A model generated the notes under the pieces. It was given only the letters and a program-made list of their open reading frames with translations, searched no databases and had not been told where the DNA came from. A stretch of DNA of 64,000 nt from Isoptericola halalbus. GTDB taxonomy: Bacteria; Actinomycetota; Actinomycetes; Actinomycetales; Cellulomonadaceae. A program made the position numbers and the translations under genes. Of this stretch, positions 1 to 64,000 are shown in pieces. The stretch is taken from contig VJZX01000010.1 in assembly GCA_009663185.1 (NCBI GenBank), positions 1-64,000 of the forward strand, given 5' to 3'. How positions within the stretch are numbered: the stretch's first letter is position 1; the number at the start of each line of letters is the position of its first letter.

Positions 1-1200
1 CAGATGACGCAGCACCCGCCCGCGTACTACGCGCTCGGCGCCGGCCTGCTGCGCGTCACGGGCCTCGCCGACGCGCGGTGGGACCAGGCCATGCTCGCCC
101 TGCGGCTGCTCGACGTCGCGCTGTTCGCCGCGACGATCCCCTTCGCGGCCGCCGCGGCCCTCCGGTTGACTGGGTCCCGCTCGACCGCCCTGCTCGCCGC
201 GCCGCTCCCCATGCTCGTGCCGCAGGTCGGGCACATCCTGGGTTCGGTCAACAACGACGCCCTCGTGGTCCTGGTCTGCGCCGTGGTCACCTACCTCGCG
301 GCGCGCGCCGTGACGGGCGACCTGCGGTGGCGCATGGCGGTCGGGATCGGCGTCGTCCTCGGCGTCGGGCTGCTGACCAAGGTCATGGTCGCGTTCGCGG
401 TGCCGACCGTCCTCGCCGCCTACCTGCTCGCCCCCAAGGCCCCGTGGTTCACGCGGATCTCGCGCGGCGCCGTGTCGATGCTCGTCGCGCTCGTGGTCGG
501 CGGCTGGTGGTGGGTCCGTAACGTCCTGACCCTCGGCGCCGTGCAGCCGGCCGGACGCCCGCGAGACGTCTCGGGGCTCGCCCAGGTGCCCGGCGACGAG
601 GCGCTCTCCCTGTCGATCGGCCGTGTCGCGCAGTCGTTCTTCGGTCAGCTGGGCTGGCTCGAGGTGCGGCTCGACGGCGACTACGTGGTCCTCGGGTCAA
701 GCGTCCTCGCGGTCGCCGCGCTCGTGGCGCTCGTCCTGCCCGGCCTACGCCGTGCCGCGGTCGTGCTCCTGCTCCTGCCCGGCGCGCTCGCCGCCGGCGT
801 CGTCTACAACGCGCTCGACTTCCACGGCGAGACCGGTGTCCTCGTCGCGCTCCAGGGCCGCTACCTCTTCGGCGGCCTCGCGGCGCTCGCGGTCGTTCTC
901 GCGGTCGCGGTGTGGCAGGTGCTGGGCCGCTCCGAGCGGCGCACCGCGGTCGCCGTGCCAGTCGCCACGGCCGTGGCGATGGTGGCCGGCAGCGCCGGGC
1001 TGTGGTGGGGTGTCACCACCATGTACCAGGGCCCGGGAGAGGATGTCGGCCGTGCGGCCGAACGCTGGCTCGCGTGGAGCCCGCTCGTCGGCTGGCAGCT
1101 CGGCGTCCTCCTGGGCACGGCCCTGCTGGTCGCGGCAGCCGCAGTCGTCGCCGTCGTGCGCTGGTCAGTGCTGGTCCGAACCGAGGAGAACACCGCGTGA
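1..1200 (+). CDS. DUF2142 family multi-pass membrane protein (5' end outside window)
   Basis: The visible 399 residues form a multi-pass hydrophobic protein. Its first visible residues (QMTQHPPAYYA) match an internal segment beginning near residue 122 of the paralogue at 2177-3739, so about 120 N-terminal residues lie upstream of the window and the first ATG at position 4 is not the real start. Both paralogues share a WWWVRNV motif and a closing segment with W.P. The family is DUF2142, GT-C-like membrane proteins common in actinobacterial cell-wall polysaccharide loci; a role as a polyprenyl-phosphate-sugar-dependent transferase is inference. The TGA stop overlaps the next gene's GTG (GTGA), so translation is coupled. 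Confidence 0.8.
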   Translation, partial: QMTQHPPAYYALGAGLLRVTGLADARWDQAMLALRLLDVALFAATIPFAAAAALRLTGSRSTALLAAPLPMLVPQVGHILGSVNNDALVVLVCAVVTYLAARAVTGDLRWRMAVGIGVVLGVGLLTKVMVAFAVPTVLAAYLLAPKAPWFTRISRGAVSMLVALVVGGWWWVRNVLTLGAVQPAGRPRDVSGLAQVPGDEALSLSIGRVAQSFFGQLGWLEVRLDGDYVVLGSSVLAVAALVALVLPGLRRAAVVLLLLPGALAAGVVYNALDFHGETGVLVALQGRYLFGGLAALAVVLAVAVWQVLGRSERRTAVAVPVATAVAMVAGSAGLWWGVTTMYQGPGEDVGRAAERWLAWSPLVGWQLGVLLGTALLVAAAAVVAVVRWSVLVRTEENTA

Positions 1201-2177
1201 AGCTGTTCGTCCAGATCCCGTGCCTCGACGAGGCCGAGACGTTGCCGCTCGTGCTTGCCACGATCCCGCGCGAGGTCGAGGGCTTCGACAGCGTCGAGGT
1301 GCTCGTGATCGACGACGGGTCCACCGACGGCACGGCCGAGGTCGCACGGCGCCTCGGCGTGCACCACGTGGTGCGGCACACGACGACGATGGGGCTCGCC
1401 CGCTCCTTCCGCGACGGTGTCGACTACGCGCTCGCGCACGGGGCCGACGTGGTCGTGAACACCGACGGCGACAACCAATACCCCTCCGAGCGCATCGGCG
1501 ACCTCGTGGCGCCCATCGTCCACGGCGAGGCGGACGTCGTCGTCGGCGACCGCCAGACCGCGACGATCGAGCACTTCTCGCCGTTCAAGAAGCGCATGCA
1601 GCGCGTCGGCAGCCGGGTCGTGAGCGCCGCGGCGCGCGCGTCGCTGCCCGACGCCGCGAGCGGCTTTCGCGCGTACTCGCGCGCCGCGCTGCTGCGGATC
1701 AACGTCGTGACGCAGTTCAGCTACACGATGGAGACGATCGTCCAGGCCGGCAACAAGCGGCTGCGGATCGTCAGCGTGCCGGTCACGACCAACCCCAAGA
1801 CGCGCGAGTCGCGGCTCTTCGGCAACATCTGGCAGCACATGGGCCGCTCGGCCCGCGCGATCGTCCGCAGCTGGATCATGTTCCGCCCGCACCTGATCTT
1901 CCTCACGCTCGGTGCGGTCTTCTTCGTCGCCGCGCTTGTTCCCGCCGTGCGCTTCCTGGTCTTCTGGTTCACCGGGGACGCCGACGGCCACGTGCAGTCG
2001 CTCATCTTCGCCGCCGCGATGCTCGTCGGTGCCCTGCTGTGCCTCGCCCTGCTCGTCATCGCGGACCTGCTGCGCACCAACCGGACGCTCATCGAGGAGA
2101 CCCTCGAGCGCCTCAAGGCCGTGCAGTACGGGGCGGACGACACGTCCCGGGCGCCCGCCGCCGAGGAACGCACCTGA
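1197..2177 (+). CDS. GT2 glycosyltransferase, polyprenyl-phosphate sugar synthase-like
   Basis: This 326-residue protein starts MKLFVQIPCLDEAETLP and carries the GT2 GT-A signatures VIDDGSTDGT and NTDGDNQYP, the second being the metal/nucleotide-binding acidic motif. Two hydrophobic helices follow near residues 225-290. This layout (DPM1-like catalytic domain plus a short membrane tail) is that of enzymes charging undecaprenyl phosphate with a sugar from a nucleotide donor. It is sandwiched between two DUF2142 GT-C-like proteins, which would be natural users of such a lipid donor; this partnership is inferred. The GTG start overlaps the previous stop by 4 bases and the stop overlaps the next ATG by one base. 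Confidence 0.85.
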   Translation: MKLFVQIPCLDEAETLPLVLATIPREVEGFDSVEVLVIDDGSTDGTAEVARRLGVHHVVRHTTTMGLARSFRDGVDYALAHGADVVVNTDGDNQYPSERIGDLVAPIVHGEADVVVGDRQTATIEHFSPFKKRMQRVGSRVVSAAARASLPDAASGFRAYSRAALLRINVVTQFSYTMETIVQAGNKRLRIVSVPVTTNPKTRESRLFGNIWQHMGRSARAIVRSWIMFRPHLIFLTLGAVFFVAALVPAVRFLVFWFTGDADGHVQSLIFAAAMLVGALLCLALLVIADLLRTNRTLIEETLERLKAVQYGADDTSRAPAAEERT

Positions 2178-3739
2178 TGGCGTCGCTGCCGCGCGCCGCG
2201 CGGAGCGTCGTGGTCGCTCTCACCGTGCTCGCCGCCGTCGTCGGTGTCACGTGGGCGGTGCTGACGCCGGGCTTCCGTGCCCCCGACGAGCCGCAGCACC
2301 TCAACAGCGTGCTCCGGCTGGCCCACGGCGGCGGCTGGCCCGATCCGGGCACGGCCACGATGAGCGTGGCGGTCGCACGGGCGCAGGAGGAGGCAGCCCT
2401 GCGCACCGACCTCCCGGGCCGCTTCCGTGATCGCGGCGGCGTCGACGCGTACACAGCGGTCGAGCCGGTCCCCGCCGCCCAGAGGTCGTCCATCACCGCC
2501 GAGTCCGCGCTCGCGGCCGCGAGTCCGCGCGCGGTCGACCAGATGACGCAGCACCCGCCCGCCTACTACGCGGCGGCCGCCGCCACCCTGCACGCGGCGG
2601 GGCTCACCGAGGGCCGGTGGGACGTGGTGCTGCTCGTGCTCCGCCTGCTCTCGGTCGCGATGATCGTCCCGGTCGTGCCGCTCGCCGCTCTCGCCGCGTG
2701 GCGGGTCACCGCGATGCCGGGTGCCGCCGTCGTCGCGGGCGCGGTGCCGCTCGCGCTTCCGCAGCTGTGGCACGTCGGCGGCAGCGTCACCAACGACGCG
2801 CTCGCCATCCTCACAGGAACCGTGTGCGTCGCGCTGATCGCGCGCGTCCTGACGGGCGATCTACGACGTCGTACCGCCGTCGCTCTCGGTCTGGCGGCCG
2901 GCCTGGCGCTGCTCACAAAGGTGTACGGCGTGATCGTGCTCCCCGTCGTCGCGCTCGCCTTCGCCGTCGCACCCGGCGCTCCGTGGCGCCGGCGCACCGG
3001 TGCCGCCGCAACCGCCCTCGTCACGGCTTCGGTCGTGGGCGGCTGGTGGTGGGTGCGCAACGTCGTCGTGCTCGGCGCGGTGCAGCCCGGCGGCATGGCG
3101 GCCCCCGGGGTGCCCGCCGACGACTCGACGCCCGCCTACGTCGCGCAGGCCGTCCGCCGCCTGGCCCGCTCGTTCGTCGGCAACCTGGCCTGGCTCGAGG
3201 TCCCGATGCCTGCTCCGGCCGTGCTGGCTGTCCTGGCCGGCCTCCTGGCCCTTGTCGTGGTGGCGCTGGTCCGCGCCAGGACACGCCGCCCGATGGCGGT
3301 CCTCGTCGCCCTGCCGGCGTTGTTCGGGCTCGCCATCCTGTGGAACGCGACCTACCGGCACGTGACCGTGGGGACTATCGGCGGCGTCCAGGGCAGGTAC
3401 CTGTTCTCGGCGGTGGCCGCGCTGGCCGTCGTCGCGGGCACCGGCGCGGCGCTCGCCGCGGGTGCCGGCCGGGAACGCACTTTCTCGCTCGCGCGGGGGG
3501 CGCTCGTGCCCGCCGTCGTGGGTGCGTGCGTCGTGATGGCCGCGTTCGGCCTGTGGTTCGGCTTCGGGGCGATGTACCGGGCCGCCGGGGACGACCCGTC
3601 CGACGCGTTCGCGCGCTGGGCCGGGTGGAGCCCGCTCTCGTCCGATCAGCTGCTCGTGCTCGGCGGGATCCTGGTCGCGGCCGTGCTCGGCGTCGTCGTC
3701 GCGCTCGGGACCTACGGACGCAGGAGCGTGAGGCCGTGA
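2177..3739 (+). CDS. DUF2142 family multi-pass membrane protein, full length
   Basis: The protein has 520 residues. A membrane segment at about residues 10-30 is followed by the family's acidic loop motif APDEPQHLN (residues 35-43), a soluble loop, MTQHPPAYYA at about 123, and some ten further hydrophobic segments. It is a clear paralogue of the truncated protein at 1-1200. The DEP motif in the first extracytoplasmic loop resembles the acidic catalytic motifs of GT-C glycosyltransferases; an actual transferase activity on lipid-linked sugars is inference. The ATG overlaps the preceding TGA by one base and the stop overlaps the next GTG, so it sits within a five-gene coupled operon. Confidence 0.85.
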   Translation: MASLPRAARSVVVALTVLAAVVGVTWAVLTPGFRAPDEPQHLNSVLRLAHGGGWPDPGTATMSVAVARAQEEAALRTDLPGRFRDRGGVDAYTAVEPVPAAQRSSITAESALAAASPRAVDQMTQHPPAYYAAAAATLHAAGLTEGRWDVVLLVLRLLSVAMIVPVVPLAALAAWRVTAMPGAAVVAGAVPLALPQLWHVGGSVTNDALAILTGTVCVALIARVLTGDLRRRTAVALGLAAGLALLTKVYGVIVLPVVALAFAVAPGAPWRRRTGAAATALVTASVVGGWWWVRNVVVLGAVQPGGMAAPGVPADDSTPAYVAQAVRRLARSFVGNLAWLEVPMPAPAVLAVLAGLLALVVVALVRARTRRPMAVLVALPALFGLAILWNATYRHVTVGTIGGVQGRYLFSAVAALAVVAGTGAALAAGAGRERTFSLARGALVPAVVGACVVMAAFGLWFGFGAMYRAAGDDPSDAFARWAGWSPLSSDQLLVLGGILVAAVLGVVVALGTYGRRSVRP

Positions 3740-4869
3740 TCGTCGGTTTCGGCACGTACGACACGTCTCGCCACCCGCGCGCGGGCGTGCTGCTCGCCGG
3801 GCTCCGAGCACGTGGTCTCGCGGTGCACGAGGTGAACCGGCCCCTCGGGTTCTCGACCGCCGAGCGCGTGCGCATGCTGCGCGAGCCGTGGCGCCTGCCG
3901 CTGCTGGCCCTTCGCCTGGTGGGGTGCTGGGCGGCGCTCGTCGTCGCCGGCCTGCGTGCCCGACGGCGGCACGGACCGCCCGACGCCGTGCTCGTCGGGT
4001 ACCTGGGCCACTTCGACGTCGTGCTCGCGCGCCTGGTGCACCCGCGCACGACGGTGGTGCTCGACCACCTCGTCTTCGCCGCCGACACCGCCCTCGACCG
4101 GGGGGCGCGCGGCCTGCGCGTGCGGCTCCTGCGCGGTCTCGACCGCCTCGCGACCGCGTGCGCCGACGTCGTCGTGGTCGACACCGAGGAGCACCGCGCG
4201 ATGCTCCCGGACCCCGCGCGCGGCGTGGTCGTGCCGGTCGGCGCGCCCGACGCGTGGTTCGTGCCCGACGACCGGTCCGCGTCCGACGAGGCCAGGCGAC
4301 CGGACGCCGGCGAGCCGCTCCGCGCGATCTTCTTCGGGCTTTTCACGCCGCTGCAGGGCGCCACCGTGCTCGCCGACGCGCTCGCCGTCGCGCTCCCGCG
4401 GGCCGCCGCGGAGGGCCGGCCGATCGAGGTCACGCTCGCCGGTCACGGTCAGGACCTGTCTGCCGTGCGCGAGCGGCTGGACGGTGTCGAGGGGGTGCGG
4501 CGGGTCGACTGGGTCGAGCCCGACGACCTGCCCGCGCTCGTGGCGACCCACGACGTGTGCCTCGGCATCTTCTCGGCCACGCCCAAGGGCCTGCGCGTCG
4601 TTCCGAACAAGGTCTTCCAGGGCCTCGCCGCGGGCTGCGTCGTCGTCACCTCCGACACGGCCCCGCAGCGCCGGCTCCTCGGCGACCACCTCGAGCTCGT
4701 GCCGCCGGCCGATCCCGACACGCTCGCCGAGCGGCTCGTCGCGCTGACCGACCCGGACGTGCTCGCCGCGGCACGCGAGCGCGCGCGGGCTGGGCGGCCG
4801 CACATCCGGCCGGCGGCCGTCGTCGGGCCGCTCCTCGACGTGCTCGCCACCCGCGGGGTTCGGACGTGA
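3736..4869 (+). CDS. GT-B fold glycosyltransferase (GT4-like)
   Basis: This 377-residue soluble protein starts MIVGFGTYDTSRHPR. Its C-terminal half has features of GT4-type nucleotide-sugar-binding domains: FFGLFTPLQGATVLADAL, LAGHG, and a VVPNKVFQGLAAGC segment where the conserved acidic residue of the E-x7-E region is not obvious. The N-terminal half contains hydrophobic stretches suggesting membrane association (around residues 50-70). It lies in the coupled operon between DUF2142 and a flippase-like protein, so it probably adds a sugar to a lipid-linked glycan on the cytoplasmic face. Donor and acceptor cannot be told. The GTG start overlaps the previous TGA (GTGA). Confidence 0.78.
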   Translation: MIVGFGTYDTSRHPRAGVLLAGLRARGLAVHEVNRPLGFSTAERVRMLREPWRLPLLALRLVGCWAALVVAGLRARRRHGPPDAVLVGYLGHFDVVLARLVHPRTTVVLDHLVFAADTALDRGARGLRVRLLRGLDRLATACADVVVVDTEEHRAMLPDPARGVVVPVGAPDAWFVPDDRSASDEARRPDAGEPLRAIFFGLFTPLQGATVLADALAVALPRAAAEGRPIEVTLAGHGQDLSAVRERLDGVEGVRRVDWVEPDDLPALVATHDVCLGIFSATPKGLRVVPNKVFQGLAAGCVVVTSDTAPQRRLLGDHLELVPPADPDTLAERLVALTDPDVLAAARERARAGRPHIRPAAVVGPLLDVLATRGVRT

Positions 4870-5819
4870 CCGGCACGGCGCTGCGCCGCGTGCTCGCGGT
4901 GCTGCGCTCGCCGTGGGTGCGCTGGGGCTTTCTCGTGCTGGCCGTGGCGCTCGCGGTCTACGCCGTCGCCGCCGTGCGTCACGAGCTGGCGGACGCGGCG
5001 GCCTCGCTCTCGCCCGCGCGGGTCGCGGTCGCGCTCGCGCTCTCGGTCGTGTTCGTCGGCTGCACCTTCCTGGCGTGGCGTGCCGTGCTCGCCGACCTCG
5101 GCTCGCGCGTGCGACTCGGGCCGGCGGTGAGCGTGTTCGGGCTGGGGCAGCTCGGCAAGTACGTGCCCGGCGGCGTGTGGAACGTGGTCGCTGCGGCCGA
5201 GATCGGCGCGGACCACGGCATCCCGCGGCGGCGGTCGGTGACGGCGATGGCCGTGGCGACGCTCGTGGGCGTGGTCTCCGGAGCGGTCGTCGGGCTTGCC
5301 GCGCTGCCGTTCCTCGCGGCGGGTGCGCTGGGTCCGTGGGGCTGGGTGCTGTGGGTCCTGCCCGTCGCCGCCGTCGTGCTGGCGCCGCCCGTGCTGAACC
5401 CGCTCGTCGCGGCGGCCCTGCGTCTCGCGCGACGGCCCCCGCTCGAGCACCCGCTCGGGTGGCGCGGGCTCGGCGCGAGCGCGGGCTGGTCGGTCGTGGG
5501 GTGGGTCTGTGCGGGCCTGCAGGTGTGGGCGCTCGCCGCAGGGCTCGGCATGCCGGCGTCGGCGCGCGGCGTCGCGCTCGCGGTGGGCGGGTACGCGCTC
5601 GCCTGGGTCGTGGGCTTCCTCGTCGTCGTGGTCCCCGCGGGTGCGGGAGCACGGGAGCTCGTGCTGCTCGCTGTGCTGGCCGGCACGCTCCCGCACGCGG
5701 CCGTGCTGCTCGTCGTGCTCACGAGCCGGGTGCTGGTGACGATCGCCGACCTGCTCATGGCGGGGGTCGGCGCCCTGGCCGCGCGGCGCACCCGACCGGA
5801 CGTGGCTCGGGCGCGGTAG
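4866..5819 (+). CDS. Flippase-like integral membrane protein (LPG synthase TM / UPF0104 family)
   Basis: This 317-residue protein has about eight hydrophobic segments and the family motif GQLGKYVPGGVWN. It lacks the soluble transferase domain of lysyl-phosphatidylglycerol synthases, so it is the membrane-only version often found in actinobacterial glycan operons. These proteins are thought to move lipid or help glycolipid flipping; the exact role is not established. It is the last gene of the coupled five-gene operon (GTGA overlap with the upstream gene) and faces rfbC convergently across 16 bases. Confidence 0.8.
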   Translation: MTGTALRRVLAVLRSPWVRWGFLVLAVALAVYAVAAVRHELADAAASLSPARVAVALALSVVFVGCTFLAWRAVLADLGSRVRLGPAVSVFGLGQLGKYVPGGVWNVVAAAEIGADHGIPRRRSVTAMAVATLVGVVSGAVVGLAALPFLAAGALGPWGWVLWVLPVAAVVLAPPVLNPLVAAALRLARRPPLEHPLGWRGLGASAGWSVVGWVCAGLQVWALAAGLGMPASARGVALAVGGYALAWVVGFLVVVVPAGAGARELVLLAVLAGTLPHAAVLLVVLTSRVLVTIADLLMAGVGALAARRTRPDVARAR

Positions 5820-5835
5820 CGCCGCCCACCCGAGC

Positions 5836-6453
5836 TCAGCCGCGCAGCATCGCGAGGTGGCGCTCGACCTGCTCCATGGTCGGCAGCAGCCCCTGGACGC
5901 GCGCCTCGGCCAAGGACGGCGCGGCGGCGTCCTTCTCCGACAGCAGCGGCGTGAGCGGGCGCCCCTCGCGGTCGGTCGTGGGCCACGCGATGCCGAGCTC
6001 CGGGTCGAGCGGGTTCACACCGTGCTCGCGCTCGGGGGCGTACCCGGCGGAGCACAGGTACAGGACGGTGGAGCCGTCGGCGAGCGAGCAGAACGCGTGC
6101 CCCAGGCCCTCGGAGACGTAGATCGCGCGGCGGTCGACGTCGTCGAGCAGCACGCTGTCCCAGCGGCCGAACGTCGGCGAGCCGACACGCAGGTCGACGA
6201 CGACGTCGAGGACGGCGCCGGAGGCGCACGTGACGTACTTCGCCTGGCTAGGCGGGACGTCGGCGAAGTGGATGCCGCGCAGCACGCCCGCCGCTGACAC
6301 CGAGCAGTTGGCCTGCCGCAGGTCGAGCGGGTGCCCGACGGCCTCGATGAACGGCTCTGCGCGGAACCACTCGAGAAAGGTGCCGCGCGGGTCGGCAAAC
6401 TGGCGGGGGGTGATCTCGATGGCACCGGGCACGGCGAGCTCGCGAAGATCCAC
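5836..6453 (-). CDS. rfbC: dTDP-4-dehydrorhamnose 3,5-epimerase
   Basis: RmlC converts dTDP-4-keto-6-deoxyglucose to dTDP-4-keto-rhamnose in the cytosol, third step of dTDP-L-rhamnose synthesis. The 205-residue length is typical. The cupin core has NCSVSAAGVLRGIHF with the catalytic His62, then Lys72, Tyr132 and Tyr138 at the spacing expected of RmlC. The start is GTG at 6453: a TAGGAT hexamer on this strand ends 6 bases upstream, so the mRNA probably begins at the start codon. It is divergent from rfbD, with only 15 bases between the start codons. Confidence 0.95.
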   Translation of the reverse strand: MDLRELAVPGAIEITPRQFADPRGTFLEWFRAEPFIEAVGHPLDLRQANCSVSAAGVLRGIHFADVPPSQAKYVTCASGAVLDVVVDLRVGSPTFGRWDSVLLDDVDRRAIYVSEGLGHAFCSLADGSTVLYLCSAGYAPEREHGVNPLDPELGIAWPTTDREGRPLTPLLSEKDAAAPSLAEARVQGLLPTMEQVERHLAMLRG

Positions 6454-6455
6454 CC

Positions 6456-6465
6456 TAGGATCCTA
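6456..6465. promoter_or_regulatory. Palindromic bidirectional promoter between rfbC and rfbD
   Basis: The sequence TAGGATCCTA is a perfect palindrome. Read forward, TAGGAT (6456-6461) is a TANNNT -10 element 7 bases before the rfbD GTG at 6469. Read in reverse, TAGGAT (6465-6460) is 6 bases before the rfbC GTG at 6453. One symmetric site would thus fire two leaderless mRNAs. The hexamers and spacings are seen directly; promoter activity is inferred from known actinobacterial leaderless architecture. Confidence 0.75.
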
Positions 6466-6468
6466 CGG

Positions 6469-7338
6469 GTGAGCGTGGTGGAGAAGACGCCTGGACGGTG
6501 GCTCGTGGTCGGAGCCGGCGGGATGCTGGGCCGCGACCTGGTCGACCTCCTGCACGAGCGCGGGATCGACGTCGTCGGTGTCACGCACTCCGACCTCGAG
6601 ATCACGCAGTCGGACGCGGTCCGTGCGGCCGCGCGCGGCGTCGACGTCGTCGTCAACTGCGCCGCGTGGACCGCCGTCGACGACGCCGAGACGCACGAGG
6701 CGCAGGCCTTCGCCGTCAACGCGGTCGGTGCCGCGAACGTCGCCCGGGCGGCGCGAGCTGCGGGTGCCCGGCTCGTTCACGTCTCCACCGACTACGTGTT
6801 CGACGGCGCCGCGACGGCCCCGTACGCCGAGGACACGCCGTTGTCCCCGCGCTCGGCCTACGGGCGCACCAAGGCTGCGGGGGAGTGGGCCGTGCGCGCC
6901 GAGGCGCCCGACCACCTGATCGTGCGCACCGCCTGGCTTTACGGGGCGCACGGCGCGTGCTTCCCCAGGACCATCGCGCGCCTCGCGGGCGAGCGGGACC
7001 TGCTGACCGTCGTCGACGACCAGGTCGGGCAGCCGACGTGGACCCGCGACGTCGCGGACCTCGTCGAGCGGCTCGTGGCCGCCGACGCTCCGGCGGGGAC
7101 GTACCACGCCACGGCCTCGGACGAGACGTCCTGGCACGGTTTCGCGCGCGACGTCGTCGCGTCCGCCGGGCTCGCCACGCACGTCGAGCCGACGACGAGC
7201 GACGCCTTCCCGCGCCCCGCGCCGCGGCCCGCGTACTCGGTGCTCGGGCACGACGCGCTGGACGCGATCGGCGTCGCACCCATCGGGAACTGGGCGACAC
7301 GCTGGGAAGCTGCCGCGCGCGAGGTGCTGGCGCGTTAG
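6469..7338 (+). CDS. rfbD: dTDP-4-dehydrorhamnose reductase
   Basis: RmlD reduces dTDP-4-keto-L-rhamnose to dTDP-L-rhamnose with NAD(P)H. The 289-residue SDR protein has the Rossmann motif GAGGMLG (residues 15-21), STDYVFDG with Thr107, and the catalytic pair Tyr131/Lys135 (YGRTK). GTG at 6469 is chosen over in-frame GTGs at 6475 and 6478 because a TAGGAT -10 hexamer ends exactly 7 bases upstream, as in leaderless mRNAs, and no Shine-Dalgarno fits. It pairs divergently with rfbC; rfbA lies 5 kb downstream. The 4,6-dehydratase rfbB is not in this window. Confidence 0.95.
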   Translation: MSVVEKTPGRWLVVGAGGMLGRDLVDLLHERGIDVVGVTHSDLEITQSDAVRAAARGVDVVVNCAAWTAVDDAETHEAQAFAVNAVGAANVARAARAAGARLVHVSTDYVFDGAATAPYAEDTPLSPRSAYGRTKAAGEWAVRAEAPDHLIVRTAWLYGAHGACFPRTIARLAGERDLLTVVDDQVGQPTWTRDVADLVERLVAADAPAGTYHATASDETSWHGFARDVVASAGLATHVEPTTSDAFPRPAPRPAYSVLGHDALDAIGVAPIGNWATRWEAAAREVLAR

Positions 7339-7377
7339 GTTGGCGCGGTCGGGATCCCAACCCCCCGAGGAGGTCCG

Positions 7378-8133
7378 GTGCCCAGGACGCCGCTCGCGCC
7401 GCTCGCGCCGAACGCGTGGCTGCGCTGGGACGTGGTGCGCCGTGTGCTGCCGCGCGAACGGTCGCAGGTCCTGGAGATCGGCTGCGGCCGGGGCGGCTTC
7501 GGCACGCGCCTCGCCGCGCTCCACGACTACACCGGCGTCGAGCCGGACCCGGGCTCGTGCGCCGTGGCTGTGGCGCGGGTCCAGGCCGTCGAACCGGCCG
7601 CCGAGGTGCTGCTCACCACGGTCGAGGACCTCGATCCGGCCCGGACGTTCGACGTCGTGTGCGCGTTCGAGGTGATCGAGCACCTCGCCGACGACGTGGC
7701 CGCGCTCGAGCACTGGGTCGGCCGCGTTCGACCGGGCGGTCTGGTGCTGCTCTCCACGCCGGCGTGGGCCGCGCGCTACGGGCCGTGGGACGAGATGGCC
7801 GGCCACTACCGCCGCTACGACCCGGCGGAGCTGCGCGCGCTGCTCGAGCGGGTCGGGCTGCGTGACGTGCAGGTGCGGTTGTTCGGTGCCCCGCTCGGCT
7901 ATGCGCTCGAGGCGGTGCGTAACCGCGTGGTGCGACGCAACGGCGGCACGGCGGACGGCACCGTGGCGCAGCGCGCCGCGGGCAGCGGCCGCGTGCTGCA
8001 GCCGTCCACGTCCTGGGTGGGCGCCGCGACTGCCGCGGGGACGCTGCCCTTCCGCCTGCTGCAGCGGGCGCTCCCCGGGCACGGGACAGGGCTGGTGGCA
8101 TGGGGCCGCCGCCCGCGAGAGGAGACGATGTGA
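7378..8133 (+). CDS. Class I SAM-dependent methyltransferase (copy 1)
   Basis: This 251-residue protein has SAM motif I VLEIGCGRGGFG (residues 31-42), an acidic motif II (GVEPD), motif FDVVCAFEVIEHL, and the post-motif RPGGLVLLSTPAW. That set belongs to the UbiG/Methyltransf_11-type fold acting on small molecules or sugars. The GTG start is preceded by a strong GAGGAGG at 7366-7372. The next gene is a tandem paralogue, coupled by a GTGA overlap. The context (rhamnose genes, glycan operon) suggests methylation of a sugar or glycan; the substrate is unknown. Confidence 0.8.
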   Translation: MPRTPLAPLAPNAWLRWDVVRRVLPRERSQVLEIGCGRGGFGTRLAALHDYTGVEPDPGSCAVAVARVQAVEPAAEVLLTTVEDLDPARTFDVVCAFEVIEHLADDVAALEHWVGRVRPGGLVLLSTPAWAARYGPWDEMAGHYRRYDPAELRALLERVGLRDVQVRLFGAPLGYALEAVRNRVVRRNGGTADGTVAQRAAGSGRVLQPSTSWVGAATAAGTLPFRLLQRALPGHGTGLVAWGRRPREETM

Positions 8134-8891
8134 CCGGAGCAGGGCTGCCGCCGCTGACCCTGTACGGGAGCCTGCGCTGGGACGTCGTCGCGTCGCTGTT
8201 GCCGACGACGCCGTCGAGCATCCTCGAGGTCGGCTGCGGGCAGGGCGCGGTGGGTGTGCGACTCGCTGCCGCCGGGCACCGGTGGACCGGCGTCGAGCTC
8301 GACGCCGTGAGCGCCGAGACCGCTCACCGTCGGCTCGAGTCGGCGGGCGTGCCGGGCACGGTGCTGCACGGCTCGCTCGAGGCGGTCGGCGCCGCCGAAC
8401 CCTTCGACGTCGTGTGCGCGTTCGAGGTCCTCGAGCACATCGAGGACGACGCCGCCGCGCTGCGCGAGTGGGTCGACCACCTGCGGCCGGGCGGCCTGCT
8501 GCTGCTCTCGACGCCCGCGTGGCAGTCCCGCTTCGGGCCCATGGACACCGCGGTCGGCCACTTCCGGCGCTACGACCCGCCGGCGCTGCGGGCTCTGCTG
8601 CACGACGCCGGGCTGGTCGACGTCGCCGACCGGCTCTACGGCATGCCGCTGGGCTACGGGCTCGAGGCGGTGCGGAACCAGCTCGCGCGCCGCCGGATCG
8701 TCGCCGAGGGCGCGAGCGTCGCCGACCGGACCGCGCGCAGCGGTCGCCTCTTCCAGCCGTCATCGGCTGCGGCGGGAGTCCTCACGCGCGCAGGAACGTG
8801 GCCGTTCCGGGCGGTGCAGCGGGCGTACCCGCGCACCGGGACGGGGCTGGTCACCTGGGGCCGTCGCGGCACGTCAGGTGAGGGCAGCTAG
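8130..8891 (+). CDS. Class I SAM-dependent methyltransferase (copy 2, tandem paralogue)
   Basis: This 253-residue paralogue of the upstream gene has ILEVGCGQGAVG as SAM motif I and the near-identical blocks FDVVCAFEVLEHI, LRPGGLLLLSTPAW and FRRYDP.ALRALL. Both copies also share an unusual C-terminal signature (PLGYALEAVRN/PLGYGLEAVRN, then GSGRVLQPS/RSGRLFQPS and a final TGLV.WGRR). Conservation of the non-catalytic tail suggests both bind the same kind of substrate or partner. The GTG overlaps the previous stop by 4 bases and follows AGAGGAGA. The two may act as a heterodimer or sequentially; this is inference. Confidence 0.8.
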   Translation: MTGAGLPPLTLYGSLRWDVVASLLPTTPSSILEVGCGQGAVGVRLAAAGHRWTGVELDAVSAETAHRRLESAGVPGTVLHGSLEAVGAAEPFDVVCAFEVLEHIEDDAAALREWVDHLRPGGLLLLSTPAWQSRFGPMDTAVGHFRRYDPPALRALLHDAGLVDVADRLYGMPLGYGLEAVRNQLARRRIVAEGASVADRTARSGRLFQPSSAAAGVLTRAGTWPFRAVQRAYPRTGTGLVTWGRRGTSGEGS

Positions 8892-9029
8892 GAGGCGTCT
8901 CCTCATGGTGTGCGGCGCCGGACCCGAAGAGGACGACGTCGGGGCGCGCGGAGGTCGACCGATGAGTTGTGCGCCGTGATCGGGTCTTCCGCTTGACCGA
9001 GCATCGTGCGCGGAGGAGGAGGGAACGCC

Positions 9030-9596
9030 ATGGCCAAGGTGATCGCGGGGGCGACGGTGTCGCTCGACGGGTTCGTCCAGGACGCCGACGGGAGCTCCGC
9101 GGCGCTGTATGCGGACTTCGACGAGCTCAGCGGCAGCGCGTACATGCAGGCGCTGCAGGAGGAGACCGGTGCGGTACTCATGGGCCGGCGCACGTTCGAC
9201 CTCGCCGAGGACCCCGACAGCTACGCGGAGGACTACGAGTTCCAGGTGCCGATCTTCGTCGTGACGCACACCCCGCCGCCGGTCGAGCCCAAGCGCAACG
9301 AGCGGCTGTGGATCACGTTCATCACGGACGGCGTCGAGGCGGCCGTGAAGCGCGCGGTCGAGGCTGCCGGGGAGCGTGACGTGACGTTCATCGGCGGCGC
9401 CGACCTGTTCCGCCAGCTCTTGGCGGCGGATCTCGTCGACGAGCTGGCCGTCGACGTCATGCCGGTCCTGCTCGGCGACGGCGTACGCCTGTTCGACGGC
9501 GGCCCGCCAGCGACCCTGGAGAAGGTGAGCGTCCAGGAGGTCGGCGTGCGCACGTGCCTGCGCTACCGCGTCGTCCCGGCGGCCGAGGCGGCGTAG
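9030..9596 (+). CDS. Dihydrofolate reductase / RibD C-terminal family protein
   Basis: This 188-residue protein fits the RibD-C fold: MAKVIAGATVSLDGFV at the N-terminus, LMGRRTFDLAEDPDSY, VFVVTH-like strand, FIGGADLFRQLLAADLVDEL and a VLLGDGVRLFDG closing motif. Members are NADPH-binding reductases, most of unknown substrate; it is not housekeeping folA. ATG 9030 is chosen because GGAGGAGGA sits at 9012-9020; an in-frame GTG at 9006 lacks such a site. The 138-base gap upstream holds no other gene that I can support. It appears unlinked in function to its neighbours. Confidence 0.82.
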   Translation: MAKVIAGATVSLDGFVQDADGSSAALYADFDELSGSAYMQALQEETGAVLMGRRTFDLAEDPDSYAEDYEFQVPIFVVTHTPPPVEPKRNERLWITFITDGVEAAVKRAVEAAGERDVTFIGGADLFRQLLAADLVDELAVDVMPVLLGDGVRLFDGGPPATLEKVSVQEVGVRTCLRYRVVPAAEAA

Positions 9597-9664
9597 GCCG
9601 GTCGGCAGGGCCCGAACGGCGCCCGGCGCGCCCGGAGAGAGGCGAGGACCGCGCCGCCGGCGCC

Positions 9665-11656
9665 TCAGGAGACGAGCGGGAAGCGGTACATCGTCGTCTT
9701 CGCGATGACGTGGACGACGGGGTCCGAGCCGTCGAACTGCCGGCGCAGCCAGGTCGGCCCCGCGGACGGTACCCGACGGCCGTCCCGGATCAGGAACACC
9801 TTCTTCTTGTAGGGCAGCTTGACCGCGACCGGGCCCGGCCGGCGCTCGACCTGAGGCAGCGTGTCGAGATAGGCCTGCGTCCAGCGTGCCGGCTCCGTGC
9901 CCGGGCGTAGGTCACCGGTTCTGGTGATGTTGAGGGCGCCTCGCCTGGTCAGCAGGTAGATCTTCGAGCTCAGGTGCGGTCGGACGATGCCGTTGACCGT
10001 CCGGCTCGTCGTCATGCGCTCCAGGCTTCCGGCGTCGAGGACGCGTCGCGGGAGCGTAGAGAGCGGCGTCTGGTTGAGCACCGGCCAGGGCAGCGCCGCC
10101 TTGGTCCCGTCGACGACGAGATAGCGGCTGGTGCTCCCACGCACCGTGACCACGGTCCGTTCCCGCACGATGGGGACCCCGTACGGGAGGCTGGAGATCA
10201 CGGCCAGCGGCCCCCGGACGACCGGCGTGCTCAGGCCCGCCGCCGTGAGCGCGGCGGCATCGGCCGCCTCGCGGCGTGCGCCGTCGTCCATGGAGAACAG
10301 GCGGCCGTCCCACAGCTCGTAGGTCCGCCGGAGCGTGCGCTGACCGGAGAAGCTGTCCCACACGCTCGGGCTCACGGTGACCGCGTCCGCGCACCTCTTC
10401 CCGTAGTGCTGGAGCAGGGCGCACCGCTCGACGAGGAGCCGGTGGCTTCCCGCGGCGACGGCGATGTCTCGGGTCACCCGGTGTCGGATGACGGTGCCCG
10501 CGGCGATGTCGGGGACCTCGGGCGTCCCGGTGTCCGCGGCCTGGGCGGCGGTCGCGCGCCGGCGGATCTCGTCCAGCCGCACATACAGGGTCCTGCCGGG
10601 GCACGCGGTGTACGCAGCGTCGCGGTGCCCGAAGATCCGATTCAGCGTGACACCGTTGATCGTCGTCGTGCCGGAGGCGGGCACACCGTGCAGCGCGAGC
10701 TTCCAGGAGGCCAGCGCGACGATCGCGTCGACGGTGGCGTTCGACACGGTAGCGGTCTCGTAGTTGCCAAGGACCGAGATCCCTGTGGAGTACGCGTTGA
10801 ACCCGACGGTGTGGCCGCCGATCGTCTCGCGCGTGATCCCGCCCGCGCGCCCCTCCCAGATGCGGCCGTACTTGTCGACGAGGAAGTTGTAGCCGATGTC
10901 CCCCCAGCCACGCGTCTTGGCGTGGTACGCGTAGATCCCTCGCAGGATCGACGGCACCTGGGCGCTCGTGTAGGTGTTCGTCCCGGCGGTGTGGTGGATC
11001 GCCGCACCGCGGACATCGCCCTGGCGCGGCGTCCACGTCATCATCGACTCGTCCGCGCCCCACGTCGCACGCGAGTAGATCGTGGGAGCGGGGGGCGCGG
11101 CCGCGGCGACGGCGCTGCCCGACGCCGACTGCGCCGGGTCCGGCGTCGGGACGGTCGCATCCGCGCCCGATGTGCCCGGGTCGATGACCGACAGCGCGAG
11201 GTCGGTGATCGTCCGGGCCGCCAGACCCGTCACGCGTGCCTGGACCCGTGCGACCTCACCCACGACCAAGGGCTCGGTCCCGTCGACCACGCCGTCGGTC
11301 GACGGCTCGAGCTCGAGCTCCTCCCACTCGCCCCAGCCCGGGACTCCCGTGACCGCGGTACGCACCTCGACGGTGAGATCCGCCGGTGCGACCGATCCGG
11401 ACCAGGTGACCCCGACCGTCGCGTATCCCGTCGCGTCGGCCTCGGCGACGCGCTGGAGCGCCCGACGGGTGGGCTCGGTGCGGAACGTCGCTCGCCGGAT
11501 GGACGGCGACACCGGCCGAGGGTGAGCCTTGACCTGAACATCGCCCGTCGTGGGCAGCGGCTGCTGCGGCGGCCCGACCACCGGAGATGCGGCGAGCGCG
11601 GCCGAGACGAACCCCGCGACGGCGGCGGCGGCCGCGGTGCGTACGGCGTGCACCAT
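9665..11656 (-). CDS. Secreted N-acetylmuramoyl-L-alanine amidase (PGRP/Amidase_2 type)
   Basis: This 663-residue exported protein probably cuts the amide between MurNAc and the stem peptide. A signal peptide covers about residues 1-23. A domain at about 70-165 (shared with the amidase at 27588) precedes the zinc amidase domain at about 195-365, with likely zinc ligands His221/His222 (AAIHHTAG), His344 (FGHRD) and Cys352 (ACPG). The C-terminal 280 residues contain repeated short beta-like modules (VVDGTKAALPWP, KIYLLTRRGALN, KVFLIRDGRRVPS), probably a wall-binding region. The ATG at 11656 follows AAGGGGGC. No signal for an operon with rfbA upstream is clear. Confidence 0.9.
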   Translation of the reverse strand: MVHAVRTAAAAAVAGFVSAALAASPVVGPPQQPLPTTGDVQVKAHPRPVSPSIRRATFRTEPTRRALQRVAEADATGYATVGVTWSGSVAPADLTVEVRTAVTGVPGWGEWEELELEPSTDGVVDGTEPLVVGEVARVQARVTGLAARTITDLALSVIDPGTSGADATVPTPDPAQSASGSAVAAAAPPAPTIYSRATWGADESMMTWTPRQGDVRGAAIHHTAGTNTYTSAQVPSILRGIYAYHAKTRGWGDIGYNFLVDKYGRIWEGRAGGITRETIGGHTVGFNAYSTGISVLGNYETATVSNATVDAIVALASWKLALHGVPASGTTTINGVTLNRIFGHRDAAYTACPGRTLYVRLDEIRRRATAAQAADTGTPEVPDIAAGTVIRHRVTRDIAVAAGSHRLLVERCALLQHYGKRCADAVTVSPSVWDSFSGQRTLRRTYELWDGRLFSMDDGARREAADAAALTAAGLSTPVVRGPLAVISSLPYGVPIVRERTVVTVRGSTSRYLVVDGTKAALPWPVLNQTPLSTLPRRVLDAGSLERMTTSRTVNGIVRPHLSSKIYLLTRRGALNITRTGDLRPGTEPARWTQAYLDTLPQVERRPGPVAVKLPYKKKVFLIRDGRRVPSAGPTWLRRQFDGSDPVVHVIAKTTMYRFPLVS

Positions 11657-11788
11657 GTGCCCCCTTAGTACGTGGTGCTGCGGCGTGAGAACTCGATTCC
11701 CTCAGCAACCGTAGGCACAGGCAACGCGAAGTCGCGCGCGGAGGAACCGGGGGTGCCAGGGCCCGCTCAACCGCCTCCCAGCCCTCGC

Positions 11789-12652
11789 TCAGCCGTCGAG
11801 GAGTCCTAGCAGGTAGTCGCCGTAGCCCGACTTGGTGAGCCGCTCGGCCCGCTCGCGCAGCTCGTCGTCGCTCAGGAAGCCGCGCCGCCAGGCGACCTCC
11901 TCGGGTGAGCCGATCTTCAGGCCCTGGCGGTGCTCGATCGCGCGCACGTAGTCCGACGCGGCCAGCAGCGAGTCGAAGGTGCCCGTGTCCAGCCACGCCG
12001 TGCCGCGCGGCAGCACCTCGACCTGCAACCGTCCCTGGCGCAGGTACTCGCGGTTGACGTCGGTGATCTCGTACTCGCCCCGCGCCGACGGCGCCAGGCC
12101 CTTGGCGATATCGACGACGTCGTTGTCGTAGAAGTACAGGCCGGGCACCGCGTACGGAGACCGTGGGTGGGCCGGCTTCTCCTCGAGCGAGAGCGCCGCG
12201 CCGTTCTCGTCGAACTCGACGACGCCGTACGCCGTCGGGTCGGCGACGCGGTAGGCGAAGATCGCGCCGCCGTCGACGTCGTGGAAGCGGTGGAGCCGGC
12301 TGCCGAGCCCAGGGCCGTAGAAGATGTTGTCGCCCAGCACGAGGGCGGCCGCCTGGGCGCCGAGGAAGTCGGCGCCCAGGACGAACGCCTGCGCGAGCCC
12401 CTCGGGCGCGGGCTGCACGGCGTAGCTGATCGAGATGCCGAACTGGGAACCGTCGCCGAGCAGGCGCCGGAAGGCGTCGGCCTCGTGCGGCGTCGTGATG
12501 ACCAGCACGTCACGGATCCCCGCCAGGATGAGCGTCGACAGCGGGTAGTAGACCATCGGCTTGTCGTAGACGGGCAGGAGCTGCTTGCTGATCCCCAGGG
12601 TGATCGGGTGCAGCCGCGTTCCTGACCCGCCTGCCAGGATGATTCCGCGCAT
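11789..12652 (-). CDS. rfbA: Glucose-1-phosphate thymidylyltransferase
   Basis: RmlA makes dTDP-glucose from dTTP and glucose-1-phosphate, first step towards dTDP-rhamnose. The 287-residue length is standard. It begins [18 protein letters not shown] with the nucleotide-binding GGSGTRL loop, followed by [29 protein letters not shown] and YEITDVN, all RmlA hallmarks. The ATG at 12652 is chosen as the family start; an in-frame ATG at 12685 would add an unconserved 11-residue tail. A conventional promoter is not obvious: CACAAT 8 bases upstream of the ATG is a weak candidate. Confidence 0.95.
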
Positions 12653-12761
12653 GGGAGCCCATTGTGGCGCAGACCCGTGGATCATGACGGCTGAGCGGAA
12701 GGCGACCGCGTGAGTTCACCTGGCGGTCACCTGGGGTCTTCCCGCCGCTGCTCGCGGTTCG

Positions 12762-12767
12762 TACGCT
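12762..12767 (+). promoter_or_regulatory. Candidate -10 element for ugd
   Basis: TACGCT fits TANNNT and lies in CGTACGCTTCGGGC, a 14-base string that recurs at the DUF3499 promoter (21223-21236). Here the predicted start is about 50 bases before the ugd GTG, giving a leadered mRNA with its own GGAAGG ribosome site. Confidence 0.5.
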
Positions 12768-12824
12768 TCGGGCAGCGACCGCCGACAGGTCGCGCGCTGA
12801 CCTGTGACGACGGAAGGTGGACGG

Positions 12825-14138
12825 GTGCGGATCTCTGTGACGGGCATGGGATACCTGGGCGCGGTCCACGCCGCGAGCATGGCATCGCTGGGCCACGAGG
12901 TGGTCGGCGTGGACGTCGACGCCCAGAAGGTCGACGCGCTCGCGCTCGGCAAGGCCCCGTTCTTCGAACCAGGGCTGGACGAGCTGCTGGCGGGCGTCGT
13001 CGCCTCGGGCGCGCTCGAGGTCACGACGGAGCCCTCCGCCGTGGCCGGGTGCCAGGTGCACTTCGTGTGCGTCGGCACGCCCCAGGCGTCGGCGTCGGGA
13101 GCCGCGGACCTGCGGTTCGTCGACGCGGCGATGGCGGCGCTCGTCGACCACCTCGGGCCGGACGACCTCGTGGTGGGCAAGTCGACGGTGCCGGTGGGTA
13201 CGGCGGCGCGCCTCGCGACGTACCTGGCGGCGGCGCACCCCGCCGCCACGCTCGCGTGGAACCCTGAGTTCCTCCGCGAGGGCTTCGCGGTCGAGGACAC
13301 CCTGCGTCCGGACCGGATCGTGTACGGCGTGCCGGACGGCGAGGCGGGGGAGCGCGCCACGGCCCTGCTCGACGCGGTCTACGCGCAGGCGCTGGACGAC
13401 GGGGCGCCGCGGATCGTCACCGACTACCCGACCGCGGAGCTCGTCAAGGTCGCGGCGAACTCCTTCCTCGCCACGAAGATCTCGTTCATCAACGCGATGG
13501 CCGAGCTGTGCGAGGTGGCCGGGGGCGACGTGACGCAGCTCGCGGACGCGATCGGCTACGACCCGCGCATCGGCCGGCGCTTCCTCAACTCTGGCCTGGG
13601 GTTCGGCGGCGGCTGCCTGCCCAAGGACATCCGCGCCTTCATGGCCCGGGCGGACGAGCTGGGTGCGGGAGACGCGGTCGCGTTCCTCGGTGAGGTCGAC
13701 CGGGTCAACGGCCGGCGGCGGGCGCGCATGGTCGACCTGGCGACCGAGGTTCTCGGCGGGTCCGTGGTCGGCGCGCGCATCACGGTGCTCGGCGCGGCGT
13801 TCAAGCCTGACAGCGACGACGTGCGCGACTCGCCGGCCCTCGACGTCGCCGCCCGGCTGCGCGCCCTGGGCGCCCGGGTCACGGTGTGCGACCCGCAGGC
13901 CGTCGCGAACGCGCGCACCAAGCAGCCGGACCTCCACTACGAGGTGGACGTCGAGACGGCGCTGACCGGCGCGGACGCCGTCCTGCTCCTGACGGAGTGG
14001 CGGCAGTTCCGCCAGCTCGACCCGGTGCGGGCCGGCGAGCTGGTCGCGCATCGCACCGTGCTCGACGGGCGCAACGCGCTCGACCGGGACGCGTGGACCG
14101 CGGCCGGCTGGGCGTACCGTGCGCTCGGCCGACGCTGA
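12825..14138 (+). CDS. ugd: UDP-glucose 6-dehydrogenase
   Basis: Oxidises UDP-glucose to UDP-glucuronate with two NAD+. The 437-residue protein has the N-terminal Rossmann motif GMGYLGAVHA, the substrate-binding NPEFLREG, and the catalytic Cys264 in GFGGGCLPKD, then the C-terminal UDP-binding domain with GAAFKPDSDDVRDSPAL. GTG 12825 is preferred since GGAAGG (12812-12817) is well spaced; an in-frame GTG at 12804 is less likely. UDP-GlcA would supply an acidic sugar for the surface glycans around it. It converges with the TIGR03089 gene across 19 bases. Confidence 0.95.
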   Translation: MRISVTGMGYLGAVHAASMASLGHEVVGVDVDAQKVDALALGKAPFFEPGLDELLAGVVASGALEVTTEPSAVAGCQVHFVCVGTPQASASGAADLRFVDAAMAALVDHLGPDDLVVGKSTVPVGTAARLATYLAAAHPAATLAWNPEFLREGFAVEDTLRPDRIVYGVPDGEAGERATALLDAVYAQALDDGAPRIVTDYPTAELVKVAANSFLATKISFINAMAELCEVAGGDVTQLADAIGYDPRIGRRFLNSGLGFGGGCLPKDIRAFMARADELGAGDAVAFLGEVDRVNGRRRARMVDLATEVLGGSVVGARITVLGAAFKPDSDDVRDSPALDVAARLRALGARVTVCDPQAVANARTKQPDLHYEVDVETALTGADAVLLLTEWRQFRQLDPVRAGELVAHRTVLDGRNALDRDAWTAAGWAYRALGRR

Positions 14139-14157
14139 CGCGCCGCAGGACGGACCG

Positions 14158-14904
14158 TCAGCCGGTGATCCGCTCCGTCTCGCGCAGCGTCTCGAGGCGT
14201 ACCTCGTCGGCGCGCAGCCCGGCCATCGTCTCGGTCTCGACCAACACCGCGGAGCCGTCGGCCGCCCACACCCCGAGCAGGTCGCGCAGCACGACGGCGA
14301 CGGGCCGGCCGCCGTCGACGAGCACCCGCGCCCCGGGCGCGACGGAGCCGGCCGGCACGAGCTCGGCGAAGCGCACGGGCTCCGCGCCGGGCGGCTCGAT
14401 GGCGACCTCCTCGAGGTCCGGCTCGGGCGCCCACGTGACGACGTCGCCGTAGGTCATGACGGCCGCCGCGGCGTCGATCGCGCCGGGCGGCAGGTCGCCG
14501 TCGAACCGGCGCGCCAGGGCCGGCAGCGCCACGGCGACGAGCTCCGCCCCCGCGTGGCCCCAGGCGCCCGGGCGAGTGGTCACGACGACGTCCGCGGCGC
14601 CCTCGGCGGGCACGTCGGGACCCGCCAGGGTCACCGTGGCGCCGCACCGCCAGGCGCCAAGCGCCCACAGCACGGTGCGCCAGTGCACCGGCAGGTCGAA
14701 AATCACCCGCGTGCCGGGACCGGCGTCGAACTCCTCGACGAGGAGATTCACGGTCTTGCTGACCCAGTTCTGCAGCACGGCGCCGGAGAGCTCGACGCGC
14801 TCACCCTGCGGCCCGTACCACGTGACGCGGGGCCGGCCGGGCTCCTTGACCAGCACTTTCATGAGATCGTTCACGGTCTGCGGGCCCTGCTTCGCGCGGT
14901 TCAC
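14158..14904 (-). CDS. TIGR03089 family protein (AMP-binding-like, actinobacteria-specific)
   Basis: The 248-residue protein matches the TIGR03089 family, distant relatives of acyl-CoA synthetases restricted to Actinobacteria; a function is not established. Visible landmarks are LLVEEFDAGPGTRVIFDLP, WRTVLWALGAWRCGATV and a C-terminal VLRDLLGVWAADG. It lacks the adenylating-enzyme P-loop signature, so catalysis by the usual route is doubtful. GTG 14904 is chosen as start because TACGCT ends 6 bases upstream (leaderless). In mycobacteria its homologue lies in the same whiB2-manA region, as here. Confidence 0.8.
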   Translation of the reverse strand: MNRAKQGPQTVNDLMKVLVKEPGRPRVTWYGPQGERVELSGAVLQNWVSKTVNLLVEEFDAGPGTRVIFDLPVHWRTVLWALGAWRCGATVTLAGPDVPAEGAADVVVTTRPGAWGHAGAELVAVALPALARRFDGDLPPGAIDAAAAVMTYGDVVTWAPEPDLEEVAIEPPGAEPVRFAELVPAGSVAPGARVLVDGGRPVAVVLRDLLGVWAADGSAVLVETETMAGLRADEVRLETLRETERITG

Positions 14905-14910
14905 GACTTC

Positions 14911-14916
14911 AGCGTA
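14911..14916 (-). promoter_or_regulatory. -10 element, leaderless promoter of the TIGR03089 gene
   Basis: On the minus strand this reads TACGCT, followed by 6 bases and the GTG at 14904. The spacing places the transcription start on the start codon. The sequence is seen; activity is inferred. Confidence 0.6.
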
Positions 14917-14996
14917 TGCCCGAGAAGGCCGATTCTCCCGACTTGGCGACGTGATGTGAATGGCCGGTGGAGATCCGGGCTCTAGCACATTTCGGC

Positions 14997-15025
14997 TTGA
15001 CGGACCTGAAAGACACGCGTGTAAT
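14997..15025 (+). promoter_or_regulatory. Candidate sigma-A-type promoter of whiB2
   Basis: TTGACG (14997-15002) and TGTAAT (15020-15025) are separated by 17 bases, close to the canonical sigma-70 spacing and better than most promoters in this window. The start would lie near 15032, giving a leader of about 38 bases to the ATG at 15070. Confidence 0.5.
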
Positions 15026-15069
15026 TCCAGGTATGCAGTTTCCTTGAGAACGGCATGGAGGGGCACGCC

Positions 15070-15405
15070 ATGTGGAACTTGCTGGATGGGGACGAGGGGG
15101 CCTTCCCGTCTGACGCCGGCCGCGGGCCGGAGCGCGTCGCGCCGGTACTGCCGCTGTTCGGGCAGCAGCCGGTCGACGACGACTCCCTCCTGGGGTGGCA
15201 GGAACGAGCCCTGTGCGCACAGACCGACCCGGAGGCCTTCTTCCCGGAGAAGGGCGGGTCCACACGCGAGGCCAAGAAGGTCTGCGCGTCCTGCGAGGTC
15301 CGGGCCGAGTGCCTGGACTACGCGTTGGCCAACGACGAGCGCTTCGGGATCTGGGGAGGCCTGTCCGAGCGGGAGCGGCGCAAGCTCAAGCGGCGCGCCG
15401 TCTGA
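15070..15405 (+). CDS. whiB2: WhiB-family iron-sulfur transcriptional regulator (WhiB2-like)
   Basis: WhiB proteins bind a [4Fe-4S] cluster and act with the principal sigma factor; the WhiB2/WhiB group controls septation and development. This 111-residue protein has the four cluster cysteines Cys49, Cys72, Cys75 and Cys81, the block ALCAQTDPEAFFPEKGGSTR, the GIWGG turn (93-97) and a basic C-terminus ERERRKLKRRAV for DNA. ATG 15070 is preferred because GGAGGGG lies 6 bases upstream; ATG 15055 is in frame but has a poor site. Neighbouring TIGR03089, GT2 and DUF5719 genes match the conserved actinobacterial order. Confidence 0.92.
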   Translation: MWNLLDGDEGAFPSDAGRGPERVAPVLPLFGQQPVDDDSLLGWQERALCAQTDPEAFFPEKGGSTREAKKVCASCEVRAECLDYALANDERFGIWGGLSERERRKLKRRAV

Positions 15406-15474
15406 CGCTGCCCGGCACGCCACCCGACACGCACTGACGCGATATCCCACGGAGCTGGCGGGTCGCATCGCATC

Positions 15475-18400
15475 ATGGCGAGCAGGATGACTGCTCCCCA
15501 GACCACCCCGGTGCACCCGACGCGCGGCGGGGCCGCGCGCCACGACGCGGCCCACGACGTCGTGTCGGCCCTGACGGGTGCCATCCCGGTCCAGGTCACG
15601 GTCACCGCGATCGTGGTGACCCGCGGCCACAGCCCGTTCCTGGCCGCGACGCTCGAAGCCGTCGCGGCCCAGGAGCGCGCGCCCGACGACGTCGTCGTCG
15701 TCGACGTCGACGCATCGCGCTCGACCGGCCGGCACACCGACCTCACGCTCGGCGGCGTGCGCTTCGTCGCCGCTGGCGGCGCCCGCAGCTTCGGTGCCGG
15801 CGTCGACGCCGCGCTCGCGGTGGCCGGCGCCCCCGAGTCCGGGTGGCTCTGGCTGCTCCACGACGACTCGGCCCCCGCCCCCGACGCGCTCGTCCGGCTG
15901 CTGCGCGCGGTCGAGCACTCGAGCGCGGTCGCGGTCGCGGGCTGCAAGCAGCGCCGCTGGCCCGTCGACGACGCCGGCAACCCCGTCGAGCCCGGCACCG
16001 GCACCGGCCTGCTCGCGGAGGTCGGGTACACCGTCTCGCCGCTCGGGCGCCGGATGACCGGCATCGACCACACCGAGATCGACCAGGGCCAGCACGACGC
16101 GCGCGAGGACGTGCTCGCGGTCGGTCTGGCGGGGTCGCTGGTGCGCCGGGCGGCCTGGGTCGAGCTCGGGGGCACCGACCCGGAGGTCGGGCCGTTCGGC
16201 GACAGCCTCGACCTGTGCCGCCGCGCCCGCCTCGCGGGGCACCGCGTCGTCATCGTGCCCGATGCCGTGGTGCACCACGCCCAGACGTCGCTCCTCGGGC
16301 TGCGCGAGCGGACAGGTGGCCTGCGCGCCTCGGCCTTCGCGCGCCGGCGCGCCCAGCTCTACCAGCGCCTCGTGTTCGCGCCGGCGCCGCTGGTGCCGCT
16401 CGCCATGCTCGCGATGGTCCTGTGGGCGCCGTTCGCCGCGATGTACCGGCTCGCCCTCAAGCGTCCTGCCCAGGCGCGCGACGAGCTCCTCGCGCCGCTA
16501 GTGACGGTCCTGCGGGTCGTGCCGCTCGCGCGCGCCCGACAGCGGGCCGCGCGGACGGCGAGGCAACCTCGCCGGGTGCTGCGCCCGCTGCTGGGCACCT
16601 GGCGCGAGGTCATGGCCGAGCGGCGCGACGTGCGCCTCTCCCGCACCGAGGCGCAGCGCAACCGCTGGGCGCCGAGCGAGCTCGAGCGCGCCGAGCTCCG
16701 CCGTCTGGCCGGTGCGCGCCGCACGGGCCTCGCGCTCGTCGTGGTCGCCGTCGTCGGGCTCGCCGTCGTGCTGTTCGGGTCCTGGCAGGGGGTGCTCGTG
16801 GCCGGCGGCCGCGTCGTCGGGGGAGCTCTGCTCCCCGCTCCCGGCACGCTCGGGGACGTGGCCGAGGCAGCGACGTCCGGCTGGATCCGCGACGGCCTGG
16901 GCAGCGCAGCGCCCGCCGACCCGCTGCTGGTCCCGCTCACCGCCCTCACGGCGCTCGTGGGTGGGTCGGCGCAGACGGCCGTCAACGCGCTCGTCGTCGC
17001 CGCGCTGCCGCTCGCCGCGCTCGGCGGCTGGTTCGCCGCAGGCGCCCTGACCCGCTCGCCGTGGGCGCGGGCGGCCGGCGCGCTCGCCTGGGTCGCCGCC
17101 CCGTCGTTCCTCGCGAGCCTCGGCAGCGGCCGCGTCGGCGCCGTCCTGGCGCACATCGCCCTGCCCTGGGTGCTGGTCGCGCTCCTGCGGGCGATCGGGG
17201 TGCACGCGCGCGACGCGCTCGACCTGCCCGAGGTCCGCACCGACCCTCGCTCTGGCCCGCGTGCCCCGACCGCCGTCACGCTGCGGGCCGGTGACCAGCG
17301 GCGCGGCTCGCTCGACGCCCTCGGCGCCGCCGGGCTCGTGCTCGCCGTCGCCGTGTGCGGATCCCCGGTGCTGCTGCCGCTCGCGCTCGTCGTCCTCGTC
17401 GCGGCGACGCTCGTGGCGCCGCGGCACCGCCGCTACCTGCTGGTCGCGCCCCTGCCGGCGCTCGCCGTCGGGGCGCCCTTCTGGGCGCACGTGGTCCGTA
17501 CCTGGTCCGACGGCGGGTGGCGCCTCCTGGTCGCCGAGCCCGGGGCGCCGGTGGTCCCGGCCGGGTCGCCCGACGGCCTCGAGCTGCTGTTCGGCCTGCC
17601 CGGGGACGCCGCGGGTACGGGCGCGTGGTTCGGCCAGTGGCTCGCCGACGACAGCGTGCTCGGCCTGATCAGCGCCTACGGGCCGTGGCTGCCCGGCGGG
17701 TTCGTGCTCGTGCTGGCTACCGTCGCCCTGCTGCGCTCGCGGGGGGCGGCCGGCGTTCGCCTCGCCTGGTTCGCGGCGGCGCTCGGGCTCGCGTCCGCCA
17801 TCCTCGCGGTCGCCACGACGGTCGCCGGCTCCCCGGCGCAGGACGGCGAGGCGGCGGCCGTCACCGGCTGGTCAGGACCGGGGCAGTCGGTCCTGCTGCT
17901 CGGCCTGGGCGCCGCGGCGCTGCACGCGGTCCACCGCTCGTCGGGGCCGCGTGCGACCGCGCCAGCGAGCGGCGGCGCCGTGCGACCCGGTTGGCTCGGC
18001 CTGCTCGGGGCGGGCGCCTGGAGCGCCGTCGCGACCGTGGCCCTCGTGCTGCCCGTGGTGACCGTGACGTCCTGGTCCCTGGTCGCGACGGGGACCGACG
18101 GAGACGGCGTCGCCGAGCTGCGCGCCGAGGGCGATCCGGCGGTGCCCGCCGTCGGTCAGCAGGTGCAGGCGCCGCCGCGCGCCGCCACCGTGCTCCAGCT
18201 CGACCGTGACCCCGCCGGCGTCGTCGACTACGCGCTCCTGCACGACGACGGCTCGCGGCTGGAGGACTCCTCGACCGTCGTCCACGCCCGGGCGGCGGGC
18301 CTCGTGCCCGGCCCCAACCCGGCCGCGATCGACCTGGTCCATGCGACGGTCGCGGACCTGGTCGTCGGCACCGCACCCGACCTCGCCGACCGGTTGGCAC

Positions 18401-18903
18401 AGCTCGGCGTCGGCGCCGTGCAGGTCCCGGCTACGGGCGACACCGAGCTGGTGACCACGCTCGACCTCGTCGACGGACTGGCGCGGGTGACCGAGAGCGG
18501 CACGCGCGTGTGGCGTGTGCAGCCCGACGGCCCCCCGGCAGGCTGGGCCACCGTCCTGCGCACCGCCCCGACCGAGGCCAGGCCGTACCCCGCCGTCGCG
18601 ACGCTCGACGCCGACGGCACCGAGGCGGCCGGTCGCGTCGCAGCCGAGGGACGCGAGGGCCGGACCGTCCTGCTCGCGGCGGCCACCGACCCCGGCTGGA
18701 CCGCCACCGTCGACGGGCGGCGCGCAGACGTCGTCGAGGCGGGCGGTCTGCAGGCGTTCGCCGTCCCGCCGGACGGAGGCCGCGTCACGGTCTGGTACGA
18801 CTCGCCGCACCGCGGGGTGTGGCTCGCGGGCGCCGGAGTCGTGGTGCTCGTGTTCACGCTGCTCGCCCTGCCGGTGGGCCGTCGCCGAGGGAGGGGCGCA
18901 TGA
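15475..18903 (+). CDS. Very large GT2 glycosyltransferase with multi-pass membrane domain
   Basis: The protein has 1142 residues. An N-terminal GT2 domain (about 38-290) shows VTAIVVTRGHSPFLAATLEAV, LWLLHDDSAPAPDAL (acidic donor motif) and a late GPFGDSLDLCRRARLAGH. About ten hydrophobic segments follow (to about 870), then an extracytoplasmic-looking domain and a last membrane helix near the C-terminus. Homologues sit beside whiB2 in many actinobacteria, and an essential envelope-glycan role is likely but the product is unknown. The start is uncertain between ATG 15475 and ATG 15487. It overlaps the DUF5719 gene by 4 bases (ATGA). Confidence 0.85.
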   Translation: MASRMTAPQTTPVHPTRGGAARHDAAHDVVSALTGAIPVQVTVTAIVVTRGHSPFLAATLEAVAAQERAPDDVVVVDVDASRSTGRHTDLTLGGVRFVAAGGARSFGAGVDAALAVAGAPESGWLWLLHDDSAPAPDALVRLLRAVEHSSAVAVAGCKQRRWPVDDAGNPVEPGTGTGLLAEVGYTVSPLGRRMTGIDHTEIDQGQHDAREDVLAVGLAGSLVRRAAWVELGGTDPEVGPFGDSLDLCRRARLAGHRVVIVPDAVVHHAQTSLLGLRERTGGLRASAFARRRAQLYQRLVFAPAPLVPLAMLAMVLWAPFAAMYRLALKRPAQARDELLAPLVTVLRVVPLARARQRAARTARQPRRVLRPLLGTWREVMAERRDVRLSRTEAQRNRWAPSELERAELRRLAGARRTGLALVVVAVVGLAVVLFGSWQGVLVAGGRVVGGALLPAPGTLGDVAEAATSGWIRDGLGSAAPADPLLVPLTALTALVGGSAQTAVNALVVAALPLAALGGWFAAGALTRSPWARAAGALAWVAAPSFLASLGSGRVGAVLAHIALPWVLVALLRAIGVHARDALDLPEVRTDPRSGPRAPTAVTLRAGDQRRGSLDALGAAGLVLAVAVCGSPVLLPLALVVLVAATLVAPRHRRYLLVAPLPALAVGAPFWAHVVRTWSDGGWRLLVAEPGAPVVPAGSPDGLELLFGLPGDAAGTGAWFGQWLADDSVLGLISAYGPWLPGGFVLVLATVALLRSRGAAGVRLAWFAAALGLASAILAVATTVAGSPAQDGEAAAVTGWSGPGQSVLLLGLGAAALHAVHRSSGPRATAPASGGAVRPGWLGLLGAGAWSAVATVALVLPVVTVTSWSLVATGTDGDGVAELRAEGDPAVPAVGQQVQAPPRAATVLQLDRDPAGVVDYALLHDDGSRLEDSSTVVHARAAGLVPGPNPAAIDLVHATVADLVVGTAPDLADRLAQLGVGAVQVPATGDTELVTTLDLVDGLARVTESGTRVWRVQPDGPPAGWATVLRTAPTEARPYPAVATLDADGTEAAGRVAAEGREGRTVLLAAATDPGWTATVDGRRADVVEAGGLQAFAVPPDGGRVTVWYDSPHRGVWLAGAGVVVLVFTLLALPVGRRRGRGA

Positions 18904-20588
18904 TCGGCCCGCGCACACGGGGCACCGGCGCGGCCCCCACCCGCCTCCGGCGAGCGCTGCACGTCGCCGCCGTCACGGTGACGGGCGCCGTCGCCGCCGG
19001 GGCGCTCGCGGCGGTCGCGACGCTCGGCGGGCAGTGGGCCCAGCGATGGACCGGCGACGAGTCCCGGGCGGTCGCCGCGCAGACCCGTGAGGTCGCCGTC
19101 ACCCCGGCGCCGGAGGCGCTGGTCTGCCCGGCGCCCGCGCGGCTGCGCAAGGGTACCGACGTCGGCGACGAGCAGTTCGCGGCAGCACCCGTCGCCACCG
19201 AGTCCCACCTCGCGGGTCTGGTGACGGGGGCGTCGGGCACACCCACCGCGACTCGCCTGGGCGCGGGCGGGCTCGAGGGTGACCACCCGTTTGAGCTCAC
19301 CGGTTCGCCGGCCGCCGTCCTGCGGGCGGACGTCGACGCCACGGCCGTGCTGCGTGCTCAGCCGGCGACAGGCGAGGCGTTCCGTGCGGCCGGCACGCTC
19401 GCCTCGGTCACCACCGACGGCGACCTGCGTGGCCTCGCCGCCGCGCCGTGCACGACGCCCGCGACGTCGCACTGGCTCGTCGGGGGCAGCACCGAGGTCG
19501 GCGCGAGCGCGCGGCTGACCGTGCAGAACCCGAGCCCGCGGCCGGCGACGGTGACGCTCGAGGCCTACGGGCCGAGCGGCGTCGTCGCGCTCGGCGGCCG
19601 GGGGTCGTTCGTCGTAGCCCCGGGTGAGGCCGTCGTCACGCGGCTCGAGTCCCTCGCGCCCGAGCAGAGCCGCGTCGCGGTGCACGTCCGCTCGGCCGGA
19701 GCCCGCGTCAACGCCAGCCTGCAGACGCAGGCGATCGACGGGCTGCTGCCCTCCGGCACCGACTTCGTCGCACCCGGCGCCCAGCCCGCGACGGCCGTCG
19801 CGGTCACCGGCCTGGCGAGCGCGGGGGAGGACGTCGACGACCCGCACGCGCCGCGGCTGCGGCTGCTCGCCCCGGGACAGGAGGCCGGGACCGCCCGGCT
19901 CAGCGTCTACGGCCCCGAGGGTCAGGTGACGCTGCGGGGCGCGGAGGAGGTCGCGCTCGAGCCCGGCGTCGTCGTGGACGTGCCGCTCGGCGGGCTGCCC
20001 GAGGGTGCTTACACCGTGGTGGTCGACGCGGACGTGCCCGTCGTCGGGTCCGGCGTCGTCGACACCCCGGGCGGGCTGCCCGAGGACTCGGTGCTGACCG
20101 GTACCCCGTACGACGTCGCCTGGTCGGCCGGGCAGCCGCTCGCCGAGGCCGCCACGGGTCCCGACGGCGAGCTCGTGCCGCCCGACCCCGCGCTCGGGCA
20201 GCTCGCGCTGCCCGCCGGAGCCCGGGCCGCCGTGGTCCTGCAGGCGGTGCCGCTCGACCGCGGCTCCGACGTCGACCCGTCGGGCACCTCGACCGTGACC
20301 GTCCGCACCTTCGGGGCGGACGGGGCCGAGGTGAGCGCGACGGAGCTCGAGCTGACGGCGGGGACGTCGCAGGTCGTTCCCGTCGCCGACTTCGTCGAGG
20401 GCACCGAGCCGTACGCCCTGGCGATGGACCGGACGGACGGCGACCCGCTCGCCGTGGTGTGGGCCGTCACGCTCGAGACCGACGACGGCACCGAGACCGC
20501 CGGGACGCTGCGGTCCGTCGTCGTGCCGGCCGCGGCCCGGCCCACGCCGGGCGACGTGGTCGTGCGGGAGGTCGACGCGGGGCGGTGA
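18900..20588 (+). CDS. DUF5719 family secreted/anchored protein
   Basis: The protein has 562 residues. One N-terminal membrane anchor (about 20-45) is followed by an extracytoplasmic beta-rich region with two repeats that look alike: about 200-300 (SARLTVQNPSPRPATVTLEAYG) and again at about 430-530 (VLQAVPLDRGSDVDPSGTSTV). The family is unnamed in function and occurs next to the whiB2-linked GT2 in actinobacteria. The ATGA overlap with the giant GT2 suggests that the two products work as a complex, the anchored beta domain on the outside. It converges with the metallopeptidase-like gene across 4 bases. Confidence 0.78.
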   Translation: MIGPRTRGTGAAPTRLRRALHVAAVTVTGAVAAGALAAVATLGGQWAQRWTGDESRAVAAQTREVAVTPAPEALVCPAPARLRKGTDVGDEQFAAAPVATESHLAGLVTGASGTPTATRLGAGGLEGDHPFELTGSPAAVLRADVDATAVLRAQPATGEAFRAAGTLASVTTDGDLRGLAAAPCTTPATSHWLVGGSTEVGASARLTVQNPSPRPATVTLEAYGPSGVVALGGRGSFVVAPGEAVVTRLESLAPEQSRVAVHVRSAGARVNASLQTQAIDGLLPSGTDFVAPGAQPATAVAVTGLASAGEDVDDPHAPRLRLLAPGQEAGTARLSVYGPEGQVTLRGAEEVALEPGVVVDVPLGGLPEGAYTVVVDADVPVVGSGVVDTPGGLPEDSVLTGTPYDVAWSAGQPLAEAATGPDGELVPPDPALGQLALPAGARAAVVLQAVPLDRGSDVDPSGTSTVTVRTFGADGAEVSATELELTAGTSQVVPVADFVEGTEPYALAMDRTDGDPLAVVWAVTLETDDGTETAGTLRSVVVPAAARPTPGDVVVREVDAGR

Positions 20589-20592
20589 TCCC

Positions 20593-21141
20593 TCAGCGGC
20601 CCTCGTAGTGCGGGTCGATGTCCTCGGGCGCCCGGGCCAGCAGCGCCGCGACCTGCTCGACCACGACGTCGCGGACCAGGTCGGCGAGATCCTCGGGGTC
20701 GGCCGCACGGGCCTCGAGCGGGCGCCGGTAGACCACCACGCGCGCCGGCTGCCCCGAGTCGGCCGGGAAGGAGCGTCCGAGCGGTACGCCGTCCGACTCC
20801 CACGGGGCAGGGTCCGACGGCGGGACGTCCTCGACCGCGAACTCGGTCCGTGCCAGCTGAGCCGACCAGCGCCGCTGGAGGGCCTCGACGGCGTCGAGCA
20901 CGAGGTCGTCGAACCGCTCGGCCCGCGTGCGGTGCGCGGGCATGCCCGGCGGGAGCAGCGGGCCGCGGAGCCCGCGCCCGCGCCGGTCGCGCCGTCTCAG
21001 CGGTGCGACGCCGTCGGGCTCGGAGGGCACAGGCTCGAACGGACCCGAGGGGACGGCCCCCGCCGGGCGTGTCCGGCGCTGCCGGGAGTGCGTGCCGCGG
21101 CCGGAGCCGGGACCCGGGTCGCGCGAGCCGAAGAGTGCCAC
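20593..21141 (-). CDS. Metallopeptidase family protein (zincin-like, degenerate active site)
   Basis: This 182-residue protein belongs to the Zincin_1-like family seen in the same place in mycobacteria (next to whiB2). The first 60 residues are Arg/Pro-rich and probably disordered. The conserved domain (about 70-175) has FDDLVLDAVEALQRRW and ends VRDVVVEQVAALL. In active family members this last helix carries HExxH; here it reads VVEQV, keeping the Glu but neither His, so zinc catalysis is unlikely. GTG 21141 is chosen since TAGGCT ends 6 bases upstream (leaderless). Confidence 0.75.
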   Translation of the reverse strand: MALFGSRDPGPGSGRGTHSRQRRTRPAGAVPSGPFEPVPSEPDGVAPLRRRDRRGRGLRGPLLPPGMPAHRTRAERFDDLVLDAVEALQRRWSAQLARTEFAVEDVPPSDPAPWESDGVPLGRSFPADSGQPARVVVYRRPLEARAADPEDLADLVRDVVVEQVAALLARAPEDIDPHYEGR

Positions 21142-21147
21142 GGATCG

Positions 21148-21153
21148 AGCCTA
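21148..21153 (-). promoter_or_regulatory. -10 element, leaderless promoter of the metallopeptidase-like gene
   Basis: The minus strand reads TAGGCT, then CGATCC, then the GTG at 21141. The N6 spacing puts the transcription start at the start codon. Confidence 0.6.
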
Positions 21154-21224
21154 ACCACCGTGCCCGGCCAGGTCACGGCCGGATCACGATCGGCGCGCCG
21201 TCGCTGGGGACAGGTCGGTGGGCG

Positions 21225-21230
21225 TACGCT
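21225..21230 (+). promoter_or_regulatory. -10 element, leaderless promoter of the DUF3499 gene
   Basis: TACGCT is followed by TCGGGC and the GTG at 21237. The same CGTACGCTTCGGGC string occurs before ugd at 12761-12774, where it is used with a leader instead. Confidence 0.65.
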
Positions 21231-21236
21231 TCGGGC

Positions 21237-21593
21237 GTGAGATCGGTCAGGCAGTGCTCGCGCACGGCATGCTCGCGTGCGGCCGTCGCGACGCTGACGT
21301 ACGTCTATGCGGACTCGACGGCGGTCCTGGGGCCGCTCGCCCAGCGGGCCGAGCCGCACAGCTACGACCTGTGCGCGGACCACGCCGAGCGCCTGACCGC
21401 ACCGCGCGGCTGGGAGGTCGTGCGTCTCACGCCGGCGTTCGAGGAGGCCGGACCGACGGCCGACGACCTGTCCGCGCTGGCCGAGGCCGTCCGCGAGGCG
21501 GGGCGTGCGCGCCAGTCGGCGCACCCCGAGCCGCCGTCGGTCACCGAGACCGCGCGCCGCGGCCACCTGCGCGTCCTGCGCGAGGCCGAGTAG
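21237..21593 (+). CDS. DUF3499 family small zinc-ribbon-like protein
   Basis: This 118-residue actinobacterial protein of unknown function is located as in mycobacteria between the metallopeptidase and phosphomannomutase genes. Cys7, Cys12, Cys46 and His49 (RQCSRTACSR ... YDLCADH) could form a zinc knuckle; this is from the sequence pattern only. The central block HAERLTAPRGWEVVRL is followed by a charged helix. The GTG at 21237 has a TACGCT -10 at N6, so the mRNA is probably leaderless. Confidence 0.82.
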   Translation: MRSVRQCSRTACSRAAVATLTYVYADSTAVLGPLAQRAEPHSYDLCADHAERLTAPRGWEVVRLTPAFEEAGPTADDLSALAEAVREAGRARQSAHPEPPSVTETARRGHLRVLREAE

Positions 21594-21725
21594 GCCGACG
21601 CGCGTCCTCGCCGTCGCGCGTGCGACGATTACCGTCTGTTCTCTGCGCTCCGCGGTCCGAGGTGACCGACGAGAGACGAGCTCCGTACGCGCCGGCACCG
21701 ACTCACGGGCGGCCGAGAAGGCAGG

Positions 21726-23132
21726 GTGGTCCCGATCCGCCGGCTCCGACTGTTCCACTTCGACATCAAGACCTACCGCAACTACGGCGACACGCTGCTG
21801 TTCGAGGCGGTGCGCGAGGTCTTCACCGGCTTCGCGCGGGGCTCGGCCTTCGAGATCTACGACAGCTGGCCCTTGCGCCTCCCGACGACCCAGGCCCTGA
21901 TCGACTACATCAACGAGACGGCCGACGCCGTCGTCGTCGGTGGTGGTGGGCTGTTCCTCAGCGACACCAACCGCAACCAGCGGTCGGGCTGGCAGTGGGA
22001 CATCTCGCTCGACCACCTGCGCCAGATCGACAAACCCCTCATCGTCTTCGGGGTGGGCAACAACCGGTTCATCGGGCAGAAGGACTTCCCCAAGCCGTTC
22101 CGCGAGCACCTGAACCTGACCCTGGACAAGTCGGCCTTCTTCGGCCTGCGCAACAACGGCTCGATCGAGACCATCAAGCAGTACGTGGAGGGCGACATCG
22201 AGCGGGTCGTCTACCAGCCGTGCCCGACGACGCTCTCGTCGTATCTCTACCCGGACCTGTTCCAGGCCCAGGTCGCGAACGAGAAGCGGCTGGGCGCCCA
22301 GTCGATCCTGGGCAAGCGCCAGGCCGCCGCGGGCTTCGACCGGGACTCCGTCTACCGGGCGCAGGCGAACGTCCTCGAGCGGCTGGTGGGCGAGGGCTGG
22401 CGCGTCGACGGCCTGCCGCACGCGCGCGCGGACATGCGCTTCCACCAGCTCCTGCGGGAGCGGCGGATCCTCGGCTCGGAGACGCTGCTGTGGGGCGACG
22501 ACGACGTCCTCTTCCGCGGTGTCGAGCGCTTCGCCGACCTGCCCGTGATGCTGGGCACGCGGGGGCACGCGCAGATGGTCCCGTTCGGGATGGGATCGGT
22601 GCCCCTCTCGCTCCACGTGCACGACAAGGTCCGCTACTTCGCCTCCGACATCGGGCACGCGGAGTGGGCCATCGACCCGCGGTCCGACGACTTCGAGAGC
22701 ACGCTCTACACGAGGATCAACGAGGTCCACGAGCGGCAGCCCGAGCTGCGCAAGGAGCTCGCGGAGGTCCGGGAGGACTTCTTCCGCCTGACGTTGTCCA
22801 ACCTGGCGGACATCTACCGACGCGTCGCGGGGCAGGCCGTCGAGCAGACCTTCCGCCCCCTGGCGCCCGACGAGCGCCCGCGAGCCGAACGGGTCTACCG
22901 GTACGGGCACGAGCGCGAGCGTCTCGCGGAGCTCGCGCACGAGAAGTCCGCGCAGAACGACGCCTTCGCCGTGCAGCACCTGGTCGCACGTGCGGCCGAG
23001 GGGGAGGCGCGCGGCGAGCGTGCGCGGGGGCGGTCGCTGCGCCGCGCCGCGGAGCTGCTCGAGAACCCCGCCGCTCCGGCCTCGACGCTCGCACGCGCCG
23101 TGCGGCGCGCGCGCCGGATGGCCGGGCGCTGA
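21726..23132 (+). CDS. Polysaccharide pyruvyl transferase family protein
   Basis: This 468-residue protein is of the PF04230 type, whose studied members move enolpyruvate from PEP onto sugars as ketals. It shows FHFDIKTYRNYGDTL at the start, the glycine motif VVVGGGGLFL near residue 75, FFGLRNNGSIETIKQY and a late PVMLGTRGHAQMVPFGMG with the family's conserved Arg/His. A basic, helix-rich tail (about 400-468) is extra. It is paralogous to the C-terminal half of the protein at 39864-42026 (both have GGGGLFL.DT and SGWQW). It is inserted between DUF3499 and manA in an otherwise conserved block. A TACCGT at 21630-21635 may be its -10. Confidence 0.8.
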   Translation: MVPIRRLRLFHFDIKTYRNYGDTLLFEAVREVFTGFARGSAFEIYDSWPLRLPTTQALIDYINETADAVVVGGGGLFLSDTNRNQRSGWQWDISLDHLRQIDKPLIVFGVGNNRFIGQKDFPKPFREHLNLTLDKSAFFGLRNNGSIETIKQYVEGDIERVVYQPCPTTLSSYLYPDLFQAQVANEKRLGAQSILGKRQAAAGFDRDSVYRAQANVLERLVGEGWRVDGLPHARADMRFHQLLRERRILGSETLLWGDDDVLFRGVERFADLPVMLGTRGHAQMVPFGMGSVPLSLHVHDKVRYFASDIGHAEWAIDPRSDDFESTLYTRINEVHERQPELRKELAEVREDFFRLTLSNLADIYRRVAGQAVEQTFRPLAPDERPRAERVYRYGHERERLAELAHEKSAQNDAFAVQHLVARAAEGEARGERARGRSLRRAAELLENPAAPASTLARAVRRARRMAGR

Positions 23133-23139
23133 CGTCTGG

Positions 23140-24378
23140 TCAGGGGACCCAGGCGCAGACCACGTGCCCCGAGCCGCTGGCGTGGAGGTTGCCCGCGTCG
23201 TGCGGGACGAACACCGAGCTTCCGGGGATCAGCACGGTCGGATCCTCGTCGGACCGGTCCGCGGCGAGCTCGACCGCGCCTCCCAGGCACAGGACGATGC
23301 GGGGACCGGTCGCCGGCAGGGTCACCGGCTCGGACGGGTCGACGTCTGCCGTCGTGAGCGCGAACTCCGTCACCGGCACACGATAGGTGTGCACCTGTCC
23401 GCGGCTGCCCGACGTCGTGACCTCGGGCACCGCCGGGGCGTGCGGCGCGAACGACGCGCATTCCACGAGCGCGCCCTCGTCCACGCGCTTGGTGGTGAGC
23501 CCGGCGCGCAGCACGTTGTCCGACGACGCCATGATCTCGATGCCCAGGCCCGACAGGTACGCGTGCACCTCGCCGGCCGGCGTGAAGACGGACTCGCCCG
23601 GCTCGAGCGAGACACGGTTGAGCATGAGGGAGGCGATCGCCCCCGGGTCGCCCGGATGCTGTGCGGCGAGGTCGCACACCGTCTGGTCCGCCCGGGTGAA
23701 CGGCGAACCCGAGGCGAGGCGCTCGCGCACGGAGTCGATCGTGGTCTGGATGTCCGCCTGGCAGCCGGCGTCGCCGCGCGCGGACAGCAGCAGGGAGAAC
23801 GCCTCGCGCATCCCGTCGTGGCTGCGGTCGTGCAGCAGGGTCCGGCGCACGCCGTCGACGAGGTCACCCTTGAGCCCGTCCAGGATCTCGAGGATGGTCC
23901 GAGGGGTCCGGAAGCCCGCCAGGCCCTCGAACTGGGTGAGCGCCACGATCATCTCGGGCTTGTGCTGGTCGTCGTGGAACGAGCGCTGCGGCGAGCCCAG
24001 CGGGAGCCCCGCCTTGTTCTCGCGTGCGAAGCCCTCGCGGGCCTGCCGCGGCGAGGGGTGCACCTGTAGGGACAGGGCCCGCCCGGCCGCGAGCACCTTG
24101 AGCAGGTAGGGCAGCCGCGGCCCGAACTGCTCGGCGACCCGGTGGCCGAGCGTCTGCACCGGCACCTCGCGCACCAGCTCGTCGAGCGCGACGTCGGTCC
24201 CGAGCACGCGGGCGACCGACGGTGCGCTCGCGTGCGCGCCGAGCCACAGCTCGGCCTGCGGGCCGCCGTCGGGCGAAGCCCCCAGCAGGCGCGGGATCGC
24301 GTCGTGCGACCCCCAGTCGTAGCGCTGCACGGTGTTGGACAGCGGGAGGGGATCGTGGAAGACGGCGGTCGCGAGCAC
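23140..24378 (-). CDS. manA: Mannose-6-phosphate isomerase, class I
   Basis: Interconverts fructose-6-phosphate and mannose-6-phosphate, a zinc cupin enzyme. The 412-residue protein has NTVQRYDWGSHDAIPRLLG at its start, zinc-ligand segments SLQVHPSPRQA, KPEMIVAL and FTPAGEVHAYL, and a final cupin VFVPHDAG. Mannose-6-phosphate feeds GDP-mannose through the adjacent manB and could also be the acceptor for a Kdn-9-phosphate route (see the NeuB/NeuA genes). GTG 24378 has a TATCCT -10 at N6 (leaderless). It is divergent from manB. Confidence 0.95.
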   Translation of the reverse strand: MLATAVFHDPLPLSNTVQRYDWGSHDAIPRLLGASPDGGPQAELWLGAHASAPSVARVLGTDVALDELVREVPVQTLGHRVAEQFGPRLPYLLKVLAAGRALSLQVHPSPRQAREGFARENKAGLPLGSPQRSFHDDQHKPEMIVALTQFEGLAGFRTPRTILEILDGLKGDLVDGVRRTLLHDRSHDGMREAFSLLLSARGDAGCQADIQTTIDSVRERLASGSPFTRADQTVCDLAAQHPGDPGAIASLMLNRVSLEPGESVFTPAGEVHAYLSGLGIEIMASSDNVLRAGLTTKRVDEGALVECASFAPHAPAVPEVTTSGSRGQVHTYRVPVTEFALTTADVDPSEPVTLPATGPRIVLCLGGAVELAADRSDEDPTVLIPGSSVFVPHDAGNLHASGSGHVVCAWVP

Positions 24379-24384
24379 CGATCG

Positions 24385-24390
24385 AGGATA
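24385..24390 (-). promoter_or_regulatory. -10 element, leaderless promoter of manA
   Basis: The minus strand reads TATCCT, then CGATCG, then the GTG at 24378. Confidence 0.6.
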
Positions 24391-24442
24391 GCCCGCGAGC
24401 CGCCCGTGGCGCCCGACCAGGAGCGCTCGGGCATCCGCGTCG

Positions 24443-24448
24443 TAGGGT
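24443..24448 (+). promoter_or_regulatory. -10 element, leaderless promoter of manB
   Basis: TAGGGT is followed by 7 bases and GTG at 24456. It overlaps the upstream in-frame GTG (24447), which argues that 24456 and not 24447 is the real start. Confidence 0.65.
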
Positions 24449-24455
24449 GACCATC

Positions 24456-25886
24456 GTGACGACGGACCTGTCCACGATCATCAAGGCGTACGACGTACGC
24501 GGCACCGTGCCGGACCAGCTGTCGCCCGAGGCGGCGCGTGCGATCGGGACGGCCTTCGCCCACGTCGTCGCGCTCTCCGAGGGGGCGCGGCAGGTCGTCG
24601 TCGGGCGGGACATGCGCGGCTCTGGCCCCGGGCTCGCGAGAGCGTTCGCCGACGGGGTGCTCGCGACCGGGGTCGACGTCGTCGACGTCGGCCTGTGCTC
24701 GACCGACGGACTGTACTTCGCGGCCGGACACCTCGACTCGCCTGGGGCGATGTTCACCGCGTCGCACAACCCCGCGGAGTACAACGGCATCAAACTGTGC
24801 CGCGCAGGTGCCCGGCCGGTCGGTCAGGACTCGGGGCTCGCCCTGATCCGCGATCGTGCGCAGGCGGTCCTCGAGGGCCGCGGTCCCGAGGACGCCGGGC
24901 CCCGCGGAACCCTCACCGAACGCGACCTCCTGCCGGACTACGCGGTGTTCCTGCGCGGCCTCGTCGACCTCCGCGGCGGGCGCCCGCTCAAGCTCGTCGT
25001 GGACGCGGCCAACGGCATGGCGGGCCTGACGGTGCCGGCGGTCCTCGGGACGGCTGCGGGCCTCGAGGAGCTCCCGATCCAGATCGTGCCGCTCTACTTC
25101 GAGCTCGACGGCTCGTTCCCGAACCACGAGGCGAACCCCCTCGACCCCGCCAACCTCCTCGACCTCCAGGCCGCCGTCGTCGAGCACGGGGCCGACGCCG
25201 GCCTCGCGTTCGACGGCGACGCCGACCGCTGCTTCCTCGTGGACGAGACGGGCGCCGTGGTCTCGCCCTCGGCGATCACGGCCCTGGTCGGCATGCGGGA
25301 GGCAGCCGCCGAGCTCGAGGCCGGCCGGCAGCCCACGGTAATCCACAACCACATCAGCTCCCGCGTGGTGCCGGAGTACCTCCAGGCCGCGGGCGCACGC
25401 ACGGTGCGGACGCGTGTGGGGCACTCCTTCATCAAGGCGCAGATGGCCGAGCACGACGCCGTCTTCGGCGGCGAGCACAGCGCGCACTACTACTTCCGCG
25501 ACTTCTGGTTCGCGGACAGCGGCATCCTCGCGGCGATGCACGTCCTGGCCGCCCTCGGTTCGCAGCCGCACCCGCTCTCGGCGCTCGCCGACATGTACTC
25601 TCCGTACGCGGCGAGCGGCGAGATCAACTCCCGGGTCGCCGACGTCGACGCCGCGGCGGAGCGTGTTCTGGCGGCCTACACCGCGGCGTACGACGACGTC
25701 GAGGTCGACCACCTCGACGGGCTCACGGTCTCGCACTGGCACTCCCGGCCGCAGTGGTGGTTCAACCTGCGGGCGTCCAACACCGAGCCGCTGCTGCGGC
25801 TGAACGTCGAGGCGGCGGACGAGGACATCATGACCAAGGTGCGCGACGACGTCCTGTCGCTCGTGCGGGAAGGCGTGGAGCGATGA
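24456..25886 (+). CDS. manB: Phosphomannomutase/phosphoglucomutase
   Basis: Converts mannose-6-phosphate to mannose-1-phosphate (and likely the glucose pair). The 476-residue alpha-D-phosphohexomutase has IIKAYDVRGTVPDQ at the N-terminus, the phosphoserine loop TASHNP with Ser103, the Mg loop FDGDADR and the sugar-binding GEHSAHYYF, ending with the phosphate-binding RASNTEPLLR. The start at GTG 24456 rests on the TAGGGT -10 seven bases upstream. The stop overlaps the Trm112-family ATG (ATGA). It is divergent from manA, so both mannose genes can be set by this 77-base region. Confidence 0.95.
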   Translation: MTTDLSTIIKAYDVRGTVPDQLSPEAARAIGTAFAHVVALSEGARQVVVGRDMRGSGPGLARAFADGVLATGVDVVDVGLCSTDGLYFAAGHLDSPGAMFTASHNPAEYNGIKLCRAGARPVGQDSGLALIRDRAQAVLEGRGPEDAGPRGTLTERDLLPDYAVFLRGLVDLRGGRPLKLVVDAANGMAGLTVPAVLGTAAGLEELPIQIVPLYFELDGSFPNHEANPLDPANLLDLQAAVVEHGADAGLAFDGDADRCFLVDETGAVVSPSAITALVGMREAAAELEAGRQPTVIHNHISSRVVPEYLQAAGARTVRTRVGHSFIKAQMAEHDAVFGGEHSAHYYFRDFWFADSGILAAMHVLAALGSQPHPLSALADMYSPYAASGEINSRVADVDAAAERVLAAYTAAYDDVEVDHLDGLTVSHWHSRPQWWFNLRASNTEPLLRLNVEAADEDIMTKVRDDVLSLVREGVER

Positions 25887-26089
25887 GCATCGAGATCGAC
25901 CCGTGGGTGCGTGGGATCCTGCGCTGTCCCGTCACCGGTGCCGAGCTGGTCGACGGCGTCGGGCCGGACGGGCAGCCTGAGCTGCACTCGACCGACCCGG
26001 ACCGTCCGCTGGCCTACCCCGTGCGCCAGGGGATCCCCGTGCTGCTCGAGGCGGACGCTCGACCTCTGCGGGCGACAGTCGGCGACTGA
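25883..26089 (+). CDS. Trm112 family small protein
   Basis: This 68-residue protein has LRCPVTGAELV and a C-terminal LAYPVRQGIPVLLEADAR, the Trm112/YcaR pattern. Only one Cys is present (LRCPV), so the usual four-Cys zinc site is not complete. Trm112 proteins act as activators of methyltransferases in eukaryotes; in bacteria the role is open. It is coupled to manB by ATGA and placed as in other actinobacteria, where it lies between manB and manA. Confidence 0.85.
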   Translation: MSIEIDPWVRGILRCPVTGAELVDGVGPDGQPELHSTDPDRPLAYPVRQGIPVLLEADARPLRATVGD

Positions 26090-26108
26090 CCGCCCTGGCG
26101 GCTGCTCG

Positions 26109-26136
26109 TCGTCAGTTGTTGGTCGTCAGTTGTTGG
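26109..26136. repeat. Perfect tandem duplication, 2 x 14 bases
   Basis: The unit TCGTCAGTTGTTGG occurs at 26109-26122 and 26123-26136. The second copy encodes the stop codon and last residues of the SpoIID-like gene; the first lies just past the stop and reads as a spare end. Confidence 0.9.
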
Positions 26137-27418
26137 TGGTCTTGGAGATCCACGCCGACGGCAGGCTGCCGACCGTCGTGTGCGCCCCGATCTGCGCGCG
26201 GAGGGTGTCCGCCTTGCCGGTGATGGCCTTCGTCTCGCCCGTCGACGACGTCCCGACGATGGTCTTTACCTGCCCGCTGACATAGCGCGCCGTGACGCGG
26301 ATCTGCGCGACGTCGGGAAGGCCGAACAGCGCGCGTGCCCGTGTCTGGGTCATCGTCCGGTCCCACGAGACGTAGCTGTTCCCAGGCGCCTCCAGGCTGT
26401 AGGGATCGGACACGGAGCGCTCGTACGGCACGACGGAGGACCAGACGTCCTCGGAGTTCGCCGTCCGCCCCCCGCTCGAGGAGAAGTAGTGCGCTGCGAC
26501 GGGGGTCCCGCCGTATGTCAGGACGCGGCCGTTGGTGATCGAGCGGGTCGTCTTGTCGACGGCCGCCTTCCACACCGCGCCGTAGTAGCCGCCCCCCTCG
26601 TTCTCCTTGAGCCATCCGCTGAAGTTCTGGTCCCGCACGTCGTCGACGACGTGGCAGCCGCACGACCACTTGCGCGCGTCCATCTTGGTCAGCGCGTAGG
26701 ACCGTGCGGTGATCGCCTGGGCCCGCAGGGCACGCGCGCCCCAGGTCAGGCCCCACGACGACGGCATCTCGGCGATGCCGTAGAGGTACTCGGTGTTCAG
26801 CCGCAGGTCGTTGACGATGTTCGGGACGCCCTGCCGCGCTGCGATCCGCATGCGCCCGTGGCGGTACTCGCCGTGCGTGCCCCGGATGCTCACGACAGCC
26901 TTGTTCCCGCCCGGCTTGAAGTATCGGGTGCCGGCCCACTCGAGAAGCAAGGAGCTCCTGAGCCAGGTCCTGCCGGCGAACGTCACCGAGGCCTGGGTCC
27001 CGGAGGTGGAGAAGGTGAGTGTCCGGCCACCGATCCCTTGGACGATCGTGACACCCTTTGGCCCACGTACCCGCCAGCGCCCGCCGTCGATCGTGGCCGT
27101 CGTCGACGTGGCCGTGTCGCCCCCAGTGCTGCCGTACGGGCTCGGACCGAACAGCTGGACCGCCACGATCGGCGGGGTGTCGCGGAAGCGAGCCCTGGTG
27201 TTGGTGTAGTAGTGATCGAGGATCTCGAGCGCGGTCGCGCCGCGCCGGGAGAGCTCGTAGGCCCCGTACTGGGGCATGCCGACCCCATGGCCGAAGCCTG
27301 ACCCTGTGATCGTGAACGAGGACGGGACGGCCGCAGTCGCCGTCGGTGGGGCGGCCCCAGCCGTCACCATGAGCGTCGCGATCGTCGCCGCGACGGCACG
27401 TGCCTTGATCCTTGCCAT
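26126..27418 (-). CDS. Secreted SpoIID/LytB domain protein
   Basis: SpoIID-type proteins are lytic transglycosylases that act on glycan strands stripped of peptides. The 430-residue protein has a signal peptide (about 1-30), the signature GFGHGVGMPQYGAYE near the N-terminus (41-55), a LNTEYLYGIAEMPSSW segment with the likely catalytic Glu, ARSYAL, and AAHYFSSSGGRTANSEDVW. The ATG at 27418 follows GGAAGG at some distance. It is divergent from an amidase (27588) that would produce denuded strands, a pairing like SpoIIP-SpoIID in Bacillus; the partnership here is inference. Confidence 0.88.
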   Translation of the reverse strand: MARIKARAVAATIATLMVTAGAAPPTATAAVPSSFTITGSGFGHGVGMPQYGAYELSRRGATALEILDHYYTNTRARFRDTPPIVAVQLFGPSPYGSTGGDTATSTTATIDGGRWRVRGPKGVTIVQGIGGRTLTFSTSGTQASVTFAGRTWLRSSLLLEWAGTRYFKPGGNKAVVSIRGTHGEYRHGRMRIAARQGVPNIVNDLRLNTEYLYGIAEMPSSWGLTWGARALRAQAITARSYALTKMDARKWSCGCHVVDDVRDQNFSGWLKENEGGGYYGAVWKAAVDKTTRSITNGRVLTYGGTPVAAHYFSSSGGRTANSEDVWSSVVPYERSVSDPYSLEAPGNSYVSWDRTMTQTRARALFGLPDVAQIRVTARYVSGQVKTIVGTSSTGETKAITGKADTLRAQIGAHTTVGSLPSAWISKTTNN

Positions 27419-27573
27419 TGTGAACAGCTGCCTTCCGTTTCGGGGCAGCGTGTGGTAAGTGCCCCTCCATCCACTGTGCAACATCCGGAGAGCGGGGGCA
27501 TCTGGGGCAGCTCGCGCCGGCGGCGGACCTCCGTCGGCTCCGCCCTCGACGAGCAGTGTTGCCCGGGGCCATC

Positions 27574-27579
27574 TACCGT
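27574..27579 (+). promoter_or_regulatory. Candidate -10 element of the amidase gene
   Basis: TACCGT lies 8 bases before the ATG at 27588, giving a leaderless or almost leaderless mRNA. A GAGG at 27581-27584 is too close to act normally. No good -35 is visible. Confidence 0.4.
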
Positions 27580-27587
27580 CGAGGCAC

Positions 27588-29510
27588 ATGAGGCAGATCA
27601 CACGTCGTGCCACGGCGACCATGACGGTCCTCGCGCTGGCGCTGGCAGGGCTCTTCGTGCCGACGATCACGCTGCCGCTGCCTGAGGCGCGCGCGGTCAC
27701 TCCGGACGTCGACGAGCTGCGGATACGTGGCGTCGACGCCGAGGCGCGGCGTGATCCCACGGCCCTCGACGGGGCCGCCGGCGAGCACCATGACCACTCC
27801 CGGGACGAGGACGGCGCGCAGGTGCACGCCGAGGAAGAACGGGTGGCAGGGCGGCTCGCCGCACTGAGCCCGCGCCGGACCACGGAGGAGTTCCTCGTGG
27901 CCGGCATCACCTGGGAGCTGCGCGACGACGAGGTCGTCACCGAGGCGGCCGTCCGGCTGCGCGAGCGCGGCCGGTGGGGCGACTGGGAAGCACTGGGGAT
28001 CGACGGCGTGGAGGTGCGCGGTGGCCGCGCCGGGACGGAGCCGATCGTCTCGACGGGGGCCACGGGGATCCAGGCGCGGGTGCTCACCGAGAGCGGCGTA
28101 CCGCCGACCGGTCTGCGGATCGACGTCGTCGACCCCGGAACGTCACCGGTCGACGCGTACGCCGGGACGGCGACCTCCCCGGCGGCGTCGGCCTCTGCCG
28201 CCACGGGCAACGAGATCCGGCCGGCGATGGTCACGCGCGCCGGCTGGGGCGCGGACGAGTCGCTGTCGTCGCGGTGGCCCGAGGTCTCCGGCCGGCTCGA
28301 CGCGATGTACGTGCACCACACGGCCGGGACGAACTCGTACACCCGCGCGCAGTCCGCCGCGATCGTGCGTGGCATCTACGGCTACCACACCCGCTCCCGG
28401 GACTGGCCGGACATCGGCTACCACTTCCTGGTCGACAAGTTCGGCACCGTGTTCGTCGGGCGCAAGGAGTCGCGCAAGGACAACCCCGTCGGGGCGCAGG
28501 CGGGCGGCTACAACACCGGGACGATCGGCGTCTCCGCACTGGGGAACTTCGAGAGCGTGCGCCCGACGGCGGCACTCGTGAACGGCATCGAGCGTGTCCT
28601 GGCCTGGAAGGCCTACACCTACAACATCGGGCCGATGTCGACCGTGGTCCTGCCCACGGGCGGGAGCACCGGCTCGGGCACGCGCGCGACGCCCGGGACG
28701 GACGTGCGCGTGCCGCGGATCCTCGGCCACCGGACCACGAACATCACCGCCTGCCCGGGCCGGTACCTGACCGAGAAGCTGCCCTCGATCCGCCGAGACG
28801 TCCTCGAACGGGTCAGGGCGGCCAAGGACCGCTACGGCGTGGCACGGCGCACGACCGGACGGGTCGACCCGATCGCCGCGACGCCCGGGCAGAAGCCGAT
28901 CCAGTGGTTCTCCAGGACGACGTACCGCTGGCGCGGCGTCGAGGGCGCCGCGAGGTACCAGGTGCTCCAGCGCTTCGGCCGGTACGACAGCAAGATGCCC
29001 GACACGCGGTACTGGCGGAAGGTCAAGATCGTCTCCGGGACGTCCGCGACGCTCTCGATGAGCCGTGGCTACTCGGTCGTGTACGCCGTCCGTCCGATCG
29101 ACTCCAAGGGAAGGTACGGTCCCATCCGGCGGGTGGTGCGGACCACGCGGCCCGTCGCCGACGGCGACGTCAGGCGTGCGGAAGGCACCTGGCTGCGGCG
29201 GACGAGCGACGGGTGGTACGGGGGCAAGGCCTGGTTCACCGACGAGCAGGGCGCTCGGCTCAGGGTCCCGGGTGCCGTCGACGTGCGGAGCATCCGCGTG
29301 ATCGCCCCGACAGCACCCGGGAACGGGCGCGTCGCCGTCTTCGTCGGCGGGACCCGTGTGGGCACGATCGACCTCAGTTCGGTGTGGAGGAACGATCAGG
29401 TCACGCGCACGGTGAAGCTCTCGGCGCGCAGGTCCGGGGCGGTCACCTTCCGGACTCTCGACGCGGGCAAGGTCGTGCGGATCAGCGGGGTCGGCATCTC
29501 CCGCTGGTGA
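27588..29510 (+). CDS. Secreted N-acetylmuramoyl-L-alanine amidase (PGRP/Amidase_2 type), second copy
   Basis: The protein has 640 residues, with a signal peptide to about residue 36 and a His/Glu/Asp-rich linker (56-85). A domain at about 95-185 is shared with the amidase at 9665. The zinc amidase domain (about 212-400) has likely ligands His243/His244 (MYVHHTAG), His381 (ILGHR) and Cys389 (ACPG). The C-terminal 240 residues carry fibronectin/jelly-roll-like beta structure (YRWRGVEGAARYQVLQRF). Compared with the first copy, it has another C-terminal region, so the two probably bind different wall sites. It faces away from SpoIID/LytB. Confidence 0.9.
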   Translation: MRQITRRATATMTVLALALAGLFVPTITLPLPEARAVTPDVDELRIRGVDAEARRDPTALDGAAGEHHDHSRDEDGAQVHAEEERVAGRLAALSPRRTTEEFLVAGITWELRDDEVVTEAAVRLRERGRWGDWEALGIDGVEVRGGRAGTEPIVSTGATGIQARVLTESGVPPTGLRIDVVDPGTSPVDAYAGTATSPAASASAATGNEIRPAMVTRAGWGADESLSSRWPEVSGRLDAMYVHHTAGTNSYTRAQSAAIVRGIYGYHTRSRDWPDIGYHFLVDKFGTVFVGRKESRKDNPVGAQAGGYNTGTIGVSALGNFESVRPTAALVNGIERVLAWKAYTYNIGPMSTVVLPTGGSTGSGTRATPGTDVRVPRILGHRTTNITACPGRYLTEKLPSIRRDVLERVRAAKDRYGVARRTTGRVDPIAATPGQKPIQWFSRTTYRWRGVEGAARYQVLQRFGRYDSKMPDTRYWRKVKIVSGTSATLSMSRGYSVVYAVRPIDSKGRYGPIRRVVRTTRPVADGDVRRAEGTWLRRTSDGWYGGKAWFTDEQGARLRVPGAVDVRSIRVIAPTAPGNGRVAVFVGGTRVGTIDLSSVWRNDQVTRTVKLSARRSGAVTFRTLDAGKVVRISGVGISRW

Positions 29511-29533
29511 CGCCCGTCGCCGCGGGGCGGCGG

Positions 29534-29539
29534 TATCCT
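29534..29539 (+). promoter_or_regulatory. Candidate -10 element of the first sulfotransferase-like gene
   Basis: TATCCT lies about 37 bases before the GTG at 29577, which has its own AGGGGA site at 29564-29569. A small GC hairpin (29518-29532) directly precedes it and may end the amidase transcript. Confidence 0.5.
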
Positions 29540-29576
29540 TCGGAGCGTCCTTGCTCACCGTGATAGGGGAACTGGC

Positions 29577-30305
29577 GTGCACGCGTTCCGCAAGATGGCC
29601 TACCTCGACGTCGAGAAGACGGGCTCGACCTACGTGTCCAAGTTCCTCCGGACGTTCCTGGACGACGAGGAGGTCCACGTCGAGAAGCACGGGCTGCTCG
29701 AGGACCAGCCGCCTGCGGACCGCATCCACGTGATCTCGGTGCGGGAGCCGCTCGACCTGTACCTGTCGCTCTTCTCCTACGGCTGCGACCAGCGCGGGCG
29801 GGTCCACGAGGCGCTCGTCGCCGCCGGCCACGGCGATCTCTACGCACCCACGGGTGAGGCGTTCGGGCGGTGGCTCGACCTCATCCTCGACCCCGCCAAC
29901 GCCCACCTCCTCGCGAACCGCAACTATGCCCGGTCGGGGTGCGCGCCCTTCGTCGGGCTGATGTCGTTCCGCGTCGCGCGCCTCGCCATGCCACGCCCGC
30001 TCGAGGCGCTCGCCGGCGTCGACGGTGTTGACTCCTTCCTCGACGCCTACCGCAAGCACTCGGTCGTCGACGAGGTGCTCCACACGGAGCGGCTCACCGA
30101 GGACCTCGAAGCCTTCGTCCGCGCCTACGACGGGCGCCTCACCTGGAAGCCCTCGACCGAGGCCGCTATCGCCGAGCTGCACAAGGACCGCCGCGTGAAC
30201 GCCAGCAACCGCGTCGACGAGGGTGACTCGTTCGTCGTGCCGGCCGGCGCACGCGAGCGAGTCCAGGCACGCGAGCCTCTCCTGGTCGAGGTCTTCGGCT
30301 ACTGA
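29577..30305 (+). CDS. Sulfotransferase family 2-like protein
   Basis: The 242-residue cytosolic protein shows YLDVEKTGSTYVSKFL near residue 9, the 5'-phosphosulfate-binding loop (K-x-GST) of sulfotransferases, and ISVREPLDLYLSLFSYG near 54-70, the 3'-phosphate-binding Arg...Ser motif. The likely reaction is transfer of sulfate from PAPS to a sugar hydroxyl. It opens the surface-glycan island, whose far end holds the PAPS genes cysC, cysD, cysN and cysQ. Sequence divergence is large and the acceptor is unknown. The GTG start follows AGGGGA. Confidence 0.72.
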   Translation: MHAFRKMAYLDVEKTGSTYVSKFLRTFLDDEEVHVEKHGLLEDQPPADRIHVISVREPLDLYLSLFSYGCDQRGRVHEALVAAGHGDLYAPTGEAFGRWLDLILDPANAHLLANRNYARSGCAPFVGLMSFRVARLAMPRPLEALAGVDGVDSFLDAYRKHSVVDEVLHTERLTEDLEAFVRAYDGRLTWKPSTEAAIAELHKDRRVNASNRVDEGDSFVVPAGARERVQAREPLLVEVFGY

Positions 30306-30363
30306 GCCAGGCCTGCACCCCCCGGTCCCAGGAGGACCTCATCCGATGCGCCACCGGTTCGGC

Positions 30364-30369
30364 TAGGAT
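30364..30369 (+). promoter_or_regulatory. Candidate -10 element of the pyruvyl transferase-like/GT8 gene
   Basis: TAGGAT is the same hexamer as at 6456 and 47831. The start would be near 30376, leaving a leader of about 66 bases to the ATG at 30442. Confidence 0.5.
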
Positions 30370-30441
30370 CCGGGGGTTCGACCGACCCGCGGTGTGCCGA
30401 TGGCCCCGCCGATCTCTGGTCCGCCGATTCAAAGGAACGCG

Positions 30442-33153
30442 ATGACACACCCTGTACGACGCCTTGCGCAGCGAGTGCTGCGACGTGCCTCGACGGTTGC
30501 CGGTCGACGGCCCGCCCAGCCGCAGCGCGGGGTCGAGCCCGACGAGCGCCAGCGCCTGCGCCAGCGCGTCGCGGACCTCAAGGCGGAGCAGGAGCGCTAC
30601 ACCCTGGCCTACCGCCGGCTCATCGCCGCGGTGCAGGGTGTGCACGAGGACGACCTGCCGCGTGGAGCGGGGACGCCGAACCGCAAGTGGGTTGCGGCCG
30701 CCCGGCAGCGGAACGCCGAGGCGACCCTCGCGCGCAGACTGCGGCAGGGCGCGACCCTCCCCGAGGCGGTCGTCGCGAGCGTCCGTCCGCAGCTGCGCTC
30801 GAACCACGTCAACGCCCGCGCGCTGTGCCAGTCGCTCTACGCGCGGCCGGAGACCCGCGTCGCCGGCGCTCTCGGTGGTGCGCTCGTCGCCCTTCGCATG
30901 GAGCTGCACGACCTCGCCTGGGACCAGTTCTCCGAGGTCCCGCTGGACCTGGTGGCGCAGCTCGCGCCGGCGGAGTACGCGCGTGCCGCGGTCCAGGTCG
31001 AGCGGCGCGACGCGCTCGACGCGGCGACGGCCTGGGTCGAGGACGGAACCGTGACCGACCCTGTCACCCTCGTGAGCATGGCAGAGGTCTTCTTCGCAGC
31101 CGAGGCGTACGCCGGGGCAGACCGCGCCCTGGCGTCTGCACTGAGCAGCGATGTGCTCGGCGAGGTCGAGACCCGCCGTGCCCGGCTCCTGCAGGAGTGG
31201 GTCGCCCGCGCGCTGGCTCCAGGCGAGCCGACGCCCGTGCCCGAGGATCGGGTGTCCTTCGGTGTCATCGACTACAAGCAGCCGGACGAGTCGACCACCT
31301 CGTCGAACCTCGGCGACTACGTGCAGACGATCGCCAGCCTCGGCCACCTCGTCCGGCACGAGGGACTGACCTTCCACGGCGACGAGGACCTCGTCGACGT
31401 CGTGACGGACCTGCACAAGCGTGTCCGCCCCGAGCTGAAGATCGAGGGTCCGGGTGCCGACGTGGAGCTCACCGTCGTCAACCGCGACTCGTCGAGCCTC
31501 GACGCGATCCCGCCGGGGACGTGGATGATCGCGTTCGGCTGGTACATGCAGAACTCGTTCGGTCTGCGCTACGACTTCCCGTTCCACCCGAACGTGCGGC
31601 CGCTGTTCATCTCCTTCCACGTGAACCGGCCGTCGATGCTCACCGACGAGGCCGTGCAGTACCTCAAGGCCCACGGGCCGATCGGCTGCCGCGACTGGAA
31701 CACCGTCCACCTGCTGCTCAACCGCGGTGTTCCCGCCTTCTTCTCGGGCTGCCTCACGACGACGATCAGCACGGTCTTCCCGGACCCGGCGTCGCCCGCC
31801 CCCGCGGACGCGCCGACCGTCTGGGTCGACACCCCCGCCCCGAGCGAGGACGCGCTGACGCTGACTCAGGCGCGCGAGGACGTGCGCTGGATCCCGATCG
31901 CGCCCAACATGCGCGAGGCGCTCGACCTGCTCGAGAGCTACCGCACCGAGTTCGGCGAGGTCGTCACCTCGCGTCTGCACTGCTACCTGCCGTCGTGGTC
32001 CATCGGCGCCAACGTCAAGTTCACGCCTCGCAACCGCGCCGACGTGCGCTTCGCGGGCCTGCTCGACGCCGACGAGGCGGGACTGCGCGCGATGCAGCAG
32101 CGGATCCGCGACCTCCTCGCCGCACCGATGGCACTCGTCGTGAGGGGCGCCTCCGAGGAGGAGGTCTACGCCGAGTGGCGCCGAGTGTGCGAGCCCGAGG
32201 TCGCCAAGGCTCGTGCGGCGCACGAGATGCCCGTGAGCCCGCTCTCGCTCTCGTTCGACGTCGCCGAGGCGTGCCGCACGGCGCGTGCGTCGCGCGTGGT
32301 CGTGCCGGCGTCCGCGCCGCGCGACGGCGAGACGGTGTACGCGGCGGTCGCGCTCGACGGGAACCTCAAGGAGGAGATGGAGGTCGTCATCGGCGGGATG
32401 GTGCGGCACTCCGACCGCCCGCTGCACGTGGTCTCGCTGACGCGCGACCACACGAGCGCAGACCACGAGCGCCTCGCCGGCCTCTTCCCCGAGGTCACCT
32501 TCGAGTGGATCGCGTGCGACGACATCGACTACGGCCCTGTGCTGGGCATGCTCTCGCACATCACGGTGTCCACCATGGACAGGCTCCTCCTGCCCGAGCT
32601 CCTGCCGGACATCGAGCGCATCGTCTACCACGACATCGACGCCCTCACGGTGACGGACATCGCGGAGCTGTACGACGTCGAGCTCCAGGGTGCCCCGCTC
32701 GCGGCTCGTGCCTCGGTCGGTCATGGCGTGCGCAGCGGTCTCGGGAACATCCTGCGTTCCGGGCGTCGCCTCAGCGAGAGCCCGGCCGCCGCGAACGAGT
32801 TCTACCGCACGATGTACCAGCGGCACCCGGGCGACTTCCCCGCGTTCAACGCCGGGATCCTCGTGCTCGACCTCGCCGTGATGCGCGCGGACGGCTTCAC
32901 CGCGGCATACGTGCCGTACGTGGAGCACTACGGTCTCAACGACCAGGAGATCCTCAACTGCTACGCAGGGTCGACGTACCGCCAGGTGGCTCCTGCGTGG
33001 AACAACTGGCCGACCCAGGAGACCGTGGCCGACCCGAAGATCCTGCACTGGGCCGGGCACCTGAAGCCGTGGGACCGGTCACGGTACGTGCTGCAGCGCG
33101 AGCGCTGGGAGGACGGCGAGGCGTTCGTCGCGGCGCGCAGGGCGGCTGACTGA
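30442..33153 (+). CDS. Fusion of polysaccharide pyruvyl transferase-like domain and GT8 glycosyltransferase
   Basis: The 903-residue protein has three parts. Residues 1-260 are helical, coiled-coil/TPR-like. Residues about 271-545 match the pyruvyl transferase fold (VSFGVIDYKQPDESTTSSNLGDY, PLFISFHVNRPSML, GPIGCRDWNTVHLL). Residues about 630-880 are a GT8 domain: VYAAVALDGNLKEEMEVVIG, the metal-binding DxD at Asp731/Asp733 (YHDIDA), FPAFNAGILVLDL and ILHWAGHLKPWD. GT8 enzymes are retaining transferases using UDP-sugars. ATG 30442 is preferred (AAAGGA site) over ATG 30394. The fusion implies sequential modification of one glycan; this is inferred. Confidence 0.78.
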   Translation: MTHPVRRLAQRVLRRASTVAGRRPAQPQRGVEPDERQRLRQRVADLKAEQERYTLAYRRLIAAVQGVHEDDLPRGAGTPNRKWVAAARQRNAEATLARRLRQGATLPEAVVASVRPQLRSNHVNARALCQSLYARPETRVAGALGGALVALRMELHDLAWDQFSEVPLDLVAQLAPAEYARAAVQVERRDALDAATAWVEDGTVTDPVTLVSMAEVFFAAEAYAGADRALASALSSDVLGEVETRRARLLQEWVARALAPGEPTPVPEDRVSFGVIDYKQPDESTTSSNLGDYVQTIASLGHLVRHEGLTFHGDEDLVDVVTDLHKRVRPELKIEGPGADVELTVVNRDSSSLDAIPPGTWMIAFGWYMQNSFGLRYDFPFHPNVRPLFISFHVNRPSMLTDEAVQYLKAHGPIGCRDWNTVHLLLNRGVPAFFSGCLTTTISTVFPDPASPAPADAPTVWVDTPAPSEDALTLTQAREDVRWIPIAPNMREALDLLESYRTEFGEVVTSRLHCYLPSWSIGANVKFTPRNRADVRFAGLLDADEAGLRAMQQRIRDLLAAPMALVVRGASEEEVYAEWRRVCEPEVAKARAAHEMPVSPLSLSFDVAEACRTARASRVVVPASAPRDGETVYAAVALDGNLKEEMEVVIGGMVRHSDRPLHVVSLTRDHTSADHERLAGLFPEVTFEWIACDDIDYGPVLGMLSHITVSTMDRLLLPELLPDIERIVYHDIDALTVTDIAELYDVELQGAPLAARASVGHGVRSGLGNILRSGRRLSESPAAANEFYRTMYQRHPGDFPAFNAGILVLDLAVMRADGFTAAYVPYVEHYGLNDQEILNCYAGSTYRQVAPAWNNWPTQETVADPKILHWAGHLKPWDRSRYVLQRERWEDGEAFVAARRAAD

Positions 33154-33155
33154 CC

Positions 33156-35348
33156 GTGCACAACGGCGAGCGCGTCCAGGAGGCGGTGCGTCTCCTGGAC
33201 GCGCTCGCGACGGGCGCCACGGTGCCACGCCCGGACATGATCCGGGCGCTCCGGGCGCTCGACGGCGACGTCACGGTCGCGACGCGCCTGGTCTCCGAGG
33301 CTGTGGCGCGCTTCCCGCGGCACGGGGGTGTGCGCCTGGAGGCCGGCCGCGCGCTGCTGCGTGCAGGAGACGCCCCGGGCGCGGTGCCTCAGCTGCGCAG
33401 GGCGCTCTCCCTGGGAGCCGACGAGGCCACCGCGCGGACGAACCTCGCACGGGCTCTGGCGGCGTGCGGGGCGCCGCTCGACGAGATCGACGAGGCCTTC
33501 GCGGCCGCGATGCTCGCGGGCGGTGACGACATCCTCCTCGTCCGCGACTGGAAGTCCGTGCGGCGAGGCCCGCACGACGTCCCGCTGGACGAGCGGCTCG
33601 CGGCGGTCCAGGATTCCGTATCCCGCCCCCTGCCCGGCGTTCTGCGGGTGCTCCTGCGAGAGGGGCCGGGAAGGCCCCCCGCAGCGCGCCACGCGGCACC
33701 GCTGCAGGTGCTTCTTGACGACGAGCGCGTCGCCGCGTGCCGACGGGTGTGGGACGCGTACTGCGGCCTGCGTCCGATCGACGCCGCTGATGCGGAGCGG
33801 GTCGCGCGGCTGCCCGTCGAGGTGGTCCAGCTGTTCTTCCTGGCGCGGCCGCCCCGCGTCATACCGTTCGGTGATGCCGCGGCGGCGGGACTCGACCTCG
33901 ATCCGGCCGCGCTGCGGTGGTGGGTCGACGAGTTCCAGAAGCCCGACGTCCCCCAACCCGATGTGAGGGTGTTCCAGTCCGACGTGCACCGTTCGCGTGC
34001 ACTGCGCGACGACGAGCTGCTGGGGTACCAGACCAGGGCGGTGCGCGAACGGCAGATGGTGCTGCGAGACCTCGCCGGCGGTGAGCCGAGCGCCGTCTTC
34101 GACGCCGTGCTCGTCCAGGGACGGGCGGTCTACTCGTTCGGTCGGACCGAGCTGACGTGGTTCATCGCGGCCGGCGAAGGCTTCGGTGCGTCGTACCTCG
34201 CGTTGCCCGGCCGCGGGGCTCTCTTCGACCTCGGGTCGAACCTGGGGCGGCACCATGTCGGCGCCGAGCGGCTCTCCAACCTGTACGGCCACCTGCTGCG
34301 GCGCGTCGCCCGGCTGCACGAGCGCTTCGCGGAGGCCATCACGAGGCCGGTGGGCCTCGGGGCGCAGCGTGCAGTCGTCCTTCAGGTGTCCGCGCCAGAG
34401 AACTTCGCGCACCACGTGTGGAACCTCTACCCCGGGCTGGAGCGCATCGTGGCGCTGGGGCTCGCCGGCCGGGTCACGGAGATCCGCACGGCGGGCACGC
34501 AGTTCTTCGGACCTCTCGCCGAGCTCTTTCCCGAGCTCGACGGTGGGCGGGTCGTGGAGGAGGAACGGCGATCGATCCGCGATCCCTACCCGTTCTCCCG
34601 CGACCACCTCGTCATCGCGCCCGGCGGCTATTTCATCGGCCGGGCGCTCGTGGAGCGGATCCGCGACCGGATGGGCGGTCTCCCCGCCGTTCCGGGACTC
34701 GAGCCGCCGGCGGGCCTGGACGAGCGTCGCCCGTACCCGGTGGTCTGGATCGGGCTGCGAGTGCGCAGCCGCGCATGGGTCGACCAGGAGCATGAGATCC
34801 CCCGGCTCGTGGACGCGCTGCTCGACCGGTACCCGGACGGACTCGTCGTTCTTGACGGCTACACCTATCCCGTGGCGAACGACCTCGTCTCTGCTCGCTG
34901 GCAGAAGAGCATCGACGAGCTCACCGCGGTCGCAGCGGCGATCCGCGGAGCCGTCTCGCGGCCAGAGCGCGTCATCGACCTCGTCGGAAGCACGATGCGT
35001 GAGGCGGTGCTGTGGGCCGAGGTGACCGACGTCTACGTCGCGCCGAACGGCACGAGCCAGCACAAGGTGGGTTGGTTCAGCGACGCTCCCGGGATCGTCT
35101 ACGCGCCTCCCTCGCTCGCCGCGACCTCTCCTCTCGAGCGACCTGGGGCGCGGGAGGCGGAAGGACGGCCGATCCCGGTCACGGTCTTCGGTGAGCCGGT
35201 CGCGGCGGGGGAGCGGCGATGGAGCGCCGACGTGCGGCCCCACCTCGAGAACATCCGCGTGGACGGGGATCAGGTGCGCGGGCTGATCGTCGAGCTGCTC
35301 GAGGCACGCGCTGCGTCGTCGAGCAGCTCGAGCCACGACGACCGGTAG
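33156..35348 (+). CDS. Unrecognised glycan-island protein, TPR-like N-terminus and possible GT61-like C-terminus
   Basis: This 730-residue protein has no clear signal peptide. Residues 1-130 look like TPR helices (FPRHGGVRLEAGRALLRAGDAP). The C-terminal half resembles the plan of DUF563/GT61 transferases only loosely: NFAHHVWNLYPGLERIVALG, then VVWIGLRVRS, then VTDVYVAPNGTSQHKVGW in the place of the usual GPHGAG segment. This assignment is weak. It starts 3 bases after the pyruvyl transferase-like/GT8 fusion, so is almost surely co-transcribed. Its last 79 bases overlap the 3' end of the convergent GT4 gene. Confidence 0.6.
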   Translation: MHNGERVQEAVRLLDALATGATVPRPDMIRALRALDGDVTVATRLVSEAVARFPRHGGVRLEAGRALLRAGDAPGAVPQLRRALSLGADEATARTNLARALAACGAPLDEIDEAFAAAMLAGGDDILLVRDWKSVRRGPHDVPLDERLAAVQDSVSRPLPGVLRVLLREGPGRPPAARHAAPLQVLLDDERVAACRRVWDAYCGLRPIDAADAERVARLPVEVVQLFFLARPPRVIPFGDAAAAGLDLDPAALRWWVDEFQKPDVPQPDVRVFQSDVHRSRALRDDELLGYQTRAVRERQMVLRDLAGGEPSAVFDAVLVQGRAVYSFGRTELTWFIAAGEGFGASYLALPGRGALFDLGSNLGRHHVGAERLSNLYGHLLRRVARLHERFAEAITRPVGLGAQRAVVLQVSAPENFAHHVWNLYPGLERIVALGLAGRVTEIRTAGTQFFGPLAELFPELDGGRVVEEERRSIRDPYPFSRDHLVIAPGGYFIGRALVERIRDRMGGLPAVPGLEPPAGLDERRPYPVVWIGLRVRSRAWVDQEHEIPRLVDALLDRYPDGLVVLDGYTYPVANDLVSARWQKSIDELTAVAAAIRGAVSRPERVIDLVGSTMREAVLWAEVTDVYVAPNGTSQHKVGWFSDAPGIVYAPPSLAATSPLERPGAREAEGRPIPVTVFGEPVAAGERRWSADVRPHLENIRVDGDQVRGLIVELLEARAASSSSSSHDDR

Positions 35349-36817
35349 CGGCGGTACGAGAACTCCTTGGTGACGCGCCGCGCGGCTCGGCCGAGCCGGC
35401 GCGCGAGCCGGTCGTCCTGAAGGACCCGAACGATGCGGTCGGCGACCGCGCCCACGTCCCCCATCGGGACGAGGAAGCCGTTCTCGCCGTCCCGCAGCAC
35501 CTCCGCGGGACCGTAGTTGCAGTCGTACGCGACGAAGGGCGTGCCGACCGACATCGCCTCGGTCAGCGTCAGCGGAAGGCCCTCGTGGAGCGAGGTCATG
35601 ACGGCGACCCGAGCCGAGGCGAACGCCTCCAGCGCGCGGTCCGTGCGGCCGAGGAACCGGACCGCGTGGGCGAGCTGCAGCTCGGACGCGAGCGCGGCGA
35701 GCTCGTCCCGCGAGGGACCGTCCCCGTAGACGTCCAGCCGCGCGTCGGGCACGCGCTGCAGCACGAGGGCGAACGCGCGCAGCAAATGGTCGAGCTGCTT
35801 CTGCGGCGCCAGCCTGCCGAGGGACACCACGCGGCGGGGATCACGCGTGACCCGTGGCGTGCGCGGCCGGGCGGCGGCGTGCCGCAGCACGTGGAGCGGG
35901 AGGCCGGGGTAGCGCTCGAGCAGGTCCCGGCGCTGCCGGTGGGTCAGGCAGACCATCGTGGTGACGTTGGTGACGTCCGAGAAGAAGCCCTCCCAGTGCG
36001 GCTTGGTCGGCGCGGTGACGTCATAGGGGGCGTCGAGGTGTGAGTTGTGCAGGACGGAGACCCCGCGCAGGCCGGGGTGCCGCATGAGTCGCAGCGTGCG
36101 CTGCCAGGCGTTCTCGCCGTCGGCGAACACGACCACGCGGCGGGAGTCGACGAGGTCCCGGTCGAGCCACGCCGCGATCGCCCCGGCGAAGTCCGTGTCG
36201 GGGTGGTCACCGGACGGGTACACCGCCGGCCCGAGCCCTCCGGTCCCGGACGGGTCGGCGGTGAGCCATCGAGCGCGGCCGTCGACGACGTAGTGCCGGA
36301 CCCACCGTCCGGGGGCGTCGATCTCGTCGACGGCGACGACGCCGCCGTCCACGAAGTGCCACACGGAGCTGCGGGTCCCGTCCTCGCGGTAGGTGACGAA
36401 GGACCGCGGCACGCCGGACTCCGGGTCGAGGACCTCCTGGGTCCTCAGCACGTCGGCGACGAACGTGCGCACGCGCACCCCCGCCTCGACGCTGCGCCGG
36501 CGCCGCGTGACGCCGTCCCCGTCGGGGACGCGCGGGGGCTGCATCGGTTCCTGCGCGGCGGCACGAGCACGGTCCTCGTCGCTCGGTCCGTCCCGCCACA
36601 GGTACGCCACCCTGACGTCCGGGTGCAGCAGGTCGTGCGACCGCGCCCAGCCCTCGTCGTTCTCGACACCGGTCACGACGAGCGTGACTCGACGACCGGC
36701 CGCGGCGTAGAGGGACGCCCGTGCGAGCACGGCACGCGTCCCACCGGCGACCTGCGGACCGAGCGACCGCACGAACAGGACGACGTCGTCGGGCTGCCCG
36801 CTCGTCGGACGGCCCAC
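35270..36817 (-). CDS. GT4 glycosyltransferase, TagE/TarM-like
   Basis: The 515-residue protein has a large N-terminal domain (about 25-260) with VVLFVRSLGPQVAGGTRAVL and a typical GT-B C-terminal domain: VVSLGRLAPQKQLDHLLRAF, DVYGDGPSRDELAAL, SLHEGLPLTLTEAMSVGTPFVAYDCNYGPAEVL. The NYGPAE variant and long N-terminus recall teichoic-acid alpha-glycosyltransferases of the TagE/TarM type. GTG 36817 starts 2 bases past the stop of the sulfotransferase gene, so they form an operon. The 3' end overlaps the convergent gene (35270-35348). A role in adding sugar side chains to a polymer is inferred. Confidence 0.8.
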   Translation of the reverse strand: MGRPTSGQPDDVVLFVRSLGPQVAGGTRAVLARASLYAAAGRRVTLVVTGVENDEGWARSHDLLHPDVRVAYLWRDGPSDEDRARAAAQEPMQPPRVPDGDGVTRRRRSVEAGVRVRTFVADVLRTQEVLDPESGVPRSFVTYREDGTRSSVWHFVDGGVVAVDEIDAPGRWVRHYVVDGRARWLTADPSGTGGLGPAVYPSGDHPDTDFAGAIAAWLDRDLVDSRRVVVFADGENAWQRTLRLMRHPGLRGVSVLHNSHLDAPYDVTAPTKPHWEGFFSDVTNVTTMVCLTHRQRRDLLERYPGLPLHVLRHAAARPRTPRVTRDPRRVVSLGRLAPQKQLDHLLRAFALVLQRVPDARLDVYGDGPSRDELAALASELQLAHAVRFLGRTDRALEAFASARVAVMTSLHEGLPLTLTEAMSVGTPFVAYDCNYGPAEVLRDGENGFLVPMGDVGAVADRIVRVLQDDRLARRLGRAARRVTKEFSYRRYRSSWLELLDDAARASSSSTISPRT

Positions 36818-36819
36818 GC

Positions 36820-37866
36820 TCAGCCGTCGACCGTGAACGAGTCGAGGTCGATGCCGTAGCTGTCCAGAACCTCCGCGGCGTGCTTGACGTCGGCGTCGTC
36901 GAAGAACTGCTTCCACTGGCCGATCGAGCCGTCGCGCGTGAAGTACCCGTCGAGCTTGACCACCATCGAGCGCCCCTGGCGCTCCTCCATGGCCCGGATG
37001 GTCGAGATGTCGGAGAGCGTGAGCGCCCGGTCGACCGCGTCGTCGACGAGGGGTAGCCCGAGGAACGTCACCACCTCGCGGAACCGCGCGGCAGGGTCTG
37101 CCTTCAGCGCCTCGTAGGACGAGACGAACACGGACGCGTCGTCGCGGTAGCTGTTCAGCGTGAGGTAGTGGCGCCCGTACTCGGAGAGCATCTTCTCGAT
37201 GACGTCGCGCGGGTGCTCGGCCTTGTCCCGGTTCTGCGGCCGCTGCTTGATCGTGTAGTGGAACAGCGAGATCACGAAGTCGAGCGGGTTGCGGTACAGC
37301 ATGATCTTCTTGCCCGGGCTGAAGACGAACGGGTCGTAGTCGTGCCGGAAGTGCTGCATCGTCACGTCGGAGATGCCGTGCTGCGCGAGGAGGTCCGTCG
37401 GCTCCCGGTACGGCTCCGCCTCACGGAACACCTGCCACCGGTTGTTGCCGTAGAACTGCTTGAGGAGCTGCGGGTAGGAGATCGCCTGGTCCACCCCCGG
37501 GTCGGTGAGGACGCGAGCGTAGTTGGTCAGGAAGAAGCGCATCCAGTGCGTGCCGGACTTCTGGATCGTCGCGACCGTCACGACGTCGTCGTGGTGCAGG
37601 CGGGAGAACGCCTCCGCGAACTCCTCTCCCCGCTCCGCGGCGAGGGTGCCGGTCCGCCACCGCGCGACGTCCCCCAGGTAGCGCAAGCCCTCGCCGGGTT
37701 CCGCGGGGATCGCGTCGAGGACCTCGGCGTACTCGCCCCGGCGGATGCCCGTCAGCGCGGCGGCGAGGCGTGACGCCCGCGTGCTCAGGCCGGCACGGGC
37801 GGTGAGGACATCCCAGTCGTGGGTGAGCAGGGCGTGCTCGAGCGGGGAGAGCGGGGCGTCGGTCAT
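36820..37866 (-). CDS. Sulfotransferase (Sulfotransfer_1 type)
   Basis: This 348-residue protein has the PAPS 5'-phosphosulfate loop TIQKSGTHWMRFFL (Lys103, Ser104, Thr106) and the 3'-phosphate motif IMLYRNPLDFVISLFHY (Arg192, Ser200), the two sites that define cytosolic-type sulfotransferases, then YEALKADPAARFREVVTFLG and a C-terminal KLDGYFTRDGSIGQWKQFF resembling the RKG-type end without its exact residues. It transfers sulfate from PAPS to a hydroxyl. ATG 37866 follows GGAAGGAA. It sits between the sialyltransferase-like gene and GT4, so its acceptor is probably the island's glycan. Confidence 0.9.
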   Translation of the reverse strand: MTDAPLSPLEHALLTHDWDVLTARAGLSTRASRLAAALTGIRRGEYAEVLDAIPAEPGEGLRYLGDVARWRTGTLAAERGEEFAEAFSRLHHDDVVTVATIQKSGTHWMRFFLTNYARVLTDPGVDQAISYPQLLKQFYGNNRWQVFREAEPYREPTDLLAQHGISDVTMQHFRHDYDPFVFSPGKKIMLYRNPLDFVISLFHYTIKQRPQNRDKAEHPRDVIEKMLSEYGRHYLTLNSYRDDASVFVSSYEALKADPAARFREVVTFLGLPLVDDAVDRALTLSDISTIRAMEERQGRSMVVKLDGYFTRDGSIGQWKQFFDDADVKHAAEVLDSYGIDLDSFTVDG

Positions 37867-37916
37867 ACGTCGGTTCCTTCCGGGCCTGGCTGCCGTGAAC
37901 ACAGGGCGACCTGTTT

Positions 37917-39824
37917 CTAGCGCTTCCGGTTGCGGTAGTACTGGGCGAAGATGCCGCTGCCGACGGCGGCCATCGCCACCGGGTCCTTGGCCCGCTCGAA
38001 CGTCTTGAGCGCGTCCCGCCGCCGCCCGATCGCCATGTAGGCGATCGCGAGCTGGCGCTGCTCGGTGGTCGAGAGCCGACGACTGCGGGACTCGGCCTCG
38101 AGGATGCGCGCGGCCGCCTCCGGCCGGCCCTCACGGACGTTCTCCTTCGCGCGCTTCAGAGCGTCGCCCGACCCGGCCGGGGCCGTCTCGGAGATGTCCG
38201 TACGGCGTCGAAGATCGCGGATGAGCTCGTTCTTCTCGAAGTCCTGGAGGTAGTCGAGCCACTCGAAGTCGAGGGCGTCGTACCGGTCGTCGCTGCTCGC
38301 GAGCTCCCACGGCTTCTTGCCGACGTAGTGCAGGACCTTGACGTCCTCGTCGTTGAACAGGGCCGGGTGGTGGGAGTAGATCCGCTTGGTGGTGTTGTAC
38401 TCGAGCGGAAGGGCTCGCCAGGAGTCGAAGAAGACGTTGAGGAATCCCTGGTCCCCCCCGTCGTACGACGGCGTGTGGGCGAGCTTGCGCATCATCGCCT
38501 CGAACGTCGGGTAGGACGGCGAGAAGGCGAACACGCCCGAGTTGAACACGTCGGGGTTCGGCAGGTCGAGGCCCGAGTCGGGCACGGCCGCGAAGTCGTC
38601 GCCCTCGAAGAGCTCGTCGATGTTCTGCTTGACGACGGCGTCGCTGTCGACGTAGACCAGGCGGTCGAGGAAGTCGAGCCGGAAGACGTGCAGCTTGGTG
38701 TAGGTGGCGGCGAACCGGGACTGGACCTTCTGCCCGGCGCCCCGGGCCAGGATCGGGTTGACGATCGGAGGCACGTCCAGCGTCACCACCCCGCTCGAGC
38801 GCAGGGCGAGCTTGTCGGCGTCAGGGGTGCACAACGCGATGAGGGGGACGTCCGTGACGCGGCGCAGCGAGTTCGCCAGGGCGCGAACACCGTGGTGGTA
38901 GGCGCCGGAGACGACGGTGACGTAGGCGCACTTGCGTCCGTCGATCTCCTTCCACAGCGGCTTGTCGACCTTCGGCACGACGAGCGACGCGGCGCCCCTG
39001 GCCGCGGGCAGCTCGATCTCCACCGTCTCCTTCGCCACGCCCACCGTCGAGCCCGGGCCGGGGGAGAGGTGGGGACGGTCGACGAGATCCTCGGCCTGCT
39101 TCACGTACAGGTGCAGCATCTCCGACTGGCTGACCGAGGTGATGGTCGCCTCCGGGTAGGCGGCGACGCAGGAGCGGAGGAACGCGACGTCGGTCTCGAG
39201 GCCGTGGTTGGCCTCGTACCCGGGTGCGAGGTCCTTCTTCTTCAGCCCGTCCTCGACGGCCTGCGGCACGGTGTACCCGTACCGGACGTCCTTCGACTCG
39301 TACAGGTCGACGCCCGAGAGGTAGATCTCCCGGAACCCGACACCGAGGCCGAACGCGAGCGCCTGCATCCCCGTGGTGGGCAGGCCCGGCCGGCTCATGA
39401 AGTGGCGGGCCAGGCGCGGGTTGAGCGCCGGGATGCTCCAGCTGTCGAGCTCCTCGACGTCGACGAGCGGGTCGAGCCCGTAACGGTCGCCGTCCCGGTT
39501 GGCGGCGTGCCGCATCGGCGACAGGATGCGGCGGACGTCGTAGCGGCCCGCACGGATCTCGTCGTGGAGCATCTTCTCGAGCGTCTCGTTCGGCACCGCC
39601 GAGAACCACGCGTCGACGCGATCGCCGAAGTGGTAGTTGCTCTCGAGGAAGAACCAGTTCATCCGGAAGACGACCACGTCCTCGGGGATCCGGTGATACG
39701 GCGGCATCGCCGAGGACGGCCCGTTCCCGACGATCAAGAGAGGGCGGTCGACCAGGTCTGCGAACGACGCGATCTCGGCGCCGCCCGGCTCGCGGCCGAG
39801 GGGGACACTCCGCATGGTGGGCAT
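37917..39824 (-). CDS. Three-domain protein: GT42 sialyltransferase-like, GT8 glycosyltransferase, TPR-like tail
   Basis: In this 635-residue protein, residues about 26-242 match bacterial GT42 alpha-sialyltransferases (CstI/CstII type): LLIVGNGPSS, FRMNWFFLESNYHFG, EIYLSGVDLYE. The catalytic set of CstII appears kept as Tyr175, Tyr182 and His207, with Arg145 as a candidate for the substrate Arg. Residues about 297-520 are a GT8 domain with the DxD at Asp393/Asp395 (YVDSDA) and VLHYVGKKPW. Residues 550-620 are TPR-like. CMP-nonulosonate would come from the NeuA gene 2.3 kb away. ATG 39824 follows AGGAG; MRSV at 39815 is an alternative. Confidence 0.8.
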   Translation of the reverse strand: MPTMRSVPLGREPGGAEIASFADLVDRPLLIVGNGPSSAMPPYHRIPEDVVVFRMNWFFLESNYHFGDRVDAWFSAVPNETLEKMLHDEIRAGRYDVRRILSPMRHAANRDGDRYGLDPLVDVEELDSWSIPALNPRLARHFMSRPGLPTTGMQALAFGLGVGFREIYLSGVDLYESKDVRYGYTVPQAVEDGLKKKDLAPGYEANHGLETDVAFLRSCVAAYPEATITSVSQSEMLHLYVKQAEDLVDRPHLSPGPGSTVGVAKETVEIELPAARGAASLVVPKVDKPLWKEIDGRKCAYVTVVSGAYHHGVRALANSLRRVTDVPLIALCTPDADKLALRSSGVVTLDVPPIVNPILARGAGQKVQSRFAATYTKLHVFRLDFLDRLVYVDSDAVVKQNIDELFEGDDFAAVPDSGLDLPNPDVFNSGVFAFSPSYPTFEAMMRKLAHTPSYDGGDQGFLNVFFDSWRALPLEYNTTKRIYSHHPALFNDEDVKVLHYVGKKPWELASSDDRYDALDFEWLDYLQDFEKNELIRDLRRRTDISETAPAGSGDALKRAKENVREGRPEAAARILEAESRSRRLSTTEQRQLAIAYMAIGRRRDALKTFERAKDPVAMAAVGSGIFAQYYRNRKR

Positions 39825-39860
39825 GGGGATGAGGCTCCTGTCGGGGATCGGGTCGGGGCG

Positions 39861-39866
39861 AGTCTA
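39861..39866 (-). promoter_or_regulatory. -10 element made from the upstream gene's stop codon
   Basis: The minus strand reads TAGACT; its TAG is the stop codon of the pyruvyl transferase-like gene 39864-42026. The start would be near 39854, about 30 bases before the ATG of the GT42/GT8 gene. Confidence 0.45.
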
Positions 39867-42026
39867 GTGGTCGAGAGTCGCGGCGATGTCGGCCGCGGCA
39901 GCGCGAACGGGCACGAGCAGCCCGTCCTGGAGCGTGTGGATGTCATCACGGTACCCCTGCTCACGGCCCAGGATGTCGGCCGTGAGCTCCGTGAGCCGGG
40001 CACCGAGGCGCTCGTCGTGCACGTCCACGCCCCACTCGACGCGGCCGATGTCCTCGAGGAAGTACCGCATCTTCGGGTGGGAGACGATGCTGAGCACGGG
40101 CGTCCCCAAACCGAACGGGATCATCGTGGCGTGACCGCGCATGCCGATGACCAGTGACGCCGAACGGTAGACGCCGTACGCCTCGTCGGGGCTCAGGTCG
40201 TGGAGCGCATCGACCGGGCGCTCGAGCCCGAAGTTCTCCTGCAGGTCGTTCGCCAGACGGAGGTCGCCACGGGTGTGCGCGACGAACCGGACCTCGGCGC
40301 CGGCCTTCTCGGCAGCCTCGACGAAGTCACGCATCTGCTCGAGGAACGCGGGGTACGTGTCGCCGAAGCGGCGGGCGCTGCGGTCGAACGCCGCGTTCAC
40401 GAGAACCCGGCCGGATCCGGGGCTCTTCTCCGGGAGGTCGTCGCGCAGGCGCTCGAGCACGGTCGTCGGGCACGGGATGTAACGGACCTTCTCGGCCAGC
40501 TCGGCGGGAAGCATGTCGGCCACGCGTGCCATCGAGCCGTGGTTGCGCAGCCCCAGGTACTCGGCCTTGCGCGCGAGAGCTTCGAGGCTGCGGGCGAACA
40601 GGCTGCCCTGGAACTCCTGGCCCGGGAACAGGTTGTAGCCCACGGAGTACACGAAGAGCGGGACGTCGATCGCCTCGAGCGACGCGCGTGGGACGTTCCA
40701 CTGCCAGCCGCTGTTGCCGTTGGGCGACGTGTCCGGGAGGAACAGGCCGCCGCCGCCGACGACGAGGGCGCGCTGCGTGTTCGCCGCACGCACGAAGGAG
40801 TCGTCGAACACCTGGTGGGCGTGGAACGGCAGCCACTCGCGCGGTCCCGCCGCTTCCTCGATCGCCGCCCGGACGGCGACCGGGAGCGCCACGTCGCCGA
40901 AGTTCTCCCCGGCGTCGACGAAGAACGCCACGTGACCGATGCCGCCCGCCGGAGCGTCCGCCGGTGTGAGGGGGTCGAGGCTGCGCTCGCGCACCCCTCG
41001 CACGGAGCGTGAGGGCATGCCCGCACGCGTCGCCTTCCGGGCCGCGTCGACGGCACCCTCGTAGTCGTGCACCACCCAGGCGATCTGTGCCTCGCGGGCG
41101 GCCGCCACGCCGGCCGTGGCCTCGGAACCGCCGAGGATGCGCAGAACCAGCCGGGCCTCCTCATACCGGCTCACCGCCGCCAGGGAGCGCGCCAGCTCGA
41201 GCAGGTAGCGCTCGATGAGCGCCTCCCGTCGCGCAGGGACCTTGTGCAGGGCCTCGAGAGCACCCTCGAAGTCGGCCTCGTCCGCCCGTGCGGTCGCCTC
41301 GTCGAGCACGGCGTTCAAGCCGGGCAGGTCGTCGTCCGTGGCTACTGCGAGGTAGCCCGCCGCGACGAGTGAGCTCACCACGTCGCGCAGCGCCGCGAGG
41401 TCGACGCGGGCGAGGTGGGGCAGGACGTAGTCCTCGGCCGCGCGCTCGAGCGCGCCCTCACGCGTGAACGGCGCCGACAGCGCATCCTCACGGGCTTGAG
41501 CGACGTCGAGAGAAGAGACGTGGTCGGCGATCGCCGCACGGAGCGCCAGGCGTTCGCGGACGTGCTCCAGACGGGGTCCGGCGTTGGCGCGACGCCAGGC
41601 GACGGACCCCTGCAGCGCGTGGTAGACGTGCTGCTCGGCCTCCTCCGGGCGACCGCAAAGCATTGCCGCGAGCCCCGCGAGTTCTCGCACCTCCCTGTCC
41701 TTGGGGAGTGCCTCCGCCAGAACTGCGGCCAGCGACGCCACCGGAGCGGCGTCCACGGCGTCGAGTCGGGTGCGAACGACCTCCACGGCGCCCTTGCGCA
41801 CCCCGGCAACGGTCGGCCACGGGCTGATGCCGGTCCAGACCCGGAACCACGACGGCGTGCCGGGCCTCGTCACGGCGAGCAGGGGGGCCGGAAGCCTCAC
41901 CGACCGGCCCGTACGGGACGCTGCCGCCAGGAAGCGCACGTTGCGCGCGCGGCGACGTACCGCGGCGGCGGCGATGCCCCGCGCCCGAGCGAGACGCGCC
42001 ACCAGGGCGCGCGTGGTTGTGTTCAC
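39864..42026 (-). CDS. Polysaccharide pyruvyl transferase family protein with helical N-terminal region
   Basis: In this 720-residue protein, the first 330 residues are helical and TPR-like (RYEEARLVLRILGG, EAQIAWVVHDYEGAVDAA). Residues about 355-690 are the pyruvyl transferase fold: FFVDAGENFGDVALPVAVR, ALVVGGGGLFLPDT, EYLGLRNHGSM, and LVIGMRGHATMIPFGLG with the family Arg/His. The segment SGWQW after GGGGLFL is shared with the protein at 21726, showing common ancestry. Pyruvylation of a glycan is the family role but has not been shown for this branch. The GTG start has a TAGGGT -10 at N7 (leaderless). It is divergent from neuA. Confidence 0.8.
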   Translation of the reverse strand: MNTTTRALVARLARARGIAAAAVRRRARNVRFLAAASRTGRSVRLPAPLLAVTRPGTPSWFRVWTGISPWPTVAGVRKGAVEVVRTRLDAVDAAPVASLAAVLAEALPKDREVRELAGLAAMLCGRPEEAEQHVYHALQGSVAWRRANAGPRLEHVRERLALRAAIADHVSSLDVAQAREDALSAPFTREGALERAAEDYVLPHLARVDLAALRDVVSSLVAAGYLAVATDDDLPGLNAVLDEATARADEADFEGALEALHKVPARREALIERYLLELARSLAAVSRYEEARLVLRILGGSEATAGVAAAREAQIAWVVHDYEGAVDAARKATRAGMPSRSVRGVRERSLDPLTPADAPAGGIGHVAFFVDAGENFGDVALPVAVRAAIEEAAGPREWLPFHAHQVFDDSFVRAANTQRALVVGGGGLFLPDTSPNGNSGWQWNVPRASLEAIDVPLFVYSVGYNLFPGQEFQGSLFARSLEALARKAEYLGLRNHGSMARVADMLPAELAEKVRYIPCPTTVLERLRDDLPEKSPGSGRVLVNAAFDRSARRFGDTYPAFLEQMRDFVEAAEKAGAEVRFVAHTRGDLRLANDLQENFGLERPVDALHDLSPDEAYGVYRSASLVIGMRGHATMIPFGLGTPVLSIVSHPKMRYFLEDIGRVEWGVDVHDERLGARLTELTADILGREQGYRDDIHTLQDGLLVPVRAAAADIAATLDH

Positions 42027-42033
42027 GGGCGCA

Positions 42034-42039
42034 ACCCTA
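42034..42039 (-). promoter_or_regulatory. -10 element, leaderless promoter of the pyruvyl transferase-like gene
   Basis: The minus strand reads TAGGGT, then 7 bases, then GTG at 42026. It is the same hexamer and spacing as manB. Confidence 0.6.
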
Positions 42040-42054
42040 AACCGGCCGGTGCAC

Positions 42055-42060
42055 TACTGT
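42055..42060 (+). promoter_or_regulatory. Candidate -10 element of neuA
   Basis: TACTGT lies about 41 bases before the ATG at 42102. A GAGGTAG ribosome site (42089-42095) shows that this transcript has a leader, unlike its divergent neighbour. Confidence 0.45.
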
Positions 42061-42101
42061 GGAGCGCGCCAACCGTCCCCGCTCGCATGAGGTAGTGCTG
42101 C

Positions 42102-43361
42102 ATGTCCGTGTCCGCGACGCCCTCGGCGATCGTCATCATTCCCGCCCGCGGAGGCTCCCAGGGGGTACCGCTGAAGAACCTGCAGCGGGTCGATGGCGTC
42201 ACACTCGTCGGGCGTGCCGTCCAGTCGGCGCTCGCGGCACCCTCGGTCGAGCTCGTCGTGGTCTCGACCGACCACGACGAGATCGCGGCGGAGGCACGTG
42301 CCCACGGGGCACGCATCGTCGCGCGGCCGGCGGAGATCGCGGGTCACACCGCCTCGTCCGAGTCGGCGCTCCTCCACGTGCTCGACACCGTCGAGGCAGG
42401 TGACGACTCCGCCCCCGCACATGCCCTCCCGCCCGTGACGGTGCTGCTCCAGGCGACCTCGCCGTTCATCGATCCAGCCGACCTGGACACGGCCGTGCGA
42501 CGCGTCGCGAGCGGCGAGAGGGACGTCGTCATCGCCGTCGCGGAGACGCACGACTTCCAGTGGCGCCTGGACGGTGAAGAGGCCTCCCCGGTGGGGCACT
42601 CCACCGACTTCCGGCCGCGGCGGCAGGACCGCGCACCGCACTTCCGTGAGACGGGCGCCTTCTACGTGATGCGCACGGACGGGTTCCGTGAGCGTCAGGT
42701 GCGCTTCTTCGGCGAGATCGGACTGCAGCCCGTCGCGTCGGAGTGGTCGATCGAGATCGACGAGCCGCGGGACCTGTGGCTTGCCCGTGAGCTCGTCGCC
42801 CAGCCGGCCGACGTCGACCTCGGACGGCCCCACGACGCCGAGCTGCACGGCATCCAGGCGCTCGTCACCGACTTCGACGGCGTCCACACCGACGACCACG
42901 CGTACGTGAGCCAGGACGGCACCGAGCAGGTCCGCGTCAGTCGTGGCGACGGGATGGGGGTCGCGCTCCTGCGGCGGACCGGCGTCCCGATGCTGATCCT
43001 GTCGACGGAGACCAACCCCGTCGTCGCCGCCCGCGCGGCGAAGCTCAAGATGGACGTCCTGCACGGTGTCGACGACAAGGCCGGAGCGCTGCGGACCTGG
43101 ATCGAGGCCAACGGGCTGGACCCCGCTCACGTCGTCTACGTGGGCAACGACGTCAACGACCTGCCTGCGATGTCGCTCGTCGGCTGGCCTGTCGCCGTGG
43201 CCGACGCGCGGCCGGAGGTTCGCGAGGCGGCGCGCCTCGTGCTGTCCCGCCCGGGTGGGGACGGCGCCGTCCGGGAGATCTGCGACCGTATACTCGCAGC
43301 GCACCAGAGCGCTGTCGCCGCCGCCGGCACCGCCGTGTCGGCCACCGCCGGCAGGGCCTAG
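42102..43361 (+). CDS. neuA: CMP-nonulosonate (N-acylneuraminate) cytidylyltransferase fused to KdsC-like HAD phosphatase
   Basis: In this 419-residue protein, residues about 8-245 form a cytidylyltransferase that charges a nonulosonic acid with CMP: VIIPARGGSQGVPLKNL (CTP loop), VVSTDHDEIA, TVLLQATSPF, FRETGAFYVMR. Residues about 252-405 are a HAD domain like KdsC: TDFDGVHTDD with nucleophile Asp257 and Asp259, a Lys in GVDDKAG, and GNDVNDLPAM as the metal motif. The animal CMP-sialate synthetase has the same order, but its HAD domain has lost the first Asp; here all motifs look intact, so dephosphorylation of a nonulosonate-9-phosphate is possible. ATG follows GAGGTAG. Confidence 0.88.
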   Translation: MSVSATPSAIVIIPARGGSQGVPLKNLQRVDGVTLVGRAVQSALAAPSVELVVVSTDHDEIAAEARAHGARIVARPAEIAGHTASSESALLHVLDTVEAGDDSAPAHALPPVTVLLQATSPFIDPADLDTAVRRVASGERDVVIAVAETHDFQWRLDGEEASPVGHSTDFRPRRQDRAPHFRETGAFYVMRTDGFRERQVRFFGEIGLQPVASEWSIEIDEPRDLWLARELVAQPADVDLGRPHDAELHGIQALVTDFDGVHTDDHAYVSQDGTEQVRVSRGDGMGVALLRRTGVPMLILSTETNPVVAARAAKLKMDVLHGVDDKAGALRTWIEANGLDPAHVVYVGNDVNDLPAMSLVGWPVAVADARPEVREAARLVLSRPGGDGAVREICDRILAAHQSAVAAAGTAVSATAGRA

Positions 43362-43364
43362 ACT
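43359..43364 (+). promoter_or_regulatory. Candidate -10 element overlapping the neuA stop codon
   Basis: TAGACT includes the neuA TAG stop (43359-43361). The start would be near 43371, about 47 bases before neuB. The same stop-plus-ACT arrangement occurs at 39866-39861. Confidence 0.4.
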
Positions 43365-43417
43365 CCGGCGAACGTTCCGCACCACCGCGTGCACGACCCC
43401 TTCGGAAGGACCTCATC

Positions 43418-44311
43418 ATGAGCGCGACCACCGCGCAGCCCGCGCCGGTCAGCATCGGCGAGCACCTGGTCGGGCCCGACCAGCCCGTCTACGTGATCGG
43501 CGAGATCGGCATCAACCACAACGGTGACGTCGAGATCGCGAAGAAGCTCATCGACGTCGCGGTCGAGGCCGGCGCGCAGGCGGTCAAGTTCCAGAAGCGG
43601 ACCCCGGAGATCAGCACTCCGAAGGACCAGCGGGACAAGATCCGTCAGACGCCGTGGGGCGAGATGACGTACCTCGAGTACAAGTACAAGGTCGAGTTCG
43701 AGGACGCCGAGTACGCGGAGGTCGACGAGTACGCCAAGGCGAAGGGCGTCCAGTGGTTCGCCTCGCCGTGGGACGTCCCGTCGGTCGAGTTCCTCGAGAA
43801 GTTCGACGTCCCGACCCACAAGGTCGCCTCGGCGTCGGTCACCGACGTCGAGCTGCTCCGTGCCCTCGCGGACACGGGCAAGCCGATCATCCTCTCGACC
43901 GGCATGTCGACGCTCGAGCAGATCGACGCCGCCGTCGAGATCCTCGGCACGGACAAGCTCGTCATGCTGCACGCCACCTCGACCTACCCCCTCCCGCCGG
44001 AGGAGGCGAACCTCCGGACGATCGACACGCTCAAGCAGCGCTACGGTGTGCCGGTCGGGTACTCGGGTCACGAGACAGGCCTGCAGATCTCGCTCGCCGC
44101 GGTCGCGCTCGGCGCGGTCGCCGTCGAGCGTCACATCACGCTCGACCGGGCCATGTGGGGCTCCGACCACGCGTCGTCGCTCGAGCCGAAGGGCCTGGAG
44201 AACCTGGTCCGCGACATCCGCATCCTCGAGAAGGCCCTGGGCGACGGCGAGAAGCGCGTCATGCCGGGCGAGTTCTCGCCGATGTCGCGCCTGCGCCGCA
44301 TCGACGGCTGA
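43418..44311 (+). CDS. neuB: Nonulosonic acid synthase (NeuB family) lacking the SAF domain
   Basis: NeuB enzymes condense PEP with an aldose (ManNAc, its 6-phosphate, or relatives) to make nine-carbon acids. This 297-residue protein covers only the TIM barrel: VIGEIGINHNGDVEIAKKLI, AVKFQKRTPEISTPKDQ, WFASPWDVPSVEFLEKF, KVASASVTDVELL, ILSTGMSTLEQI, LPVGYSGHETG-like block and ERHITLD. It stops at MSRLRRIDG, whereas typical NeuB proteins of about 340-350 residues add a C-terminal SAF (antifreeze-like) domain that reaches the active site. The following 66 bases are a terminator, so the domain is absent, not frameshifted. ATG follows GGAAGG. Confidence 0.9.
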   Translation: MSATTAQPAPVSIGEHLVGPDQPVYVIGEIGINHNGDVEIAKKLIDVAVEAGAQAVKFQKRTPEISTPKDQRDKIRQTPWGEMTYLEYKYKVEFEDAEYAEVDEYAKAKGVQWFASPWDVPSVEFLEKFDVPTHKVASASVTDVELLRALADTGKPIILSTGMSTLEQIDAAVEILGTDKLVMLHATSTYPLPPEEANLRTIDTLKQRYGVPVGYSGHETGLQISLAAVALGAVAVERHITLDRAMWGSDHASSLEPKGLENLVRDIRILEKALGDGEKRVMPGEFSPMSRLRRIDG

Positions 44312-44320
44312 CATGTCACC

Positions 44321-44355
44321 AAGAGGCGGGCGCCGCGCGGCGGTGCCCGCCTCTT
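44321..44355 (+). terminator. Rho-independent-type terminator after neuB
   Basis: AAGAGGCGGGC (44321-44331) pairs perfectly with GCCCGCCTCTT (44345-44355), an 11-base-pair stem whose loop can itself fold (GCCGC/GCGGC). A short T run follows (CTCTTTGT). Confidence 0.85.
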
Positions 44356-44377
44356 TGTCGCACCGGAAGGAGAACGA

Positions 44378-45442
44378 GTGCCGGTGAACGCCGGGGGGCA
44401 GCCGCCCGTGGGAACGGATCTGCCTCAGCAGGTCGCCGTCGTCGCGACCGTTCGCGACGAGGAGCCGTACCTCGAGGCCGCGGTGCGGTCGATCCTGCAG
44501 CAGGACTATCCGGGCCACGTGTCGCTCGTCGTCGCCGTCGGGCCCTCGCACGACCGCACGCGGGAGATCGCCGACCGGCTCGCGGCCGAGGACACGCGGG
44601 TCCGGGTGATCGACAACCCGAGCGGTTCGAGGTCGGACGGCCTGAACAGCGCGATCGCTCAGGCGGGAGCCGACGGCAACGACATCGTCGTGCGGATCGA
44701 CGGACACACCGTCTTCGAGCCGTCGTACGTGCGTCGTGCGGTGCAGATCATGCTCGAGGCCGGAGCGGACGGGGCGGGCGGGATCATGACGCCGGTCGGC
44801 GACCAGCCGATCCAGGAGGCGGTCGCCCGTGCGATGAGCCACCCTGCCGGCCTCGGCTCCGCCTCGTTCCACGTGGGCGGACGGCCCGGACCGGCGGACA
44901 CCGTCTACCTCGGCGCGTTCCGCCGGGACGCCATCGTCAAGGCCGGTGGGTTCGACCCGGACATCATCCGTGGCGAGGACTGGGAGCTGTGCCTGCGCAT
45001 GCGGCGCGCCGGCTCGGTGCTGTGGTTCGACCCGTCGCTCCGCGTCGCGTACCGCCCCAGACGCACGCTGGCCGCCGTGGCGAAGCAGTTCTGGCGTACG
45101 GGGATGTGGCGACGTGAGATCGTGCGCAGGAACCCCGACACGGCGAGCGTGCGCTATCTCGCACCGCCCGGCGTGGTGCTCGCGCTGTCGCTCAGCCTGG
45201 CTTCCGTGATCGTCGGGGCGGTCTTCGGCACGGGCTGGCTCGCGGTGCTCGGCGTCGTCGGGATCGGCGGCTACGTGGTCGGCGAGCTCGCCGCGGCGGG
45301 GCACGCGGCCACCCGCTCGCCCCGGCTGCCGTGGCGCGCCGCGCTGGTCCTCCCGGCGGTCCTCGTCACGATGCACGTCTGCTGGGGAGCCGGATTCGTC
45401 CGGGGAGTCTCGCGGCGGGCGTCGCGCGACCACCGCGCCTGA
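44378..45442 (+). CDS. GT2 glycosyltransferase with C-terminal membrane helices (ExoA-like)
   Basis: The 354-residue protein has a GT2 catalytic domain (about 18-245), with VVATVRDEEPYLEAAVRSIL, VIDNPSGSRSDGLNSAI, IVVRIDGHTVFEPSYV (acidic DxD-like motif RIDGH) and IRGEDWELCLRMRRAGS (the ED catalytic-base motif). Three hydrophobic segments follow (about 262-340). The plan is that of succinoglycan-type ExoA transferases acting on a lipid-linked glycan at the inner membrane face. The GTG follows GGAAGGAGA. It is separated from neuB by a terminator and converges with the DUF6716-like gene across 7 bases. Confidence 0.85.
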   Translation: MPVNAGGQPPVGTDLPQQVAVVATVRDEEPYLEAAVRSILQQDYPGHVSLVVAVGPSHDRTREIADRLAAEDTRVRVIDNPSGSRSDGLNSAIAQAGADGNDIVVRIDGHTVFEPSYVRRAVQIMLEAGADGAGGIMTPVGDQPIQEAVARAMSHPAGLGSASFHVGGRPGPADTVYLGAFRRDAIVKAGGFDPDIIRGEDWELCLRMRRAGSVLWFDPSLRVAYRPRRTLAAVAKQFWRTGMWRREIVRRNPDTASVRYLAPPGVVLALSLSLASVIVGAVFGTGWLAVLGVVGIGGYVVGELAAAGHAATRSPRLPWRAALVLPAVLVTMHVCWGAGFVRGVSRRASRDHRA

Positions 45443-45449
45443 CGCCGCG

Positions 45450-46655
45450 TCAGCCGACCGGGCGCACGGGGCGGACCGGGCGCACGAGGCGTCGGGCGAT
45501 CGTGCCCGGGACGAGGGATCGCGCCACGGTCCGCAGGTACCCCACGCGGGACAGCGGCTCCACGCCACCGAGGTCGCGCACCGTCTGGTCTCGCGACTGC
45601 TCCGCGAGCTCCCGGAGCGCCTCCGGCAGCTCCGAGCGCGACGTGTGGAGGTAGTTCTCCCGGAGCCATTCCGGCTCCGGGTCCGGACCGCCGGCACGGA
45701 GGAGCTCGGGCAGGTCGGCCAGCGAACCGACGCAGCCGCTGCCCGCGAACGGGGCGTTGAGGAGCTCCTCGGTCACCCCGAAGTCGTCCAGCACGACCGT
45801 CGGCAGCCCGAGGGCGAGCGACTCGAGGGCGGCCGACGAGCTCACTGTCACGAGGGCCGTGCCCGGCTCGAGCCACTCCGCCATCGGGCCGTCGACGAAG
45901 CGCACGGCCTGCTGGTCGTGGCCCAGCCGTGCGTGCTCGGCCTCCCACAGCGCGTCGAGGGGGAACGCCTCGTTGTGGGTCTGCCGCTCACCGGCCCGCG
46001 CGCGGAGCTTGACGACGACGTCGAGCCCGGTTGCCGCGGTCCGCGCCAGGCCGTCGAGCAGGGCGACGCGCTCCGAGCGCTCGGGCGGCACGAGCGCCTG
46101 CGCCGCGAACAGGATCCGCTCGACCGGCTGCCGGACGCGGTGCGCCGCGTCCGCCAGGAAAGGGAGCCGGGCGAGCACGAGCCGGGGGTTCACCCCGTGC
46201 CTCGCGAAGCCGTCCCGATACGCCTGGGCCTCGCGAAGGCTGTGCACCACGAACGCGTCGGTCCAGCGTCTGTACCCGGTCCCGAGCTCGGTGGCGGGCA
46301 GCGCCATGCCGGGGAGGCCGGACAAGAGCGCCGGCCGGCGGCGGCCAGAAGCGGTGACGACGTCCCGAGCGACCATCTCCGCGACCGGCCCTGTCGCGGC
46401 GATCACGACGACGTCCGGCCGCACCTCGTGCAGGAGCCGGCGCAGCTCTCTGCGGCTCACCAGCGCGGGACGGACGATCGCGGTGCCCACCACGGCCGCG
46501 GCGATCTGGGACTCCGACGGCGCGATCGGCGTACGGATCACGACAGCGGTCCGCTCGAACTCCGCGTCGAGCCCGCTCCTGAGCGAGTCGAGCGTCGCGC
46601 AGGCCCACTTCAGGTACGAGTCGCTGTCTGCGATCGCCAGGATCCGGATCGTCAT
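45450..46655 (-). CDS. DUF6716-like putative glycosyltransferase
   Basis: This 401-residue protein begins MTIRILAIADSDSYLKWA, typical of DUF6716 putative glycosyltransferases. It has GT-B features: ILFAAQALVPPERSERVALLDGL at the start of the second domain, and ALVTVSSSAALESLALGLPTVVLDDFGV, like the donor site of CDP-glycerol/polysialyltransferase-type enzymes. The gene overlaps the upstream gene by 4 bases (ATGA) and thus works with it. The family tends to travel with CMP-nonulosonate genes, as I recall it, so a nonulosonate or polymer elongation function is possible, not shown. Confidence 0.65.
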   Translation of the reverse strand: MTIRILAIADSDSYLKWACATLDSLRSGLDAEFERTAVVIRTPIAPSESQIAAAVVGTAIVRPALVSRRELRRLLHEVRPDVVVIAATGPVAEMVARDVVTASGRRRPALLSGLPGMALPATELGTGYRRWTDAFVVHSLREAQAYRDGFARHGVNPRLVLARLPFLADAAHRVRQPVERILFAAQALVPPERSERVALLDGLARTAATGLDVVVKLRARAGERQTHNEAFPLDALWEAEHARLGHDQQAVRFVDGPMAEWLEPGTALVTVSSSAALESLALGLPTVVLDDFGVTEELLNAPFAGSGCVGSLADLPELLRAGGPDPEPEWLRENYLHTSRSELPEALRELAEQSRDQTVRDLGGVEPLSRVGYLRTVARSLVPGTIARRLVRPVRPVRPVG

Positions 46656-47725
46656 CGGGGCCCTTCCGTGTCGTCCATGGGGCCCGTGCGCGCCGACGGG
46701 CCTTGTGCTGCGTCGCGAGCCTGCGAGGCGAGGTCGAGCACGCTCGACAGGTGCGCGCGCAGCGATCGGGACGCCGCGGGCGTCCACCACGAGTCGGGGA
46801 CCTCGCGAGGGACGACCGGCACGTCGCGCGCCGCGAGGATCGTCGTCAGCAGGACCGCGGAGGTGGACGGGAGGCTCACGACGCGCTGCCCGGCCCGCAG
46901 GCCCCGTAGCCGGACCTCGACCGGTGCGCCCGCGGCGTCCACGGCCACGCCTGGGGTCGCAGCCAGGGCGTCGAGGACGTCCGCGGACGACCGCCTGTGG
47001 GGCAGGTAGCGCACCGGGGTCTGGCGCGCGAGCGCCTGGATCCACTCGACGTAGGGCTGTGACCGTACGAGGCCGTCGGACACCATAGCGGAGCCGACGA
47101 CGATCGTCGGCTCCGTGGGCGCGGCGCCTGCGGGGCGAGACGCGAGCCAGGGAAACCTGTTGTCCATGATGCGTACACCGGCGGAGCTCAGCTCGGCGCG
47201 CAGGGGTCCGCCCAGCGGGAGCGCGGTGAAGAGCACGACGCCGCCGCGGCCGGCGAGCCGCCGCAGACGGCGGGTCGCGGCCGCCCCGAGAGCCCGGCGC
47301 GCCGCGCCTGCCGGCTGCCCCACGCGCGTGAGCGGTGAGCCGGCGACGAGGAGGCGTGCGAGCTCGATCGTGGCCAGGCCGTCGTCGACCAGGACGATCT
47401 TGCGCGGGCCATGGGCCAGCAGGCGGGTCTGGAACACGCCCGAGAACGCGTCGCCGACGATCCACGCCGGCGCGCGGGGTGCCAGGGCGGCCAGCGGCCC
47501 GACGTGGTCGAGGCGCAGTCCTTCGGGCAGGCCGAACGACTCGATCGCGGCGGAGGCCTCGCCCAGGGACGGGACGTCGTCGCGCACCTGCGCCACGGTC
47601 CGGGGTGCCACGACACCGTCCGCGTGGGCCTCGACGGTGCACAGGAGCTGCAGCGGAGACTCCACGAGCGCGTGCGCGCGACCCGGGTCCGCTGCCGCGG
47701 GGGGCGTGGTGTCCGCGACTGTCAC
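46652..47725 (-). CDS. Putative GT52/polysialyltransferase-like glycosyltransferase
   Basis: The 357-residue protein starts near HALVESPLQLLCTVEAHADG, a first strand like that of the GT52/polysialyltransferase superfamily. It then has KIVLVDDGLATIELARLL (the D-D-G motif common in this group), TIVVGSAMVSDGLV, and RYLPHRRSSADVLDAL, which recalls the H-R/H-P acidic-sugar transferase motifs of polysialyltransferases. The assignment is by motif likeness and is tentative. Next to CMP-nonulosonate genes, it could add a second nonulosonic residue or polymerise it. GTG 47725 is the most likely start; its promoter is not clear. Confidence 0.55.
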   Translation of the reverse strand: MTVADTTPPAAADPGRAHALVESPLQLLCTVEAHADGVVAPRTVAQVRDDVPSLGEASAAIESFGLPEGLRLDHVGPLAALAPRAPAWIVGDAFSGVFQTRLLAHGPRKIVLVDDGLATIELARLLVAGSPLTRVGQPAGAARRALGAAATRRLRRLAGRGGVVLFTALPLGGPLRAELSSAGVRIMDNRFPWLASRPAGAAPTEPTIVVGSAMVSDGLVRSQPYVEWIQALARQTPVRYLPHRRSSADVLDALAATPGVAVDAAGAPVEVRLRGLRAGQRVVSLPSTSAVLLTTILAARDVPVVPREVPDSWWTPAASRSLRAHLSSVLDLASQARDAAQGPSARTGPMDDTEGPR

Positions 47726-47830
47726 GCGGCGCAGTCTCTCACGGCGGGCGGCGGGGGCGAGCTCCGAGAATCCCTGGTGAACCTCCACACGACGGGCGCG
47801 GAGCTGGCTCTGCGCGCTGCGGCGTCCTTG

Positions 47831-47836
47831 TAGGAT
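47831..47836 (+). promoter_or_regulatory. Candidate -10 element of the ABC exporter operon
   Basis: TAGGAT lies about 57 bases before the GTG at 47893; the start is predicted near 47843. Confidence 0.5.
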
Positions 47837-47892
47837 CGAGAAGGCTGGCACACGGGTCGGCCGTTTCCCAGACAGACGGAGCTCCACCAGTC

Positions 47893-48891
47893 GTGACCAC
47901 GGACACCAGCATCGGCTCGGCGGCGACGCCGCACGAGCCGGCCGGGCCCAAGGGTGCGCCGCCTCGGCCCCCGGCCCCGATCACGCCCTCGCTCAGCTCG
48001 GCCGAGCTGCGAGCCCTCGCGACGGAGAACGGGCTCACCCAGATGGGTGTCCGGCCGCCGTTCTGGGCCTACATCCGGGATGTGTACCGGCGCCGGGCGT
48101 TCATCCGCGTCCTGGCGGCTTCCAACGCCTACGCCAAGAACCAGAACAACTATCTGGGCCAGCTCTGGGCGGTGCTCAACCCGATCCTGAACGCGACGGT
48201 CTACGTCCTGGTCTTCGGCATCCTCCTTCAGACGACGCGCGGGCTCGAGAACGCGATCGCGTTCATCGTGATCGGGACCTTCATGTTCCGGTTCGTCGAC
48301 CAGTCCGTGAACGGGGGTGCCAAGTCGATCTCGGGCAAGGCGAGCCTCATCCGTTCGATGCACTTCCCCCGAGCGGTCCTACCCGTGTCCACGGTCCTGT
48401 CGCTGCTCGCGACGCTCGTCCCGTCGATCGTCGTCATGTGCGGGATCGTCCTTCTCAGCGGCCTGCTCGAGAATTACATGATGATGCAGGTGACCTGGCA
48501 CTGGCTGCTGCTGCCCGGTGCTGTGGCCCTGCTGTGGGTCTTCAACACGGGCCTGGCGTTCGTCATGGCGCGCGTCGTGGCGATCACGCCCGACCTGGAC
48601 AACATCATCGGCTTCATCATGCGGTTCGCCATGTACGGCTCGGGCGTGATCTTCCCGGTCACGCACTACGCCGAGCGGCTGCCGGCGGACGTCGCGGCCG
48701 TCGTCGGCCCGATCCTGACCTACCAGCCGATCGCCGTGTACCTCTACCTGGTGCGCTCGAGCATCACCCAGGAGCCCGAGATCCCGCCGGACCCGTGGAT
48801 GTGGGTCTGGGGCGCGTCGTGGGCGGTGGTGACCTTCGTCGTCGGCTTCGTCGTCTTCTGGCGCGGGGAGGAGAGGTACGGCCGTGACTGA
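47893..48891 (+). CDS. wzm: ABC-2 type polysaccharide exporter permease (Wzm/TagG type)
   Basis: This 332-residue membrane subunit of a polysaccharide ABC exporter has a Pro/Ala-rich cytosolic N-terminus (about 1-45) preceding six hydrophobic segments. Recognisable parts are AKNQNNYLGQLWAVLNPILNATVYVLVFGI (first interface helix; matches the YK...LG.LW.vlnPl motif), and LIRSMHFPRAVLPVSTVLS, the coupling region. With Wzt it would move a lipid-linked glycan to the outer face. GTG 47893 has GGAG about 12 bases before; it overlaps wzt by 8 bases. Confidence 0.88.
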   Translation: MTTDTSIGSAATPHEPAGPKGAPPRPPAPITPSLSSAELRALATENGLTQMGVRPPFWAYIRDVYRRRAFIRVLAASNAYAKNQNNYLGQLWAVLNPILNATVYVLVFGILLQTTRGLENAIAFIVIGTFMFRFVDQSVNGGAKSISGKASLIRSMHFPRAVLPVSTVLSLLATLVPSIVVMCGIVLLSGLLENYMMMQVTWHWLLLPGAVALLWVFNTGLAFVMARVVAITPDLDNIIGFIMRFAMYGSGVIFPVTHYAERLPADVAAVVGPILTYQPIAVYLYLVRSSITQEPEIPPDPWMWVWGASWAVVTFVVGFVVFWRGEERYGRD

Positions 48892-49903
48892 GTCCGACCT
48901 GCACATGGACGTCGACCTCGACGTCGAGTTCGATCCGGAGGACCTCGAGTCAAGGCCCCCGGTCGGCGAGATCGGCGCGCCGGTCCTCGTCGTGGACGAC
49001 CTGCACGTGGTGTACCGCGTCATCGGGAGCAAGGGCCGGCAGCAGGCGCACGGCAGCGGCGCGCGGACGCGCGAGGTCAAGGCCGACCGGCCGTCGTTCG
49101 TCCGGCGTCTCATCGGCGCGGGCAGCCAGCACGTTGGTGCGTTCACGGAGGTGCACGCGGTCCGAGGGATCTCGTTCGCCGCGTACCACGGCGAGTCGAT
49201 CGGCATCGTCGGCGTGAACGGGTCGGGCAAGAGCACCCTCCTGCGTGCGGTCGCCGGGCTGATCCCGCCGCACTCGGGGGCCGTGTTCGTCGACGGCGAA
49301 CCCTCCCTGCTCGGCGTCAACGCGGCGCTCATGCCGCAGCTCTCCGGGGAACGCAACATCATGATCGGCGGCCTCGCGCTCGGTCTGACGACCAAGCAGG
49401 TGGACGAGAAGTTCGACGAGATCGTCGACTTCGCGGACATCGGCGACTTCGTCTACCTTCCGATGCGCACCTACTCCTCGGGGATGGCCGCCCGTCTGCG
49501 GTTCGCCATCTCGTCGGCCGCCTCGCCCGACATCCTCATGATCGACGAGGCTCTCGCCACGGGCGACGCCGCCTTCAAGTCGCGCAGCAAGGCCCGGATC
49601 GAGGAGGTGCGGGAGGACGCGGGGACGATCTTCCTCGTCAGCCACTCGATCTCCACGATCGAGGCGATGTGCACCCGCGTCCTGTGGGTGCACCAGGGCA
49701 GGCTCGTCATGGACGGGCCGACGCACGAGGTCGCCGAGGCCTACAAGGAGTTCGTCCGCGCGCACCGCGCCTCGGACGGCCCGAAGCGGCTAGGTCCCAA
49801 GGCCCGGGCGCGCAAGGCGGCACAGGAGGCGCGTGCTGCCGAGCAGGCCCAGGCCGCTCAGCAGGCCGAGGCGGGGACGGACTCGGCCGGCCTCGCCGGC
49901 TGA
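48884..49903 (+). CDS. wzt: ABC exporter ATPase for polysaccharide (Wzt/TagH type)
   Basis: This 339-residue nucleotide-binding subunit has an acidic N-terminal tail (about 1-30), Walker A GVNGSGKST, the polysaccharide-type signature YSSGMAARLRF in place of LSGGQ, Walker B ILMIDEALATGD and the switch His in LVSHS. The C-terminal 50 residues are an Ala/Gln/Glu-rich coiled coil. It lacks a carbohydrate-binding domain, so it is of the TagH/Wzt type that relies on a universal rather than a chain-end signal. The strong GGGGAGGAGAGG lies before the GTG at 48884. Confidence 0.93.
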   Translation: MTESDLHMDVDLDVEFDPEDLESRPPVGEIGAPVLVVDDLHVVYRVIGSKGRQQAHGSGARTREVKADRPSFVRRLIGAGSQHVGAFTEVHAVRGISFAAYHGESIGIVGVNGSGKSTLLRAVAGLIPPHSGAVFVDGEPSLLGVNAALMPQLSGERNIMIGGLALGLTTKQVDEKFDEIVDFADIGDFVYLPMRTYSSGMAARLRFAISSAASPDILMIDEALATGDAAFKSRSKARIEEVREDAGTIFLVSHSISTIEAMCTRVLWVHQGRLVMDGPTHEVAEAYKEFVRAHRASDGPKRLGPKARARKAAQEARAAEQAQAAQQAEAGTDSAGLAG

Positions 49904-49915
49904 CGTCTCCGCGGC

Positions 49916-51166
49916 TCAGGCCGGCGGACGTCCGCTCTCGAGGGCGCCGAGCAGGGCCGCCCGCACCTGGGCGACGGCATCCTCGACGCTCGTGACCGAG
50001 GTGTCGATCTCCAGGTCGGCGTCGTCCGGCACCTCGTAGGGTGACGAGATGCCGGTGAAGTCGGGGATCTCGCCACGGCGTGCCTTGGCGTACAGGCCCT
50101 TGCGGTCTCGCGCCTCGCACACCTCGAGGGGGGTGCTCACGTGGACGAGCAGGAAGGCGCCCGCTGCCTCGGCGTGCTCGCGGACCCGGGCCCGCCCAGA
50201 GGCGAACGGTGCGATCGGAGCCGCGACAGCCACGCCGCCGTGGTACGCGACCAGGGACGCCACGTAGCCGATGCGCTCGACGTTGAGCTCGCGCGACTCG
50301 CGGTCGAACCCGAGCCCCTTGGACAGGTGGTGGCGCACCTCGTCGCCGTCGAGCAGGGTGGTGTGCAGGCCCTCGTCGTCGAGCTCGGCCGCGAGGGCGC
50401 GCGCGACGGTGGACTTGCCCGAGCCGGACAGCCCGGTGAAGAACACGACGGCGCCGCGTCGTCGCGCCGCGGTCGTGGCCCGGACGAGCTCTCGGGCGGA
50501 CGCCTCCGGGTACAGCGCTGCCACCTCGTCGGCCCAGAGCGTGGCGAGCCGGGCGGCGCGCGCGCGCGTGCCGGCGTCGCGGTGATCTGACAGGACGACG
50601 GTTCGCGTCGCCCCGTACCGCCCGGCGACCTCGGGCCACGTCAGGCGGCCCGCCCCGCGCGCCGGCCAGGGTACGACGACGAGGTGGACGGGAACGTCGC
50701 CGTCGACGCGCGACACCACGTCCTGGGCGGCCCGGACCAGCCCCGGCGCACCGACCGTGCCGGCGACCGGCGGGCGGCGTGCGGCCGGGACGAGCACCAG
50801 CACGGCGCGGGCTCCGTCCAGCAGCTCGCGCACGGCGTCGAGCTCCGCACGGGTCGGGGGCTCGGCAGCGACCAGGGCGACGACGTCGTCAGCCGCCGCG
50901 ACCTCGGCCTCGACCTCTCGGGCGGTGCGCCGGATCGCGGGGTCCCAGTGCGGCCCCGCGGCCCGGGCGAGTGCCTTGACCGGCCGCAGGCCGCCGTCGT
51001 CGAGGACCGCGAGCGGCGTGTTCTCGGCGTCGGTCAGGGTGACGGGCCGGTCCGTCGTGAGCCCGAGCAGCACGGCCGGTGGCACGGGCGATCCGTCGCC
51101 GAGCGTGAGCTCGAGCAGGTCGAGCTCGTCGGGGCTCAGGACGTGGGTCGTCTGGGGAAGGCTCAT
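49916..51166 (-). CDS. cysC: APS kinase with degenerate ATP-sulfurylase-like N-terminal region
   Basis: Phosphorylates adenylyl sulfate to PAPS, the sulfate donor. In this 416-residue protein, the APS kinase domain is at about 237-410 with P-loop GLSGSGKS (245-252), [17 protein letters not shown] and [18 protein letters not shown]. Residues about 10-230 follow the plan of an ATP sulfurylase: [11 protein letters not shown] early and [17 protein letters not shown] near 183-199, like its ...YGATHF.VGRDHAG block. The catalytic Q.RNP.H..H motif is replaced ([11 protein letters not shown]), so sulfurylase activity is very unlikely; CysD/CysN provide it. The gene overlaps the TauE/SafE gene by 4 bases. 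Confidence 0.93.
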
Positions 51167-52116
51167 GAGCGGTCGGCGCTGTCCTCGGTCGCGGGCTCCG
51201 GGGCGGAGATGGTCACGGGCTTGGGCGGCAGCTTCTTGATGCGCTCTCGCACCACGATCCACAGGAGGTTGCCCAGCACGAGCGCGGCGAGCGCGGCGCC
51301 GACCACGACCGGGATCGACGCACCGAGCAGCTTGAGCCCGGAGGCCAGCAGGAGGATCGCCAGTGCGCGACGGATGAGCCCACCGGGTGCGCGGCTCGAG
51401 ACGTGGGCGCCGAACCACGCGCCCGGGATCGCGCCGATGAGCAGCGACGTCGTGATGCCGAACGAGAAGTTGCCGTACAGCAGGTGCCCGAGCGACGCGG
51501 CCGCGACGAGCGGCACCGCCTGGACCAGGTCAGTGCCCACGAGCTGGGACGCCTTGAGCGCCGGGTACAGCAGGAGGAGCACCACGATGATGATCGAGCC
51601 GGACCCGACCGACGTCATCCCGACGAGCAGGCCCGCGACCATGCCCAGGACCAGCGTCGGCACCTTCTTGACCACGACGTCGGCGTTGGTCGGCCTGGCC
51701 GGCCCCTCGCCGAGCGCGGTGCGGCGTTGGAGCATGCCCAGCACGGCGCGGACGACGAGACCTGCCGACGCCACGAGCAGCGCGATGCCGAGCACCATCT
51801 TGAGCGCCTCGTCGAGCGAGTCTCCGAACGGCAGGGCCCTGATGAGCAGAGCCCCGGAGAACGCGGCGGGCACGGATCCGAGGCACAGCCAGAGGACGAG
51901 CTGCAGGTTCACCGTCCGCCGCCGCAGGTGGACGATCGCGCCGGCGGGCTTCATGAACAGGCTCGCCACGATGTCGCTCGACACCGCGGTGAGCGGGTCG
52001 ACGCGGAACACGAAGATGAGCATCGGCGTCATCAGCGCGCCGCCACCCATCCCCGTGAGGCCGACGACGAAGCCGACGAGCAGCCCGCCGACGACCAGCG
52101 GGAGGTCGATGCTCAC
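51163..52116 (-). CDS. TauE/SafE family sulfite/sulfate-type permease
   Basis: This 317-residue protein has about eight hydrophobic segments, with the repeated family motif [19 protein letters not shown] (N-terminal half) and [19 protein letters not shown] (second half). The family exports or imports sulfite, sulfonates or other organic anions. Coupling to cysC (ATGA overlap) suggests sulfate or sulfite handling for PAPS production; the direction of transport is not shown. The GTG start at 52116 follows GGGGAGGCG. It is divergent from cysQ. Confidence 0.88.
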
Positions 52117-52192
52117 GAGCGCACGCCTCCCCTGGCGCGGGGCTCGGGGCAGGGTCGGAGCCGGGTCTCAGGGGCGAGCATGGACCGAATGG

Positions 52193-52198
52193 TAGCCT
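52193..52198 (+). promoter_or_regulatory. Candidate -10 element of the cysQDN operon
   Basis: TAGCCT lies about 47 bases before the cysQ ATG. GAGGAG is present before the ATG, so the transcript has a leader. Confidence 0.45.
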
Positions 52199-52244
52199 CG
52201 TCGGCGGCCCGCGAGGGCCTGCCGTCCGCCGTCTGAGGAGCCCG

Positions 52245-53117
52245 ATGCCCGAGCCGACCTTGTCGTACCCCGACGCGTCGTTGAGCGACCACGACCTCGC
52301 CGTCGCGCTCGTCTTCGGCGCCGGCCGCGTCCTGAACGACCTGCGTGCCGAGATCGACACGGCGGGTGGCGGCTTCGCCGCCAAGGAGCTCAAGGACGCC
52401 GGGGACGCCGCGAGCCAGGCCTGGCTGGCGGGCGCGCTCGCGCATGCCCGCCCCGACGACGCGGTCCTCTCCGAGGAGGCCAAGGACGGACCCGCGCGTA
52501 CCGACGCCGACCGCGTCTGGATCATCGACCCGCTCGACGGCACCCGGGAGTTCGCCGAGCGGCACGACGACGGCACGTGGCGCGACGACTTCGCCGTCCA
52601 CGTGGCGCTGTGGGACCGGTCCGCGGGAGCCGCGACCGCGGGTTTGGACACGGGCGCGGTGGGCCTGCCTGCGCGGGGTAAGGTGCTCTCCACGGTTCCC
52701 ACGGTCCCGTCCGGCGCGGACCACGACGTGACGGCCGTCCTCGAGGGGCGTCGTCCGTTGCGGATCGCAGCCAGCCGGAGCCGCCCGCCGGAGTTCGTGA
52801 CCGCGCTCGCCGCGCGGGGCGACGTCGAGCTGGTCCCCATGGGGTCGGCCGGCGTCAAGGTCGTCTCGGTCGTCGACGGAACGGTCGACGCCTATGTGCA
52901 CGGGGGAGGTCAGTACGAGTGGGACTCGGCGGCGCCCGTGGCCGTCGCCCTCGGGGCGCGCCTGACGTGCACGCGCCTGGACGGCTCGCCCCTCGAGTAC
53001 AACCGCCAGGACCCCTGGCTCCCCGATCTGTTCGTGTGCCACCCGGCCCTCGGCCCGCACCTGCGTGCGGCGCTGACGGCGGTCGGGGTTGACAGCAAGG
53101 AAGGTGCCCAGTCGTGA
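52245..53117 (+). CDS. cysQ: 3'(2'),5'-bisphosphate nucleotidase (PAP phosphatase)
   Basis: Hydrolyses 3'-phosphoadenosine 5'-phosphate (PAP), the by-product of sulfotransferases, to AMP. The 290-residue inositol-monophosphatase fold shows DDAVLSEEAKDG (metal Glu), VWIIDPLDGTREF (the Asp-Pro-Leu-Asp-Gly-Thr metal motif) and YEWDSAAPVAVALGA near the C-terminus. It overlaps cysD (GTGA), tying PAP removal directly to PAPS production, as expected where sulfation is heavy. ATG 52245 follows GAGGAG. Confidence 0.92.
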   Translation: MPEPTLSYPDASLSDHDLAVALVFGAGRVLNDLRAEIDTAGGGFAAKELKDAGDAASQAWLAGALAHARPDDAVLSEEAKDGPARTDADRVWIIDPLDGTREFAERHDDGTWRDDFAVHVALWDRSAGAATAGLDTGAVGLPARGKVLSTVPTVPSGADHDVTAVLEGRRPLRIAASRSRPPEFVTALAARGDVELVPMGSAGVKVVSVVDGTVDAYVHGGGQYEWDSAAPVAVALGARLTCTRLDGSPLEYNRQDPWLPDLFVCHPALGPHLRAALTAVGVDSKEGAQS

Positions 53118-54016
53118 CCGCTCACGTCCTGAGCCAGCTCCGCAGCCTCGAGGCGGAGAGCATCCATATCTTCCGCGAGGTCGTCGCGGAGATGCAGCGT
53201 CCCTGCCTGCTCTTCTCGGGCGGCAAGGACTCGATCGTGATGCTTCACATCGCCGCCAAGGCGTTCGCTCCTGCCCGCATCCCTTTCCCGATCATGCACG
53301 TCGACACGGGCCTGAACTTCCAGACCGTGCTCGACTGCCGTGACCGCTGGGTCGAGCGGCTCGGTGTCCAGCTCGTGGTCGCGTCGGTCCAGGACGCGAT
53401 CGACCGCGGTCTGGTGCGCGAGGAGCCCAACGGGTCGCGCAACCGTATCCAGACGCCCGTGCTGCTCGAGGCCGTCGAGAAGAACGGCTTCGACGCGGCG
53501 TTCGGCGGCGGCCGTCGCGACGAGGAGAAGGCGCGCGCCAAGGAGCGCGTGTTCTCCTTCCGCGACGACTTCGGGCAGTGGGACCCCAAGAACCAGCGTC
53601 CCGAGATCTGGAACCTCTACAACGGGCGCGTCCACCAGGGCGAGTCGATCCGCGTGTTCCCGCTCTCGAACTGGACCGAGCTCGACATCTGGTCGTACAT
53701 CGAGGCCGAGAACATCGACATCCCGGACCTGTACCTCGCCCGCGAGCGCGAGGTCGTCGCCCGCGGCGGGATGCTCTACGAGGTCAACGAGTTCACGCCG
53801 CTGAGGGAGGGCGAGTCCGCCGAGACGAAGTCGGTGCGCTACCGCACCGTCGGCGACGCCAACCTCACGGCCGCCGTCGAGTCCACCGCGTCGACTCTGC
53901 GCGAGATCGTCGAGGAGACCGCGGCCGTCCGGCTGACCGAGCGTGGCGCCACCCGCGGTGATGACCGCGTGAGCGAGGCCGCCATGGAGGACCGCAAGCG
54001 AGAGGGTTACTTCTAA
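53114..54016 (+). CDS. cysD: Sulfate adenylyltransferase small subunit
   Basis: CysD makes adenylyl sulfate from ATP and sulfate, driven by GTP hydrolysis by CysN. The 300-residue protein has the ATP-pyrophosphatase loop CLLFSGGKDSIVMLH, FPIMHVDTGLNF, DAAFGGGRRDEEKARAKER and VFPLSNWTELDIWSYI. It begins with HVLSQLRSLEAESIHIFREV. It overlaps cysQ by 4 bases and ends 3 bases before cysN. No cysH or sulfite reductase is present here, so this copy seems placed for PAPS supply and not only for sulfur assimilation; this is inference from context. Confidence 0.96.
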   Translation: MTAHVLSQLRSLEAESIHIFREVVAEMQRPCLLFSGGKDSIVMLHIAAKAFAPARIPFPIMHVDTGLNFQTVLDCRDRWVERLGVQLVVASVQDAIDRGLVREEPNGSRNRIQTPVLLEAVEKNGFDAAFGGGRRDEEKARAKERVFSFRDDFGQWDPKNQRPEIWNLYNGRVHQGESIRVFPLSNWTELDIWSYIEAENIDIPDLYLAREREVVARGGMLYEVNEFTPLREGESAETKSVRYRTVGDANLTAAVESTASTLREIVEETAAVRLTERGATRGDDRVSEAAMEDRKREGYF

Positions 54017-54019
54017 GCC

Positions 54020-55333
54020 ATGACCGCCACCACCGAGACCACGTCGTTCGCGGTGAACCCCGAGCGCTCGGTCGACCTGCTCCGCTTCGCGACCGCCGGC
54101 TCCGTCGACGACGGCAAGTCGACGCTCATCGGCCGCCTGCTGTACGACTCGAAGACGATCTTCGAGGACCAGCTCGAGTCGGTCGAGCAGGTGAGCAAGG
54201 ACCGCGGCAACGACTACACCGACCTGGCGCTCCTGACGGACGGCCTGCGCGCCGAGCGTGAGCAGGGCATCACGATCGACGTCGCCTACCGGTACTTCGC
54301 GACCCCCAAGCGCAAGTTCATCATCGCCGACACCCCGGGCCACATCCAGTACACGCGGAACATGGTCACCGGCGCCTCCACGGCGGACGTCGCGCTCATC
54401 CTCGTCGACGCTCGCAAGGGCGTCCTCGAGCAGAGCCGCCGGCACACCTTCCTGGCGACGCTGCTGGGCGTCCCCCACATCGTGGTGTGCGTCAACAAGA
54501 TGGACCTCGTCGACTACTCGGAGGACGTCTTCGAGCAGATCCGGACGGAGTTCACCGAGTTCGCGTCCCGCCTGCGCGTCCCGGACCTGACCTTCATCCC
54601 GGTGTCCGCGCTCGTGGGCGACAACGTCGTGAACCGCAGCGACAACATGTCGTGGTTCGACGGGTCCCCGCTGCTGAGCCACCTCGAGCGTCTGCACGTG
54701 GCGTCCGACCGCAACCTCATGGACGTCCGGTTCCCGGTGCAATACGTGGTCCGGCCGCAGTCGCACGACGCGCGGGACTACCGCGGGTACGCGGGCACGG
54801 TCGCGAGCGGCGTCATGAAGCCGGGCGACAAGGTGCTGGCCCTGCCCTCGGGGCTCGAGACGACCATCGCGGCGATCGACACCGCTGACGGCCCGGTGTC
54901 CGAGGCCTTCCCGCCGATGTCGGTCACGGTGCGCCTCGCCGACGAGATCGACATCTCCCGCGGCGACATGATCTGCCGACCCAACAACACGCCCGCGGCA
55001 CTGCAGGACATCGACGCCCAGGTGTGCTGGATGGACGAGACCGCGCCGCTGGTCAAGGGCAAGAAGTACGCGATCAAGCACACGACCCGCTGGGCGCGTG
55101 CGATGGTCAAGGAGATCAACTACCGCGTCGACGTGAACTCGCTGCACCGCGACGAGGAGGCGACCGAGATCAGGCTCAACGAGATCGGCCGCATCCAGCT
55201 GCGCGTGACCCAGCCGCTGTTCGTCGACCCGTACCGCCAGAACCGGCAGACGGGTGCCTTCATCCTCGTGGACGAGAGCACCAACAGGACCGTGGCCGCA
55301 GGCATGGTCGGCGGGCTGCCGCACTCGGCCTGA
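54020..55333 (+). CDS. cysN: Sulfate adenylyltransferase large subunit (GTPase)
   Basis: This 437-residue EF-Tu-like GTPase subunit has G1 AGSVDDGKSTL, G2/G3 region GITIDVAYRYF and DTPGHIQYTRNM, G4 NKMDLVDYS, and two beta-barrel domains (RPQSHDARDYRGYAG onwards). It lacks a C-terminal APS kinase extension (CysNC), consistent with the separate cysC at 49916. It forms the sulfurylase with CysD. A strong terminator follows at 55349. Confidence 0.96.
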   Translation: MTATTETTSFAVNPERSVDLLRFATAGSVDDGKSTLIGRLLYDSKTIFEDQLESVEQVSKDRGNDYTDLALLTDGLRAEREQGITIDVAYRYFATPKRKFIIADTPGHIQYTRNMVTGASTADVALILVDARKGVLEQSRRHTFLATLLGVPHIVVCVNKMDLVDYSEDVFEQIRTEFTEFASRLRVPDLTFIPVSALVGDNVVNRSDNMSWFDGSPLLSHLERLHVASDRNLMDVRFPVQYVVRPQSHDARDYRGYAGTVASGVMKPGDKVLALPSGLETTIAAIDTADGPVSEAFPPMSVTVRLADEIDISRGDMICRPNNTPAALQDIDAQVCWMDETAPLVKGKKYAIKHTTRWARAMVKEINYRVDVNSLHRDEEATEIRLNEIGRIQLRVTQPLFVDPYRQNRQTGAFILVDESTNRTVAAGMVGGLPHSA

Positions 55334-55348
55334 GCAGAAGAACGATCG

Positions 55349-55383
55349 ACGGGCGCGCCGTGCCGCTGGCACGGCGCGCCCGT
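55349..55383 (+). terminator. Strong hairpin terminator after cysN
   Basis: ACGGGCGCGCCGTGCC (55349-55364) and GGCACGGCGCGCCCGT (55368-55383) form a perfect 16-base-pair stem with a 3-base GCT loop. No long T tract follows, as is common in actinobacteria. Confidence 0.85.
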
Positions 55384-55497
55384 TCATGTCTAGCCGTGAC
55401 GTGACCTGCGCGGGTAACGTGCGTATGTCGGGGCAACCATCCAGGCCCCGAGCGCGTCCGGCGACGGGGGCGGACTCCTACTTGTCCGAGGGATGGC

Positions 55498-56796
55498 ATG
55501 GTTCTCGATCGAGTCATGAGCACGGCCGCCGCAGCGCGGCGGAGCCGGAGGGTCGCTTCGCTGCTGGCGGCCACGCTGCTTCTTCCGACGTCCGGTGCGC
55601 TCGCCGCACCGGCCGCTGCCGCACCGGCGGGGGTCCTCCGGACGACGTCCGTGGCGGCCGCGCCCGCCACAAGCCAGCTCCCGCAGCTGCGCGTCGCCGC
55701 GGCGAAGCGCAACAGCTCGGTGAGCGCGTTCGTGTCCGACGACCGGCCGCGCAAGGGCGAGACGATCTGGGTCACGGGCCGGCTGATGATCGCCGGGTCG
55801 GCGGCGTCGGGACGAACGGTCGTGGTGCAGGCGCGCGGGCGAGGCACGACGACGTGGTCGAAGATCGCCACGCTGCGCACGAGCACCTCGGGGCGGTACT
55901 CGCTGCGGCTGCGGCCCGGGATCTCGCGCGAGTACCGGGCGATCTTCCGCGCGACGGACACCGTCGCCGGGTCCCGGAGCCCGGTGCGTCAGTCGTTCCT
56001 GGTAAGGAAGGCCCGCACGAACGCCTCGCGGGCCGAGGTCATGGGCTCCAAGATCGGCACGCCGCAGACGCGCGTGCGCAGGGTGAGCTCCTCCGTCGCG
56101 TACCGCTCGTTCTCCCGCGGCATGCTCGTCACCGTGTCACGCTCCACAACGCGAACCTGGTGGGTTCACGGGGGGATCCTGTCGGAGTACCTGAGGCGAG
56201 GCGGCCCCGGCGGGGGCCTTGGCGTCCCGACCCAGGACGCGCGGTGCGGGCTGTTGTGGGGCGGGTGCGTCCAGCGCTTCAGCAAGGGCGTGGTGTACGT
56301 CAACTCCCGGGGCGGTGACGCCGTCACGTCGGTGAAGGGGCGCAAGGGCGAGGTCATCGCCGCGGCCCGCTCACAGGTCGGCTACACCGTGAGGCGCCAG
56401 TACAACAGCTCGCGGTACGTGTACCACAGCAAGTTCAACGAGTGGAAGAACAGCCCGTCACCGTGGTGCGGCATCTTCCAGTCGTGGAACTTCGCGGCAT
56501 CGGGCAACGGGGGCCTGGTCCCGCAGTCGAAGTACTGGGTCGACTTCCGGGACACCGTGCGCCGGACGCTGCCGACCGGCAGCACGCCGCGCGTCGGGGC
56601 GCTCGCCTTCGTGTCGTACGTCAGGTCCGGCGAGCCCTCGCACACGATGTTCGTCGTCGACACGCGCCCCGGCGAGATCAGGGTGATCCACGGCAACACG
56701 ACCGGTGCGGGGACCTTGCCCGCTGGGACCCGTGGCGTGCTCGAGCAGTGGGTCCGCGAGTCGCAGGTGCTGTACTACGCATACCCGCGCTACTGA
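55498..56796 (+). CDS. Secreted CHAP-like peptidase/amidase with LGFP-like repeats
   Basis: In this 432-residue exported protein, a signal peptide (about 1-42) and Ala-rich linker precede a beta domain (about 72-165: GETIWVTGRL), LGFP-like wall-binding motifs (GGGLGVPTQDARCG, CVQRFSKGVVYV, about 235-275) and a C-terminal CHAP-like domain with Cys324 (SPWCGIFQSW) and His382 (EPSHTMFVVD), the Cys-His pair of NlpC/CHAP enzymes. It probably cuts peptidoglycan peptides. Start ATG 55498 (GAGGGA site) or 55516. TAACGT at 55415 is a possible -10. It converges with the acyltransferase gene. Confidence 0.82.
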   Translation: MVLDRVMSTAAAARRSRRVASLLAATLLLPTSGALAAPAAAAPAGVLRTTSVAAAPATSQLPQLRVAAAKRNSSVSAFVSDDRPRKGETIWVTGRLMIAGSAASGRTVVVQARGRGTTTWSKIATLRTSTSGRYSLRLRPGISREYRAIFRATDTVAGSRSPVRQSFLVRKARTNASRAEVMGSKIGTPQTRVRRVSSSVAYRSFSRGMLVTVSRSTTRTWWVHGGILSEYLRRGGPGGGLGVPTQDARCGLLWGGCVQRFSKGVVYVNSRGGDAVTSVKGRKGEVIAAARSQVGYTVRRQYNSSRYVYHSKFNEWKNSPSPWCGIFQSWNFAASGNGGLVPQSKYWVDFRDTVRRTLPTGSTPRVGALAFVSYVRSGEPSHTMFVVDTRPGEIRVIHGNTTGAGTLPAGTRGVLEQWVRESQVLYYAYPRY

Positions 56797-56803
56797 GCAC
56801 ACC

Positions 56804-56845
56804 TCACTGCGACGTCACTGCGACGTCTGCGATGTCACTGCGACG
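56804..56845. repeat. Short direct repeats TCACTGCGACG x 3
   Basis: TCACTGCGACG occurs at 56804-56814, 56815-56825 (tandem) and 56835-56845. They span the stop and final residues (SQTSQ) of the minus-strand acyltransferase gene, much like the 14-base duplication at 26109. Confidence 0.9.
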
Positions 56846-57807
56846 ACCTCAGGACGTCGGGCGCGCAGCTCGGTCGCCGCTGCCCATGCCCATGCGGCGA
56901 CGACGATCGAGATCGTCACCGCGCCGCCCAGGAGCATCGAGCGCAGCCAGTCCACCTGCGGCGTCCGGAGGGCATGAGTGACGAACGGGTGCAGGAGGTA
57001 GACGTAGAGCGAGAGCTGCCCGACGGCGCGTAGCGCTGGACCGGCCAGCGGCACGGGAGAGCGCAAGGCGTCCCGGGCAGCGGGGACGCACATCGCGGCG
57101 CCCACGGACAGCACGGCAAAGCCGGCCACTGCCCACCACGGCTCGCGGTGGTCGTACGTCCACGCGCGCAGGGCGAGCCCGACGGCGGTCACGAGCAGCA
57201 CGGGCGGCAGGGGGATCCGGGGGAGCCACCCGTTGCGGACCGCCACACCGAGCAGGAACCAGACGAAGTACCCGGCGTAGCGGGCGTCGATGTTCTCGAG
57301 CACGACCGCCGGGAGCTGCCCGCGCAGCGGGGTCTGGAGGAGCAGGATCCCTGCGAGCGCGATGCCTCCGAGCGCCCCTCGGCCCGCGACGCTGCCGCCG
57401 AGCATGCGCAGCACCAGCAGGCTGCCGAAGAGCATCGGCACGTACCACAGGTGGAAGCTCGGCTCGAGGAACATCACGCGCACGAACGCCGACACCGAGG
57501 AGTAGCTCCCCGGCTCCGTCCAGGCGTTCCACGCCAGGCTGACGACGAGCCACGCCGCCAGCATGCGCCGCCAGTAGTGCCGGACCAGGCTGCCCGGCGA
57601 CCGGGAGCCGAACCGCTCCCAGACGATGAGATACCCCGAGAGGAAGAGGAAGGCCGGCATGTGGAAGCCGTAGATCATCCACTTGGTCCAGGACTCGCCG
57701 ACGCCCTGCGTGAAGGTGTGCCCGAAGATCACGATGACGAGCAGGATCCCCTTGAGCTGGTCCGGGCCGAGGTCGCGCGGCGTGCGATGGTCAGCGCCCA
57801 GCGGCAT
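56815..57807 (-). CDS. Acyltransferase-3 family integral membrane protein
   Basis: The 330-residue protein has about ten hydrophobic segments and the family features LGPDQLKGILLVIVIFGHTF (with the catalytic His) and FHMPAFLFLSGYLI, LWYVPMLFGSLL and a late YVYLLHPFVTHAL. Such enzymes O-acylate surface glycans, antibiotics or wall polymers across the membrane. The ATG at 57807 follows AGAGGAGCGCAGGGG and lies inside the end of the gamma-glutamyltransferase gene (17-base overlap), so these are co-expressed. The acceptor is unknown. Confidence 0.88.
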   Translation of the reverse strand: MPLGADHRTPRDLGPDQLKGILLVIVIFGHTFTQGVGESWTKWMIYGFHMPAFLFLSGYLIVWERFGSRSPGSLVRHYWRRMLAAWLVVSLAWNAWTEPGSYSSVSAFVRVMFLEPSFHLWYVPMLFGSLLVLRMLGGSVAGRGALGGIALAGILLLQTPLRGQLPAVVLENIDARYAGYFVWFLLGVAVRNGWLPRIPLPPVLLVTAVGLALRAWTYDHREPWWAVAGFAVLSVGAAMCVPAARDALRSPVPLAGPALRAVGQLSLYVYLLHPFVTHALRTPQVDWLRSMLLGGAVTISIVVAAWAWAAATELRARRPEVVAVTSQTSQ

Positions 57808-59611
57808 ACCCCTGCGCTCCTCTCGGGTTGGCGGCCGCTCCCATGATGCCCGTGGCGGGGTCGCGGGTGACGGAGGACAGGCGGCCGAGCGCCCAGTCGC
57901 CTGCGCGGGCGACGACGTGCCCGCGTGCCTGCAGGCCCGCCAGCACGTCGTCCCCGAGCCTGTCCTCGACGACGGCACCGCCCGGTGTCCAGGTCCGCGG
58001 CCAGAACGAGCCCGGCATCGAGGTGGTGTGCAGCGTCGGGGCGTCGATCGCCTGCTGCGGGCTGTACCCGCCGACGAGGACGCGCAGCAGGAACGGCAGC
58101 TGCCACTGGTCCTGCTGGTCGCCGCCGGGCGTGCCGCACGCCATGACAGGGACGTCGTCGCGCAGCACGAGCGTGGGTGAGAGCGTCGTGCGCGGCCGGC
58201 GGCCCGGTTCGAGGCGCGACGGCGACGCCTCGTCGAGCCACGTCATCTGCAGGCGCGTGCCGAGGCAGAAGCCGAGGCCGGGGATCGTCGGCGAGGACTG
58301 GAGCCAGCCGCCCGACGGCGTCGCGCTGATCATGTTGCCCCAGCGGTCGACGACGTCGATGTGGCACGTGTCGCCGCGTGTCCGGCCGTCGTTCTGGAGG
58401 GTCGGCTCCCCGGTGCCCGACACGGTGGAGGCCCCCGTGCGCAGCGGCGGGAGCGGGGGTGTCTCGCGGCCCGGCACGGTGCCGGGACGCAGGTCGTGCG
58501 AGGCGCGTTCGCCGATGAGTGCGCGACGCTCGGCCGCGTACGACTCGGAGAGCAGGTGGTCGAGCGGTACGCCGGCTCCTTGGTCTGGATCGCCGTACCA
58601 GACGTCCCGGTCGGCCAGCGCGAGCTTGAGCGTCTCGAGGATCGTGTGCGCGCCGAGCTCGGTCGACGGGTCGAGCCGGTCGTCGTCGAACCCGTCGAGG
58701 ATGCGCAGCGCCTGCAGCAGCGCCGGGCCCTGGCCCCACGCGCCCGTCTTGGCGATGGTGCGGCCGCGGAAGCCGACCGTCGTCGCGTCCTCGTAGGACG
58801 CCGAGAACCCAGCGACGTCCGCCGCGGTCAAGGTGCCCGCGTGGTCGCGCCCGTCGGAGTGGCGGTGCGGCGTCGCGAAGAACCGCTCGGCCGCGGGCCC
58901 GACGACGTCGCGCCAGGTCGCGCGGGCCGCATCGATCGCACGTGCGCGCGACGCGCCGGCCGAGCTCGCGGCGTCGGCGGCCGACACGAGCGTGGTCAGC
59001 ACGTCGGCGTACTCCGGGTCCGTGACGACCTCGCCCGGCCGGGGCGTGCGCCCGTCGGGCATCCAGCGCGCGGCCGAGGTGGGCCAGTGCTCGGTGAACA
59101 GGCCCGCGACGCGCTCGATCGTGGCGCACACCCGCGCGAGGACCGGATGGCCGTCGCGCGCGTAGCCGATCGAGAACGCCAGGACGTCGGCGAGCGGCAA
59201 CGTGCCGTGGTCGCGCAGGAGCAGCAGCCAGGCGTCGACGGCGGCGGGGACCGCGGCGGCGAGCGCGCCCGAGCCCGGCACGAGGTCGAGACCTTCGCCG
59301 TCGCGGTAGTGCGCGATCGTGGCGCCTGCCGGAGCCGGGCCCTGGCCGACGAGCACGCGCGGGCGTCCTGGGTTCTCGGCCGTCGCGAACACGCCCGTCA
59401 TGTCGCCGCCCGGACCGTTGAGGTGCGGCTCGACGACGTGCAGCACGAACGCACCCGCGACCGCGGCGTCGAACGCGTTGCCGCCGCGCTCGAGCACGGC
59501 CTGCGCGCTCGCGGTGGCGAGCCAGTGCGTCGAGGCGGCCATGCCGTGCGTCCCGGTGAGGTCGGGGCGCGTCGTCGAAGCGGGCGGGCGAGTGAAGGCG
59601 GGGTCGTGCAC
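57791..59611 (-). CDS. Gamma-glutamyltransferase family protein (Ntn hydrolase)
   Basis: This 606-residue protein shows MAASTHWLATASAQAVLERGGNAFDAAVAGAFVL at the start and GGDMTGVFAT; the autocatalytic processing site is at GDTCHIDVVDRWGNM, where the Thr would be the new N-terminal nucleophile of the small subunit; then ATPSGGWLQSSP and the PGGDQQDQWQLPFLL block. No signal peptide is visible, so it may act in the cytosol, unlike secreted GGTs. It lies 11 bases downstream of the DUF1275 gene. The substrate could be glutathione-like thiols or another gamma-glutamyl/acyl compound. Confidence 0.88.
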   Translation of the reverse strand: MHDPAFTRPPASTTRPDLTGTHGMAASTHWLATASAQAVLERGGNAFDAAVAGAFVLHVVEPHLNGPGGDMTGVFATAENPGRPRVLVGQGPAPAGATIAHYRDGEGLDLVPGSGALAAAVPAAVDAWLLLLRDHGTLPLADVLAFSIGYARDGHPVLARVCATIERVAGLFTEHWPTSAARWMPDGRTPRPGEVVTDPEYADVLTTLVSAADAASSAGASRARAIDAARATWRDVVGPAAERFFATPHRHSDGRDHAGTLTAADVAGFSASYEDATTVGFRGRTIAKTGAWGQGPALLQALRILDGFDDDRLDPSTELGAHTILETLKLALADRDVWYGDPDQGAGVPLDHLLSESYAAERRALIGERASHDLRPGTVPGRETPPLPPLRTGASTVSGTGEPTLQNDGRTRGDTCHIDVVDRWGNMISATPSGGWLQSSPTIPGLGFCLGTRLQMTWLDEASPSRLEPGRRPRTTLSPTLVLRDDVPVMACGTPGGDQQDQWQLPFLLRVLVGGYSPQQAIDAPTLHTTSMPGSFWPRTWTPGGAVVEDRLGDDVLAGLQARGHVVARAGDWALGRLSSVTRDPATGIMGAAANPRGAQGYAAGR

Positions 59612-59622
59612 CGGGGCTCCGT

Positions 59623-60297
59623 TCAGTCCTCGGTCGTGTGGCCGAGCGCGGCGACGGCCAGCGTGATGACCGCGCTCAGCGCGACGCCCCAGGCGATGTG
59701 CACCGCGAGCAGCAGCGCGCCGACCCCCGCGCCCGCTCCGATGAGCACGATGGCCGCCATGCGCCGCGGCGCACGGGCGCCGGTGCCGCCGCCGATGCGC
59801 GCGTCGGCGGCGAGGCCGGTGATCGTCGAGGTGACGACGACGGTCGTGACGTCCTTGACCGCGAGGTGTCGAGCGGTCGCGGCCTGCAGCCCCATGGCGA
59901 AGGCGAGCAGCCCGGTCACGAGCATCTGCACCGTGTGCGGCAGGTCGTCGTCGAACACGAGGAGAAGCACCGTGATCGCGGCCATGATGAGCCCCACCAC
60001 GATGAACAGCGAGGTGGTGCGCGGCTTCCAGCCGACCTCGATCGGCCGCAGGACGATTCCGGCGAGGGCGGCGCCCGCCAGGAACGTGCCGAACGCGAGC
60101 AGGGGTCCGGCGACGGGCAGGTCGTCGGCACCCGCGAGCGCCATGCCGAGGATCACGACATTGCCGGTCATGTTGCCGGTGAACACGCGGTCGAGGCCGA
60201 GGTAGCCCACGGCGTCGGCGATGCCTGTCGAGAAGGTGAGAGCCAGCATGAGGCCCAGGTGGAGGCGGTCACGGTCCGAGGTCATGGCGCGAAGCAC
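59623..60297 (-). CDS. DUF1275/YoaK family membrane protein
   Basis: This 224-residue protein has six or seven hydrophobic segments, with the family motifs FSTGIADAVGYLGLDRVFTGNMTGNVVILG and a mid-protein FAMGLQAATARHLAVKDVTTVVVT. The role is unknown. GTG 60297 is chosen because TACGGT ends 7 bases upstream (leaderless); ATG 60285, four codons later, is an alternative. It heads an operon with gamma-glutamyltransferase and acyltransferase-3. Confidence 0.85.
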   Translation of the reverse strand: MLRAMTSDRDRLHLGLMLALTFSTGIADAVGYLGLDRVFTGNMTGNVVILGMALAGADDLPVAGPLLAFGTFLAGAALAGIVLRPIEVGWKPRTTSLFIVVGLIMAAITVLLLVFDDDLPHTVQMLVTGLLAFAMGLQAATARHLAVKDVTTVVVTSTITGLAADARIGGGTGARAPRRMAAIVLIGAGAGVGALLLAVHIAWGVALSAVITLAVAALGHTTED

Positions 60298-60304
60298 GCA
60301 CGTC

Positions 60305-60310
60305 ACCGTA
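60305..60310 (-). promoter_or_regulatory. -10 element, leaderless promoter of the DUF1275 operon
   Basis: The minus strand reads TACGGT, then 7 bases, then the GTG at 60297. Confidence 0.6.
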
Positions 60311-60391
60311 CACACCTGACAGCCGGGATCAGGTCGGACCGGCCCTCGGGCCCGCCGCTGTGCGCTCGGCGTCGAGCGCGAAAACATGCGC

Positions 60392-60397
60392 TAGTCT
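60392..60397 (+). promoter_or_regulatory. -10 element of the Nramp-family gene
   Basis: TAGTCT precedes the ATG at 60406 by 8 bases, giving a leaderless or nearly leaderless transcript. No Shine-Dalgarno is seen in this gap. Confidence 0.5.
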
Positions 60398-60405
60398 CGC
60401 GCTCC

Positions 60406-61734
60406 ATGGTGGAAGAAACCGACAAGGATGTCGTGGAGAGCCGCACCGGAGAGCGCGTCGAGCGTGCGGGGCGGCTCGACCACTCGCTGCCGACCGAGAA
60501 GCCTCGCTGGAGGATCATCGGCCCAGGACTGGTCGTGGCGGCGACGGGCATCGGCGCCGGAGACCTCGTGGCCACCCTGGTCGCGGGGAGCCGGTTCGGC
60601 TACGGGCTGCTCTGGGCGGCAGTGCTCGGGGTGCTCATCAAGATCGCGCTGGTGGAGGGCGCGGGCCGCTGGACGCTCGCGACGGGCCGGACGATCTTCG
60701 ACGGGTGGAAGTCGCTCGGCGCGTGGGCGAGCGCGTACTTCGGCGTGTACATCGTCGTGTGGGGGCTGAGCTACGGCGCCGCGGCGATGTCGAGCACGGC
60801 GCTGCCGCTCGCGGCGCTGTTCCCGCAGGTCGAGCTGGTCTGGTTCGCCGTCGTGTCGGGCCTGGTCGGGGCCGCGATCGTCTGGCTCGGCCGGTACAAG
60901 GTGTTCGAGTACGTGATCGCCGCGCTTGTCGGCCTCATGTTCGTCACCGTCGTCGGCACGGCCGTGCTGACCGTGCCGAACCTCGGCGAGATCGTCAGCG
61001 GGCTCGTGCCGCGCATCCCCGAGGGCTCGGTCTTCTACACGCTCGGCCTCGCGGGCGGGGTCGGCGGCACGATCACGCTCGCCGCCTACGGCTACTGGCT
61101 GCAGGAGAAGGGTTGGCGGACGCCGCGATGGATGCGCGTCATGCGGATCGACAACGCGATGGCGTACGTGATCTCCGGCATCTTCGTCATCTCGATGCTC
61201 GTCGTGGGCGCCGAGCTGCTGTACTCGAGCGGCGTCACCATCGCCGACGGCGAGGGTGGTCTGGTCGACCTGGCCGACGTCCTTGCGGCGCGGTACGGCG
61301 CGTTCGCGGCCCCGCTCTTCCTCGTCGGGTTCTGGGCGTCGTCGTTCTCGTCCATCCTGGGCGTGTGGAACGGCGTGTCGCTCATGTTCGCCGACTTCGT
61401 CGCCACGGCCCGGGGGCTGAGCGCCGACGACCCGCGACGCCGGTCCGGCGGCCTGTACTACCGCGCGTACATCCTCTGGCTCACGTTCCCGCCGATGCTG
61501 CTGCTCCTGCTGGACAAGCCGATCGCGCTCGTGGTCGTCTACGGGGTCCTGGGCTCGCTGTTCATGCCGTTCCTGGCGATCACGCTGCTGTTCCTGCTCA
61601 ACTCGCAGGCCGTGCCGGCCGCGTGGCGCAACCGCGCATGGCTCAACGTGGTGCTCGGCGCGGTCGCGGCCCTGTTCCTGGCGCTCGGCGCGAGCGAGCT
61701 GGTCAAGGCGGTGCAGCCGCTGCTCGGCGGCTGA
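60406..61734 (+). CDS. Nramp-family transporter with atypical metal-site motif
   Basis: This 442-residue protein has about eleven hydrophobic segments and an Nramp-like first helix GPGLVVAATGIGAGDLVAT. True manganese/iron Nramps carry DPGN in this place for the metal; here it is GAGD. The sixth-helix region (GLAGGVGGTITLAAYGYWLQEKG) also has no MPH motif. It thus belongs to a divergent Nramp-like branch whose substrate (perhaps Mg2+, or not a metal) is unclear. It is divergent from the DUF1275 operon and convergent with the MFS gene (22 bases). Confidence 0.85.
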   Translation: MVEETDKDVVESRTGERVERAGRLDHSLPTEKPRWRIIGPGLVVAATGIGAGDLVATLVAGSRFGYGLLWAAVLGVLIKIALVEGAGRWTLATGRTIFDGWKSLGAWASAYFGVYIVVWGLSYGAAAMSSTALPLAALFPQVELVWFAVVSGLVGAAIVWLGRYKVFEYVIAALVGLMFVTVVGTAVLTVPNLGEIVSGLVPRIPEGSVFYTLGLAGGVGGTITLAAYGYWLQEKGWRTPRWMRVMRIDNAMAYVISGIFVISMLVVGAELLYSSGVTIADGEGGLVDLADVLAARYGAFAAPLFLVGFWASSFSSILGVWNGVSLMFADFVATARGLSADDPRRRSGGLYYRAYILWLTFPPMLLLLLDKPIALVVVYGVLGSLFMPFLAITLLFLLNSQAVPAAWRNRAWLNVVLGAVAALFLALGASELVKAVQPLLGG

Positions 61735-61756
61735 CTCACGGCGTTCGGCGGCGGAC

Positions 61757-63019
61757 TCAGGGCACGAGGCCCGCTCGACGGCGCGTGGTCCGGTTCGCGT
61801 GCACGGTCCAGCGTGGGACCCAGCGTGCGAGGGCGGCCGCCGCCGTCGGGCCGAGCGCGGCCGCAGCCCACACGCCCGCGGCGAGCGAGCCGAGCGCGGC
61901 ACCCGCCGACAGCACGAGCGGGCCTGCCGCCGCTCCCGAGTCCTGCAGCACGCGCCAGAGCCCGAGGAACCGTGCGCGGCCCTGCGCGGGCGAGGCGTCG
62001 GCTCCGAGAGTCATGAGGATGCCCGAGCTCATGCCGTTGCCCAGCCCGAGGAGCCCTGCGACGACCGCGAGCCCCGCCGCCGACGAGGTGAACGGGAGCA
62101 GCGCGAGCGCGAGGCCCATGACGAGCATCGAGGGGATGCCGATCCACAGCCGGCCCATGGCGTCCATGACCTTGCCGGCCGGGTAGAACAGGAGCATGTC
62201 GACGCCGCCCGCTATGCCGAAGATCACCGAGGTGACCGCAGGGTCGAGGCCCAGATGCTCTCCCCACAACGGGATGACCGTCTGCCGCGCGCCGCGCACG
62301 GCGGCCACGAGCAGGACGGCGGCGCCGAGTGTCGTCAGGAGCGCTCGGTGGTCGCGCAGGACGTCGCGGAGCCCCACGGGCTCGGGCACGGCCCCGGGCC
62401 TGGTGGTGGGGTCGTCGCGGACGACGATCAGGATCGTCGTCGCTGCGGCCGCTGCGGCCGCGCCCAGGACGTAGACGCCGCGCACGTCCCCGCCGTGGAT
62501 GACCAGCGCGCCGACGAACGGTCCCACGAACTGGCCGATGCGGTGCACACCGCCGAGAGTCGACAGCACCCGGGCGCGGCGCAGCGGCGGCGTGATCACC
62601 GTGAGGTACGAGTGGCGTGCCAGGTTGAACACCGCGGCAGCGGCGCCCAGGGCCAGCACCGCGGCCGCGAACGTGAGCAGGTGTGGGGCGAGCGCCGCCG
62701 TCGTGAACGCGATCGCCGCGACGCCGCCGGCGACCAGCATGGCGCGCCGGTCGCCGACCCGGTCGGCGAACGCCCCCGCGGGCACGTCGGCCAGGACCTG
62801 TCCGACCGGTAGCAGCGCGGCGACGACGCCGGCGGTCGCGAGGCTCGCGCCCAGGCCCGTGGCGGTCGGTGCGACGACGGGCAGCATCGCGCCCACACCG
62901 ACGTCGAACACGAACGTCGGGACGAACGCGCCCAGCACGACGCTGCGCAGCGGGAACAGGGGGGCGTCGGCAGGCATCGGTCCCATCATCACTCGTCGAC
63001 GAGCGGGTGAACTCCTCAT
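61757..63019 (-). CDS. MFS family transporter
   Basis: This 420-residue protein has about twelve hydrophobic segments; the MFS loop motif GAFADRVGDRRAMLVAGG occurs between helices 2 and 3, and GKVMDAMGRLWIGI in the second half. This is the DHA1-type plan of drug or metabolite efflux proteins. The start is uncertain: ATG 63019, GTG 62992 and ATG 62989/62986 are all in frame and none has a convincing ribosome site. The substrate is unknown. Confidence 0.82.
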   Translation of the reverse strand: MRSSPARRRVMMGPMPADAPLFPLRSVVLGAFVPTFVFDVGVGAMLPVVAPTATGLGASLATAGVVAALLPVGQVLADVPAGAFADRVGDRRAMLVAGGVAAIAFTTAALAPHLLTFAAAVLALGAAAAVFNLARHSYLTVITPPLRRARVLSTLGGVHRIGQFVGPFVGALVIHGGDVRGVYVLGAAAAAAATTILIVVRDDPTTRPGAVPEPVGLRDVLRDHRALLTTLGAAVLLVAAVRGARQTVIPLWGEHLGLDPAVTSVIFGIAGGVDMLLFYPAGKVMDAMGRLWIGIPSMLVMGLALALLPFTSSAAGLAVVAGLLGLGNGMSSGILMTLGADASPAQGRARFLGLWRVLQDSGAAAGPLVLSAGAALGSLAAGVWAAAALGPTAAAALARWVPRWTVHANRTTRRRAGLVP

Positions 63020-63125
63020 CCACCACCTGGGTGCTGGAATCCGTGCATTCGGTGGTTGCTGGAGGCGCTAGATTCTGCGCAGCGCCGGCGTCGCGGCCGG
63101 TCACCACCCACGAAAGGGATCTCGC

Positions 63126-64000
63126 TTGTCCTCATCGCTCCCGGCGCGCGCCCACGCTGCGCGACGCCGTCCTCGAACCGTGGCGGCGCTGGGTGCCGCG
63201 CTCGCGCTCCTCGCGGGCCCGTTCCTCGGCGTCGTCCCCGCGGTCGCCGCGGACACGGTCGTCGCTCCCGCGGCAGACCAGCTGTCCGTCGACGGCGACC
63301 TGCGCGTCGGTGGCACGGCCACCGTCGACCCGCGGGCAGATCTCTGGCAGCCGACCGAGGGTCTGACCTTCTCGCAGCAGTGGTACGCGGACGGCGCGCC
63401 GCTCGCCGGTGAGGTCGACGCATCGCTCGACCTGACCGCGGAGCTGGAGGGCGCGACGCTGTCCGTCGACGTCACCGGCACGCTCCCCGCGTCCGGGGAC
63501 ACGCCCGAGTCGTCCGACACGGTCACGGTCGTGGCCGCCGGCGCCGTCGCGCCGGCGCCGCCGGGCCCGGCGAGCATCGTGGGGACGGTCCAGGTCGGCT
63601 CGACGGTGACGGCCGAGCCCGGCGCCAACTGGGCCGAGGGCACGACGTTCGCCTACACCTGGCTCGTGGGCGGCGAGGTCGCGGGAACGGGGCCGTCGCT
63701 CGCGCTCGCGCCCGAGTATGCGGACCTGTCGCTCGTGCTCCGGGTGACCGGAAGCGTCGAGGGCCAGGACGACGTCACGGCCGAGACCGACCCCGTGACC
63801 GTCGCCAAGGGCACGTTCGTCAGCGGGAAGCCCTGGATCTCCGGCGTCGTGCGCGTGGGCTCGAAGCTCACCGCCAAGCCCGGCACCTGGCAGCCGGAGG
63901 GCGCGACCTTTGCGTACGAGTGGCTCGTCGGCACCACCGTTGTCGGCACAGGCACGACGTTCACGCCGCTGGCGGTGCACAAGGGCAAGACGCTCAAGGT
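63126..64000 (+). CDS. Secreted protein with Ig-like/beta repeats (3' end outside window)
   Basis: The 291 visible codons run open from TTG 63126 to the window end. TTG is chosen as start since AAGGGAT lies 8 bases upstream and a signal peptide (about 1-45, ending PAVAAD) follows at once. Three beta repeats of about 85-95 residues follow, with a recurrent pattern VG...TA.PG.W..G.TF.Y.WLVG (FSQQWYADG, FAYTWLVGG, FAYEWLVGT), common in actinobacterial exported proteins and enzymes. A downstream catalytic domain cannot be excluded. TAGATT at 63069 is a possible -10. Confidence 0.75.
   Translation, partial: MSSSLPARAHAARRRPRTVAALGAALALLAGPFLGVVPAVAADTVVAPAADQLSVDGDLRVGGTATVDPRADLWQPTEGLTFSQQWYADGAPLAGEVDASLDLTAELEGATLSVDVTGTLPASGDTPESSDTVTVVAAGAVAPAPPGPASIVGTVQVGSTVTAEPGANWAEGTTFAYTWLVGGEVAGTGPSLALAPEYADLSLVLRVTGSVEGQDDVTAETDPVTVAKGTFVSGKPWISGVVRVGSKLTAKPGTWQPEGATFAYEWLVGTTVVGTGTTFTPLAVHKGKTLK

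Follow-up and report, generated by a model that had tools for sequence, protein, structure and literature searches.

A fused NeuA-HAD protein and a SAF-less NeuB in Isoptericola halalbus as a predicted Kdn-9-phosphate route to a wall polymer

Two adjacent genes on contig VJZX01000010.1 of Isoptericola halalbus (assembly GCA_009663185.1), of which positions 1 to 64,000 were analyzed (the window), raise the question of which nonulosonic acid they produce and whether its synthesis passes through a phosphorylated intermediate. The first open reading frame (42102-43361, + strand, ATG start, 419 aa) encodes a fusion of NeuA with a KdsC-like HAD domain and the second (43418-44311, + strand, ATG start, 297 aa) a short NeuB, where the earlier note had placed them, with 56 nt between the two. 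The pair very probably constitutes a Kdn pathway via Kdn-9-phosphate (Kdn-9-P) that feeds a wall polymer of the teichulosonic type. In the substrates and order of steps that we infer, NeuB would form Kdn-9-P from mannose-6-phosphate (Man-6-P) and PEP, the HAD domain would remove the 9-phosphate to yield Kdn, and the NeuA domain of the same protein would convert Kdn to CMP-Kdn, possibly with channelling between the two domains. The core of this proposal, one fused protein that dephosphorylates and activates the product of NeuB, goes back to the earlier note and is supported, at the level of sequence, by a search of the source genome, the HAD residues, and the NeuB motifs, and by published reports of Kdn. 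Its observed basis comprises gene content, residue conservation, a genome search that found no NeuC/MnaA-type gene or NanE, and a conserved neighbourhood.

The N-terminal half of the fused protein (42102-42800, + strand, residues 1-233) is a predicted CMP-Kdn (CMP-nonulosonate) synthetase domain. It matches Pfam CTP_transf_3 with 74 bits (cut-off 22.6) and, in a PDB sequence search, 1eyr and 1qwj; it is the sole PF02348 match in a profile search of the whole source genome, which encodes one NeuA and one NeuB. The second half (42846-43316, + strand, approximately residues 250-400) is a HAD domain of the KdsC/C0 type, with 3mmz as its nearest PDB sequence (E 1e-53). Its catalytic set is complete, comprising two aspartates (D257 and D259), the Ser/Thr position (S301), a lysine (K326), and an aspartate pair (D350 and D353) lying in a GNDVND motif at residues 348-353; the aspartates, lysine, and motif described in the earlier note are all present. 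Residues E303, R311, and K314 align with Glu56, Arg64, and Lys67 of chain 3e81 of the Bacteroides Kdn-9-P phosphatase, which we take to be BT1713, while all three KdsC-type chains compared (3n1u, 3mn1, and 4um5) hold other residues at the Glu and Lys positions. Lu and colleagues reportedly described Glu56 and Lys67 in 2009 as markers telling Kdn-9-P phosphatase from KdsC. Against NF058599, the NCBIfam equivalog for Kdn-9-P phosphatase, the HAD half scores 94.6 bits, under the curated cut-off of 180, and it is therefore proposed to work like members of that family rather than filed among them. The KdsC models TIGR01670 (88.8 bits, curated cut-off 107) and PRK09484 (105.9 bits, curated cut-off 208) are likewise not reached. 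By its residues the domain is of the BT1713 type, unlike the three KdsC-type chains, and is predicted to be a phosphatase.

NeuB, the predicted Kdn-9-P synthase, matches the barrel profile PF03102 with 284 bits (Pfam cut-off 22), shows no match to the SAF domain at E 0.01 in a Pfam profile search, and ends one residue past its match to a profile built from its relatives. Its best NCBIfam match is TIGR03569 (NeuB_NnaB, N-acetylneuraminate synthase), at 276.5 bits below the curated cut-off of 399.65. In a phylum sample a HAD is encoded near 21 of 27 short NeuBs versus 1 of 33 long ones (p 7e-10), or 19 of 22 versus 1 of 33 when cut entries, one doubtful entry, and a dead HAD are left out, and NeuC is found near 0 of the 27 short and 7 of the 33 long NeuBs. 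Two motifs appear in the window NeuB: KR, which follows the active-site Gln, as K60-R61, and TY..K/R...E as T84-Y85...K89...E93. They occur in 94 of 103 HAD-linked entries versus 3 of 36 others, and NeuC-linked NeuBs lack them; the association stands at 22/27 versus 2/31 when counted by clusters of 70% identity and is smaller once near-copies are merged (50% clusters, 5/7 versus 2/23, p 0.003). In a NeuB tree one side (89/62) holds the HAD-linked proteins, among them those presumed to represent the Kdn-9-P synthase type of Bacteroides; the fork joining the two groups has moderate support only. The marker residues of the window NeuB are common to synthases that adjoin BT1713-type phosphatases, one of which (locus L130) is a 99% relative of BT1713. 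The synthase at L130 possesses a SAF domain; the window NeuB thus differs from it in architecture, and the shortness of NeuB, which had been offered as a pointer to Kdn, fails as a diagnostic. The position of human NANS Met42 was uninformative: the residue is V in the window NeuB, mostly V or A among short NeuBs in general, and A in 6 of 7 NeuC-linked ones.

The supply of precursor narrows the choice of substrate. The earlier note had seen no NeuC in the window and regarded a neuC elsewhere in the genome as a refutation of its proposal; none is present among the window ORFs scanned, and no NeuC/MnaA-type epimerase (PF02350, Epimerase_2) was matched in the whole source genome, in a search where 11 of 14 controls were positive. 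Matches to the NeuC model, below its cut-off, occur in 5 of 21 HAD-bearing genomes of the phylum sample, and absence of every epimerase relative is therefore a feature of the source genome and not of the group. NanE was not found in the source genome either, the single match being TrpC (IGPS 265 bits versus NanE 28) adjoining a TrpB-like ORF. A single AGE-family protein, considered as a GlcNAc 2-epimerase, best matches D-mannose isomerase (348 bits), but under that model's cut-off of 600, which leaves some probability for the epimerase. The manA gene is present in the window as claimed (23140-24378, - strand; TIGR00218 220 bits, cut-off 116), but as evidence for the pathway it is weak, since it adjoins manB (24447-25886, + strand) and lies 17.7 kb from the NeuA-HAD/NeuB pair.

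Several other readings of the pair have been weighed, beginning with the role of the HAD domain. Vertebrate CMAS/CSS has the same order of domains, with NeuA first and a HAD-type C-domain second, and in the account consulted mouse CSS and its C-domain had no phosphatase activity in vitro (PMC8636478), which would suit a HAD that is a structural leftover, with another phosphatase, or none, serving the pathway. Loss does occur among relatives whose NeuB is similar to that of the window: in G214 the fused HAD has lost the nucleophile Asp as well as the Glu and Lys markers, and in G352 NeuA has no HAD at all. (The mouse domain 3ewi is among the PDB matches in a search with the G214 HAD.) Whereas the vertebrate domain shows no phosphatase activity, the active site of the window HAD is complete by sequence, and none of its nine catalytic and marker residues differs in any of the family HADs (20 of 20), which is not expected of a leftover; G214 illustrates what decay looks like. 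Catalytic residues and Glu/Arg/Lys markers are also complete in 18 of 19 HADs of phylum regions, in 4 of 4 plasmid loci, and in 80 of 80 loci found in a scan with BT1713 as query, where Thr replaces Ser301. A leftover domain is accordingly improbable. The claim of the earlier note that an active phosphatase makes sense only by way of a 9-phosphate is silent on the relatives with a dead HAD or none.

An animal-like route, in which NeuB would act on ManNAc-6-P, the HAD would release Neu5Ac, and NeuA would form CMP-Neu5Ac, gains from the best NCBIfam match of NeuB (TIGR03569, 276 bits), and the NeuB motifs and HAD would suit any 9-phosphate. However, no source of ManNAc-6-P was found in the genome (no Epimerase_2, no NanE, and an AGE-family protein closest to D-mannose isomerase), and related wall polymers contain Kdn. 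Arg314 of Neisseria NeuB is described as contacting ManNAc (PMC6795526), and the window NeuB lacks this residue because it lacks the SAF domain. We regard this route as about as improbable as a leftover HAD. Still less probable as product is some other sugar acid, such as a di-N-acetyl nonulosonate related to pseudaminic or legionaminic acid: PseI (TIGR03586) scores 229 bits on NeuB and PseF 89 bits on NeuA, but these are under the curated cut-offs of 340 and 206, and the source genome has no PseB over cut-off (best 27.8 versus 408) and no Epimerase_2, the family to which the legionaminic enzyme belongs. Such a product would also leave the HAD without explanation, since the pseudaminic and legionaminic pathways run on unphosphorylated sugars. 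Equally remote is synthesis of Kdn straight from mannose, with the HAD acting on a different sugar phosphate. A D-mannose isomerase-like protein is encoded, and free mannose may therefore occur, but the frequent presence of a HAD near short NeuBs (21 of 27), whose motifs match those of NeuBs beside BT1713-type phosphatases, argues against it, as does the Kdn-9-P synthase of Prymnesium parvum, which is reported to take Man-6-P and not mannose (PMC6200933).

The Kdn-9-P route has precedents, and its chemistry is already known; the fused NeuA-HAD with a SAF-less NeuB is a variant of it. In Bacteroides thetaiotaomicron the Kdn pathway comprises the synthase BT1714, of which the L130 NeuB is presumably the counterpart, and the phosphatase BT1713. 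The window resembles this system in predicted chemistry, in the catalytic and Glu/Arg/Lys residues of the phosphatase, and in the NeuB motifs seen in the L130 synthase, and differs in that phosphatase and synthase are separate at L130 and the synthase carries SAF, whereas the window has a phosphatase-cytidylyltransferase fusion and a SAF-less synthase. The steps proposed here, from Man-6-P and PEP through Kdn-9-P and Kdn to CMP-Kdn, are those described for P. parvum, where, in the text available, no phosphatase gene was found and the CMP-Kdn synthetase has a C-terminal membrane stretch instead of a HAD (PMC6200933). No fused Kdn-9-P phosphatase/CMP-Kdn synthetase was recognised in the open-licence literature searched. 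Kdn itself has been chemically reported in lineages carrying the NeuA-HAD gene type, including Streptomyces walls, with a Gal-Kdn polymer described in S. coelicolor (PMC11481543; PMC7831098), and Sinorhizobium fredii SVQ293 (PMC7845648); the NeuA-HAD gene is found on megaplasmids of two S. fredii records other than SVQ293. A finding that speaks against the Kdn reading comes from Azospirillum (L129), where NeuC/Leg genes adjoin NeuA-HAD.

NeuA and NeuB lie among glycosyltransferase genes, the gene content by which a teichulosonic acid cluster is recognized. In the same direction, 66 nt past NeuB, is a family 2 glycosyltransferase (GT2; 44378-45442, + strand) with relatives near the pair in many family regions. 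Divergent from NeuA, with 75 nt between, is a polysaccharide pyruvyl transferase (39864-42026, - strand; PF04230 73 bits) whose predicted substrate is Kdn; 6 of 20 family regions have a relative of it close to NeuA-HAD. Further on the - strand are a CST-I-like domain, the predicted Kdn transferase, joined to a GT8 domain as predicted hexosyltransferase (37917-39824; PF06002 36 bits, cut-off 25; PF01501 57 bits), with relatives at L246, L251, L253, and L048 and the first domain also in S. meliloti; a sulfotransferase (36820-37866; PF00685 74 bits on ORF 36820-37902), of which a 70% relative lies in the L253 neighbourhood and which just 1 of the 20 family regions has close to NeuA-HAD; and a family 4 glycosyltransferase (GT4; 35270-36817; PF00534 137 bits on ORF 35270-36916). 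On the other side lie a putative glycosyltransferase of DUF6716 (45450-46655, - strand; PF20471 389 bits), which neighbours the pair in 19 of the 20 family regions and 16 of the 20 phylum regions, and a GT-B protein resembling bacterial polysialyltransferase (46652-47788, - strand), present in 20 of 20 family regions. The latter has no Pfam match and was assigned by fold search (AlphaFold pLDDT 87); its top Foldseek match, 5wcn (E 4.6e-7, TM about 0.46), fits, yet many GT-B enzymes score about equally. An ABC transporter, probably a glycan exporter (permease 47893-48891, ATPase 48884-49903, + strand; ABC_tran 71 bits, ABC2_membrane 20.8 bits and under cut-off), has one or both genes in 11 of 20 family regions. 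Sulfate donor could come from an adenylylsulfate kinase-domain protein for PAPS supply (49916-51166, - strand; apsK 196 bits, cut-off 138.7) and a sulfate activation group (52245-55333, + strand) of CysQ-like (52245-53117; 83 bits, under the CysQ cut-off of 229), CysD (53114-54016), and CysN (54020-55333) proteins, the last two over cut-off.

The CST-I-like/GT8, polysialyltransferase-like, GT2, and GT4 transferases may together build a polymer of the teichulosonic acid type, predicted to bear pyruvate on Kdn and sulfate on hexose. The Streptomyces cluster SCO4873-SCO4882 is described as containing neuAB under PhoP control, and in one genus, presumably Streptomyces, DUF6716, NeuA-HAD, short NeuB, and polysialyltransferase-like genes are found in 8 of 9 regions, the ninth having a NeuA without HAD; the window adds the pyruvyl- and sulfotransferases and the CST-I/GT8 fusion. 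The reported polymer of Promicromonospora citrea 665T, ->6)-Glc-(1->6)-Glc3SO3-(1->4)-7,9Pyr-Kdn-(2->, carries a pyruvate ketal on Kdn and a glucose sulfate, each of which fits a candidate gene of the window, although this is the chemistry of another organism, given in the source consulted without a gene cluster (PMC6801904). Taken jointly, it is somewhat better than an even chance that the fusion is truly bifunctional, carrying Kdn-9-P through to CMP-Kdn in partnership with a 9-phosphate synthase that lacks SAF, that the motifs KR and TY..K/R...E identify phosphate-using synthases in bacteria at large, and that the cluster encodes a pyruvylated and sulfated Kdn wall polymer. Kdn polymers of actinobacterial walls are known from chemistry, and the cited accounts name the genes for the first steps only as neuAB. 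If correct, the joint reading would provide a bifunctional phosphatase-cytidylyltransferase with one activity missing from its vertebrate counterpart, sequence markers by which genome annotation could distinguish 9-phosphate synthases from NeuBs of the ordinary kind, and genes for a pyruvylated and sulfated Kdn polymer that to our knowledge has so far been a matter of chemistry alone; as a variant, the fused form deserves to be tested. In the Serratia marcescens Kdn/Neu5Ac capsule system, NeuB is reported to carry an extra isomerase-like domain (PMC9000132).

NeuA-HAD (42102-43361, + strand) and NeuB (43418-44311, + strand) are encoded by ATG-initiated ORFs of 419 and 297 amino acids, respectively, separated by 56 nt. 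The N-terminal part of NeuA-HAD matches CTP_transf_3 (74 bits; cut-off 22.6) and is followed at residues ~250-400 by a HAD domain, with 3mmz as its top PDB sequence match (E 1e-53) and a complete catalytic set (D257, D259, S301, K326, D350, and D353). NeuB contains a PF03102 barrel (284 bits), and a profile search gave no match to the SAF domain. The earlier note's description of the pair, a cytidylyltransferase fused to an intact phosphatase beside a short NeuB, is confirmed for ORFs, domains, and catalytic residues.

Residues E303, R311, and K314 of the window HAD align with Glu56, Arg64, and Lys67 of PDB chain 3e81, which we take to be BT1713, the Bacteroides Kdn-9-P phosphatase. Glu56 and Lys67 were reportedly proposed by Lu et al. 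in 2009 as markers distinguishing Kdn-9-P phosphatase from KdsC; both are absent from the KdsC-type chains 4um5 (named KdsC), 3mn1 (YrbI-type), and 3n1u (HAD IIIA). A HAD is present in 19/20 phylum-sample regions, and all nine residues (six catalytic, three markers) are kept in 18 of these 19, as well as in all 20 regions of the window's family and 4/4 plasmid loci. The set is likewise kept, with Thr replacing Ser301, in 80/80 loci from a scan with 3e81 as query (the best 80 of 142, mostly Bacteroidota). The window HAD is not filed in NF058599 or TIGR01670 because their cut-offs are not reached (94.6 vs 180 bits and 88.8 vs 107 bits, respectively). In a scheme modeled on the pathways of B. theta and P. 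parvum, as outlined in PMC6200933, NeuB would form Kdn-9-P from Man-6-P and PEP, the HAD half of the fusion would release Kdn, the NeuA half would convert Kdn to CMP-Kdn, and CMP-Kdn would enter a wall polymer carrying pyruvate and perhaps sulfate. The P. parvum synthase accepted Man-6-P, whereas mannose, ManNAc, and ManNAc-6-P were not used (PMC6200933).

The earlier note had found no NeuC in the window, and this holds genome-wide. NeuC belongs to the Epimerase_2 family, which also includes the MnaA/WecB and LegG types, and no Epimerase_2 match was found at E 0.01 in the source genome (4.1 Mb in 110 contigs, estimated completeness 100%), with 11/14 control genomes positive; for PseB nothing exceeded the model cut-off. 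The genome encodes a single NeuB and a single CTP_transf_3 protein. Its AGE-family protein scores 348 bits against a D-mannose isomerase model, below the cut-off of 600, and is unlikely to have GlcNAc 2-epimerase activity. A weak NanE match on contig C89 is TrpC (IGPS 265 bits vs NanE 28), with a TrpB-like ORF adjoining.

Within a phylum sample of 396 genomes NeuB occurs in 51 genomes at 60 places, the regions of all of which were examined, with the window serving for its own locus. A HAD lies ≤5 kb from 21/27 short NeuBs (C-terminal tail <40 residues) vs 1/33 long ones (p 7e-10), and NeuC is near 0/27 and 7/33, respectively. The HAD linkage becomes 19/22 vs 1/33 on a trimmed set omitting the cut or partial loci L122, L124, and L125, L115 (34-residue tail), and the dead-HAD locus L046. 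The NeuC model exceeds its cut-off in 7/51 NeuB genomes, none among the 21 HAD carriers, 5 of which give weaker matches. Shortness as the mark of a Kdn synthase does not survive: the synthase of L130, beside a 99% relative of BT1713, has a SAF domain (43 bits), and therefore absence of SAF is not what defines a Kdn synthase. Judged by eye, this SAF is missing the Arg-Pro-Gly motif's Arg. The NeuB ORFs of L116 and L117 (genomes G322 and G341) carry ~340 extra C-terminal residues; PMC9000132 describes a Serratia marcescens NeuB that bears an additional isomerase-like domain.

HAD-linked NeuBs share two motifs, K60-R61 immediately after the barrel Gln and T84-Y85 ... K/R89 ... E93. With partial rows (<240 matched residues or <80 bits) omitted and the window assigned by hand to the HAD-linked group, both occur in 94/103 HAD-linked rows vs 3/36 others (20/21 vs 3/34 in the phylum sample alone). 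The nine HAD-linked exceptions comprise five with R or V for K60, three distant second NeuB-like ORFs, and the Azospirillum locus L129. The seven NeuC-linked rows apart from L129 have neither motif. Two short NeuBs of family f13 (L096 and L122) have KR and lack motif 2. Merging near-copies at 70, 60, and 50% identity gives 22/27 vs 2/31, 7/9 vs 2/28, and 5/7 vs 2/23 (p 0.003), and the association partly reflects shared ancestry. In a tree built from the first 300 residues of 75 rows, which include 15 of the 79 Bacteroidota-type rows, HAD-linked NeuBs fall on one side of a fork whose support is not strong (89/62), together with five HAD-less rows (two from G352, one from G171, and two from f13). 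Aligned with Neisseria NeuB, the motifs follow directly after Gln55 and after Asn74, residues described as ligand-near (PMC6795526), and they may lie at a place where a C6 phosphate could bind.

Some relatives manage without an active HAD in their NeuA. The exception among the 19 phylum-sample HADs, the fusion of L046 in genome G214 (~9419-10588, - strand), carries Ala in place of the nucleophile Asp and is also devoid of the marker Glu and the marker Lys; the NeuB of this locus is 75% identical to that of the window. Genome G352 (8.6 Mb) has two NeuA-NeuB loci, L052 and L108, with NeuBs of the same short type and no HAD domain nearby at either. Searching both genomes with HAD alone gave weak further matches only (best 30 and 23 bits); that G214 and G352 get by with no active fused HAD speaks against the proposed scheme. 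So do the family cut-offs that the window HAD does not reach and the shared ancestry behind part of the marker association. L129, an Azospirillum thermophilum plasmid locus in which a short NeuB and NeuA-HAD adjoin legionaminic-type genes, counts on the same side, although this gene set has a separate cytidylyltransferase of its own. The Kdn-9-P route is considered probable, and the whole picture including the decorated polymer is favored only slightly over even. The L046 HAD is possibly a bacterial counterpart of the inactive vertebrate C-domain. On plasmid p4 of Tritonibacter mobilis (L128), NeuA-HAD is accompanied by a 273-aa hypothetical protein and an epimerase of the AGE family; the sole NeuB found in that region is annotated as pseudaminic acid synthase.

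Published chemistry points to Kdn as the sugar acid. A Gal-Kdn teichulosonic acid is described from Streptomyces walls (PMC11481543, PMC7831098) and assigned to SCO4873-SCO4882 (PMC13011467); an earlier paper places neuAB within SCO4873-81 and names teichuronic acid as the product (PMC2267785). In one genus (6-10 Mb genomes, presumed Streptomyces), nine regions group DUF6716, NeuA (HAD-fused in 8/9), a short NeuB, and a polysialyltransferase-like gene. Sinorhizobium fredii SVQ293 is a further reported source of Kdn (PMC7845648), and two other S. fredii records have NeuA-HAD on megaplasmids. The S. meliloti symbiotic megaplasmid pSymB (L127, CP140934.1) has the order NeuB, NeuA-HAD, DUF6716, alpha-2,3-sialyltransferase; its NeuB likewise lacks SAF, and over its first 300 residues the sialyltransferase shows 33% identity to the CST-I-like part encoded in the window. 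The Promicromonospora citrea polymer is given as ->6)-Glc-(1->6)-Glc3SO3-(1->4)-7,9Pyr-Kdn-(2-> (PMC6801904), and its pyruvate and sulfate find parallels in the pyruvyl transferase (39864-42026) and sulfotransferase (36820-37866) that, with a CST-I-like/GT8 fusion (37917-39824), lie beside the window's pair. The window also encodes sulfate activation, genes that may equally serve sulfur assimilation in any cell. A second polysaccharide pyruvyl transferase lies at 21726-23132 (+ strand; PF04230, 49 bits), and a second pyruvylated polymer is described for P. citrea (PMC6801904). Kdn-9-P chemistry and the polymer class are already known, and several fused proteins in plasmid records are annotated as acylneuraminate cytidylyltransferase; the new element would be that an intact Kdn-type phosphatase is fused to NeuA and accompanied by a SAF-less synthase, a combination for which no paper was found in the open-licence literature searched.

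Of 150 genomes sampled across the window's family, 48 carry NeuA-HAD; the surroundings of the gene were compared in 20 of these 48 (regions of ~20 kb, two shorter). NeuA-HAD with NeuB and the polysialyltransferase-like gene are present in 20/20 and DUF6716 in 19/20, while the pyruvyl transferase is found in 6, CST-I/GT8 in 3, and a window-type sulfotransferase in 1; the Kdn core is therefore stable and its decorations variable, with the sulfate link as the weakest part. A 242-aa ORF at 29577-30305 (+ strand) without a Pfam match is sulfotransferase-like in appearance, and relatives (53-59%) lie near NeuA-HAD in 5/20 family regions. The closest NeuA-HAD homologs (75-78%) are mostly from another genus with 5-6.8 Mb genomes, those of the window's own genus reaching 65-75%, a pattern that hints at transfer within the family.
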